From positions 1 to 36,603 of IMG/VR virus record IMGVR_UViG_3300034279_000884: a DNA stretch of 36,603 nt; one strand, given 5' to 3'. The first letter of the stretch is position 1. Every line of letters starts with the position of its first letter. The stretch comes from a virus. A model generated the notes under the pieces. That model was not told where the DNA came from, searched no databases, and saw only the letters and a program-made list of their open reading frames with translations. Below are positions 1 to 36,603 of the stretch, piece by piece. The position numbers and the translations under genes were made by a program.

Positions 1-84
1 TCCGCACCACTTGGCATCCAGGGAAATCTCGTTATCGCAAAAGCAGCAAACGAGGTGGGAATGGAGAGTGTTGTTCATTTCTAG
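1..84 (+). CDS. 3' end of a rightward gene, product unknown (partial)
   Basis: An open frame runs in from the left edge and stops at TAG 82-84, giving 27 residues that begin SAPLGIQGNLVIAK and end ESVVHF. The composition (mixed hydrophobic and polar residues, no low-complexity bias) looks like a protein tail, but too little is visible to name a family. It points toward the leftward cluster at 241-3617, so the two transcription units converge on the palindromic terminator-like element at 191-239. This placement is the main support for calling it real. The overlapping + frame at 11-244 runs through that palindrome and is probably a shadow. Confidence 0.4.
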   Translation, partial: SAPLGIQGNLVIAKAANEVGMESVVHF

Positions 85-190
85 CCTTTCTTTCTATGCC
101 CTAAGGCTATCATGGGGGTCTGACATTCACCGAATCCAAAATATATACAAATCGGACAGATTTCCTGGGAAAATTCCAAGTCGTCGTAAA

Positions 191-239
191 TTGACATTTT
201 CAGATTTAGCGGGCTGGCCCGCCTTTTCTAATTTGTCAA
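191..239. terminator. Bilateral dyad repeat R1: TTGACA / hairpin / TGTCAA, likely bidirectional terminator
   Basis: A hairpin of arms GCGGG (209-213) and CCCGC (218-222) with loop CTGG is followed on the + strand by CCTTTTCT. It is flanked symmetrically by TTGACA (191-196) and TGTCAA (234-239), sharing the same centre near 215. It lies between the convergent gene ends at 84 and 241. The same arrangement recurs at 1209-1256, and a related hairpin at 2546-2576. Termination is inferred from the hairpin plus T-run and the convergent context; the outer TTGACA dyad has no standard explanation. Confidence 0.6.
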
Positions 240-240
240 G

Positions 241-333
241 TTAGTTTCTTAGATAGACGTACAAAATTGCGGCGATAAAAATAACTGGCAGGCCGAAAAA
301 AATTGCAAATAGGAACGTGAAAAAAAGTTCCAT
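241..333 (-). CDS. Small single-span membrane peptide (30 aa)
   Basis: ATG at 333 and TAA at 243-241 encode 30 residues starting MELFFTFLFAIFFGLP and ending YVYLRN. Residues 3-27 are almost entirely hydrophobic, so this is a single transmembrane segment with a short polar C-terminus. A G-rich Shine-Dalgarno-like stretch (GGGGGTG) lies four bases before the ATG. It is the last gene of the leftward cluster and ends against the R1 palindrome. Function is unknown; tiny membrane peptides of this type are common in early regions of actinophages. It is supported by hydrophobic pattern, ribosome site and position, not by homology. Confidence 0.55.
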   Translation of the reverse strand: MELFFTFLFAIFFGLPVIFIAAILYVYLRN

Positions 334-390
334 TTCACACCCCCGAAAAATCGCGCAACATCTCCCGAAAATTCTCTAGCGTGATATCGT

Positions 391-951
391 TCACGCGGCA
401 CCCCCTCGCACGATGATCCAGATAAGTGCCTGCGCGGTGCGCGGTGTGATTCCGAATTGCTGCGCGACAGCCACGACAGCCTCCGAAAGTAGCGCATACT
501 GAGACTTATTAGGAGAGTCGGTATCCATGCCAGCCGCACGCATCATCCAAACGTCAATGACGACAGCGTTAGTGTCGCCTGCGATAGCGCGAGCGAATGC
601 GTTAGTCTTCAAGCCGTTCAGCGCATCGAAGCCTGCGACCATCGAAGCCTGAGCCATGCGAAGATTATTGCCCAATCCCTTAGGGGTCTGACCAAGCGAG
701 AATGCGATAGCCTTAGCGACATTAGTGGACCAGCGCTCACGCGGTGAGAATGCTGCGACGATGGATGCGCCTACCTCTAGGGTAGTGTCAAGGTTGCGAG
801 CAACCTCCTCCGCAACCTCCTCCGCGTCACGATACCAGACGGAAGCGGCTTCCATCTGCGCGAGGGTGGCGGTCATGATAAGGCTCTCAAAGCGAGCGGC
901 GTAGGTGGCGAATGCGACTGTGCCCTCAGGGGCGATAACTGTTGTTGTCAT
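391..951 (-). CDS. Conserved phage hypothetical protein, possible helix-hairpin-helix DNA-binding type
   Basis: A 186-residue protein beginning MTTTVIAPEG, the largest gene of the leftward cluster. The central part carries SPRERWSTN (about residues 69-77), a GLGNNLRMAQAS segment and NGLKTNAFARAIAGDT followed by VVIDVWMMRAAG. The order W..N, then K...F...I.GD, then V.ID.W..RA recalls a family of actinophage hypothetical proteins that I remember as resembling helix-hairpin-helix glycosylase-like folds. That resemblance is from memory and is not certain. An AGG lies ten bases upstream of the ATG. The next upstream gene (994-1140) points the same way. No enzymatic function can be assigned from sequence alone. 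Confidence 0.75.
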   Translation of the reverse strand: MTTTVIAPEGTVAFATYAARFESLIMTATLAQMEAASVWYRDAEEVAEEVARNLDTTLEVGASIVAAFSPRERWSTNVAKAIAFSLGQTPKGLGNNLRMAQASMVAGFDALNGLKTNAFARAIAGDTNAVVIDVWMMRAAGMDTDSPNKSQYALLSEAVVAVAQQFGITPRTAQALIWIIVRGGAA

Positions 952-993
952 GGGATAAACCTATCAGATAGGACCGACATTGGGAAGGGGGAA

Positions 994-1140
994 TCAGTCA
1001 TTTTCGATAACGAAACGATCACGATGCTTAGGCTTGCGAGAATACTTAGCCTTATTCCGATGGGGCGTGGCGATATTACTCCGACGCAATTCCAGGGTAC
1101 GCTGAATTTCATCACGGGTGCGCTTGCGATTCTTTATCAT
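994..1140 (-). CDS. Small basic peptide (48 aa)
   Basis: ATG at 1140 and TGA at 996-994 encode 48 residues, starting MIKNRKRTRDEIQRTLELRR and ending RFVIEND. It has about eighteen Arg/Lys/His residues, a charged helix-forming N-terminal half and a tail rich in HRNK/SRKPKHR, suggesting nucleic-acid binding. An AGGA motif lies about nine bases upstream of the start. It sits between repeat R2 (1209-1256) and the 186-residue gene, in the same orientation. It is supported by codon regularity and context. No function is assigned. Confidence 0.6.
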   Translation of the reverse strand: MIKNRKRTRDEIQRTLELRRSNIATPHRNKAKYSRKPKHRDRFVIEND

Positions 1141-1208
1141 GGGAAAATCCTAGCACACCCCTCCGACAATTGGAAGAAATTTCGGGGAAAAATAAGTCGC
1201 GTCGTAAC

Positions 1209-1256
1209 TTGACAAACTCAAAATTACGGGGCGGCCCGTCTTTCAGGATTTGTCAA
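1209..1256. terminator. Bilateral dyad repeat R2: TTGACA / hairpin / TGTCAA
   Basis: Arms ACGGG (1226-1230) and CCCGT (1235-1239) with loop GCGG are flanked by TTGACA (1209-1214) and TGTCAA (1251-1256). Both dyads centre on 1232.5. Relative to R1 the outermost stem pair is A-T instead of G-C, a compensatory change on both arms. The element overlaps the stop of the leftward gene at 1243. On the minus strand the hairpin is followed by AATTTTG, so it may terminate leftward transcription, although genes continue beyond it. Confidence 0.55.
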
Positions 1257-1446
1257 GTCTATTTTGAATATTCTCTGCAAGTTTATGTAGAACCCTCTCC
1301 ATATATTCTATGGCTTGGAAGTCGTCATCATTCTCAGCACATGCCCACATGCGCTTGCATCGTGTGAGCAATTCCTGTATGTCATTCCATTGCATCGTCA
1401 TATTGATGTCGAATGGACGGCGTTCTACTACTTTGATATTAAGCAC
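1243..1446 (-). CDS. Hypothetical protein (67 aa)
   Basis: I place the start at GTG 1446, because a perfect AGGAGG lies four bases upstream (1451-1456). A TTG further out, at 1461, would precede that ribosome site. The product starts VLNIKVVERRPFDIN and carries a helical, acidic C-terminal two thirds with several aromatic and Met residues (WNDIQELL, CKRMWACAEND, EYMERVLHKLAENI), suggesting a small helical bundle. It overlaps the end of the upstream gene by 8 bases, so the pair is translationally coupled. I do not recognise the family. Its stop lies inside repeat R2. Confidence 0.55.
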   Translation of the reverse strand: MLNIKVVERRPFDINMTMQWNDIQELLTRCKRMWACAENDDDFQAIEYMERVLHKLAENIQNRLDKS

Positions 1447-1621
1447 CGATCCTCCTAGCAACCGCCGCGCAAAACTCTATGAATGTGGGCTTAGACCCAT
1501 CTGCCGTGTATCCAAACGAAAAGCAGTCGATCTCATCTCCCCATGTGTTGTAGATGCTGACGGTATGCGATTCGTTCCAGACATACTTTAGACCCGTGCG
1601 GGAGTCATGAAGTTCTAGCAT
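1439..1621 (-). CDS. Hypothetical protein (60 aa)
   Basis: ATG at 1621 overlaps the stop of the upstream gene (TAATG), a standard coupling signal. The 60-residue product begins MLELHDSRTGLKYVWN and looks beta-rich, with repeated aromatic residues (YVWNESHTVSIYNTW, CFSFGYTADG). A helical end FIEFCAAVARRIG follows. No catalytic motif is visible and I do not recognise a family. It belongs to the leftward run of small coupled genes. Confidence 0.6.
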   Translation of the reverse strand: MLELHDSRTGLKYVWNESHTVSIYNTWGDEIDCFSFGYTADGSKPTFIEFCAAVARRIGA

Positions 1622-1893
1622 TAGTCCACCGCCCGAAAGTTCTCCATGAACTGTGCAAAGTAGATCAGCGGAACATACGGGTACACCTCATGCGAGTAGA
1701 GTGCGGCAAACTCTGGCAGAGGCTCAGTAACCCACTCGTCATTCTTGAAGAATGCCAGTTCGACAGAATGCGGGAAGCGTGCGTATGCTCCATCTCCGAT
1801 TGCAATGGATACCTCGTCTGCCATGGGGTGAGCGATCTTGGCCTTGGCGTTGATGTAGTGCCTATCACCATATGTTTCAGCGCGGGTAATCAT
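1621..1893 (-). CDS. Hypothetical protein (90 aa)
   Basis: ATG at 1893 overlaps the TAA of the upstream membrane peptide and is preceded by a strong ribosome site (GGGAGG, six bases away) that lies inside that upstream gene. The product begins MITRAETYGDRHYINAK and has a mixed composition rich in aromatic residues (FPHSVELAFF, YVPLIYFAQF). There is no signal peptide or clear transmembrane span. I do not recognise the family. The frame is supported by coupling on both sides. Confidence 0.65.
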   Translation of the reverse strand: MITRAETYGDRHYINAKAKIAHPMADEVSIAIGDGAYARFPHSVELAFFKNDEWVTEPLPEFAALYSHEVYPYVPLIYFAQFMENFRAVD

Positions 1894-1988
1894 TAGAAGC
1901 CTCCCTCTATTCCTCCGACAATTGCCATAGCGGTAAGAATACCAGCCACGACAATGAATGACAAGATATGTTGGGCGAATGTTCTCAC
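1893..1988 (-). CDS. Small single-span membrane peptide (31 aa)
   Basis: GTG at 1988 overlaps the TGA of the upstream gene (GTGA), and its own TAA overlaps the next ATG (TAATG), so it fills exactly the space between its neighbours. The product has one hydrophobic segment, IVVAGILTAMAIVGG (about residues 12-26), preceded by a short N-terminus with one Arg and one His. It is a plausible membrane peptide of unknown role. Two perfect stop/start overlaps make chance unlikely. Confidence 0.65.
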   Translation of the reverse strand: MRTFAQHILSFIVVAGILTAMAIVGGIEGGF

Positions 1989-2266
1989 AATTCCATTCCC
2001 ATCGACGCTAGACCAGTAATCAGTTCTGCCTGAATGACAGGATCGTTCTTGTCCTCAGGCTTGAGCCACTTTACCATAGCAGACCCGCGAGACTGCATGG
2101 TATTGCCCTGCGTGTCGGTCACAAGGAACCAGTCATCCTCTAGCGGTTCGATGATGAACCACCTAGTATGAAGCAGTCCCCTGTCATTCTCTCCAAGGAT
2201 GCCCTCTACAAATGGGGGGCACTCTCGCATTGGAGTGGTGACGATACGATCTACTGAATCAATCAT
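1985..2266 (-). CDS. Hypothetical protein (93 aa)
   Basis: ATG at 2266 follows an AGG about eight bases upstream. The 93-residue protein begins MIDSVDRIVTTPMREC and contains a central RGLLHTRWFIIEPLEDDWFLVTD stretch (described here in parts: a W/F-rich beta core with alternating acidic residues). A C-terminal helix follows. It looks like a small beta-barrel-like fold but no family is recognised. It is coupled by GTGA to the membrane peptide downstream. Confidence 0.65.
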   Translation of the reverse strand: MIDSVDRIVTTPMRECPPFVEGILGENDRGLLHTRWFIIEPLEDDWFLVTDTQGNTMQSRGSAMVKWLKPEDKNDPVIQAELITGLASMGMEL

Positions 2267-2270
2267 GGTA

Positions 2271-2429
2271 CTAACCTACACTCTCAAGGGTAGTTACGTC
2301 AAGGATCATGTCCCGCAATTCGGGACGGACAACCGTGGAAGGATCACGGTCAGCGGAGAAGACAGACACCACGAAGGAGCGGTGATCGGTAAGGGTTACT
2401 TGGTACTTCCATACTCTTTGCTTGTTCAT
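2271..2429 (-). CDS. Small conserved-looking protein (52 aa), first gene of the leftward unit
   Basis: ATG at 2429 and TAG at 2273-2271 encode 52 residues, starting MNKQRVWKYQVTLTDHRSFV and ending TTLESVG. The pattern is beta-rich (VWKYQVTLTDH, FVVSVFSAD), then a helix (VVRPELRDMILDV). A GGAG sits three bases before the ATG, and a -10-like TAGAGT ends seven bases upstream, so the transcript may be nearly leaderless. It is the promoter-proximal gene of the unit running down to 241. I recognise no function. Confidence 0.65.
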   Translation of the reverse strand: MNKQRVWKYQVTLTDHRSFVVSVFSADRDPSTVVRPELRDMILDVTTLESVG

Positions 2430-2436
2430 GTCTCCG

Positions 2437-2466
2437 ACTCTACACTAGGGGACTGACAATGGTCAA
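2437..2466 (-). promoter_or_regulatory. Leftward sigma70-like promoter for the 2429-to-241 unit
   Basis: On the minus strand TTGACC (2466-2461) is followed after 18 bases by TAGAGT (2442-2437), seven bases before the ATG at 2429. The element shares TTGACCAT and a downstream CCCTAG with the leftward promoter at 3662-3690, suggesting common control. It is a -35/-10 match by eye and untested. Confidence 0.5.
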
Positions 2467-2519
2467 ATCTAGAATGCATACAAATCGGACATTTTCAAAA
2501 AAATTTTCAAACAACTTTC

Positions 2520-2796
2520 CGGGGAAATTTATCTTGCGTCGTAACTTGACAAATGTGAAATAGCGGGGCGTCCCGCATATTCCGGCGAATTTTTATGTTC
2601 GTCGTAACTGATTGCATTCAAAACAGCGGAGCGGTCCGCAAATTCCAGGGCATTTTTAGATCCGAACGTAATGTCATTTATATAAACAAAATAGCGGGAT
2701 GGGTAAAAATTCCAGGGCATTTTTACATTGCAACGTAAAGTAATTACAACATGACAAATAGCGGGATGGGTGGTTCGAACGTGTGTTCGAACCACC
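2520..2796. repeat. Degenerate tandem repeat array, four units of 63-68 bp
   Basis: This gene-free stretch (about 390 bases, 2430-2820) holds four units. Landmarks are CGTAA at 2540, 2603, 2667 and 2734, and AGCGG at 2562, 2625, 2693 and 2760. Each unit runs CGTAAC, an A+T-rich spacer, AAATAGCGGG and a hairpin or its decayed form, then ATTCCAGGGCATTTTTA. Intact hairpins are GCGGG/CCCGC (2563-2576) and GCGGA/TCCGC (2626-2639). The last unit merges into the SOS-like palindrome. Related single units are at R1, R2, about 3145 and about 3713. The long leftward frame across it (2529-2927) is a shadow. Confidence 0.7.
2769..2796. promoter_or_regulatory. SOS-box-like palindrome 1
   Basis: A perfect 12-bp inverted repeat, GGTGGTTCGAAC then GTGT then GTTCGAACCACC, contains TCGAACGTGTGTTCGA (2775-2790). 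That core fits the Gram-positive/mycobacterial LexA operator pattern TCGAAC-N4-GTTCGA. It could be a LexA site, a site for a phage repressor using the same pattern, or a hairpin. It lies downstream of the HNH gene, and no promoter is evident next to it. Confidence 0.55.
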
Positions 2797-2804
2797 ACCC
2801 CCAA

Positions 2805-2820
2805 TCGAACGTGTGTTCGA
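2805..2820. promoter_or_regulatory. SOS-box-like palindrome 2
   Basis: A second exact copy of TCGAACGTGTGTTCGA, 30 bases from the first, directly abutting the stop codon of the leftward HNH gene (2821). The identical N4 (GTGT) in both copies and in the third box at 3158 suggests duplication or a single dedicated regulator. Confidence 0.55.
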
Positions 2821-3120
2821 CTAGCCTCTCCTCTGCACGGTATGCGTATGGACGGCGTGACAATTCGCGCACAATACGCGGCATTTGGCGATCTCAGCCA
2901 TGATTGTGGACATGGCATATCGGGCACCCTTGATCATGTCGGCCAGGTGGACTAACTTCCCCGTGCGCGTCCGATATTTGGTCGCGGGGTCGATATGGTC
3001 GAATTGGAGTGCAGACGCTACACGCGGGTAACCGTGGCAGAAAGGGTCCTCGCATCCACGGTCCAATTTGATTTGATCGACAATGCGGCGAATATTCTGG
3101 GAAAAAATACGGCGTGACAT
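2821..3120 (-). CDS. HNH endonuclease (copy 1, 99 aa)
   Basis: Small HNH (beta-beta-alpha metal) nuclease, a metal-dependent DNA-cutting fold common in phage homing and packaging genes. It begins MSRRIFSQNI. Residues seen are a zinc-binding type C23/C28, the FDHIDP motif with D41-H42, and a second Cys pair C84/C87 in CRVLCANCHAVH, ending in His-rich HTH. I chose ATG 3120 over TTG 3132. The gene is bracketed by near-identical direct repeats (2761-2788 and 3145-3171) that include SOS-like boxes. A paralogue lies at 4025-4375. The exact role (homing, recombination, packaging) cannot be told; no terminase is nearby. Confidence 0.8.
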   Translation of the reverse strand: MSRRIFSQNIRRIVDQIKLDRGCEDPFCHGYPRVASALQFDHIDPATKYRTRTGKLVHLADMIKGARYAMSTIMAEIAKCRVLCANCHAVHTHTVQRRG

Positions 3121-3157
3121 AATCTTGTCCAATCTGTCCGTTTTGCGGGATGGGGTT

Positions 3158-3173
3158 TCGAACGTGTGTTCTA
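3158..3173. promoter_or_regulatory. SOS-box-like site 3, upstream of HNH gene 1
   Basis: TCGAACGTGTGTTCTA matches the other two boxes at 15 of 16 positions. On the minus strand it overlaps a TAGAAC -10-like hexamer, 18 bases from TTGCCT, and lies 38 bases before the HNH start codon. Position over a promoter is where LexA-type repression would act. Regulation is inferred. Confidence 0.5.
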
Positions 3174-3180
3174 TTGTGAG

Positions 3181-3212
3181 GGGGATTGGTTAGGCAAGCC
3201 TAACCTAATCCC
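3181..3212. terminator. Long inverted repeat at the end of the zinc-ribbon gene
   Basis: GGTTAGGC (3188-3195) and GCCTAACC (3198-3205) form a palindrome, extended by GGGATT and AATCCC with one bulged base. It coincides with the stop codon of the leftward zinc-ribbon gene (3207-3205), so a leftward terminator without U-tract is the simplest reading. The 19-mer at 3190-3208 also matches the actinobacterial DtxR/IdeR iron-box consensus at 16 of 19 positions. Confidence 0.5.
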
Positions 3213-3336
3213 ACCCCCCTCTATCTAGTTCGATATCGCGGCGTAGTTCACTCTCGCAGGCGTAGCACCGGGGAGCGCTAGCGGGACCATATGGTGCGAC
3301 CCTATGCCCACACTCACACCATCCGCGGGTAGCCAT
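3205..3336 (-). CDS. Zinc-ribbon-like small protein (43 aa)
   Basis: ATG at 3336 overlaps the TAA of the upstream gene (TAATG). A GGAG lies six bases before it. The product starts MATRGWCECGHRV and carries two Cys pairs, C7/C9 (CEC) and C24/C27 (CYAC), 14 residues apart. This fits a minimal zinc-ribbon or zinc-knuckle fold. The rest is basic and acidic tail. Such peptides often bind nucleic acid or another protein; no target can be named. It ends inside the hairpin at 3181-3212. The start/stop overlap and paired cysteines are the support. Confidence 0.65.
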   Translation of the reverse strand: MATRGWCECGHRVAPYGPASAPRCYACESELRRDIELDRGGWD

Positions 3337-3617
3337 TAGAGGCTCCAACGGTCGCGGGTGCGCTGACCACGGGCATGGAAGACTACGCGCTCACGCTTCC
3401 ACGGTAGGCCAGGGCGGAGGGTGACGGTAATAACGTCCGTAGGGTCTACGTCCGTGAGCCATGTCAGCGCCATGTCGATAGCAGCGCTCATGTCGTCAGA
3501 CTTTCCAAGGGTGCGAGTCTGCGCCGTACGGTCGCCAGGATTGCGCGAAATTTCGTAACCGAAAACGGGGGAATAATCCTTGACCGGGGTAGTCTGCGAG
3601 ATGACGTAACGGGACAT
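3336..3617 (-). CDS. Hypothetical protein (93 aa)
   Basis: The protein begins MSRYVISQTTPVKDYS and contains a GDRTAQTRTLGKSDDMSAAI segment, described by its parts as a beta strand pair then a helix (DMALTWL), and a C-terminal VTVTLRPGLPWKRERVVFHARG. A good AGGAG ribosome site lies about twelve bases upstream, behind a GGGGG/CCCCC hairpin in the leader (3635-3650). It is the first gene after the leftward promoter at 3662-3690 and is coupled to the zinc-ribbon gene. I recognise no family. Confidence 0.65.
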   Translation of the reverse strand: MSRYVISQTTPVKDYSPVFGYEISRNPGDRTAQTRTLGKSDDMSAAIDMALTWLTDVDPTDVITVTLRPGLPWKRERVVFHARGQRTRDRWSL

Positions 3618-4024
3618 TATGCCTATCCTCTCCTGGGGGGCGTCTCCCCCTCACAAGTAGAACGATACGCCCCTAGGGTCGGATGGTCAATGCGACGCGC
3701 CGATTTTCCCGCATAGCGGAACACTTTTTTATGTCCGAATCGTACCAATTGTTATGGGCGCACTATTTGTCCGATTTTGCAGTATGCGAAGCATGTATCA
3801 TCCAAATAACACAGCCATTAACATTTTCATCAAATTAAAATATAACATTTTTATAACGGCGAATAGTACAGTAAAAAGTCGGCAAATGATATAGTTATCA
3901 TAAATGATAAGATATCTTCCAGTTATGAGAAGTAAAAATCGGAACGATCATGCCTATACTGCACTAGAATGCAGGAAAAAGTAAAAAATACTGCACTATA
4001 ATGCAGTAATCGGAACGATCGCGC
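3618..4024. other. Intergenic control region between the two leftward gene blocks
   Basis: About 400 bases without a supportable gene. It holds a leftward promoter (3662-3690), a decayed hairpin-repeat unit near 3713-3750 (ATAGCGG then TTTTTTATGTCCGAA), a very A+T-rich stretch (3790-3935) and the paired palindromes at 3937-4028. The drop in G+C of the whole window begins inside it. An origin or operator region is possible but unproven. Confidence 0.5.
3662..3690 (-). promoter_or_regulatory. Leftward sigma70-like promoter for the 3617 gene
   Basis: On the minus strand TTGACC (3690-3685) is separated by 17 bases from TATCGT (3667-3662). Transcription would start about 40 bases before the ATG at 3617. 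It shares TTGACCAT and CCCTAG with the promoter at 2437-2466. Confidence 0.55.
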
Positions 4025-4028
4025 CTAT
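3937..4028. repeat. Paired direct repeats enclosing paired palindromes
   Basis: AATCGGAACGATC followed two bases later by GCCTAT occurs at 3937-3957 and 4008-4028 (71 bases apart). Between them lie two imperfect palindromes, CTGCACTAGAATGCAG (3959-3974) and CTGCACTATAATGCAG (3991-4006), 32 bases apart. The arrangement looks like an operator or replication-initiator binding site. The last repeat overlaps the stop of the HNH gene at 4025. Confidence 0.6.
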
Positions 4029-4375
4029 TGGTAGATGTAGATAGGGACATTGATAGTTTCTGAAGTATTCCTATGTTCATTATAGGAAGCGCGGGTATCA
4101 CGGGAATGCCTAGCATGACATATTTTACATATCACACGACATTTATTGATTTCTTTGGCAATAGTAGTCCAAGCGTAGTCAGATCGGATTAAATCTGATA
4201 CATTTGCTTTCTTTTGATTAGGATCTATATGATCAAAGTCTAAATCGACAGATTCAAATGAAAAATCGGGGGGAAGAGGACAAGATCCACTTTCACAACC
4301 TCTAGACTTCTTAATAAGACCAGAGATAGACCATTTTATCTTACGATCTCTATTTCGTTTTTCATTTCGTGTCAT
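4025..4375 (-). CDS. HNH endonuclease (copy 2, 116 aa)
   Basis: Paralogue of the HNH gene at 2821-3120 with the same architecture: Cys pair C27/C32 (CESGSC), LDFDHIDP with D48-H49, and CRVICKICHARHS with C83/C86. The N-terminus is strongly basic (MTRNEKRNRDRKIKW), fitting DNA contact. ATG 4375 is chosen because a GGA lies eight bases upstream; a TTG at 4417 has no ribosome site. Unlike copy 1 it is A+T-rich and not bracketed by SOS-like boxes. A homing or recombination role is a family-level guess. Confidence 0.8.
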   Translation of the reverse strand: MTRNEKRNRDRKIKWSISGLIKKSRGCESGSCPLPPDFSFESVDLDFDHIDPNQKKANVSDLIRSDYAWTTIAKEINKCRVICKICHARHSRDTRASYNEHRNTSETINVPIYIYQ

Positions 4376-4447
4376 TATTTTTTCCAAGTCATTCCAATGG
4401 TGAGAAAAGTTGCACAAAGCAATACCAAAATAAGAAATTGAATATCG

Positions 4448-4639
4448 TTACTGCTCATCTTCATCCATAAGTAAAGCGGGGGCGGGAGCAAAAACCTTTC
4501 CTTCTTTGTGTCTATTGTACATTTCAAGCATCTTCTCTTGATTACTTGTACTAATACACAACATATCGTAGTTGCGTGCTAATTGGATATATATTGCTGA
4601 TAATAACTCTTGAACAATTTCGAACTGTTCGTCAGTCAT
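4448..4639 (-). CDS. Hypothetical protein (63 aa)
   Basis: ATG 4639 is preceded by GAGGAG at four bases and overlaps the stop of the upstream gene by 8 bases, so it is preferred over ATG 4651, which precedes the ribosome site. The product begins MTDEQFEIVQELLSAIYIQL and is mostly helical. A short Pro/Ala stretch (APAPALL) and acidic tail follow. No family is recognised. It follows thyX and a small acidic protein in one leftward unit. Confidence 0.6.
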   Translation of the reverse strand: MTDEQFEIVQELLSAIYIQLARNYDMLCISTSNQEKMLEMYNRHKEGKVFAPAPALLMDEDEQ

Positions 4640-4817
4640 CTTGCTCCTCATCGTCTTCTATAATGATAGCATCATGTATATCATCAGTATCAAACTCTAT
4701 ACGCCATGGTAATGGCCTCATCTGAAATCCCGTCGCTTCTACCATTTCCCCGCCTTCATATACATCGATTTCGACATATGGCGTAATATCGTCATCATTT
4801 TCGATCCATGCTCTCAT
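4632..4817 (-). CDS. Small acidic protein (61 aa)
   Basis: The ATG (4817-4815) overlaps the thyX stop as ATGA, so I use this start and not the longer frame to 4958, which lies inside thyX. The product starts MRAWIENDDDITPYVEIDVY and is highly acidic, ending EDDEEQDD. Alternating hydrophobic residues suggest a small beta fold. It is coupled at both ends. Function is unknown; acidic DNA-mimic-like or protein-binding roles are possible but not shown. Confidence 0.65.
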   Translation of the reverse strand: MRAWIENDDDITPYVEIDVYEGGEMVEATGFQMRPLPWRIEFDTDDIHDAIIIEDDEEQDD

Positions 4818-5515
4818 GATACCAGACTCAATGAATAGGGAAATGCTTCTTCTGCGAGCGACTTCATTGCAAGAGCATAATCTGTTATTTCTTTCTGTGC
4901 GTCGTGGGCTAATCTCTGCTGAAGGAAGTGCATAACTCCATGAAGTGATGTTGTCCACCTGTATCGCACATACATGCCATATGCAGGAAGGAACAATCTA
5001 GCCTGTTCTGCACATACACCAAGTTCCAGGGCGTTGTTGTATTCTACTTCTGCGGCCTCAATCATGTTGAATAATCTCATCGTGAGTTCTATCCCTAGAC
5101 CGTAATTAATTGGCTCTCCTGATCCCTGCTTAGAGTTCTCAGGGGCACTTCTCCAGTCTTCCGCCGTGGGGATATAGAATGCGGGTTCCTCTGTGATGTA
5201 TCTGCGTGACGACTCATTCCATCCGTTCTGATCGTCTACGAATGTGGAGGCAACTGCATACTTCCAATGTTGTCGTGCTACCATAAGTGGCGCGTAAATT
5301 TCAAAAGAAAGAACGCAATGTCTGAAAGGTGATGTATGTTCTTCTTTCCAAAGGAAGTCAATTAGTTTCTTATCTTTACTTTTCAAAAGACCAGTCATAT
5401 CTAATTCACTTCTTTTATCAAAGGAAACTCTAGCAGCATTAGCAACTTCTAAATCATTTCCCATAGTTGAAACTAGACCTACATAGCCTAGATTCAAAAC
5501 ATCAATCTTCTTCAT
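4814..5515 (-). CDS. thyX: Flavin-dependent thymidylate synthase ThyX (divergent)
   Basis: Methylates dUMP to dTMP with methylenetetrahydrofolate, FAD and NADPH, supplying dTTP for phage replication. The 233-residue length fits ThyX. Seen are N-terminal AARVSFDK (residues 27-34), EEHTSPFRH (58-66, substrate/FAD region), and a signature region RQHWK (81-85) ... S90 ... WNESSRRY (99-106). The usual RHR-x2-S-x-NE-x-S-x-R motif is split by an insertion and the RHR positions read KYA, so the match is divergent, though similar variants occur in phages to my recollection. The C-terminal half carries LPAYGMYVRYRWTTSLHG, with the Arg expected to hold dUMP. It overlaps the upstream gene by 14 bases and couples downstream by ATGA. 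Confidence 0.85.
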   Translation of the reverse strand: MKKIDVLNLGYVGLVSTMGNDLEVANAARVSFDKRSELDMTGLLKSKDKKLIDFLWKEEHTSPFRHCVLSFEIYAPLMVARQHWKYAVASTFVDDQNGWNESSRRYITEEPAFYIPTAEDWRSAPENSKQGSGEPINYGLGIELTMRLFNMIEAAEVEYNNALELGVCAEQARLFLPAYGMYVRYRWTTSLHGVMHFLQQRLAHDAQKEITDYALAMKSLAEEAFPYSLSLVS

Positions 5516-5744
5516 TAACTTCCAATTCTTCTAAAACAAACTCAATATTGCTATATAACTCTAATCCTGGATATAGTTTAAAGTTACAATCAATGCAGTA
5601 CAAGTATATAATATCGTTACCTTTATCATCTATCTGAAGATTGGGCACAAGAATCGGATGTTCTGAATCAATCTCGCAAAGAATCGGGATAGTTATATTC
5701 TTTAATGAATATTGGTAATATTTACTAAATACTCTATATTCCAT
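5502..5744 (-). CDS. Hypothetical protein (80 aa)
   Basis: First gene of the leftward thyX unit, ATG 5744, with a weak GAGA ribosome site. It begins MEYRVFSKYYQYSLKNI and has a single CxxC (YLYCIDCNFKLYPG) with an earlier lone Cys, not enough for a certain zinc site. The C-terminus is acidic (LEELEVNEED). Its stop overlaps thyX by 14 bases. No family is recognised. The intergenic space to the right also holds the promoter of the divergent glycosyltransferase gene. Confidence 0.6.
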   Translation of the reverse strand: MEYRVFSKYYQYSLKNITIPILCEIDSEHPILVPNLQIDDKGNDIIYLYCIDCNFKLYPGLELYSNIEFVLEELEVNEED

Positions 5745-5823
5745 ATTATTCTCTTTCTTATATATTGCAATTGTACATATGATCTTAGCATATGACGAAT
5801 ATTCTTATGTGATTCCCGCCACA

Positions 5824-5852
5824 TGGACTCATTAAGTGTGCAATGCTATACT
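5824..5852 (+). promoter_or_regulatory. Extended -10 promoter, leaderless start of the glycosyltransferase
   Basis: TGGACT (5824-5829), a 17-base spacer, and TGC-TATACT (-10 at 5847-5852) lie exactly six bases before ATG 5859. A transcript would begin at or next to the start codon. No Shine-Dalgarno sequence is present, which agrees with leaderless translation. Confidence 0.65.
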
Positions 5853-5858
5853 TTCGAT

Positions 5859-6881
5859 ATGCAAATCTCTTTCAGCGGGGCGGCGGAAGATCTCCCAAAC
5901 ATTCCAGAAGATTCTAAAGACATAGTTGGTTATAGCAACGCTATGTCAAATATTTTTAAAACTTTAAATTCTTCAGGGTTTGAATGTAATATTATAGATT
6001 CTTCAGCACCTGTTGCTATAGGAATGGGCTATCCATCAGACTATAAGTTTTATCCAGGTCAGTATCGAATTGGATATACTGCATGGGAATCCACCAAACT
6101 TAAACCTGAGTGGTTTGATATTATGAGTAATTGTCATGAAATTTGGGCCACATCGTCTTGGACCGCAAGAGTCTTTAAAAAACAACTAGGAAGAGATGAT
6201 GTTCATGTTTATCCTCACGGAATAACACATGACTGGACGCCAAAAGAAAGGAACTCATACGATGTTTTTAGATTTTTGCATATTGGAGAGCCACAGATAA
6301 GAAAAAACGGACAACTAGTGGTCGATGCGTTTGTGGAGTTATTTGGAAACGATCCAAGTTATCAACTTGTTATGAAGTGTGGCGGAATAAATACAACTAG
6401 AGTGTACGCTCCAGATGGATCGATACTTGGTGGACCTGATGCTAAATATTCAAATATCAGAATACTTACAGAGTCACTAACTCATAAGCAAATGATAGAG
6501 TTGTACCATCTATGTAATGTCATGGTGTATCCAAGTGCAGGGGAGGGCTTTGGCTTTATCCCCCTGCAAGCATTAGCGACGGGAATGCCAACAATATCTA
6601 CATGGCAATGGGCAGAGTATAAAGATTTTATAACTATAAAACTTAAATCATCTCTATCTGAATCCATACATGAAGTTATCCATCCCGGCCTTACATATAA
6701 TGTTGAAAAGGAAGAACTTAAAAAAGCAATGTTAGAAAGTGTTGAGAACTACAGATCATTGCATAAAGATGCATTAAATAATGTTGAAATTATTCATGAA
6801 AAATTCGATTGGGACAATGTGAGTAAGCCAACAATACATAGGCTTAAAAATATTTTTAAAAGTCGTGGTTTTAGAACGTGA
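5859..6881 (+). CDS. GT4-family glycosyltransferase
   Basis: Retaining GT-B glycosyltransferase that would move a sugar from a nucleotide-sugar donor to an acceptor in the cytoplasm. ATG 5859 (340 residues) is chosen because a -10 element ends six bases before it; ATG 5823 would lie upstream of that element. The Rossmann-like C-terminal half shows FRFLHIGEPQIRKNGQ (138-152) and YPSAGEGFGFIPLQALATG (224-242), the usual phosphate/donor site. In the EX7E motif the second Glu is Gln237. Acceptor unknown: virion protein, host wall polymer or DNA are all possible. Together with the two enzymes at 21225-22594 it makes three glycosyltransferases in this window. Confidence 0.85.
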   Translation: MQISFSGAAEDLPNIPEDSKDIVGYSNAMSNIFKTLNSSGFECNIIDSSAPVAIGMGYPSDYKFYPGQYRIGYTAWESTKLKPEWFDIMSNCHEIWATSSWTARVFKKQLGRDDVHVYPHGITHDWTPKERNSYDVFRFLHIGEPQIRKNGQLVVDAFVELFGNDPSYQLVMKCGGINTTRVYAPDGSILGGPDAKYSNIRILTESLTHKQMIELYHLCNVMVYPSAGEGFGFIPLQALATGMPTISTWQWAEYKDFITIKLKSSLSESIHEVIHPGLTYNVEKEELKKAMLESVENYRSLHKDALNNVEIIHEKFDWDNVSKPTIHRLKNIFKSRGFRT

Positions 6882-6884
6882 CAA

Positions 6885-6893
6885 TGATACTAT
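6885..6893 (+). promoter_or_regulatory. Extended -10 promoter for the RNR gene
   Basis: TGA-TACTAT (TG at 6885, hexamer 6888-6893) follows directly on the glycosyltransferase stop. It leaves a leader of about 40 bases that contains a small TCCCA/TGGGA hairpin and the AAGGAG ribosome site of the RNR gene. Confidence 0.45.
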
Positions 6894-6940
6894 AGTAATT
6901 ATCTAATTTTATTTCCCAGATATGGGACCAAGGAGAAAAC

Positions 6941-8872
6941 ATGTCACAAGGTATTGATAACCACTATGAAAACTTTATCGCTCTAAGCCGTTATGCTAGA
7001 TGGCTTTCTGAAGATAACCGCCGCGAAACCTGGGGTGAAACTGTAGATAGATATTTCACCTTTATGAGAATGCATCTTAGAGAAGAGTGCGGATATGAAC
7101 CCTCAGAGGATCTTGTTTCAGAAATAAGAGAGGCAGTTTTTAATAGAAATATCATGCCTTCGATGAGAGCAATCATGACTTCTGGAGCAGCACTAGAAAG
7201 AGATAATGTAGCAGGATATAACTGTTCATTCCTTCCAGTAGATAGCCTAAGATCTTTTGACGAGGCTATGTATATTCTTATGTGCGGAACAGGAGTAGGA
7301 TTCTCTGTAGAGAGTGTCTATGTAGAAAAACTACCTACCATTAACGAACACTTTGAATCTAGCAATACAACTATTGTCGTTGAAGATTCTAAGGCTGGAT
7401 GGGCAAAAGCACTTAGAGAACTCCTTGCTCTCTTGTGGCAGGGACAAGTTCCTACATGGGATGTTTCTAAGGTAAGGCCAGCAGGAGCAAGACTTAAGAC
7501 TTTCGGAGGTCGCGCATCTGGACCAGAACCCCTAGTTCAACTTTTTGACTTCTGTGTAAATATTATTAAGGGTGCAGCAGGAAGAAAGTTAAGGCCATTA
7601 GAGGCACACGATATTATGTGTAAAATTGGAGAAGTGGTAGTAGTAGGTGGCGTTCGTAGGTCTGCTATGATTTCACTTTCCGACCTTAACGATCATGATA
7701 TGGCCCGTGCAAAGCATGGTGCATGGTGGGAATATAATTCACAACGCGCACTTTCTAATAACTCTGTCGCATACTCTGGTCGTCCAAGCATGTCTGATTT
7801 TATGTCGGAATGGAAGAATCTTTATGAAAGCAAGTCTGGAGAAAGAGGAATCTATAATGTTGCCGCCGCTCAAGGGCAGGCAGCAAAGTACGGTCGTAGA
7901 GATCCAGAAATTAGATACGGAACAAACCCATGTTCTGAAATCATTCTACGTCCATATCAGTTCTGCAATCTTTCAGAAGTCGTAGTGCGAGAAGACGACA
8001 CAGAAAAAACTCTTATGCGTAAAGTAGAACTAGCCACTATCCTCGGAACTTGGCAATCTACGCTTACTAACTTTAAGTACTTAAGAAAAATCTGGAAGGA
8101 TAATACAGAGGAAGAAAGACTCCTTGGCGTATCTATTACTGGACAGTTTGGTAATAAATTAATGTCTGGTCAAGAAGGATTAGTAAAACTTAGTAATATT
8201 CTAAACAATTTGAGATTACATGCTGTAAAGGTTAATGAAGAAGAGGCCAAGGTTCTTGGAATCAATCCATCTGCTGCTATTACATGTGTTAAGCCTTCTG
8301 GAACAGTTTCTCAGTTAACTGGTGTATCTTCTGGAATGCATCCATGGCATAATGATTATTACATTAGAACTGTGCGCGGAGATAAAAAAGATCCACTCAC
8401 TAAATTCCTTGTTGATTCTGGTGTGCCAGCAGAAGATGACGTTATGAAGCCAAATGATACAACAGTATTTTCATTCCCAATCAAAGCACCCAAAGATGCG
8501 GTTCTGCGTAATGATCTTACAGCAGTAGAACATCTGGATATTTGGCTAACTTATCAGCGTGCATGGTGTGAACATAAGCCATCAATTACTGTTTCTGTTA
8601 AAGAAGATGAGTGGATGGATGTTGGAGCATGGGTCTGGAATAATTTTGATGAAGTTTCTGGAATTTCATTCTTGCCATATTCAGATCATACTTACAAGCA
8701 GGCACCATACCAAGATGCCACAAAAGAAGAGTACGAGGAACTTCTTGCTAAGATGCCAAAGGATATCCGCTGGTCTGACATGGTATTTTATGAAACAGAA
8801 GATGGCACTAAGGGTTCTCAAGAACTTGCGTGTAGCGCAGATACAGGCTGCGAAGTTGTAGATATTACATGA
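6941..8872 (+). CDS. nrdJ: Adenosylcobalamin-dependent (class II) ribonucleotide reductase
   Basis: Reduces ribonucleotides to deoxyribonucleotides with a B12-generated thiyl radical and needs no second subunit. It resembles the monomeric RTPR type but is shorter (643 residues against about 740). Visible catalytic set: C95 in AGYNCSF and C342 in YQFCNL (active-site disulfide pair), C331 and E333 in NPCSEI (radical Cys and acid), and the C-terminal reducing pair C631/C637. Also seen are GTGVGFS (116-122) and CVKPSGTVSQLTG. AAGGAG five bases before ATG 6941 sets the start. The host or environment must supply cobalamin; I see no riboswitch. Its TGA is part of the next promoter. Confidence 0.95.
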   Translation: MSQGIDNHYENFIALSRYARWLSEDNRRETWGETVDRYFTFMRMHLREECGYEPSEDLVSEIREAVFNRNIMPSMRAIMTSGAALERDNVAGYNCSFLPVDSLRSFDEAMYILMCGTGVGFSVESVYVEKLPTINEHFESSNTTIVVEDSKAGWAKALRELLALLWQGQVPTWDVSKVRPAGARLKTFGGRASGPEPLVQLFDFCVNIIKGAAGRKLRPLEAHDIMCKIGEVVVVGGVRRSAMISLSDLNDHDMARAKHGAWWEYNSQRALSNNSVAYSGRPSMSDFMSEWKNLYESKSGERGIYNVAAAQGQAAKYGRRDPEIRYGTNPCSEIILRPYQFCNLSEVVVREDDTEKTLMRKVELATILGTWQSTLTNFKYLRKIWKDNTEEERLLGVSITGQFGNKLMSGQEGLVKLSNILNNLRLHAVKVNEEEAKVLGINPSAAITCVKPSGTVSQLTGVSSGMHPWHNDYYIRTVRGDKKDPLTKFLVDSGVPAEDDVMKPNDTTVFSFPIKAPKDAVLRNDLTAVEHLDIWLTYQRAWCEHKPSITVSVKEDEWMDVGAWVWNNFDEVSGISFLPYSDHTYKQAPYQDATKEEYEELLAKMPKDIRWSDMVFYETEDGTKGSQELACSADTGCEVVDIT

Positions 8873-8878
8873 TATACT
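8870..8878 (+). promoter_or_regulatory. Extended -10 promoter for the lysis genes, overlapping the RNR stop codon
   Basis: TGA-TATACT: the TGA stop codon of RNR (8870-8872) supplies the TG of an extended -10 whose hexamer is 8873-8878. The holin ATG is at 8894, with GGAGG at 8884-8888. A lysis-gene transcript would have a leader of about ten bases. Confidence 0.5.
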
Positions 8879-8893
8879 TAATTGGAGGTAAAA

Positions 8894-9124
8894 ATGTGGA
8901 ATTGGATTAATAATACAGACCTTGGAAGAGCAGTTCGCTCCTACGTTGTTTCTTTTGTTACCGTGGTTCTTGGTCTTTTCATTGCAGATGGAGCAGATAT
9001 TTTTGCAGTATCTGCTACAGATTTAAAGGCATGGGTAGCAGCAGGACTTGCTGCAGTATTACCAGTAGTTGTGACCGCTCTTAATAAGAGCGATCCTCGT
9101 TATGGATTAAAGAACGATGAGTAA
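8894..9124 (+). CDS. Holin, r1t-like, two membrane spans
   Basis: Forms lesions in the cytoplasmic membrane that release the endolysin. ATG 8894 is set by GGAGG five bases upstream; the TTG at 8882 lies before that site. The 76-residue product starts MWNWINNTDLGRAVRSY. Hydrophobic spans lie at about 16-32 and 46-63, separated by a short acidic loop (ADGADIF), and the tail is charged (NKSDPRYGLKNDE). This order matches small r1t-type holins found in phages of Gram-positive bacteria. The amidase two genes downstream supports the lysis cassette. Confidence 0.85.
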   Translation: MWNWINNTDLGRAVRSYVVSFVTVVLGLFIADGADIFAVSATDLKAWVAAGLAAVLPVVVTALNKSDPRYGLKNDE

Positions 9125-9254
9125 TTACGATGATGGCGGTGCAGTAGATCTTGCAGATATGTATACAGATCACCCACCAGCCGACTTTGTTCCAGAAGAA
9201 GATCCTATTGACCCATCACTAATTGTAGATAAGGATGATGATGCAAATGGTTAA
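9117..9254 (+). CDS. Small acidic peptide (45 aa) between holin and amidase
   Basis: ATG 9117 overlaps the holin end by 8 bases and the TAA (9252-9254) overlaps the amidase start. The product starts MSNYDDGGAVDLADMY and contains HPPADFVPEEDPIDPSL and a DKDDD tail; it is strongly acidic with no membrane span. The double overlap suggests a coupled lysis-cassette gene, perhaps a regulator or chaperone for holin or amidase, but nothing in the sequence shows that. The frame is open and compact; homologues would be needed to confirm it. Confidence 0.55.
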   Translation: MSNYDDGGAVDLADMYTDHPPADFVPEEDPIDPSLIVDKDDDANG

Positions 9255-10134
9255 GCAGCCTACAGCACAAGAAATTCAAAAGGCATTGCTAGAGCATGGA
9301 GTAGACGCCAAGTTTTATAAAGGATGGGATAAGAAGGGCAATGCCTGGTCAAATGGTATGCAGGCTTGTGTAGTCCATCATACATCTACTGCTAGCGCCC
9401 GTGAAGGCAACGGCGCACCATCACTATATTGGGCAGTAACAGCATATGCTCCAATGGCAGTAGCAAACCAATTAGTTGGTAAAGACAAATCAACAAATTG
9501 GTATCTTAGCGCTGGAGCCACTTATCATAGTGGTGACGGTGGTCCATGGTCAGCAGTAGGTATTGGTGTTGGCAACGTACTTCATTGGAGAGCCTGGGGA
9601 ATTGAAATTGATGATCCAGGTCAGGGAAAGACAATTAATTCCTACCAAATAGAACAAGTTGCTAGAACACTTGCAGCGCTATGGGATCTTAATGAATGGC
9701 CTGAAGATGGATCTCGTATTATTACGCATGGCGACTGGACCGATTCAGGACCGTACCTTGGCGAAAAAAATTATGGTCCATTCAGATATCGTAAAAACGA
9801 TACACTTAGACAATATTATGATCAAAACTTCTGGAGAACAGAAGCACGCAAGTATCGTATCAAGAATAAGCAATGGGATGAAACAATTCCATCCCGCGCA
9901 GCAGCAGATAGAGCAATAGTTGCTAATGCAGCAAATAAGGCTACCTGGCGCGTTGCTTGTAGAATGTACGATCTTGGTGTGTTAAGATACGCTCCAGAAA
10001 AGGTTGGAGTTCAGAAGTTTCCAGAAAAAGATTTGAAGAGATACCAAAGATCTCTTAATCTTCCTAGAGAACTTAGAACTGGAAAGCCAAATGCCGAAAC
10101 GTGGATTGCATTATTCGGCAAAGATAAGCCTTAA
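9241..10134 (+). CDS. N-acetylmuramoyl-L-alanine amidase endolysin
   Basis: Cuts the amide bond between muramic acid and the stem peptide of peptidoglycan at lysis. The fold is the zinc amidase_2/PGRP type. Expected metal and active-site residues are in ACVVHHTST (H46/H47), TYHSGDGG (H96), and ITHGDW (H163) followed by FRYRKND (K186/D187). The catalytic domain spans about residues 20-195. The rest holds a helical linker and a C-terminal part (MYDLGVLRY ... AETWIALFG) like a wall- or peptidoglycan-binding module. There is no signal peptide, so export is by holin. Tandem ATGs at 9235, 9238 and 9241 leave the start uncertain; AAGGA favours 9241. Confidence 0.85.
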   Translation: MQMVKQPTAQEIQKALLEHGVDAKFYKGWDKKGNAWSNGMQACVVHHTSTASAREGNGAPSLYWAVTAYAPMAVANQLVGKDKSTNWYLSAGATYHSGDGGPWSAVGIGVGNVLHWRAWGIEIDDPGQGKTINSYQIEQVARTLAALWDLNEWPEDGSRIITHGDWTDSGPYLGEKNYGPFRYRKNDTLRQYYDQNFWRTEARKYRIKNKQWDETIPSRAAADRAIVANAANKATWRVACRMYDLGVLRYAPEKVGVQKFPEKDLKRYQRSLNLPRELRTGKPNAETWIALFGKDKP

Positions 10135-10151
10135 TCGCCCCGCCACCCACG

Positions 10152-10187
10152 CAGAAGGCCCGTCGTTCCGCCACGACGGGCTTTCTG
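10152..10187 (+). terminator. Strong intrinsic terminator after the lysis cassette
   Basis: A 15-base arm starting CAGAAGGCCCGTCGT (10152-10166) pairs with ACGACGGGCTTTCTG (10173-10187) around loop TCCGCC, with one G-U pair. It lies 17 bases past the amidase stop and separates lysis from the tail region. Confidence 0.85.
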
Positions 10188-10203
10188 TATTAGGCTTGAT
10201 AGA

Positions 10204-10212
10204 TGCTATAAT
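10204..10212 (+). promoter_or_regulatory. Extended -10 promoter for the tail genes
   Basis: TGC-TATAAT (hexamer 10207-10212, consensus -10) lies directly after the terminator and 25 bases before ATG 10238. No convincing -35 is visible; an AGAGGTG ribosome site lies between. Confidence 0.65.
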
Positions 10213-10237
10213 TTTAACTAAGAGGTGTCTTTATTTA

Positions 10238-10585
10238 ATGGAAGAAACTAATTTTAAGGTTGTTCAGGGAGATACTTTTACCATTAAGGTTATGTATAAA
10301 AATCCAAATGGTACTGCTGTAGATCTAACAGACTATACAGTAAAAATGGATGTGAGAGACAAGCCTGGTGGTAAAATTTTATGTGGTTCTGCGACTGAAG
10401 AAAACGGCGGAGTTAATATCGATGGTCCAAATGGAGAAATAGATATTGAATTTAGTTCTTCACAAACTAAAAAATTTACCATTCCAACTGCTGCCTATCA
10501 GATATTATTAATTAATAATGATGATGGAAAAAAAACTACACTAACTCAAGGATACTTTAAGGTATCAGCGGCGGTTGTGAAATGA
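10238..10585 (+). CDS. Ig-like/BppU-N-like baseplate or tail protein (115 aa)
   Basis: The start at ATG 10238 follows the promoter and ribosome site; the frame is open upstream to 10091 but that part lies across the terminator. The product contains FKVVQGDTFTIKVMY and VDLTDYTVKMDVRDKPGG, then NGEIDIEFSSSQTKKF and YQILLINND. This is the pattern of a small all-beta domain common in phage tail and baseplate proteins, in which QGDT and DLTGY-like motifs are typical. It probably attaches or organises the fibres encoded next. It couples to the next gene by ATGA. Confidence 0.65.
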   Translation: MEETNFKVVQGDTFTIKVMYKNPNGTAVDLTDYTVKMDVRDKPGGKILCGSATEENGGVNIDGPNGEIDIEFSSSQTKKFTIPTAAYQILLINNDDGKKTTLTQGYFKVSAAVVK

Positions 10586-10989
10586 CAGAAAACAATGTAA
10601 CTGTAGAAAGAATAGAAAACGTTGTTGAGATTAATAATCTTGGAATTCAAGGTCCACGCGGTAAAGGAGTTCTTCATGGCTCTGGGGTGCCAACAAATTC
10701 TTTAGGTACTGATGGTGAATTCTATATAGACACATCAGTAAATAGAATGTATGGTCCAAAAACAAATGGACAATGGACAACATCAGTAAACTTAGGTGGA
10801 ACATATACACATGTACAAGATGTTCCATCAAGCAATTGGGTGATAAATCATAATTTAGAATATTTCCCAAGTGTAGAAATTGTAAATTCAGCAGGAACAG
10901 CAGTTATTGGAGACTATCAATATGTTAATGCCAATACAGTAATTGCTAATTTTACAAATCCTTTCGCTGGAAAGGCATATTTATCATGA
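10582..10989 (+). CDS. Short tail fibre protein with collagen-like start (135 aa)
   Basis: ATG 10582 overlaps the previous stop (ATGA). A short collagen-like stretch (GIQGPRGKG, about 21-29) is followed by FYIDTSVNRMYGPK, typical of fibre linkers. The C-terminal beta domain (about 78-135) carries INHNLEYFPSVEIVNSAG and DANT/VNANTVIANF-type strands, a module found at the ends of many phage fibres. It is likely a structural component of the host-recognition tip. The same H-N-L pattern reappears at the C-terminus of the 350-residue protein downstream. Confidence 0.65.
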   Translation: MTENNVTVERIENVVEINNLGIQGPRGKGVLHGSGVPTNSLGTDGEFYIDTSVNRMYGPKTNGQWTTSVNLGGTYTHVQDVPSSNWVINHNLEYFPSVEIVNSAGTAVIGDYQYVNANTVIANFTNPFAGKAYLS

Positions 10990-11004
10990 GAGGTGGAATA
11001 AATA

Positions 11005-12057
11005 ATGGCTAAGAGATTCTTAGTTAGTTTAGACCTCGGCACCAATGAATTGCAGAATGCCGTAATTCAGAATTTGCCTGCGGCTTCTGAGCCTTCTGGC
11101 GTAAAGGGTCGGGTCTATTTTGATTCAACTAATAACAAGTTGAAAGTTTATGATGGTACTGCATGGCAGCCACTAGCAATTGGGGCAAATGCAGCATCAA
11201 CAGTTACATTGGAAGGCGACGTAACTGGTACTGCTAATGTTTCTAACGGAACAATTACCATTAGCACAACAATTGCTTCTAACTCTGTAGCATTAGGTAC
11301 TGATACTACAGGAAATTATGTAAATGACATTACTGCTGGTACTGGTGTTACTGTAACACATACTCCAGCAGAAGGATCAAGCCCAACTGTAGCAATTGGT
11401 CAGGCAGTAGGAACAACAGATTCAGTATCTTTTGCAGGATTAACTCTTTCTAGTGATGCTGCTGTTAACGGTGGCGATGTTACAACAACAGCCACTACTG
11501 CTTCATTGTTTAATGCAAATGCCACCACATTAAATATCGGTGGAGCCGCAACAACCATATCAATTGGTGCAAATAGTGGAACTACAACAGTAAACAATAG
11601 TCTTACTGTTACTGGAGATCTTACTGTAGAGGGTACAACAACCACTCTTAATACCGCCACTCTTGAAGTAGAAGACAACCTTGTTCTTCTAAACAAGGGT
11701 GTTACTGGATCTCCTTCTCTAGATGCGGGACTTGAGATAGAGCGTGGAACATCAGCAAATGTTAGTATCCTATGGAATGAAACATCAGATCTATGGACAT
11801 TAACTAATGATGGAACTAACTATCATTCAGTAGCAAGAAAGCATGTTGCTGATATTGCTGGTGATACTGCTACTACAGCGTTTGCAATTACCCACAACCT
11901 AGGGACAAGAGAAGTTCAGGTTCAAGTATACGATGCTGCATCTCCATACGATACAGTTGAAGTTGATGTTGAAAGAACATCCACTTCTGTAGTAACAATT
12001 AGATTTGCAACAGCACCATCAGGTACTACCAATTACAAGGTAGTAACAGTAGGATAA
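11005..12057 (+). CDS. Tail fibre protein (350 aa)
   Basis: Begins MAKRFLVSLDLGTNELQNAV, an N-terminus shared with the 122-residue protein at 12103. It then has GRVYFDSTNNKLKVYDGTAWQ (a common fibre repeat, quoted in pieces: VYFDS, KLKVYDG, W), Thr/Ser-rich beta repeats, and TVTGDLTVEGTTTTLNTATL near residue 215. The C-terminal domain (about 285-350) has AITHNLGTREVQVQVYD and DVERTSTSVVTIRF. There are no Cys residues, and Thr, Ala and Ser dominate, as in trimeric fibres. A GAGAGGTGG ribosome site precedes ATG 11005. It ends just before a terminator. Confidence 0.75.
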   Translation: MAKRFLVSLDLGTNELQNAVIQNLPAASEPSGVKGRVYFDSTNNKLKVYDGTAWQPLAIGANAASTVTLEGDVTGTANVSNGTITISTTIASNSVALGTDTTGNYVNDITAGTGVTVTHTPAEGSSPTVAIGQAVGTTDSVSFAGLTLSSDAAVNGGDVTTTATTASLFNANATTLNIGGAATTISIGANSGTTTVNNSLTVTGDLTVEGTTTTLNTATLEVEDNLVLLNKGVTGSPSLDAGLEIERGTSANVSILWNETSDLWTLTNDGTNYHSVARKHVADIAGDTATTAFAITHNLGTREVQVQVYDAASPYDTVEVDVERTSTSVVTIRFATAPSGTTNYKVVTVG

Positions 12058-12062
12058 TGATT

Positions 12063-12088
12063 TAGGTGGGGGCGAAAGCCCCCACCTA
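12063..12088. terminator. Perfect 11-bp hairpin with GAAA loop
   Basis: TAGGTGGGGGC (12063-12073) pairs exactly with GCCCCCACCTA (12078-12088) around the tetraloop GAAA (GNRA type). No T-run follows, as often reported for actinobacterial terminators. It lies five bases after the 350-residue fibre gene. Confidence 0.75.
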
Positions 12089-12102
12089 GTCAAAGGAGAA
12101 TA

Positions 12103-12471
12103 ATGGCTAAAAGATTCTTAGTACCTTTAAATCTAGCACCTTTATCATCAGATCCAGCATCTGGTTCTGAGGGTGATGCTTACTTTAATACATCTACAAA
12201 TAAGGTTAGAGTGTATTATGATGGTGCATGGAATGATTTAGGTGGAGCATCTTCAGCAGATGAAATTTATTATTCATCAACCCCCCCAGCATCACCAGAA
12301 CTAGGAGATATCTGGATAGACTCTGATTCTAATATAGATCCTAGATCTACATTCCTTAATGTATCGATAAGTGGTGGGGCATACAACCAATCAGTTTTTG
12401 AATTTAACCAAGACGGGGGAACTCCAAGTACTAGCACATATTCATTACTAGTAGATGGCGGGACACCGTAA
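12103..12471 (+). CDS. Short tail fibre-related protein (122 aa)
   Basis: Starts MAKRFLVPLNLAPLSSDPAS, paralogous at its N-terminus to the gene at 11005. Next come GDAYFNTSTNKVRVYYDGAW and a PPASPELGDIWIDSDSN segment that also appears in the 999-residue fibre (SAPSTPSTGDVWIESDVD). The C-terminal 45 residues are beta-rich and end VDGGTP. It is likely an adaptor or small fibre. An AAAGGAG ribosome site lies six bases upstream. Function beyond virion structure cannot be inferred. Confidence 0.65.
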   Translation: MAKRFLVPLNLAPLSSDPASGSEGDAYFNTSTNKVRVYYDGAWNDLGGASSADEIYYSSTPPASPELGDIWIDSDSNIDPRSTFLNVSISGGAYNQSVFEFNQDGGTPSTSTYSLLVDGGTP

Positions 12472-12474
12472 TCA

Positions 12475-12483
12475 TGATATAAT
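12475..12483 (+). promoter_or_regulatory. Extended -10 promoter before the 613-residue fibre gene
   Basis: TGA-TATAAT (hexamer 12478-12483) ends nine bases before ATG 12493, with GGAG in between. If initiation occurs about seven bases downstream the leader is 2-3 bases long. Confidence 0.6.
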
Positions 12484-12492
12484 GGAGTTGAA

Positions 12493-14334
12493 ATGGCTAC
12501 TAAAATACAACTAAGAAGAGGTACTGCCTCACAATGGACTTCTGCTAATCCTACACTTTCATCTGGCGAGGCGGGATTTGAGACTGACACAGGAAAACTT
12601 AAAATTGGAAATGGATCTACAGCATGGAATTCATTATCTTATGCTTCAGTAACATCATCAGATATTACTACTGAAGTAAATAGTGCTATTTCTAATTTAG
12701 TAGATTCCGCACCATCAGGACTTAATACATTAAATGAATTGGCAGCGGCTATAAATGACGATCCTAACTTTTTTACAACAGTAGCCACAAACCTTTCTAA
12801 TCACGAAAATGATACAACAAGTATTCACGGTATTTCAAATACCGCTAATCTTGTGTATACAAGTGATTCTAGACTCTCAGATGCAAGAACTCCAACTTCT
12901 CACGCATCTTCACATGGATCAGGTGGATCAGATGCAATAACAATAGCGCAATCTCAAGTTACCAATCTTTCTACTGATTTATCTGATAAGGCTCCACTAT
13001 CATCACCAAACTTGACGGGAACTCCAACAGCACCTACTGCTAATCAAGGATCAAATAGTACACAGATAGCAACTACCGCATATGTAGATACTGCTGCATC
13101 TAATGCTACTACAGCAGTACTAGGAAATGCCCCATCAAATCTCAACACTTTGGGAGAAATTGCTTCATCAATAAATAATGATGCCACTTTTTCTACAACA
13201 GTAAATAATGCCTTAGCATTAAAAGCACCATTGGCATCACCAGAATTAACTGGTACACCTACTGCACCAACTGCAACTGCAGGAAATAATAGCACTCAAA
13301 TTGCTACAACTGCTTATGCAGATACTGCAGCAGCAAATGCAGCATCAGCATTAGTTGATTCTGCTCCGTCTACATTGAACACTTTGAATGAACTTGCTGC
13401 AGCGTTGGGAGATGATCCTAGTTATGCAACTACAATTACTACTGCATTAGGTGGAAAAGAGCCAACAATTACTTCTGGAACTACCAGTCAATACTGGCGT
13501 GGCGACAAGTCTTGGCAAACCTTAGATAAATCAGCAGTAGGCTTATCAGATGTAGAAAATACTGCTATAAGCACTTGGACAGGATCTAGTAATATAACTA
13601 CAGTAGGAACTCTAACAAATCTTACAGTTACTAATACAATTACTGGAAGTATTTCTGGTAATTCTGCAACTGTAACAAACGGAGTTTATACAACAGGCTC
13701 ATATGCAGATCCATCATGGATTACTTCATTATCTAAGTCTAAAGTTGGACTATCCAATGTAGAAGATACTGCTCTATCTACATGGACAGGAAGTTCAAGC
13801 ATAACCACCCTTGGAACCATTGCTTCTGGTACATGGAATGGTAGTACTATTGGTGCTACATATATAGATTCAGCAATTGCTAGATTATCTGGACCAACAT
13901 TTACTGGAACAGTAGTTCTTCCATCCACTACCTCTATTGGAGATGTATCATCAACAGAACTGGGCTATCTTGATGGAGTTACTTCTGCAATTCAGACACA
14001 ATTAAATGCTAAGGCGAATATTTCTATATCTACTAATGCTCAAACTGGAACATCTTATACATTAGTATTATCTGATGCTAGTAAATTAATAGAAATGAAT
14101 AATGCTAGTGCTAATACTTTAACTATACCGACAGATTCATCTGTTGCATTCCCAGTTGGAACTAAAATTGATATTGTTCAAACTGGAGCGGGTGAAACAA
14201 GTATCGCCCCAGCATCTGGAGTTACCCTTAATTCAGATGGGAATAAGCGTAAAGTTAATGTGCAATGGGCGGGAGTGTCATTAATTAAGCGTGCAACAGA
14301 TACCTGGGTTCTCATTGGATCATTAAAGGCATGA
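12493..14334 (+). CDS. Large tail fibre protein (613 aa)
   Basis: N-terminus MATKIQLRRGTASQWTSANP with SSGEAGFETDTGKLKIGNGS is the classic start of phage fibre proteins. Three copies of a LNTLxELAAAIxDDP-type repeat occur near residues 75, 213 and 292, interleaved with LTGTPTAPTA...TQIATTAY repeats near 175 and 255. A block at about 410-515 (SKVGLSNVEDTALSTW to SAIQTQLNAK) is closely repeated in the 999-residue fibre. The last 100 residues (SYTLVLSDASKLIEMNN ... TWVLIGSLKA) form a beta domain also ending the 338-residue fibre at 22910. It is likely a trimeric host-recognition fibre. Confidence 0.8.
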   Translation: MATKIQLRRGTASQWTSANPTLSSGEAGFETDTGKLKIGNGSTAWNSLSYASVTSSDITTEVNSAISNLVDSAPSGLNTLNELAAAINDDPNFFTTVATNLSNHENDTTSIHGISNTANLVYTSDSRLSDARTPTSHASSHGSGGSDAITIAQSQVTNLSTDLSDKAPLSSPNLTGTPTAPTANQGSNSTQIATTAYVDTAASNATTAVLGNAPSNLNTLGEIASSINNDATFSTTVNNALALKAPLASPELTGTPTAPTATAGNNSTQIATTAYADTAAANAASALVDSAPSTLNTLNELAAALGDDPSYATTITTALGGKEPTITSGTTSQYWRGDKSWQTLDKSAVGLSDVENTAISTWTGSSNITTVGTLTNLTVTNTITGSISGNSATVTNGVYTTGSYADPSWITSLSKSKVGLSNVEDTALSTWTGSSSITTLGTIASGTWNGSTIGATYIDSAIARLSGPTFTGTVVLPSTTSIGDVSSTELGYLDGVTSAIQTQLNAKANISISTNAQTGTSYTLVLSDASKLIEMNNASANTLTIPTDSSVAFPVGTKIDIVQTGAGETSIAPASGVTLNSDGNKRKVNVQWAGVSLIKRATDTWVLIGSLKA

Positions 14335-15305
14335 GTCTATGGCTAGGAACATTAGGTAGTCAAATTACCACACCCCCTCTCCTTGTTCAATATCTTATTG
14401 TTGCGGGAGGAGGAGGTGCTGGAGGGGCTTTAAGTACTGGCGTAGGAGGTGCTGGAGGAGCCGGAGGCTTCCGCACTTCAGTACCTGGAGATCTTAATCC
14501 ACCAGATAAGTCTATGGTTTATGTTTATCCTGAGTTTAGAACGCCCGACCCACAGTTTGCCGCACTAACCAATACTCCGTACACGATAACCGTAGGCGCT
14601 GGAGGATCAGCAGGCGCACTAAACTCTTCACAGAATGGGGCATCAGGAAGTAACAGTCGCTTTGCCAGCGTTACCATTTTTGGAGGCGGCGGCGGCGGCT
14701 TCGGCCCTACTGGTAATGGTCTTGATGGAGGTAGCGGCGGAGGCGGCGGCGGTGGCACTACTAATACTTCAGGTGGCGGAAGAGCAGAACGCCAGGGGAG
14801 TTTTGGAGGTATTGGAAGACCGACAAGTCCCTGGTCAGGACAAGCATTTTCTGGCGCAGGAGGAGGGGCTGGTGGATACGGAAATCAAAGTGATCAATTT
14901 TCCGGTAGTATACCTTATGGTGGAAACCCAATGCCTTCAAGTCTGGGCGGGTACCTTGCCGGAGGCGGCTCGGGTGGGAATAGATGGGATAGCAGAATAG
15001 ATCCTGATTGGCAGCGCATTCCCGGACCTGCAAGCCCAGGAGGAGGTCTTGATATTGCTACAGGATCTGGAATTGCTGGAGTTTCTGGGGGCACAAATAC
15101 TGGATACGGAGGCGGAGGATCTGGAGGACATATCTACTCTGGAGGAAATGGCGGATCTGGTATAGTACTAATATCTATTCCATCCTTCTACACAGCATCT
15201 TTTTCTGGCGGCGTTACTCAAACATCTACAATAAATGGTGATCGTAGAATATATACAATCACAGCAACTACTACTACATCAGAAACAATTACTTTCTTAG
15301 GATAA
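14331..15305 (+). CDS. Glycine-rich tail adhesin, copy 1 (324 aa)
   Basis: Overlaps the previous stop (ATGA). After MSLWLGTLGSQITTPPLL comes VQYLIVAGGGGAGGA and a body with many Gly runs, ending SGIVLISIPSFYTASF and a Thr-rich strand TITATTTTSETITFLG. Gly-rich proteins with YLxVAGGGG repeats form polyglycine-II sandwich tips on phage fibres and bind surface receptors. The variable middle (about 135-240) differs strongly from copy 2 at 15719, while both ends are nearly identical. It is probably a receptor-binding tip. Frames seen in other phases here are shadows of the Gly codons. Confidence 0.75.
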   Translation: MSLWLGTLGSQITTPPLLVQYLIVAGGGGAGGALSTGVGGAGGAGGFRTSVPGDLNPPDKSMVYVYPEFRTPDPQFAALTNTPYTITVGAGGSAGALNSSQNGASGSNSRFASVTIFGGGGGGFGPTGNGLDGGSGGGGGGGTTNTSGGGRAERQGSFGGIGRPTSPWSGQAFSGAGGGAGGYGNQSDQFSGSIPYGGNPMPSSLGGYLAGGGSGGNRWDSRIDPDWQRIPGPASPGGGLDIATGSGIAGVSGGTNTGYGGGGSGGHIYSGGNGGSGIVLISIPSFYTASFSGGVTQTSTINGDRRIYTITATTTTSETITFLG

Positions 15306-15307
15306 TC

Positions 15308-15703
15308 ATGGGACATTACGCAAAAATTGAAAATGGAATCGTAACCTTTGTCACCAAAAGTCGTGATGAAGATGATAGTCGTGAACTTGAAATATCTGCT
15401 GAAACTGGAGATATGTATCGTCGCACTTCATATAATACAAGGGGCGGGGTTTATTATGACCCTATTACAAATGAACCAAGTGATGATCAATCCAAGGCTT
15501 TCCGCTATAACTTTGCAGCGGTTGGATACACATTCGACCCCGACTTTGGTCCAGATGGTGCTTTCATTCCACCAAAACCTCATCCATCTTGGATATTAGA
15601 TTTTGACAGGGCTTTATGGAATTCTCCAGAACCTTATCCAGAAGTTGATGGAGCATGGGTATGGAATGAACAAACTCTTTCATGGATAGACGCTAGTATT
15701 TAG
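15308..15703 (+). CDS. Conserved phage structural-type protein (131 aa)
   Basis: Starts MGHYAKIENGIVTFVTKS. The core has YRRTSYNTRGGVYYD, then FRYNFAAVGYTFDPDFG, and the C-terminal half PPKPHPSWILDFDRALWNS ... WVWNEQTLSWID. I recognise the TSYNTRGGV ... YAGIGYTYD ... IPPKPxxSWxLD pattern from marine and freshwater phages, where it accompanies tail fibres; its function is not established. It follows the glycine-rich adhesin, and a 22-codon remnant of the same gene follows adhesin copy 2 (16702-16770), so adhesin plus this gene were once duplicated as a unit. Confidence 0.7.
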   Translation: MGHYAKIENGIVTFVTKSRDEDDSRELEISAETGDMYRRTSYNTRGGVYYDPITNEPSDDQSKAFRYNFAAVGYTFDPDFGPDGAFIPPKPHPSWILDFDRALWNSPEPYPEVDGAWVWNEQTLSWIDASI

Positions 15704-15718
15704 GGGATAATTAAAGGT

Positions 15719-16699
15719 ATGAGTTTACTAATAGGAGTATTGGGTAGTCAGATTACTGCGCCACCACTTCTTGTTCAATATCTTATTGTTGCGGGAGGAG
15801 GAGGTGCTGGAGGGGCTTTAAGTGGAGGAACTGGAGGCGCAGGCGGCGGAGGCGGGTACCGCACTTCAGTACCTGGAGATCTTAATCCCCCTGACCGTAG
15901 CACCGACATGCCTCAGTTTAGAACACCCGACCCGCAGTTTGCTGCACTAACTAATACTCCGTACACGATAACTGTAGGCGCTGGAGGATCAGCAGGCGCA
16001 CTAAACTCTTCACAGAATGGGGCATCAGGAAGTAACAGTCGCTTTGCCAGCGTTACCATTTTTGGCGGAGGGGGTGGAGGTTTCGGTTCCACTTCCCCTG
16101 GCAATGGCCTTAGTGGAGGTAGTGGAGGCGGTGGTGGTGCTGGTGCTAACGCTGCTACTACCTCAGGTGGAGGAAGAGCAGAGCGTCAGGGCCATGCTGG
16201 AGGTAGTGGAAGATATATTGGCGGTATTGGCATTACCTCATTATCTGGCCCAGGGGGGGGTGCGGGAGGCTACGTCGGCCAATATTCAACACCAGATCGA
16301 ACCCATCCGCTTGGTGCATATCCCATGAATTCAAGTCTGGGCGGCTCCTACGCCGCTGGCGGCGAAGGTGGAATTAGATGGAGTAGCGAATTGGGTTGGG
16401 ATGGTTTCGCCGCTATGGGACCCGTCACCCAAGGTGGAGTCTTTGACTATGCCACAAATACTGGAACTGCTGGAACTTCTGGGGGGATAAATACTGGTCA
16501 CGGCGGAGGAGGATCTGGAGGCCATGTTCTTTCTGGAGGAAACGGGGGGTCTGGAATAGTTATAATATCCATTCCATCTTTTTATACAGCATCTTTTTCT
16601 AATGGAGTTACTCAAACATCTACCATAAGTGGTAGCCGAAGAGTCTACACAATCACAGCAACTACAACTACATCGGAAACAATTACTTTCTTAGGCTAA
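15719..16699 (+). CDS. Glycine-rich tail adhesin, copy 2 (326 aa)
   Basis: Paralogue of the adhesin at 14331. The first 60 and last 80 residues, and the segment TPYTITVGAGGSAGALNSSQ, are nearly identical even at the base level. The tip region (about 110-245) carries different Gly-loop inserts (for example TSLSGPGGGAGGYVGQ). The pattern suggests conserved attachment ends and a rapidly changing receptor-binding part. ATG 15719 follows AAAGG directly. Two alternative tips in tandem could widen host range or feed recombination. Confidence 0.75.
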   Translation: MSLLIGVLGSQITAPPLLVQYLIVAGGGGAGGALSGGTGGAGGGGGYRTSVPGDLNPPDRSTDMPQFRTPDPQFAALTNTPYTITVGAGGSAGALNSSQNGASGSNSRFASVTIFGGGGGGFGSTSPGNGLSGGSGGGGGAGANAATTSGGGRAERQGHAGGSGRYIGGIGITSLSGPGGGAGGYVGQYSTPDRTHPLGAYPMNSSLGGSYAAGGEGGIRWSSELGWDGFAAMGPVTQGGVFDYATNTGTAGTSGGINTGHGGGGSGGHVLSGGNGGSGIVIISIPSFYTASFSNGVTQTSTISGSRRVYTITATTTTSETITFLG

Positions 16700-16701
16700 T
16701 C

Positions 16702-16770
16702 ATGAGGCATTGCACAAAAATTGAAAACGGAATTATAGTTACAGAACAAGAAGAGCAAAATAATATTTAA
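16702..16770 (+). pseudogene. Remnant of a second copy of the 131-residue gene
   Basis: ATG 16702 starts a 22-codon frame reading MRHCTKIENGIIVTEQEEQ and ending at TAA 16768-16770. Its first 14 codons align with MGHYAKIENGIVTF of the gene at 15308, and the bases before the ATG (TTAGGxTAATCATG) match too. It follows adhesin copy 2 just as the intact gene follows copy 1, so it is the truncated end of a tandem duplication. It could still be translated as a short peptide. Confidence 0.7.
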
Positions 16771-16787
16771 TTATCTAAAACCTAAGG

Positions 16788-16799
16788 TATAATTGATAC
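16788..16799 (+). promoter_or_regulatory. -10 element for leaderless 999-residue fibre gene
   Basis: Consensus TATAAT (16788-16793) followed by exactly six bases and ATG 16800. There is no Shine-Dalgarno sequence, so a leaderless transcript is expected. GG, not TG, precedes the hexamer, and no -35 is evident. Confidence 0.65.
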
Positions 16800-19799
16800 A
16801 TGGCCAAAGTAGCAAAAATCTGGGACGGTACAGATTGGGTAGAGTTCATATCGGCTATTCCAAATCCATATCCCGATCAAAATGGCAACGCTAATAAATA
16901 TCTTACCACAGACGGGACATTTCCATATTGGGCTGATGTTGTCGCACAAGATGGAACTAATTCCTTTGCTACTATTAATACCCCGTCTGGAACAGATCCA
17001 GTAGCAGATTCTTCCTCAGATACTTTAAATATTACCGCCTCAAATGGGATGGTGGTAACTGGAGATTCTTCTACTGATACTGTAAATTTTTCTACTAATG
17101 CTACTTCTTTAAATACCGTTGCAACTATTGTATCTAGAGATTCCAATCAGTCATTCGATATTACCGCCATTGATTTTGATACTGCAGATACTATTTCTTC
17201 TGCTGTAGGTAGATTAACCTGGGATGATGGAGAAGGAACACTAAACTTAGGCTTAAAGGGCGGGAACCTAAATCTTAGAGTAGGACAAGAAAATACAGCC
17301 CTATGTTATAACGGAACTGGATCAACAATAACAAAAGGTTCTGTAGTTTATATTTCTGGGGCACAGGGACAAAGACCATCTATATCTCTTGCTGATGCAG
17401 ATTCAGAATCAACATCAAGTAAGACATTTGGAGTGGCCGCTGAGAATATTTCAAATGACGCAGAAGGATTTGTTTGCACGTTTGGAATTGTAGAGAATAT
17501 AAATACATCTACATTTACTGCTGGTCAAGCACTATGGTTATCATCAACAGCAGGGCAATTGACAAATACAAAACCTACTCCTCCCGTGCATTCAGTATTT
17601 GTGGGGTACTGTCTAAAGTCTAATTCATCTTCTGGTCGTATTTTTATAACTCCACAAAATGGATATGAATTAGATGAACTTCATAATGTTTTAATAAATG
17701 GTATTTCAGATAATCATATTATTTCATACGACAATGCAACATCACTATGGAAAAATCAAGCACTTGTAGATGCAATTAAAGAAGTTGATGGTACTGGATC
17801 AGGCATAGACTCTGATTTATTAGATAGTCATGAGGCTACATATTTCTTAAATACTTCTTCCGCCGCACAAACCAAGGCGGGGGATTTAACTATTACTGGA
17901 AACTTAACAGTAAGCGGCACTACAACAACTATCAATTCAACTGTTGTAACTGTAGATGATAAGAATATAGAATTAGGCGCTGTTGATTCTCCTACTGATA
18001 TTACCGCTGATGGTGGTGGAATTATACTAAAGGGAGATACTGATAAAACAGTACTTTGGTCAAATTCTATATCTTCCTGGACATTTAGTGACAGTATAAA
18101 TCTAACTTCTGGATCTGTTATAAAAATAGCCGGAACCTCTGTCTTATCCGCTACACAGTATTCTGGAAATGCCGCTACTGTGACAAATGGTTTATATTCA
18201 ACTACGACTTATACTGATCCTTCATGGTTATCTACACTATCCTGGTCTAAAATAACTAATACTCCAACAACATTATTGGGTTATGGAATTATTGATGTTG
18301 AATCAACTAAAGAATATTTAGGATTAGATAATGTAGAAAATACAGCATTATCAACATGGGTCGGAAGCACAAACATAACCACATTAGGAACAATAACAAG
18401 TGGCACATGGAATGGATCAGTAATTGCAGATTCATATATTGCTTCAGCAGTAGCCCGACTTGCTGGACCTACCTTTACGGGAACAGTAGTTCTTCCAGGA
18501 ACAACTTCTATTGGAGAAGTAACCTCCACAGAGATTTCCTACCTTGATGGTGTTACCTCTGCAATTCAAACACAGATTAATAATAAGTTAGATTCAACAA
18601 CTGCGTCTTCTACATATGCTCCAATAAACTCACCAACATTTACTGGTACTGCTGACTTTACATCAGCAACCGTACTTGGTATAGATGCTCTTCCATCACA
18701 AACTGGAAATGCTGGTAAATACTTAAAGACAAACGGATCATCTGCTTTATGGGAATTCTTAAATAATATATCATATTCATCATCTGCACCATCTACTCCT
18801 TCTACTGGAGATGTATGGATTGAATCAGATGTGGATGTTAATGCGTTTGACCCACATCAGTATGTAAGATGGATTAAAATATTAACTGGATCTCAGTCTG
18901 TATTTTCTGGCGTTTCTAGCGCGGGAATTCTTTTAGAATACACTCCAGGATTTGAACAAGTATTCTTAAATGGAAGTCTATTGCTTAGAGGTACTGACTA
19001 TACAGCAACAGATGGGGCAACAGTTACTCTTACAACCCCTGCAGTTTCTGGGAATAGAATTGAAATTATTGCTCTGAATGTATTTAGTATAGCCAATGTA
19101 TATACAACTACAGAGGTTGATAATTTACTGGTAAGTAAGGCTGCACTCTCTTCTCCAACATTTACTGGAACTCCTGCTGCTCCTACAGCAAGTGCTGGAA
19201 CAAACACTACTCAAATAGCAACGACAGCATTCGTAAGAACTGAAGTTTCTAATTTAATTGCATCCGCACCAGCAGCCCTTGATACACTTGATGAATTAGC
19301 AGCAGCCCTAGGGGACGACGCTAGTTTTGCTACAACAGTAACAAATAGTTTAGCGGCTAAGGCACCAATAGCATCACCAACATTTACTGGAACGGTAACT
19401 GCGGGAACAGTAGTAGTTACTGGAATGCTTGATGTTCAAGAAATTAGAGAAGCATTAAATGATATTACACTTTCAAGTAATGTTGGAACATTAGACTGGA
19501 CTACTGGAAACGTATTCTTTATTGGTACTGCACCAACTGGAAATATGACATTTAATATTACTAATGTTCCTACAGATAATGGTGAAATTATGTCAGTCAC
19601 AGTTTTTGTTACCCAAGGATCTACAGGATATATTCCTTCTACTCTTAATATTAATGGATCTTCAGCAACTATTAGATGGGTCAATGGATCAAATCCAGTA
19701 CCTACCTCACAAGCCGGAAAGATAGATATTTTCTCCCTATCCCTGATTAGAAGGGCATCTTCTTGGACTGTACTTGGAAGTTCAAGTTTGAATTTCTAG
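16800..19799 (+). CDS. Very large tail fibre protein (999 aa)
   Basis: Starts MAKVAKIWDGTDWVEFISAI, like the fibre at 22910 (MAKPIKVWTGSEWVDV). Around residues 160-295 is a conserved beta module (YNGTGSTITKGSVVYISGAQ ... FGVAAENI ... QALWLSSTAGQL) found in many phage fibres. Next are LTVSGTTTTINSTVVTV near 375, a block at about 505-600 matching the 613-residue fibre, WIESDVD near 680, TPAAPTASAGTNTTQIATTAF near 800 and a LDELAAALGDDA repeat. The C-terminal domain ends TVLGSSSLNF. It has few Cys and is rich in Ser, Thr and Ala. It probably forms a long trimeric fibre of the adsorption apparatus. Confidence 0.8.
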   Translation: MAKVAKIWDGTDWVEFISAIPNPYPDQNGNANKYLTTDGTFPYWADVVAQDGTNSFATINTPSGTDPVADSSSDTLNITASNGMVVTGDSSTDTVNFSTNATSLNTVATIVSRDSNQSFDITAIDFDTADTISSAVGRLTWDDGEGTLNLGLKGGNLNLRVGQENTALCYNGTGSTITKGSVVYISGAQGQRPSISLADADSESTSSKTFGVAAENISNDAEGFVCTFGIVENINTSTFTAGQALWLSSTAGQLTNTKPTPPVHSVFVGYCLKSNSSSGRIFITPQNGYELDELHNVLINGISDNHIISYDNATSLWKNQALVDAIKEVDGTGSGIDSDLLDSHEATYFLNTSSAAQTKAGDLTITGNLTVSGTTTTINSTVVTVDDKNIELGAVDSPTDITADGGGIILKGDTDKTVLWSNSISSWTFSDSINLTSGSVIKIAGTSVLSATQYSGNAATVTNGLYSTTTYTDPSWLSTLSWSKITNTPTTLLGYGIIDVESTKEYLGLDNVENTALSTWVGSTNITTLGTITSGTWNGSVIADSYIASAVARLAGPTFTGTVVLPGTTSIGEVTSTEISYLDGVTSAIQTQINNKLDSTTASSTYAPINSPTFTGTADFTSATVLGIDALPSQTGNAGKYLKTNGSSALWEFLNNISYSSSAPSTPSTGDVWIESDVDVNAFDPHQYVRWIKILTGSQSVFSGVSSAGILLEYTPGFEQVFLNGSLLLRGTDYTATDGATVTLTTPAVSGNRIEIIALNVFSIANVYTTTEVDNLLVSKAALSSPTFTGTPAAPTASAGTNTTQIATTAFVRTEVSNLIASAPAALDTLDELAAALGDDASFATTVTNSLAAKAPIASPTFTGTVTAGTVVVTGMLDVQEIREALNDITLSSNVGTLDWTTGNVFFIGTAPTGNMTFNITNVPTDNGEIMSVTVFVTQGSTGYIPSTLNINGSSATIRWVNGSNPVPTSQAGKIDIFSLSLIRRASSWTVLGSSSLNF

Positions 19800-19806
19800 G
19801 AGAATA

Positions 19807-20835
19807 ATGCCATTTATATCTACTATTAGATCAGTATACGGCCCAATTGGAAGAATGGGCCGTATTATTGGTGCTAAAGATGCTATTACTGGTGGCACAA
19901 TTAGTAGTGCTGGTGGATACAGAATTCATACTTTTACTGATGTAGGAACATCTCAATTTAACATGAGCATGGTTGCCTCTGCATTAAATATCGAATATTT
20001 AATTATTGCTGGAGGAGGCTCTGGAGGATATGAATCATCTACTTACTGGGGCGGAGGAGGCGCTGGAGGATACAGAACTGGAACAATATCATCTAGTCCA
20101 TCCAATTATTCAGTAGTTGTAGGTGCAGGAGGATATAACTATTCATCAACTAACTGGTCTAATGGACTAAATTCTTCATTTAATGGAGTAGTATCTGTAG
20201 GCGGCGGATCTTCTGGAGGTCCAGCACCATCTGGACAGGGTGGCCCAACTGGTCCAGAGGTTCTTCCACAAACTGGGGGATCTGGCTCAGGCGGGTATTT
20301 TGCAAAAACACCAGGATCTGGTACTAGTGGACAAGGATCGTCTGGTGGTACATCTACTTCTTCATCAACGAACGGCGGCGGAGGAGGAGGAGCAGGAGGT
20401 GTTGGAGCAAACGGTGTAGATCAGGCTGCTGGAGTTTTAACTAATGGATATGGCGGCATAGGCGGAGCAGGAATGTCTAGTAGTATAAATGGATCTTCTA
20501 TAACTAGGGCTTCTGGCGGAGGCGGCGGAGGAGTAAGAAACAATAGAGATGCTGCATACCCAGGTACTATTCAGTCATCCACTCCAGGAGGAGGAGGAAG
20601 GGGATTTAGTAGTAATGCTAATATTTGGCCTCCTGGTTCATATGGTGGAATTGAATATAGGGCTCTTAAAGGTACTCCAAATACTGGCGGAGGCGGCGGA
20701 GGTGGTCTATGGGATGGGTATGATTACTATACTATAAATACATCAAATTCTAATTTTGTCCCTGGCCCAACATCTACTCTAACTGGCAATGAAGGCGGAT
20801 CGGGAATTATTATATTAAGATATACTTTCCCCTAG
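19807..20835 (+). CDS. Glycine-rich tail adhesin, third and divergent copy (342 aa)
   Basis: AGGAG precedes ATG 19807 and overlaps the previous stop region. The N-terminal 60 residues (MPFISTIRSVYGPIGRMG ... YRIHTFTDVG) differ from the two other adhesins. The body then begins NIEYLIIAGGGSGGYES and continues with Gly runs to GGSGIIILRYTFP. The YLIIAGGG...GIIILRYTFP frame is the common form of Gly-rich phage adhesins. It is not part of the recent tandem duplication but has the same proposed role as a receptor-binding tip. Likely cotranscribed with the 999-residue fibre. Confidence 0.75.
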   Translation: MPFISTIRSVYGPIGRMGRIIGAKDAITGGTISSAGGYRIHTFTDVGTSQFNMSMVASALNIEYLIIAGGGSGGYESSTYWGGGGAGGYRTGTISSSPSNYSVVVGAGGYNYSSTNWSNGLNSSFNGVVSVGGGSSGGPAPSGQGGPTGPEVLPQTGGSGSGGYFAKTPGSGTSGQGSSGGTSTSSSTNGGGGGGAGGVGANGVDQAAGVLTNGYGGIGGAGMSSSINGSSITRASGGGGGGVRNNRDAAYPGTIQSSTPGGGGRGFSSNANIWPPGSYGGIEYRALKGTPNTGGGGGGGLWDGYDYYTINTSNSNFVPGPTSTLTGNEGGSGIIILRYTFP

Positions 20836-20842
20836 GAATAAA

Positions 20843-21244
20843 ATGCCATTTTTTAAAACTACAAAAAATATATTCCATCCATGGGAGGATGAATTATTCT
20901 CAGAAAATTGGATGGATGCGAATAAAGTTTATACCCCACCCACCAAAGTTTGGGACTATAAAAGAGAATTAAAGATAGAAGATGTAGATATTTGGGAAGT
21001 TTTATATGAGCAGGGTGGGGGTATTGGTGTATATGCATCATGGAGTCCATATTCAGAATTTTATTTAATTAGAACTGGATGGGAAGAAGAATGGGCAGGG
21101 AGAGGTCTAGAAACATATTATGGAGAGAATGCTCAAAGTAAAGTAATGAAAAGATGTAAGGAATTAAAAATACCACTACAAATTAATAAATTATGGATAG
21201 AACCAGACGACATGTGGCTATATTCTAATATAGAGGTAAATTAA
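20843..21244 (+). CDS. Hypothetical protein (133 aa)
   Basis: Follows the third adhesin by seven bases with TAGGA as ribosome site. Begins MPFFKTTKNIFHPWED and contains VWDYKRELKIEDVDIWEVLY, GGGIGVYASWSPYSEFYLIR, and a C-terminus rich in Trp (WIEPDDMWLY). Compact globular composition with no membrane span. It is positioned like a fibre chaperone or accessory tail protein, but nothing proves that. It converges with the glycosyltransferase gene on the other strand, overlapping it tail to tail by 20 bases. Confidence 0.6.
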   Translation: MPFFKTTKNIFHPWEDELFSENWMDANKVYTPPTKVWDYKRELKIEDVDIWEVLYEQGGGIGVYASWSPYSEFYLIRTGWEEEWAGRGLETYYGENAQSKVMKRCKELKIPLQINKLWIEPDDMWLYSNIEVN

Positions 21245-21971
21245 CAGATCCCCAATCGTTCGGCGTCCAGAATCCAAACTCTTGAATAGAATGATCATTG
21301 TATTTATAATTTCTACCTATTGATTGTGGATTAATTGGTAAAGGCTCTCTTAAAAACATTTCATGAGAAACCCTAGTACTGCTATCAACATAAATATCAT
21401 ATCCAAGTTTTCTTAATAAAGAACAGACATAGAAATCTTCTGACTCATAGATATTTGCACTATTTACACCAACTCTAAAAACATCATATGTTCTATTACC
21501 ATGATCATCAATATAGAATAAATTATTTTTTTCACAATACTCTGCTATGTCTAAACAAGCCTTTCTAGAGATAGAAAAAAGGCCAAATCCAGCAAAATCT
21601 GTTTTATATAAAAAGTTTCCACAATCCTCATAAACTCCAACTACGGCACATCTTACTCCGTATGCAGAAACTGGATACTTTAGTGGTGTTGATAGGGCTA
21701 TTGCATCGTGACCTAGTTCTATAATTTTTTCTATTCCTAATCTATCAGCAGCAACATCATCGTCCTGCCAAACCATATAGTCAAAGTCTGGTACATTATT
21801 TAAAATATCTGAAAATATAGCATTACGAGCGCGGGAGACTAAACTATCTCCTGGGTATATTTTATGCATAATTCTAAATTTAGAAGAAGATAAATAATCA
21901 ATAATTGATTGCATATATTGAACAGTAACTGTATTCTTATATGAAGGTGTTGCAATTACTATATTTTTCAT
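21225..21971 (-). CDS. GT-A glycosyltransferase (248 aa)
   Basis: Begins MKNIVIATPSYKNTVTVQYM, an inverting GT2-like N-terminal strand and donor loop. GDSLVSRARNAIFSD (41-55) and the DxD-type metal site in MVWQDDDVAADR (D70-D72) mark the nucleotide-sugar site. The C-terminal part SEDFYVCSLLRKLGYDIYVD resembles acceptor-side motifs. It is cytoplasmic, without a membrane segment. It couples by ATGA to the upstream glycosyltransferase, and both lie against the direction of the surrounding tail genes. The likely acceptor is a virion or wall component, but this is unproven. Confidence 0.8.
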   Translation of the reverse strand: MKNIVIATPSYKNTVTVQYMQSIIDYLSSSKFRIMHKIYPGDSLVSRARNAIFSDILNNVPDFDYMVWQDDDVAADRLGIEKIIELGHDAIALSTPLKYPVSAYGVRCAVVGVYEDCGNFLYKTDFAGFGLFSISRKACLDIAEYCEKNNLFYIDDHGNRTYDVFRVGVNSANIYESEDFYVCSLLRKLGYDIYVDSSTRVSHEMFLREPLPINPQSIGRNYKYNDHSIQEFGFWTPNDWGSVNLPLY

Positions 21972-22594
21972 AACTCTCCTCTAACTCTATTTAATAATTC
22001 TATATTATTTTTACTTGGAATTCTAGTTTGAGGATGATATAAATGATAATTATTACCCTTTAGAAATGTAATAGGGCGGTATTTTTTTTCAAATCTTAAA
22101 TTAAATTCTGTATCCTCAAGCCCCCACCCATCAAAACTTTCGCTCATGCCGCCTAGATCTTCCCATGTATCCTTTTTAATGATATAGATGCCACCAGAAT
22201 TTCTAATATTTAACTGATATGGCAATAGATAGGTCTTGTCATAATCGTTTATTGTTAATGGATTGATTCCATTAATAAAATTTATGGTTGCCTTTTCATT
22301 CAAATAATGGATTGAGGTAAAGGGCTTTATGATCATTCCTTCATTCAATGAATTTAAGCCTTTGATAATTAAACTTAAATTAACAATGTTATCTGAATCA
22401 ATAATAACTAAGTTAGATTTTATAGACTTAGACACACCATTGTTTCTAGCCTGAGATCTATTAAATTTTTTTCTGTCAGACCGTCCGATTATTGGAATAG
22501 ACAATGATGAATAGTATTTATAGCAATACTTAAAGTTTCTTAATTGATATGGACAACCACTATCCTGCCATGGAATTATTATATCGAAGTCCAT
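21968..22594 (-). CDS. GT-A glycosyltransferase, galactosyltransferase-like C-terminal motif (208 aa)
   Basis: Begins MDFDIIIPWQDSGCPYQLRN. VIIDSDN (64-69) is the DxD metal site. The segment SGGIYIIKKDTWEDLGGM and FDGWGLEDTEFNLR (154-167) is the G-G...F.GWG.ED..F pattern of the galactosyl/GalNAc-transferase C-terminal domain (Glyco_transf_7C type). It transfers a sugar from a nucleotide donor in the cytoplasm. The ATG (22594-22592) lies six bases from the palindromic divergent -10 at 22601-22610, so it is probably leaderless. It forms a two-gene minus-strand cassette with the gene at 21225. Confidence 0.8.
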   Translation of the reverse strand: MDFDIIIPWQDSGCPYQLRNFKYCYKYYSSLSIPIIGRSDRKKFNRSQARNNGVSKSIKSNLVIIDSDNIVNLSLIIKGLNSLNEGMIIKPFTSIHYLNEKATINFINGINPLTINDYDKTYLLPYQLNIRNSGGIYIIKKDTWEDLGGMSESFDGWGLEDTEFNLRFEKKYRPITFLKGNNYHLYHPQTRIPSKNNIELLNRVRGEL

Positions 22595-22600
22595 TAAAAT

Positions 22601-22610
22601 ATGATATCAT
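22601..22610. promoter_or_regulatory. Palindromic divergent -10 element for two leaderless genes
   Basis: ATGATATCAT reads the same on both strands and contains TGA-TATCAT in each direction. On the + strand the hexamer ends six bases before ATG 22617; on the - strand it ends six bases before ATG 22594. Neither gene has a Shine-Dalgarno sequence. The same bases can therefore serve as the extended -10 of both promoters, which would exclude each other. Confidence 0.6.
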
Positions 22611-22616
22611 TGTTAT

Positions 22617-22892
22617 ATGTACATTACTTCTAAAATTGAAAAAATAGGTGCTTGCGGCGGGGTTTTTGTAAAACTATATTGGAAGTTCTCTGCCGTAGAG
22701 GGAGAAGTTGAAAAAGTACAATATTTAGAAGTAGTTATAGACGACACATTGCCAGAAGAATTTATTGTTGAGTTTGGGGACCAGGCTACTGCTGGGGGAT
22801 ATGAAAAAGCGTACCTATGGACCGTACCTAATATAGAAGAAATACATTCAAGGCTATTAAACGACCTAATAAACTCTCTATACAATAGATAA
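22617..22892 (+). CDS. Hypothetical protein (91 aa), leaderless
   Basis: ATG 22617 follows the palindromic -10 by six bases. The product begins MYITSKIEKIGACGGVFVKL and continues with beta strands (VEKVQYLEVVIDD, EEFIVEFGD), then a helical end (EEIHSRLLNDLINSLYNR). No membrane span or catalytic motif is seen. It is preferred over the antisense frame on the opposite strand because of the promoter, codon pattern and direction. Its relation to the divergent glycosyltransferases is unknown. Confidence 0.55.
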   Translation: MYITSKIEKIGACGGVFVKLYWKFSAVEGEVEKVQYLEVVIDDTLPEEFIVEFGDQATAGGYEKAYLWTVPNIEEIHSRLLNDLINSLYNR

Positions 22893-22897
22893 TAGGG

Positions 22898-22909
22898 TAT
22901 AATTATAAC
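22898..22909 (+). promoter_or_regulatory. -10 element for leaderless 338-residue fibre gene
   Basis: Consensus TATAAT (22898-22903) plus six bases then ATG 22910, no Shine-Dalgarno sequence. The layout and the preceding GG are the same as at 16788, and the two genes have related N-termini. Confidence 0.65.
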
Positions 22910-23926
22910 ATGGCTAAACCTATAAAAGTATGGACTGGATCTGAGTGGGTAGATGTAGCAATAAAAACTCCCACAATTACAGGATATGCCACAGAAACAG
23001 CATTGGGAGTATTATCAGATACTGTTGATGGCAAGGCTGATCTATCAGGAGACACATTTACAGGATTTGTCACATTACATGCAGATCCAACACAATCTTT
23101 ACATGCTGCCACTAAGCAATATGTTGATGCAACAGCAGAAGGTCTTCATATTCATGCATCCTGTGCTACTGCTACAACAACTAATATTTCTAATCTTTCA
23201 TCTCCTCCCGCCTCTATTGACAATGTGACGCTTACCACAAACATGAGGGTTCTTGTTAAAAATCAATCTACCGCATCTCAAAATGGTATTTATGTATTTA
23301 ATGGAACAGCATTGGTTAGAGCAGAGGACTTTAATTCTGCTACAGAAATCGACGGCGGAGACTTTGTTTTCGTAACTGGAGGAACTGTTAATGATAATAC
23401 AGGATGGGTACAGGTAGAAACTGTAAGTACTGTAGGCTCTGATCCAATAACATTTACCCAGTTCTCTGGTGCTGGATCAATAACTGCTGGTACAAATATT
23501 TCTATTTCTGGAACACAAGTATCTACAGTAAATGATCCAACATTCTCAGGTCTAGTTACAGCAAGTTCTGGAGTAGCATTTTCTGACGGTACTCAGACTA
23601 AAGTAGGAGTTCCATCTATATCATCATTTATTTCTAAAACTTCTAGTTACACCCTTGACGCACTTACCTTAAGAGATAATATTATTGAAATGGATAGTAC
23701 ATCTGCAACCACAGTAACAATACCAACAGATACTACATTAAACTATCCAATAGGCTCAAGCATAGATGTTATTCAAATTAATACTGGAGAAGTAACAATC
23801 GCGGGAGCAGTAGGAGTTACAGTAAATTCTACCCCTGGACTTAAACTAAGAACCAGATGGTCATCATGTACTCTATTAAAAAGAGCATCTAATACCTGGC
23901 TTGTCTATGGCGATCTTAAAGCCTAG
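22910..23926 (+). CDS. Tail fibre protein (338 aa)
   Basis: Begins MAKPIKVWTGSEWVDVAIKT, related to the 999-residue fibre. A repeat ADPTQSLHAATKQYVD (about 65-80) is typical of fibre shafts. The middle domain (about 85-190) has ATTTNISNLSSPPASIDNVT and LVKNQSTASQNGIYVFNG ... DNTGWVQVE, common in phage fibres. The C-terminal 100 residues (SYTLDALTLRDNIIEMDS ... TWLVYGDLKA) match the end of the 613-residue fibre. It is probably an alternative or accessory adsorption fibre. Leaderless promoter directly before it. Confidence 0.75.
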   Translation: MAKPIKVWTGSEWVDVAIKTPTITGYATETALGVLSDTVDGKADLSGDTFTGFVTLHADPTQSLHAATKQYVDATAEGLHIHASCATATTTNISNLSSPPASIDNVTLTTNMRVLVKNQSTASQNGIYVFNGTALVRAEDFNSATEIDGGDFVFVTGGTVNDNTGWVQVETVSTVGSDPITFTQFSGAGSITAGTNISISGTQVSTVNDPTFSGLVTASSGVAFSDGTQTKVGVPSISSFISKTSSYTLDALTLRDNIIEMDSTSATTVTIPTDTTLNYPIGSSIDVIQINTGEVTIAGAVGVTVNSTPGLKLRTRWSSCTLLKRASNTWLVYGDLKA

Positions 23927-23928
23927 TA

Positions 23929-23937
23929 TGATATACT
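23929..23937 (+). promoter_or_regulatory. Extended -10 promoter for the FN3/PFFP gene and the oxygenase cluster
   Basis: TGA-TATACT (hexamer 23932-23937) lies just past the previous stop. The start codon GTG 23962 is 25 bases away with AGGAG in between. No internal promoter of this type is evident before 30037, so this may drive the whole cluster to 30048. Confidence 0.5.
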
Positions 23938-23961
23938 GATTGTTGATATTTAGGAGACATT

Positions 23962-25221
23962 GTGGCAAAAAAGGAAATCGGAGGAAGGTCTTCACAACAG
24001 AATGACTTCCTTGAACCAGCCGCACCTATTAATGTTGTTGCTACAGATGTAGGAACAAATAGAGCATTTAATAATGGTGCCGCTAGCGTGTCTTTTGAGT
24101 TGCCTGCTAATTCTCCTCCAGCAACTTCCTACACAGTTTACTTAAATGGCAATACTTCAATAAATGCTACTGGAACATCATCTCCAATAGTTGTTAGTGG
24201 ATTAACAACCCCAAATACAACAAACGCTGCACAGTTTTATGTTATAGCAACAAATGCTGCTGGGAATTCACCACAATCATCATTATCTACAGCAATACAC
24301 ACTACTGGTGTTCCAGCAACAATGTCTGCACCTACAGTATCTTCAAGTACTACTGATCAAGACGCCGTATCCTGGACTGCACCAAATACTGGCGGTAAAA
24401 CAATAATTAGATATTACTGGGAAAGTTCCGATGGTAAGTCTGGTAATACAACAAATACCTCAGTTACTGTAACTCAAGAAGGCGGAACTTCTCAAACATA
24501 TAAGGTAAGAGCAGAAAATGCAAATGGACTAGGAATCTGGTCAGCAGATTCCTCAAGTGTTACTACAACTCCATTCTTTCCCCCATTCTTTCCTTATTTC
24601 CCACCATTTTTCCCACCGTTCTTTCCCCCATTCTTCCCATATTTTCCTCCGTTCTTCCCATACTTTCCTCCGTTTTTCCCGTTCTTCCCACCATTCTTTC
24701 CGTTCTTCCCACCATTCTTCCCAGCGTTTGGTCCTGCATTTAAAACTGCTCCAACAAATATCATAGATCAAACTACTAATATCATTTACCTAACATCAGA
24801 GTATGGATACTTAACAGATAAGTATTTGGCAAATGAAGATGCTTTATCTGCACTAGGATTCGATGAATTAAATGGACTAGATAGTGCAATTGAACTAGAT
24901 TCAGAATCTATAACAAATATAATAGAACTAGAGACTAATATTAAAAATATTGAAAGTCGCCTGGATCAAATTGACATTATTAAGATTAATGATGAATCAT
25001 ACATAAAGCATCATAACCTTCTAGTTGAAAAAGACGGCAGGATCTTCTTTGAGAATGTATTAAATATAGATAGTTCATTTAAGTTATTTAACTTTGACAA
25101 TAAAGAATTTATTCAAATAGAGTCTTTAGAAAAAGTAGAAAATGTAGAAACTGAGGTATACTTCATTGAATGTGATATGCCAATAGTAATACAAAGTAGC
25201 GTTGGATTTATGACAAGATAG
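23962..25221 (+). CDS. FN3-domain virion protein with proline/phenylalanine repeat (419 aa)
   Basis: GTG start with AGGAG five bases upstream. Two fibronectin-III-like domains span about 22-112 and 116-202 (PATSYTVYLNG, SWTAPNTGGKTIIRYYW). Residues about 204-258 are an almost pure Pro/Phe/Tyr repeat of PFFP and PFFPYFP units, encoded by a near-pure pyrimidine tract. Then comes an acidic coiled-coil-like stretch (about 285-335) and a C-terminal beta domain (HNLLVEKDGRIFFENVLN ... VGFMTR) loosely like a Hint or fibre end domain. It probably is a tail surface protein. Five prolyl-hydroxylase-like genes follow at once, making the Pro repeat a candidate substrate. Confidence 0.75.
   Translation: MAKKEIGGRSSQQNDFLEPAAPINVVATDVGTNRAFNNGAASVSFELPANSPPATSYTVYLNGNTSINATGTSSPIVVSGLTTPNTTNAAQFYVIATNAAGNSPQSSLSTAIHTTGVPATMSAPTVSSSTTDQDAVSWTAPNTGGKTIIRYYWESSDGKSGNTTNTSVTVTQEGGTSQTYKVRAENANGLGIWSADSSSVTTTPFFPPFFPYFPPFFPPFFPPFFPYFPPFFPYFPPFFPFFPPFFPFFPPFFPAFGPAFKTAPTNIIDQTTNIIYLTSEYGYLTDKYLANEDALSALGFDELNGLDSAIELDSESITNIIELETNIKNIESRLDQIDIIKINDESYIKHHNLLVEKDGRIFFENVLNIDSSFKLFNFDNKEFIQIESLEKVENVETEVYFIECDMPIVIQSSVGFMTR
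24571..24740 (+). repeat. PFFP/PFFPYFP coding repeat and polypyrimidine tract
   Basis: About 170 bases that are nearly all C and T on this strand, with short repeated words such as CCATTCTTTCC and CCACCATTC. They encode 4- and 7-residue units PFFP, PFFPYFP and PFFPFFP. Codons vary (CCA, CCC, CCG, CCT; TTC, TTT), so the protein repeat is conserved beyond simple DNA slippage. Confidence 0.8.
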
Positions 25222-25234
25222 ATTGAGAGATATT

Positions 25235-25963
25235 GTGTCTGATTGGCTTAATAAAGATAGATCAGAAACACATTTAAATAGAATTAATCCTAGAGCATGG
25301 AAAGATAATCTAATAGTAGAAAATCCGGCTCTAGGAATTAATATTTATAAAAGTGTTTTAGATAAAGGTTTATGCGATGAAGTAATTAATGTATTGGAAG
25401 ATAACATTGGTAATGAAAAATATCAATGGTCCCAGGCACACGTTACAGAATCTGATAACCCACTATTGAATGCTAGAGATTGTTTAGATTTTAAAATAGG
25501 ACATAATAATCTAGGTCCAAGAAATTCTAACAATAAAGAATTATATGATATGCATCAGAAGGTTTTCGATTCACTTTACCCTGCATCACAAGATTATGCA
25601 AGGTACTGGGGCGTAGGTATATCATATTTCGAAGTGTTCAACTTTGTTAAATATGAGGGTGTTAATAAACATTTTAATATTCATGCAGATCATGGTCCAG
25701 CATATGTATCTACAGTATCTATGGTTTTATATGTTAATGATAATTATGAGGGCGGAGAAATTTACTTCCCTAGATTTGACTTAGAGGTAAAGCCTGAGGC
25801 GGGGGATCTTGTGATATTCCCATCAACATACATTTACGAACATGCTTCAAAACCTATAGTTTCTGGTACTAAATATGCTATAGTGATAATGACAGACTAT
25901 AACAGTCGTGGAAATCTTAGATACTATCAGTATCGTGAAGAAGATAATAAAGTTAAATATTAG
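25235..25963 (+). CDS. 2OG-Fe(II) oxygenase 1, prolyl 4-hydroxylase type
   Basis: Cupin-fold dioxygenase that would hydroxylate a residue using O2 and 2-oxoglutarate. Iron ligands H150, D152 (NIHADHG) and H203 (YEHASKP) are present. K213, ten residues after the distal His, matches the 2-oxoglutarate-binding Lys of collagen-type prolyl 4-hydroxylases. YVNDNYEGGEIYFPRF (166-181) and KPEAGDLVIFPS are family hallmarks. GTG 25235 (242 residues) has GAGAG before it; TTG 25223 is the alternative. First of five such enzymes, and directly downstream of the PFFP-repeat protein. The hydroxylated target is inferred, not shown. Confidence 0.85.
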   Translation: MSDWLNKDRSETHLNRINPRAWKDNLIVENPALGINIYKSVLDKGLCDEVINVLEDNIGNEKYQWSQAHVTESDNPLLNARDCLDFKIGHNNLGPRNSNNKELYDMHQKVFDSLYPASQDYARYWGVGISYFEVFNFVKYEGVNKHFNIHADHGPAYVSTVSMVLYVNDNYEGGEIYFPRFDLEVKPEAGDLVIFPSTYIYEHASKPIVSGTKYAIVIMTDYNSRGNLRYYQYREEDNKVKY

Positions 25964-25975
25964 ATTGGTTTTTTT

Positions 25976-26680
25976 ATGATTTCTGAAGAGCAGAAAACAA
26001 TAAATCAAAAAATTGAAGAGTTTTATAAGATAGATAATCAAACATGGTCATCATATGACGACCTTGGGAGTGGCATATTTGTTTATCATGACGCTATGCC
26101 GCTTGACTGTATCTCTAGACTAGAGAATGTTTTAGAAAATGATAGGAATCAGTATTCTTATTCTGAAGCAATGGTCGGATATTCTATGAAAATACCAGAA
26201 TACAGAGACTGTCAGGATTTTAGATTTAAAAAGTCTGATATAGAAGGAGACAGGAGTTCTGCTAGCCTTGAGTTACAGGATGTTTGGCAAAGCATCTATG
26301 ATAGTGCATCTCAGGCAGTTAAGCACTATGCATCCCATTTTAAAATTGGAGAACTTAGGTACTGGGAGGCTATGAACTTTGTCAGGTATGGTCCAGGACA
26401 ACATTTTCAGGAACACCACGATCATGGATATTCATACAATTGTGTAGTCTCATTGGTGGGGTATCCTAATGATGATTACGAAGGTGGAGAATTATATTTT
26501 AGATTACAAAATCTTAATATAAAGCCTAAGGCTGGAGACTTGTTTATCTTTCCATCAAACTATATGTATCCTCATAGAGCCATGCCAGTAGTTTCTGGAA
26601 TAAAGTACTCAGTAGTTACAATGCTTGATTACTCCGATAAGTTTCATAGACCAGAATTTTATTACGAAACGGGAACCTGA
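25976..26680 (+). CDS. 2OG-Fe(II) oxygenase 2, prolyl 4-hydroxylase type (234 aa)
   Basis: Iron triad H147, D149 (QEHHDHG) and H200 (YPHRAMP), with K210 ten residues later, as in oxygenase 1 and in collagen prolyl hydroxylases. YPNDDYEGGELYFRLQN and KPKAGDLFIFPSNYMYPH are the usual beta-strand hallmarks. N-terminal half has a QKIEEFYKID helix and an EYRDCQDFRF substrate-side segment shared with oxygenase 1 (NARDCLDFKI). The two are close paralogues by motif order. It starts 13 bases after the previous stop without a clear ribosome site, and its stop overlaps the next start. Confidence 0.85.
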   Translation: MISEEQKTINQKIEEFYKIDNQTWSSYDDLGSGIFVYHDAMPLDCISRLENVLENDRNQYSYSEAMVGYSMKIPEYRDCQDFRFKKSDIEGDRSSASLELQDVWQSIYDSASQAVKHYASHFKIGELRYWEAMNFVRYGPGQHFQEHHDHGYSYNCVVSLVGYPNDDYEGGELYFRLQNLNIKPKAGDLFIFPSNYMYPHRAMPVVSGIKYSVVTMLDYSDKFHRPEFYYETGT

Positions 26681-27390
26681 TGCCCCTTGTTGCATATAAA
26701 GATATGCATACTCCATCAATCATAGAGCAAATGCCTATGCATAGAGACTGGATGGACGAGACATTTGATCGACATGCATATCAATGTTTTCCAGTATCAA
26801 TGGCAAACAGACTTGGATGGTCTATATCTTTTAAAGAAGATATAACATTTATTTGGGATGGTATCAATTCTTCACAAGATGGTCATGTTAATATAATAAC
26901 TGGCGGAGATTATGTTAGCACTAGAAGAGCAAATAGAACTCTTAGTTTCGACACAGGAATTATATTCTCTCCAGAGGAGAACGTAAGCCTACTCACAATG
27001 CCTCCGCCAAATATATTTATAGATGGCATTCAATGCATGACAACAATTATTAGCACGACAGCATTGATAGGAGCATTGCCAGTAGCAATAATGATAACTA
27101 GGCCAAATATTGAAATAACTATTCCAGCAAAAACTCCTATAGCATCAGTATTTCCAATATCACTAACAGATATAAATAATACTGAATTAATTGTAAAGAG
27201 TGGATATCCAGATTTTATGCAACAAGCCGAATGGAATAAAAAAATTCAAGATCGCGGCGCTGCCTCTCAGGAAAAAAATTCTAAAGGAGAGTGGACTCAT
27301 TTTTACAGAGATGCTGTAGACCATAATGGAAACAAAATGGGTGATCATGAAGTTAAGAAAATTCTTATGAGAGTGACTTATGAAAATTAA
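26680..27390 (+). CDS. DUF6065-like conserved protein (236 aa)
   Basis: TGATG overlap with oxygenase 2. Contains MPMHRDWMDETFDRHAYQCF and SMANRLGWSISF near residues 19-50, a PPPNIFIDGIQCMTT stretch, and the C-terminal HFYRDAVDHNGNKMGDHEVK. The RDWMDxTxxRxAYxC ... ANxxGW pattern resembles, from memory, the DUF6065 family often found near 2OG oxygenases; the assignment is tentative. It lacks an HxD triad, so it is probably not an oxygenase itself. Position inside the cluster suggests a partner, for example a substrate-binding or structural component. Confidence 0.55.
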   Translation: MPLVAYKDMHTPSIIEQMPMHRDWMDETFDRHAYQCFPVSMANRLGWSISFKEDITFIWDGINSSQDGHVNIITGGDYVSTRRANRTLSFDTGIIFSPEENVSLLTMPPPNIFIDGIQCMTTIISTTALIGALPVAIMITRPNIEITIPAKTPIASVFPISLTDINNTELIVKSGYPDFMQQAEWNKKIQDRGAASQEKNSKGEWTHFYRDAVDHNGNKMGDHEVKKILMRVTYEN

Positions 27391-28099
27391 GTTTTTATCT
27401 AATAGGCCATGGTCTAGTGAAAATAAAAATAGTTTCCCAGAGCCATCTTCTAAAAATATTCCAGACTGGTATGTTAAAGAAGATAGATACGCAAAACAGC
27501 CAAATGGGGAGTATTACACAGGACCAGATGGAGGAAAGATAGTTACATGGAAGGGATGCCCTGCCATATATGACATATTAATAACTGGATATATGCTAAA
27601 GACTCCATGTGATATAGAATTTATAAACACTCCAACTGGACAAATTCATAGAATTTATGACATTAGATACCAAGATTTTATTCAGCCAAGGCTGGAAATG
27701 TCTGGATTCGATGAACCAGACGGGTACTCCAAGAGCCACTTTGCTTGGTATCCAGATTGGGCACCAGAAGTCCCTAGTGGGTATAGTGTTCTTTATTCAC
27801 AGCCGTTCAATAGATTCGACTTGCCCTTCTTAAATACAACTGGTATTGTTGATAATGATGAAGTTAGTGTTCCAGGAACAGTACCTTTCTTCATTAAAGA
27901 AGGATGGGAAGGGGTGGTTCCTGCAGGAACCCCATATATTCAACTTCTTCCATTCAAAAGAGATGATTGGGAGTCTGAACACGAACTTTTAGATGAAAAG
28001 CAGATAGTAAGAAGAAACATTAAAAACAGCAAAAAATATAGAGTACCAAACGGTGGTGTATATTTAAATGAAGTATGGCATAGAAGGAAGTATCAGTAA
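27380..28099 (+). CDS. Conserved phage protein in the oxygenase cluster (239 aa)
   Basis: Overlaps the previous gene by 11 bases. Starts MKIKFLSNRPWSSENKNSFP. Motifs include KNIPDWYVKEDRY, WKGCPAIYDILITGYMLKTP, and SQPFNRFDLPFLNTTGIVDND ... VPAGTPYIQLLPFKRDDW (listed as separate pieces). I recognise the IPDWY ... CPAxxDxLxxGY ... FNRFDLPF ... GTPxxQLxPFKR order from proteins in cyanophage and freshwater phage genomes, often beside 2OG oxygenases; function unknown. It looks like a large beta-sandwich. Its place between oxygenases 2 and 3 suggests a shared pathway with the 236-residue protein. Confidence 0.6.
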   Translation: MKIKFLSNRPWSSENKNSFPEPSSKNIPDWYVKEDRYAKQPNGEYYTGPDGGKIVTWKGCPAIYDILITGYMLKTPCDIEFINTPTGQIHRIYDIRYQDFIQPRLEMSGFDEPDGYSKSHFAWYPDWAPEVPSGYSVLYSQPFNRFDLPFLNTTGIVDNDEVSVPGTVPFFIKEGWEGVVPAGTPYIQLLPFKRDDWESEHELLDEKQIVRRNIKNSKKYRVPNGGVYLNEVWHRRKYQ

Positions 28100-28755
28100 T
28101 GTTTGAAGGAAATCCAGTATCAATAACCCCATCAGGCTTCTTTGGCAATGGAAAAGAAAATATAGTTGAACTAGAAAACTTTATGACAAATGAAGAAGTA
28201 GAATTTCTTAATAATTTCATTAGATCTAACACTATATGGGACATAACAGAAACACATTATAATGATGAGGGTACTGTTATTTATGATGCAGATTACTGGA
28301 AAGATAGGGTAATTACTAAGCCAAATATAGAAAAGGCTAATCCTAAAGTATCAATTATTATTAACAACATGGTTGCTAGACTTAAGCCTATCGTAGATGA
28401 TTTTTTTAAGGTGGACGCAATGCCTACGAATCCTGCCATGGTTAAGTGGCTACCAGGACAACTTCAAATGCCTCATGCAGATAAGGAGTTGCACGTTGGA
28501 GAAGACGCAGGGAAGCCAAACGACTTCCCTTGGTATGACCTTGCCAGCCTATTTTATATAAATGATGACTATGAGGGTGGGGAATTGTATTTCCCACATC
28601 AAGATATTCAATTTAAACCAAAGGTAGGTGCTGCATACTTCTTCCCTGGAGATATGAATTATATTCACGGAGTTACTGAAGTTAAATCAGGTATTAGATA
28701 CACCGTCCCCTTCTTTTGGACAATTCTAGAGCATACTGGAGATTCTAGGCCATGA
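28099..28755 (+). CDS. 2OG-Fe(II) oxygenase 3 (218 aa)
   Basis: TAATG coupling to the previous gene. Iron ligands H126, D128 (MPHADKE) and H190 (YIHGV); R200 ten residues later is the 2-oxoglutarate anchor, Arg here where oxygenases 1 and 2 have Lys. YINDDYEGGELYFPHQD and KPKVGAAYFFPGDMNYIHG are hallmarks. The N-terminal 60 residues (ELENFMTNEEVEFLNNF) are the typical lid helix region. Same family as the neighbours but a distinct subtype. Substrate unknown. Confidence 0.85.
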   Translation: MFEGNPVSITPSGFFGNGKENIVELENFMTNEEVEFLNNFIRSNTIWDITETHYNDEGTVIYDADYWKDRVITKPNIEKANPKVSIIINNMVARLKPIVDDFFKVDAMPTNPAMVKWLPGQLQMPHADKELHVGEDAGKPNDFPWYDLASLFYINDDYEGGELYFPHQDIQFKPKVGAAYFFPGDMNYIHGVTEVKSGIRYTVPFFWTILEHTGDSRP

Positions 28756-29480
28756 TAATAGATTCAATAAACACAGAAGATTTTGTTATCTATAAAGATG
28801 ATGAAAATAAATTAGGTGAGTTGGGTATTACTCAAAACAGAATAATTGAGATACCAGATTTTGTTGATGAGAATACTGCAAAGAGTATGATCGAATACTT
28901 TGAATATAAGGCATCAATGTGGGGACCAATTGCATTTTATGGATCATCTGGGATGGGCCTTATGCATAATGATCCAGAACTTTCGAACTTTGGATTACCA
29001 GATGACTTCTTTTCAAAAATACAATCTAAGTTTCAGGAATCAGTAGAATTAATATTCGGTAGACCTGTAAAGGCTAATACATCACATGCACAAAAATGGG
29101 ATGTTGGAGGATTTGCCGCAGCACATTCAGACAACTCCGACTTTGAGGGCAAGCCTAATTCTTTTCAAATAAATAAATATGTTGGAATTTTATATTTGAA
29201 TGGAAATTATGGTGGGGGAGAACTTTATTTTCCAGAGCATGAGATTGAAATAAAGCCTAAGTCGTTATCATTTATTTCTTTCCCTGGCGGGGTAGAGAAT
29301 ATACATGGAGTTAGAGAAATAACAGAGGGAACTAGATATACAATGGTTTCATTCTGGGATTTTGCTGAATCTGAATATTCTGATGAGTTGAAGTCTGAAT
29401 GGGAGCAAGAATTGCTTAGGGTGCGAGCAGAGCAAGAAGCCCAAAGAGAAGAGTGGTCAAAGGGTAATAAGTATGCGTAG
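28752..29480 (+). CDS. 2OG-Fe(II) oxygenase 4 (242 aa)
   Basis: ATGA overlap with oxygenase 3. Triad H125, D127 (AAHSDNSD) and H185 (NIHGV), with R195 as the 2-oxoglutarate anchor. YLNGNYGGGELYFPEHE and KPKSLSFISFPGGVENIHG mark the family. A charged C-terminal helix (about 206-242, SEWEQELLRVRAEQEAQREEW in part) is an extra not seen in the other four. It may mediate contact with a partner. It overlaps the next gene by 8 bases. Confidence 0.85.
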   Translation: MIIDSINTEDFVIYKDDENKLGELGITQNRIIEIPDFVDENTAKSMIEYFEYKASMWGPIAFYGSSGMGLMHNDPELSNFGLPDDFFSKIQSKFQESVELIFGRPVKANTSHAQKWDVGGFAAAHSDNSDFEGKPNSFQINKYVGILYLNGNYGGGELYFPEHEIEIKPKSLSFISFPGGVENIHGVREITEGTRYTMVSFWDFAESEYSDELKSEWEQELLRVRAEQEAQREEWSKGNKYA

Positions 29481-30048
29481 TCTAATAAATAAGCCAGAAA
29501 TATATAATGACAGTATTTATTACTACAAGGGCATACTGCAAAGACCTGAATACATAGTTAAATTAATAGAACAAAATAATTCAAATTCAGATCTTATTAG
29601 TGACTGGGTTCCATGGCAATCCTCAGACGGAGACTACACATTTGGAAGAACAAAAAGAATAAATTTTGAACACTACCCAAATTCTTCCGATGAGTCTAAG
29701 TTCATATACGGATCTATTTTGTCCGCAATTAGATTGGCTGGTGTTTTCTATGCTAGAAATAAAAATATTAATTTAGGTAAACAGTCTCCAATTTCAATAT
29801 CTAAATATGACGAGGGAAAGTTTATGGGTCCTCATACTGATGAAAAAACTGGAGCGCATATATCTGGAGTTTTATATTTAAATGATAATTACTCTGGAGG
29901 AGAACTAGAATTTCCTAATCAAGAATTTTCAATAAAGCCTGAGGCTGGAAGCATGATTGTTTTTCCATCCATAGGTGAATACATTCATGATCCAAAGCCT
30001 GCCTACGGCGGGGAGAGATACATTTGCCCCGTATTCTGGTATAATTAA
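29473..30048 (+). CDS. 2OG-Fe(II) oxygenase 5 (191 aa)
   Basis: The shortest of the five. Triad H121, D123 (GPHTDEKTG) and H172 (YIHDPKP), with R182. YLNDNYSGGELEFPNQE and KPEAGSMIVFPSIGEYIHD match the P4H-like core. It has a shorter N-terminal region than oxygenases 1-4. Its last codons overlap a consensus -10 element (TGG-TATAAT at 30037-30045) that leads into the next unit, so it is probably the end of the cluster operon. Confidence 0.85.
   Translation: MRSLINKPEIYNDSIYYYKGILQRPEYIVKLIEQNNSNSDLISDWVPWQSSDGDYTFGRTKRINFEHYPNSSDESKFIYGSILSAIRLAGVFYARNKNINLGKQSPISISKYDEGKFMGPHTDEKTGAHISGVLYLNDNYSGGELEFPNQEFSIKPEAGSMIVFPSIGEYIHDPKPAYGGERYICPVFWYN
30037..30045 (+). promoter_or_regulatory. Extended -10 promoter before the 1098-residue gene
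   Basis: TGG-TATAAT (hexamer 30040-30045) lies across the last codons of oxygenase 5. The next large start is ATG 30106, giving a leader of about 54 bases that holds a 5-codon frame (ATG 30050) ending in TAA. Confidence 0.5.
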
Positions 30049-30105
30049 AATGTGCCAATTCCTATAAATAGGTTATGGTGAATGTAAATTTAAGTAGTTG
30101 ATAAT

Positions 30106-33100
30106 ATGGCATATTCAGATATAGTGTTGTCAGACCTTCCCTTAGGCTATTGGGGAGGTCCAAGCGTATCTAGAAAAAATTTACTTACCGCCAATCAATA
30201 TTCTATAGAGTCATCTACTTCTGGATGGACTGCTTTAGACAATACATCTATATCTAGGGTAACCTCTGATTCATGGATAGGCTCCGCAAGTTTGCAAATA
30301 GATCCATCCTCTACTTCTGAGGCAGGATTTAGAATTGCTAGTGGGTCTAGAATACCCCTATCATATGGTAGGACATATACTATGGTTGCGCGGGTTAAAA
30401 ATACTTCTGGTTCTAGAAAAGCACGAATAAGAATAGAATATTTTACTACTCAAAGTGGATCTACCCTATCCCAGTCAGTAACGCTAGGTCAGGTGTATGA
30501 TATATCAAGTACAGAATGGACTACAATATATCATACTGAAACCCTGCCTACTGGAACATCAACGAACTACTTTGCGTCATGGGGGATAGTTACAGATACA
30601 GGCTTGGCATCAGACCTAATATTATGCGACGGAATTCAGTTTTTTGAAGGACCGCTATATGCAATGTATGATCAACAATATCAAAATGATGCAACCTTAA
30701 GATATATTAATTATCAAAAAAGTAAGCCAATTATCTTTAATGGTTCAGAGTCAGTAAGACTTAGCGGGGACGCGGTATTAGAAATATCTAATCCATATAA
30801 ATTATTTATTAATGGATCAGAGAGCAAAAGTGCTTCAATAGATTTCTGGTTTACTTTAGAAAAGCCTCCGTCATATAGGCATCAGTTATTAAAAATAGGC
30901 GCATTCATAAGTTGCTACATAGAGAACGACAAACTATACATAGACTATCTTGGTAGCAGAAGTTTTGTTCAGATAAATAATTGGGACATGCAGCATTACG
31001 TTAATGTTGTTTATTCTCAAAAAACCATATTTTTATATGTAGATGAAAATTTATCGACGTTCCTGGACCTTGGATCTAATTTTCAATTTGATAGGGTTAT
31101 CGAAGAAATTACCCCAACAATAGTAGTTGGGCCAGCATCTAGATCAGTCAATCTTCTTACCAACTCCTCTTTCGAGGACTCAGAATTTGGTTGGCAGGCC
31201 ACGAATTCTTCTATTGAATACATTACCTCTGATTACTTTTCTGGATCTAAGTGTTTACAAATTACTAAGCAAGCAACATCTAATTCAGGAGTTCAATCAG
31301 TAGACTTTTACCCAGTAGTTCCTTATGAGTCATACTATCTTTCAGCGTATGTAAAAATACCTTCATCTAACGAGTCCTCCACTCTGAGGCTTGTGTGTGA
31401 GGAATATGATTCATACGAGTCTGAAAATTTGTTAAAATCAACTACTCAAAATATTGTTTTAAGCAATAATAATTGGCAAAGAGTTAGTTTAGAATTTACT
31501 CCAGACATATATACTTCAGTAGTTAGAGTTAAAATTATTCAGCCATCTTCTGGAACAAACGGGCAAAAATTCCTATGCGATGCGCTTCTGCTAGAAAAAT
31601 CAAATTCTTTATCAACATGGTCAGAAAATCTAAATGATTCAGATCCAATTTTTATTTCAGACATAGGATTTTATTCATACGATATTGGAGATGAGAAAAG
31701 ATTAGATAGATATTTTTATGGAATATCAGACAACCCAGACGAACTTGCTATAGAGTATGGGGCGGATAGATTTGATATTAATTATTCAAGTAGTCTTTCT
31801 GAATCAGAAATAAACATTCTTTCTTCTGAAAATATTTTAAATGCTACTCTAGATAATCTTGCTTATGATCAAACATCATTATTAATGTCTGCCCTATCTA
31901 CAGAGTCTGTAGTTATTGGAAATGATGGCGGAGAGGCAACACTAAATAAGAATGGAATAAAGTTTTCTGATTCTGCATTTCTACCACTATCTCAGATAGG
32001 TGGGTACTTTAATCCTATATCGTCTACTATAAGATTCCAGACGACCTTTGACGATAATAGTGGAGATGGAACCGCACTATTAATAGGCGGGGTGCTGAAC
32101 TGCTACGGCATTGCCTTACAAAAAAGATCTAATAAATTAAAAGTGATGCTTATAGAAGATGTGTCACAGACACCCACCGAACTACTTGAAACAGAAACGT
32201 TATCAAATGGACTTATTAATATTGCATTAAATCTAGAAAATCAAATTTTATCTGCAAAAATCGGGGAGGAAGAATTTTTATCAATAGATATACCTGTAAT
32301 TACTTCTAATGCAACACTATCTATTGGTAACATTCCAGAATCATCAGATGCATATCCAGATTATATTAGAAATTTTACAATAGATGGACTAACAGACTTT
32401 GCTGACATTAATTGGATTGAAACTGGTAGATACACTCTAAGGTTAAATAATTCATTAAATATATCTCAGAAATCTACATTTAATTATTCTACCGCCGCAC
32501 TTATCCCAGCAAATAACAGTATCGTTACCTTTAATACATCTGCTCAAAACAATATAAAGATAAACAACGTAAGCGTAAAAGATATAACATACATACCAGG
32601 GTTTAATTATTCTGATCCAGAGCCAATAAGCATAGAAGTTACGCTTATTAGCGAAAATTCTACTACAGATAGAAAGTCGGTAAACAACCTCTATATATCT
32701 TCATACAATTCAGAGAGCCTGGTTTCATCACTATCAAGGTTTAGTTTGGACAGCAATTCATCAGAAAATATGCCATATATCATGAATGTTATATCATCCA
32801 ATGTGCTTTCTCATGATGATAATTTAGGATTAAGATTTGATAAATTAATTTCATCTGGATGCAAGGTAGTCTCCAATCAATCAAATACATATGAAGCAAT
32901 AGAAATTGTTTTCAAGATCAACCTAGCACCTAATAATGGAGAAACGTATACAATATTCGACCTTGCGGGTAGTAGCGATATCAATCTTAAATATGATGAT
33001 TCAGGATTAATTAAAAATGGAACCTACGATCTATATATTGATGGACAATTAGTATCTAATTTATCCGACATTGATATATTTTCTAGAGAAATCTATCACG

Positions 33101-33402
33101 CAATTGCTGTATTTTCTTCTTCTCTTTCTTCAGACATACACATAGGATCTAATAAAAATGTAGAAGAAAAGTTCGATGGAACTATAGGTAAATTAAATAT
33201 CTATTCGGTCGCCCCAGCAGATATGACAACTTTTGTAGAAGATAAATATTTAGATTTAATTGGGAAAAACGTTAAGAGTATAAATGGTGGAACGGCATCA
33301 ATAAATGATTCATCTGCCACCCAAGAGTACATAAGAGACTCCTTTGGAGAGTACTATGAAATGAAAAACTTGCCAAAGGTCAAAATAGTTTCTGAAATAT
33401 AA
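30106..33402 (+). CDS. Large tail surface protein with carbohydrate-binding-like and LamG-like domains (1098 aa)
   Basis: Starts MAYSDIVLSDLPLGYWGGPS. Two CBM4/9-like jelly-roll domains are suggested at about 23-185 (NLLTANQYSIESSTSGW ... ILCDGIQFFEG) and 347-505 (NLLTNSSFEDSEFGW ... FLCDALLLEK). They share the order NLL, GW, SGS/GSA, W.R/T, and a closing CDA/CDG. Several LamG/concanavalin-like segments lie between and after (about 205-340, 590-760, 885-1065), with repeated FDGTIGKLNIYS-type strands. This suggests sugar binding at the cell surface or attachment of a virion decoration. It has no catalytic motif. It directly precedes the head genes, an unusual position for a tail protein. Confidence 0.7.
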   Translation: MAYSDIVLSDLPLGYWGGPSVSRKNLLTANQYSIESSTSGWTALDNTSISRVTSDSWIGSASLQIDPSSTSEAGFRIASGSRIPLSYGRTYTMVARVKNTSGSRKARIRIEYFTTQSGSTLSQSVTLGQVYDISSTEWTTIYHTETLPTGTSTNYFASWGIVTDTGLASDLILCDGIQFFEGPLYAMYDQQYQNDATLRYINYQKSKPIIFNGSESVRLSGDAVLEISNPYKLFINGSESKSASIDFWFTLEKPPSYRHQLLKIGAFISCYIENDKLYIDYLGSRSFVQINNWDMQHYVNVVYSQKTIFLYVDENLSTFLDLGSNFQFDRVIEEITPTIVVGPASRSVNLLTNSSFEDSEFGWQATNSSIEYITSDYFSGSKCLQITKQATSNSGVQSVDFYPVVPYESYYLSAYVKIPSSNESSTLRLVCEEYDSYESENLLKSTTQNIVLSNNNWQRVSLEFTPDIYTSVVRVKIIQPSSGTNGQKFLCDALLLEKSNSLSTWSENLNDSDPIFISDIGFYSYDIGDEKRLDRYFYGISDNPDELAIEYGADRFDINYSSSLSESEINILSSENILNATLDNLAYDQTSLLMSALSTESVVIGNDGGEATLNKNGIKFSDSAFLPLSQIGGYFNPISSTIRFQTTFDDNSGDGTALLIGGVLNCYGIALQKRSNKLKVMLIEDVSQTPTELLETETLSNGLINIALNLENQILSAKIGEEEFLSIDIPVITSNATLSIGNIPESSDAYPDYIRNFTIDGLTDFADINWIETGRYTLRLNNSLNISQKSTFNYSTAALIPANNSIVTFNTSAQNNIKINNVSVKDITYIPGFNYSDPEPISIEVTLISENSTTDRKSVNNLYISSYNSESLVSSLSRFSLDSNSSENMPYIMNVISSNVLSHDDNLGLRFDKLISSGCKVVSNQSNTYEAIEIVFKINLAPNNGETYTIFDLAGSSDINLKYDDSGLIKNGTYDLYIDGQLVSNLSDIDIFSREIYHAIAVFSSSLSSDIHIGSNKNVEEKFDGTIGKLNIYSVAPADMTTFVEDKYLDLIGKNVKSINGGTASINDSSATQEYIRDSFGEYYEMKNLPKVKIVSEI

Positions 33403-33448
33403 AAAAATGAACCGATATGTGCCATATTTTCATATTTAGAAGGAAAAA

Positions 33449-33463
33449 TGGTACTATGTGTGT
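33449..33463 (+). promoter_or_regulatory. Extended -10 promoter, leaderless start before the head genes
   Basis: TGG-TACTAT (hexamer 33452-33457) followed by six bases and ATG 33464. A weak hairpin (ATATG-TGC-CATAT, about 33416-33428) precedes it and may end the upstream unit. Confidence 0.6.
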
Positions 33464-33793
33464 ATGCCAAAAGTAAAGATAGTTGAAGAAACTGACTACG
33501 GACTATACCTATGGGAAATGCCAGATGGAAGTATAGTCGCTGATGATGAAAAGAATTTTCTAAATATACCTGGAAAACGCGGTGACATGAGTAAGATTAA
33601 GATAATCACCGAAACTGTTAGATCCTTTGGTATTGAAGAGGGTAAGGCTGTATTCCTTTCTGGACACCGCAGAGTGACAGATGAAGAATATGAATATCAA
33701 AAGCAGCGCCTTGAGTGGGGATTAATCCCTGATGAACTAGATTATGGTGCCGCTAGAGATGAACTTATGAACTATAAAAAGGGACTTAGGTAA
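33464..33793 (+). CDS. Conserved actinophage small protein upstream of portal (109 aa)
   Basis: ATG 33464 is favoured by the -10 six bases upstream. Starts MPKVKIVEETDYGLYLWEMP, then GSIVADDEKNFLNIPGKRGD and EEGKAVFLSGHRRVTDEEYE, ending with a helical, basic tail. I remember closely similar proteins (YGLYxWExPDGxxVxDxxxNFLxIPSxxGDxxKI) directly before the portal in actinophages, with no assigned function. It is coupled to the portal by TAATG. A structural or packaging accessory role fits the position. Confidence 0.75.
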   Translation: MPKVKIVEETDYGLYLWEMPDGSIVADDEKNFLNIPGKRGDMSKIKIITETVRSFGIEEGKAVFLSGHRRVTDEEYEYQKQRLEWGLIPDELDYGAARDELMNYKKGLR

Positions 33794-35376
33794 TGCCAGC
33801 ATCATATGTAGAAGACGATGATCCACAAGAAATCAACATAACTTCTTCCTCTGACTTTTTTAAATTTTCCTCGTCAAAAAGCGAAGGCATGGACCCATTC
33901 TTGCTTCCTGCTGAAGAACTTAAGGCATATAGAGGACTTTCTCCTAATTTTAAGAGAAAGACAACGAGAACAATACAAAAATATCATCAGGGCGTTACTG
34001 GAGTAAGATCTAAGAAGATTGAAGATCCAGACGTTACTGGATACGTTATGTTTGAGGCTGTAGAGCCTCCATACAACATGGACTATCTCGCTAAAGTTTA
34101 TGAAGTTTCATCTCCCCACCATGCCGCAGTCGATGCCAAAGTTTCTAATATTGTAGGGCTTGGATACGACTTAATTGAAACTGATGAGACTAAAGACAAG
34201 ATTGAAGAAATAGATGATACAGATCAAGATAAATTAAATTTTCTTAGAAGAAAAATAACTCGCGCTAAAACTCGTCTAAAGAAAGATATAGATAATTTAA
34301 ATGAAGATGAGTCTTTTACAGAAACAATGAAAAAAATTCTTACTGATTATGATGCTACAGGAAATGGCTATATGGAAGTGGGTCGTAAGGTAGATGGAAC
34401 TGTAGGCTACCTTGGACATATTCCTTCAGCAAATATGAGGGTAAGAAGAAATCGTGATGGATTTATCCAGATTGTAAATAATAAAATTGTCTTTTTCCGT
34501 AATTATGGAGATACATCTACCCCAGATCCATTAGGAAACGATCCTCGCCCCAACGAGGTACTTCATTTTAAGAAGTATACTCCTACAAATAATTACTATG
34601 GAGTGCCGGATATTATTCCTGCCCTGCAAGCACTAGCAGGCGACGAATTTGCGTCTAAGTTCAACCTTGACTATTTTGAGAATAAGGCGGTCCCACGCTA
34701 CATTATTGTAGTTAAGGGTGCAAGACTTAGCGATGATTCACAAAGAAAACTTCTAGAGTTCTTCCAAACTGGACTTAAAGGTAAGAATCACAGATCACTT
34801 TATATTCCATTGCCAGCAGATGATGGAAACACTAAGGTAGAATTCAAAATGGAGCCAGTTGAGGCTGGTGTACAAGATTCTTCATTCAGAAACTACCGCC
34901 TTGAGAACCGTGATGAAATACTTATGGCGCACAGAGTTCCTGTGACTAAGGTGAGCATGGGTTCTGGCGTGTCTCTGGCGGCTGCAAGAGATGCAGATAA
35001 GAACTTCCGTGAACAGGTAACAAAACCCACCCAGGAATACTTTGAGAAGAAGATTAATAAAATTGTTCGTGAGTTTACAGACATGTTTTCCCTTAAATTC
35101 AATGAACTTAGTCTTACTGATGAGGATACTCAATCTAAGATTGATGAAAGATATTTGAGAATGCAAGTTATTGTTCCAAACGAAGTAAGAGCAAAGAAGG
35201 GACTCCCAGCCCTTGATGGTGGGGATACTCCAATAGTTCTTAATGCTCGCGCAGCAGCAGAACAAACTACCCAGGCTACTGGGAATAGAAGAAGAGATCA
35301 GGAGCGTCAACAAAATCAGCCCGATATTGATGGAGAGGCAAGAAATCCACAGGGCGAAGGCAGATCTGTGCAATAA
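33793..35376 (+). CDS. Portal protein, PBSX/HK97 type (527 aa)
   Basis: Forms the dodecameric ring at one capsid vertex through which DNA enters and leaves. Typical pieces are YLAKVYEVSSPHHAAVDAKV (about 94-113) and GLGYDLIETDET, LRPNEVLHFKKYTPTNNYYG-like text near 250 (here DPRPNEVLHFKKYTP), DEFASKFNLDYFENKAVPRY near 290, KGKNHRSLYIPLPADDG near 330, and ENRDEILMAHRVPVTKVSMG near 375. An acidic, Gln- and Arg-rich tail follows (about 490-527). Length and motif order fit actinophage portals. The protease gene follows. Confidence 0.9.
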   Translation: MPASYVEDDDPQEINITSSSDFFKFSSSKSEGMDPFLLPAEELKAYRGLSPNFKRKTTRTIQKYHQGVTGVRSKKIEDPDVTGYVMFEAVEPPYNMDYLAKVYEVSSPHHAAVDAKVSNIVGLGYDLIETDETKDKIEEIDDTDQDKLNFLRRKITRAKTRLKKDIDNLNEDESFTETMKKILTDYDATGNGYMEVGRKVDGTVGYLGHIPSANMRVRRNRDGFIQIVNNKIVFFRNYGDTSTPDPLGNDPRPNEVLHFKKYTPTNNYYGVPDIIPALQALAGDEFASKFNLDYFENKAVPRYIIVVKGARLSDDSQRKLLEFFQTGLKGKNHRSLYIPLPADDGNTKVEFKMEPVEAGVQDSSFRNYRLENRDEILMAHRVPVTKVSMGSGVSLAAARDADKNFREQVTKPTQEYFEKKINKIVREFTDMFSLKFNELSLTDEDTQSKIDERYLRMQVIVPNEVRAKKGLPALDGGDTPIVLNARAAAEQTTQATGNRRRDQERQQNQPDIDGEARNPQGEGRSVQ

Positions 35377-35409
35377 TTGTGCATAAAATTTTGTATTAAT
35401 CTGTCTAGT

Positions 35410-35418
35410 TGATAGAAT
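35410..35418 (+). promoter_or_regulatory. Extended -10 promoter before the protease gene
   Basis: TGA-TAGAAT (hexamer 35413-35418), with TTGTAT 16 bases upstream (35391-35396), ends nine bases before ATG 35428. No clear Shine-Dalgarno sequence is present. Confidence 0.5.
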
Positions 35419-35427
35419 TTATTTGAG

Positions 35428-36603
35428 ATGGAAATAACTAAATCTTATTGGCATAGTGACGGCGACCGTATAAGTCTGTCCGTACCGTTCTTCAAAGTAG
35501 ATGAAGAGCGCAGAATTGTTTCTGGATTTGCTACATTAGACAATGTAGATCGACACAATGATATTGTTGATGCAGATGCTTCTATTAAGGCATTTGAGAC
35601 ATTTCGGGGCAACCTCCGCGAAATGCATCAGCCAATTGCTGTTGGCAAAGTCACAAACTTTAGAGAAGAGCAATTTTACGATAAGTCAACTGGACAATCA
35701 TATCGTGGAGTGTTTGTAGATACATATGTCTCCAAGGGTGCCCAAGATACCTGGGAAAAGGTTCTTGACGGCACCCTATCTGGATTTTCTATCGGCGGAA
35801 ATATTACAAAGGTAGATCAAGTTCAAAAAGGTGATGACATGGTTCGTGTCATTAAAGAGTATGACCTTGTAGAACTTTCGCTTGTAGATAGTCCAGCAAA
35901 TCAACTCGCTAATGTATTTTCTATACAAAAAGTAGATGACCAACTAGTTGCTACAGGAATTGCTACAGAAATTAAAATGGATAATATTTTCTGGTGCGAG
36001 ACAGATCAAATAGCAGTAGCAAAAGATTCAGACTCCTCCGCCTGCCTTGTCTGTGATTCAGACATGACAAATATTGGCTGGGTAGAGTCTAACGACGTTG
36101 CTAAGAATCAAGAAATTGGTAAAGCAATAGATCGACATATTAAAAAGCATAGTCTTTCTGGATCAACTCCAGAAGAAATGCCTGAGCCAACAATAGCAAA
36201 GCAGGCAGATAATGAAACCAATATTGAAGGAGGTGCAGTAGAGAATATGGAAATTGAAAAAAGTGAAGAAGTTACAGAGATTGAAGAAACAACTGAAGAA
36301 GTTGTAGAAAAGGGAGCCGTAGTTGCAGAGGAAGCAACAGAGGCTGTTGAGGCTGTAGCAGAAGAAACCTCTCCAGAAGAGGAAGAGGTAGAAGAAGACT
36401 TAGAAAAGGCTGCAAACTCCGATGTTGAGGTTGAAGAACCCGACTTTGTTAAAATGTTGGAAGACCTCAAGACATTCTTCGGAGAAAACATCAGCAAGAG
36501 CGCAGAAGAGACTAAGGTGACTGTTGAAGAAATCACCAAGACTATCGACGCTCAAATTACAGAATTGGCTGAGAAGCACGATTCACTCAGCAAAGCAGTT
36601 CAG
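35428..36603 (+). CDS. Prohead maturation protease with scaffold-like tail (partial, runs off right edge)
   Basis: The 392 visible codons from ATG 35428 remain open to the window end. The N-terminal 160 residues are an HK97-type (S78) prohead serine protease: the catalytic pair is H67 in REMHQPIAVGKV and S121 in LSGFSIGG, followed by EYDLVELSLVDSPANQ. It would trim scaffold and capsid during head maturation. Residues after about 260 turn very acidic (EEVTEIEETTEEVVEK-type) and predict long helices, as in a fused scaffold domain. A CETD...CLVCDSD pair (about 191-211) between is an odd insertion. The major capsid gene is probably beyond the edge. Confidence 0.85.
   Translation, partial: MEITKSYWHSDGDRISLSVPFFKVDEERRIVSGFATLDNVDRHNDIVDADASIKAFETFRGNLREMHQPIAVGKVTNFREEQFYDKSTGQSYRGVFVDTYVSKGAQDTWEKVLDGTLSGFSIGGNITKVDQVQKGDDMVRVIKEYDLVELSLVDSPANQLANVFSIQKVDDQLVATGIATEIKMDNIFWCETDQIAVAKDSDSSACLVCDSDMTNIGWVESNDVAKNQEIGKAIDRHIKKHSLSGSTPEEMPEPTIAKQADNETNIEGGAVENMEIEKSEEVTEIEETTEEVVEKGAVVAEEATEAVEAVAEETSPEEEEVEEDLEKAANSDVEVEEPDFVKMLEDLKTFFGENISKSAEETKVTVEEITKTIDAQITELAEKHDSLSKAVQ

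Follow-up and report, generated by a model that had tools for sequence, protein, structure and literature searches.

In many uncultured tailed viruses, the gene for a tail-region protein with an aromatic-proline repeat is directly adjoined by a conserved series of genes for protein-hydroxylase-type enzymes. We examined this arrangement in IMG/VR virus record IMGVR_UViG_3300034279_000884, all 36,603 bases of which are referred to here as the window, and which probably is a fragment of a larger genome. The recurrent adjacency of oxygenase array and repeat makes the repeat the best candidate target of the enzymes. We therefore favor the view, with a probability of roughly two in three, that the block is a module for modifying a virion protein, in which the oxygenases hydroxylate the repeat of a fibre protein encoded by the phage itself.

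Five oxygenase genes packed behind a repeat gene

The module begins with the Fn3/repeat gene and continues with OX1, OX2, DUF6065, phrog_7084, OX3, OX4 and OX5, all on the plus strand (Table 1), with successive reading frames of the block overlapping or lying within about 13 bases of each other. Every one of the five oxygenases scores above the curated PF13640 cut-off of 27 bits (range 30.5-54 bits), and the HxD...H iron triad and the distal Lys or Arg for 2-oxoglutarate align in all of them. These results uphold the preliminary description of five separate, intact oxygenase genes behind the repeat gene, except that the start it assigned to OX1, at 25235, is four codons inside the frame that opens with TTG at 25223. 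Of 782 complete oxygenase frames in relatives, defined as those scoring at least 60 bits and lying clear of locus ends, 763 show the letter pattern for metal and 2-oxoglutarate binding.

Table 1. Features of the module and its surroundings in the window.
Feature	Position	Strand	Evidence and remarks
phrog_1574 protein	21228..21971	-	Anp1 match of a relative, below cut-off; few relatives have the gene
Galactosyltransferase-type protein	21971..22594	-	PF02709, phrog_1721; few relatives have the gene
Tail-fibre-like protein, directly 5' of repeat gene	22910..23923	+	PHROG matches
Fn3 + aromatic-proline repeat protein, candidate substrate	23962..25218	+	419 aa, GTG start, intact frame
Pro/Phe/Tyr repeat, 53 residues	24571..24729	+	Inside the intact 419-aa frame
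C-terminal part after repeat, degenerate Hint-like domain	24757..25218	+	Profile match of L126 copy
OX1	25223..25960	+	PF13640, 44.9 bits; HxD..H..K; TTG start
OX2	25976..26677	+	PF13640, 54 bits; HxD..H..K
DUF6065 protein (PF19541)	26680..27387	+	107.5 bits against curated cut-off of 26.6
phrog_7084 protein	27380..28096	+	E = 2.4e-33, profile 5-218 of 240
OX3	28099..28752	+	PF13640, 31.9 bits; HxD..H..R
OX4	28752..29477	+	PF13640, 30.5 bits; HxD..H..R
OX5	29473..30045	+	PF13640, 46 bits; HxD..H..R

Four of the window enzymes were compared with solved structures. OX1 and OX2 best match prolyl 4-hydroxylase 3itq (E = 1.6e-6 and 1.2e-4, respectively), OX3 matches prolyl 3-hydroxylase 1 (E = 0.001), and OX5 matches the PKHD-type hydroxylase 3dkq (E = 0.002). 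This likeness to solved prolyl and lysyl hydroxylases is weak (best E values 1e-6 to 0.002), which counts against our main reading. Two AdeR chains that appeared in the OX2 search at E = 0.011 were taken as chance matches.

OX3 has at least 597 relatives, the best 80 of which comprise three identical proteins and 77 with 68-78% identity. By comparison, only 12 of 50,697 phage records match OX3, all at less than 60% identity and a single one reaching 80% query coverage. The DUF6065 protein matches none of these records, and neither does the repeat protein, although the low-complexity filter of BLAST weakens the latter null result. Among sequenced phages, close DNA relatives of positions 22900-35400 were found solely in the portal region of two Streptomyces phages.

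A constant repeat within an otherwise variable protein

Within the Pro/Phe/Tyr tract, bases at a lag of 21 agree at codon positions 1, 2 and 3 with frequencies of 0.89, 0.83 and 0.39. Because third codon positions are scrambled while residues are kept, the repeat has been maintained as protein and is not recently copied DNA. Phenylalanine stands immediately before 2257 of 2583 proline runs. Relatives of the repeat protein, which lie directly upstream of the oxygenase array in many loci, keep this element constant and differ in their N-terminal (Fn3, PASTA) and C-terminal (Hint-like, Cys-rich) parts.

The Hint-like assignment for the window comes from the L126 copy, whose sequence is the same as the window's. 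When 25 sequences were searched with filters off, this copy matched a profile of relatives carrying Cys...His-Asn at E = 1.1e-5, and intermediate sequences matched at 9e-9 to 2e-14. Relatives such as L019, L045 and L060 have a Cys nucleophile at the N-terminus of this domain and His-Asn at its end; in the window protein this part has neither. A Pfam scan of the window protein gave no Hint match, and the Hint or intein matches of relatives fall below cut-off.

The protein encoded directly upstream has PHROG matches to head decoration, tail fibre, minor tail and virion structural proteins, with others annotated as unknown. From the place of the repeat gene among tail-fibre-like genes, together with an fn3 match that is weak and falls short of the Pfam cut-off (E = 0.0012), we infer that its product is a virion protein.

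Oxygenase arrays accompany the aromatic-proline repeat

To compare gene content, we used 50 of the 52 repeat-bearing records of at least 15 kb among the 80 of 120 matches listed (L050, a second piece of the contig of L032, is left out, as are L084 and L085, and L086-L125 are not in the set), and all 33 Gly-rich control records of at least 15 kb among the 80 of 120 matches listed. PF13640 occurs in 48 of the 50 repeat records versus 3 of the 33 controls; 39 of the former hold 5-12 copies, and the three positive controls hold one each. DUF6065 is present in 40 of 50 versus 0 of 33. The two repeat records that lack PF13640 count against the main reading.

Searches seeded with module proteins lead back to the repeat. 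Where OX3-seeded loci extend at least 3.7 kb upstream, the repeat is upstream in 55 of 56, and it is present in 45 of 49 loci seeded with a distant DUF6065 protein, although both queries were themselves taken from repeat-bearing loci (the window and L054, respectively), L678 is L054's own contig, and 3 of 80 DUF6065-seeded loci had come from repeat patterns earlier. The one and four loci, respectively, with no detectable repeat count against the main reading. All of these counts ignore kinship: the loci are related, several from different searches lie on the same contigs, and L123 was found by both the repeat and OX3 searches. The genome-context check proposed in the preliminary description yields a strong link between oxygenases and repeat, and clusters that always occur without a Pro-rich neighbour, the outcome it named as contrary to its proposal, did not appear in OX3-, DUF6065- or pattern-seeded loci.

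A comparison of sequence patterns narrows the identity of the partner. Oxygenase-type frames accompany PFFP patterns in 88 of 120 loci and PYFP patterns in 86 of 106, against 16 of 120 for Gly-rich, 7 of 119 for Pro-Thr and 2 of 118 for collagen-like patterns; three or more such frames occur in 59, 51, 1, 0 and 0 loci, respectively. Each locus was counted once, with PYFP reduced to 106 of 120, Pro-Thr to 119 and collagen-like to 118 by removing loci of earlier patterns. Because loci that neighbour the repeat or were seeded by OX3 supplied the training set of the oxygenase profiles, this comparison is less independent than the Pfam-based record counts. DUF6065 is found in none of the Gly-rich (n = 120) or collagen-like (n = 118) loci, and the phrog_7084 profile matches 1 of 119 Pro-Thr, 1 of 118 collagen-like and 0 of 120 Gly-rich loci. 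Since these three motifs show little or no pairing, the partner is the aromatic-proline repeat rather than Pro-rich or fibre proteins in general, and generic Pro-rich, collagen-like and Gly-rich partners are rejected on the frame counts. Gly-rich proteins, among which the preliminary description kept adhesins as another target, do not attract the array, and neither do collagen-like ones.

The array might still modify some other virion protein nearby, such as the upstream tail fibre or a collagen-like or Gly-rich protein, with the repeat gene a mere constant neighbour. In many loci, frames related to 22910..23923 do precede the repeat gene. Further tail-fibre-like genes adjoin the module, and as many as 28 of the 148 cluster loci include a collagen-like tract, some of the tracts lying in reverse frames, which probably are not genes; both points count against the main reading. 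We regard this alternative as unlikely given how seldom collagen-like and Gly-rich loci have oxygenase-type frames, their uniform lack of DUF6065, and the near-constant recovery of the repeat from OX3. It also counts against the main reading that among 76 repeat loci with at least 3 kb downstream, 12 lack an oxygenase within 3 kb, and that in the other 64 it is downstream on the same strand in 55.

Companion proteins with a predicted beta-clip fold

The phrog_7084 and DUF6065 proteins are homologous to each other (hhalign 96.6%, E = 5.9e-10). Structure models were obtained for the window's phrog_7084 protein (pLDDT 89; best Foldseek E = 4.8e-3; best VIA Z = 10.0) and for the DUF6065 homologue of L054 (pLDDT 83; best Foldseek E = 3.5e-4; best VIA Z = 9.4). 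Z values of the size found for both models may simply reflect a common arrangement. Among the matches listed (best 50), all are dUTPases, and both companions, DUF6065 by way of this homologue, are predicted to adopt a dUTPase-type beta-clip fold. DUF6065 proteins also share a conserved N-terminal block, RxWMDxT...HAYxC.

Such folds resemble nucleotide enzymes, and the window encodes ThyX and ribonucleotide reductase at least 16 kb from the module, as might be expected if the oxygenases oxidised bases or nucleotides while the dUTPase-like partners handled a precursor. We consider this very improbable. Neither companion profile matches a dUTPase chain at E values up to 1 in a PDB sequence search (one gave no match, the other a tbpip family protein at E = 0.34, judged a chance match), the best solved relatives of the four oxygenases compared are protein hydroxylases or PKHD-type hydroxylases, and the module lies among tail genes after the repeat gene. 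DUF6065 also occurs in eight loci on genome contigs. The module is present in two of these, the phage-like contigs L325 and L326; the remaining loci, six in number and from proteobacterial MAGs, have no array matches and therefore offer no functional hint.

Possible later decoration and mechanism

The preliminary description had proposed that the phage may hydroxylate the repeat and glycosylate it with its own glycosyltransferases. The link between array and repeat stands, but a general hydroxyproline glycosylation step is unsupported, as PF11397 is present in 3 of 50 repeat records versus 1 of 33 controls. None of the 30 window proteins scanned matches this family, which is represented in 8 of 148 cluster loci. 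The two glycosyltransferase-type genes close to the module in the window have relatives in few loci, and the product of 21228..21971 would be glycosyltransferase-like solely through a relative's sub-cut-off Anp1 match. A PF11397-type gene lies between the repeat gene and OX1 in six loci, and sulfotransferase-type genes do so in two. Glycosylation may hold in the sub-lineage with PF11397 in this position.

If the block is a modification module, the repeat protein would form an Fn3-based fibre or its tip, and its ribosome-made (P/PP)-x-F units would subsequently be hydroxylated by the adjoining prolyl-hydroxylase-type 2-oxoglutarate oxygenases, most likely at the proline after phenylalanine. The several paralogues would divide among them the positions or sequence contexts of the repeat. 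Both beta-clip proteins would probably serve as adaptors or scaffolds, perhaps trimeric, for substrate or enzymes, and in some lineages the new hydroxyls might then receive GlcNAc or sulfate. A more ambitious proposal, which we offer only tentatively and would not bet on, is that a widespread phage system writes position-specific hydroxylation on prolines, and perhaps aromatics, of an aromatic-proline fibre with the aid of trimeric beta-clip adaptors and lineage-specific GlcNAc or sulfate. Viruses of prokaryotes would then possess an equivalent of collagen and of the hydroxyproline-rich glycoproteins of plants, used for a host-binding or adhesive fibre tip.

Relation to known systems

A 2022 paper calls the viral use of prolyl hydroxylase "cryptic". 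Gene context now points to a specific candidate substrate, and because peptides of the repeat can be made synthetically and used in assays, the use of viral prolyl hydroxylases becomes directly testable. If our main reading is true, a share of the uncultured-phage genes filed as host-metabolism genes would belong to virion assembly. Among the matches listed from the open-licence PMC literature, we recognised no paper that connects phage oxygenases with an aromatic-proline repeat, and none there mentions DUF6065 or the FPPFFPP motif.

T4-like cyanophages carry several PF13640 oxygenases per genome (phrog_61), of the same Pfam/PHROG family as the array, and roles in host metabolism or DNA repair have been proposed for them (PMC3037559, PMC9602691). 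By analogy, the array could consist of auxiliary metabolic genes acting on host 2-oxoglutarate or nitrogen status or on a host protein. This is improbable, as such a role predicts neither a set location next to a single type of repeat protein nor a many-paralogue locus with DUF6065, in which up to 13 oxygenase-type frames can occur. In the one cyanophage stretch examined (30 kb of S-SCSM2R), the four genes annotated as oxygenases lie dispersed among genes for replication and other functions, whereas those of the window form one array.

The companions of the module share their predicted fold with the dUTPase / dCTP deaminase beta-clip superfamily but differ in giving no sequence match to dUTPases at E values up to 1, in the N-terminal block of DUF6065 and in genomic setting. 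The prolyl 4-hydroxylase of Chlorella virus PBCV-1 reportedly takes proline-rich repeats as substrates. A later paper (PMC9301287, citing Eriksson 1999) notes this enzyme as virus-encoded and mentions evidence that viral proteins contain hydroxyproline. PBCV-1 infects a eukaryotic alga, whereas the module here belongs to tailed viruses of prokaryotes and combines an aromatic-proline repeat with DUF6065 partners and as many as 13 oxygenase-type frames per locus.

Some relatives resemble the Skp1 pathway of Dictyostelium in having a PF11397 transferase inside the module, the family to which Gnt1 belongs, but this transferase is missing from most relatives and from the scanned window proteins. 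In the Skp1 pathway, prolyl hydroxylation by PhyA is followed by addition of GlcNAc to the hydroxyproline by Gnt1 (PMC3515798). One hydroxylase there serves one site, whereas the module described here brings many enzymes to a long repeat.

Conserved layout of the repeat-oxygenase module

All five oxygenases of the window (OX1 to OX5, in gene order) exceed the PF13640 cut-off, and HxD...H plus a Lys or Arg align in each. These scores, the alignment and the gene order confirm the preliminary description of clustered, intact oxygenases behind a Pro-rich repeat gene, which can now be generalised to relatives. Downstream of the repeat gene and on the same strand follow OX1, OX2, a DUF6065 protein, a phrog_7084 protein, OX3, OX4 and OX5, with genes overlapping or at most 13 bases apart. 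At lag 21, codon positions of the repeat DNA agree at 0.89, 0.83 and 0.39, and therefore the repeat is not a recent DNA duplication. At 36,603 bases, the IMG/VR virus record that makes up the window is probably a fragment.

Elsewhere in the window, a protein with two carbohydrate-binding stretches sits between the array and the p9394/portal genes, and three Gly-rich tail-region proteins form one family, with a phrog_7759 protein lying between the first two.

Features of the window and of related loci (L numbers)
Feature	Location	Length	Remarks
Repeat protein gene	window 23962-25221	419 aa	weak Fn3 match plus repeat
Repeat PFFPPFFPYFPP...	window 24571-24729	53 residues	
OX1 to OX5	window 25223-30045 (+)		PF13640
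DUF6065 protein	window 26680-27387		PF19541
phrog_7084 protein	window 27380-28096		
CBM_4_9 protein	window 30106-33402	1098 aa	two CBM_4_9 stretches
Gly-rich proteins	window 14331-15302, 15719-16696, 19807-20832		PF21722, phrog_2295
Repeat behind PASTA-like domain	L018 1894-2658 (-)		E 9e-4, below cut-off; in place of Fn3
Hint/intein-like domain directly behind repeat	L019 7807-8481 (-)		Cys start, His-Asn near end
Hint/intein-like domain directly behind repeat	L045 3-785 (+)		Cys start, His-Asn near end
Hint/intein-like domain directly behind repeat	L060 6071-7393 (+)		Cys start, His-Asn near end
Hint/intein-like domain directly behind repeat	L170 165-1448 (+)		Cys start, His-Asn near end
phrog_7084 relative	HF2 AF222060.2 48263-48919		haloarchaeal tailed virus

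The repeat and the array are found together from three directions

A genome-context search, proposed in the preliminary description, recovers the link between repeat and oxygenases by each of three handles. The first used the repeat only: viral contigs were searched at the DNA level for degenerate encodings of PFFPPFFP, which yielded at least 120 stretches. Among whole records of at least 16.7 kb (n=50), a Pfam scan found PF13640 in 48, with 5-12 copies in 39, and DUF6065 in 40; two records lacked the former and ten the latter. The same construction on a Gly-rich motif (records of at least 16.6 kb, n=33) gave PF13640 in three, as single copies, and DUF6065 in none. An oxygenase lies within 3 kb in 64 of 76 repeat loci with at least 3 kb downstream (downstream and on the same strand in 55 of the 64), and none was found within that distance in the other 12.

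The second handle was OX3 only (best 80 of at least 597 relatives). Most sufficiently long loci have in common the order repeat gene, OX1, OX2, DUF6065, phrog_7084, OX3, with local rearrangements in places and some genes lost. The sequence upstream of OX3 spans 3.7 kb or more in 56 loci, and 55 of them carry the repeat, L203 being the exception; no such repeat occurs in the 3,964 frames of Gly-rich control loci. With a distant DUF6065 query (24-28% identical to window-type DUF6065 proteins), oxygenase-type frames occur in 80/80 loci and the repeat in 45 of 49 with at least 4 kb upstream, missing from L716, L717, L727 and L750. Only the first handle is free of selection for the pairing, as the other two query proteins themselves adjoin a repeat; all locus counts ignore kinship (no tree-aware statistic) among loci that are mutually related and partly on common contigs.

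When locus sets of 0.91-1.14 Mb each were compared by motif, oxygenase-type frames occurred in 88/120 PFFP and 86/106 PYFP loci, versus 16/120 Gly-rich, 7/119 Pro-Thr and 2/118 collagen-like controls. Where the motif is flanked by 3 kb in each direction, the distance to an oxygenase is at most 3.5 kb in 22/26 PFFP and 20/22 PYFP loci, versus 2/25, 1/32 and 1/26 of the Gly-rich, Pro-Thr and collagen-like controls, respectively. DUF6065 is present in 67/120 PFFP and 43/106 PYFP loci versus 0/357 control loci. Because the oxygenase profiles of this comparison were trained near repeats, the Pfam-based record counts (48/50 versus 3/33; 40/50 versus 0/33) carry more weight.

The repeat is the constant part of variable proteins

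Among 146 non-redundant repeats of at least 30 residues (median 69, maximum 152), the usual unit is one or two prolines followed by x-F, with F, Y, H, R, S or others at x, and F precedes 2257 of 2583 proline runs. The flanks differ, with Fn3 or PASTA at the N-terminal side and Cys-rich tails or Hint-like domains at the C-terminal side. The repeat is the constant element, which argues that it is what the array needs.

The Hint-like domains of relatives begin, right after the repeat, with Cys and in several end with His-Asn, their Pfam matches lying below cut-off (best 7.9e-5). A fibre carrying such a domain may, judging from its sequence, cleave or transfer its own C-terminus. The L126 copy of the window C-terminus gives E 1.1e-5 against intact Hint-like relatives, with intermediates to 2e-14, and the window C-terminus looks like a degenerate member.

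Oxygenases and their companions

The best solved match by sequence is prolyl 4-hydroxylase 3itq for OX1 and OX2 (1.6e-6; 1.2e-4), prolyl 3-hydroxylase 1 for OX3 (0.001) and PKHD-type hydroxylase 3dkq for OX5 (0.002); procollagen lysyl hydroxylase LH3 and PiuC are also among the matches of these four. The metal and cosubstrate pattern is retained in 763 of 782 complete oxygenase frames of relatives. Window OX3 is 68-78% identical to 77 non-identical relatives within the selected best 80 of at least 597.

The two companions, DUF6065 and phrog_7084, are homologues of each other by hhalign (96.6%, E 5.9e-10). AlphaFold models of an L054 DUF6065 homologue (pLDDT 83) and the window phrog_7084 protein (pLDDT 89) resemble dUTPases, with best Foldseek values of 3.5e-4 and 4.8e-3. 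dUTPases also occupy the VIA rows listed, at Z 9.4 and 10.0, values that can reflect a common arrangement. Sequence searches found no dUTPase match to either companion. Since dUTPases are trimers, we would guess by analogy that the companions form a trimeric adaptor.

Haloarchaeal tailed viruses also have phrog_7084 relatives, in 49 records. L325 and L326, phage-like contigs whose MAG bins bear the labels Verrucomicrobiales and Gammaproteobacteria, contain OX3-OX2-DUF6065 and several further oxygenase-type frames, and L325 also the repeat.

Glycosylation is at most lineage-specific

PF11397 is the Pfam family of the Skp1 hydroxyproline GlcNAc-transferase. The pathway is described in PMC3515798. 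One gene group of this family occurs in 8 of 148 cluster loci (above cut-off in 5/5 scanned members). In six (L148, L153, L162, L172, L184 and L194, the first two near copies) it lies between the repeat gene and OX1 on the same strand, in an interval that it shares with one or two further genes. Across records, PF11397 occurs in 3/50 repeat-fetched records versus 1/33 Gly-rich controls, in those three about 10 kb or more from PF13640 among the matches listed, and the repeat gene-OX1 interval is shorter than 300 bases in 71/127. The glycosylation step proposed earlier is therefore not supported as a general one, and would be at most lineage-specific.

In L080 and L100, sulfotransferase-type genes occupy the interval (2/7 tested members match PF03567 above cut-off); it otherwise holds small unknown or glutathione-peroxidase-like proteins and further unclassified frames. 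The glutathione-peroxidase-like group adjoins the repeat gene within the module in L040, L047, L082 and L086; its single scanned member (L062) matches PF00255 just below cut-off (E 7.9e-6).

Relation to known systems

Genomic context strongly suggests that the repeat is the hydroxylation target of the array, and with this pairing a question that was open could be addressed by a simple peptide assay. Searches of a phage record collection gave only remote matches for OX3 and none for DUF6065 or the repeat protein, so no isolate with the module was found. For cyanophage oxygenases of this family, PMC3037559 and PMC9602691 propose roles in host 2-oxoglutarate/nitrogen status or DNA repair. EGLN3-like proteins are widespread among phages of marine bacteria according to Phold (PMC12774648), and P4HA ranks among the viral genes most abundant in Baltic water, its use being called 'cryptic' in PMC9301287. 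The window module would be a case of virus-encoded prolyl-hydroxylase-type enzymes that act on a virus-encoded proline repeat. The closest precedent is PBCV-1, for whose proteins evidence of hydroxyproline is cited in PMC9301287.
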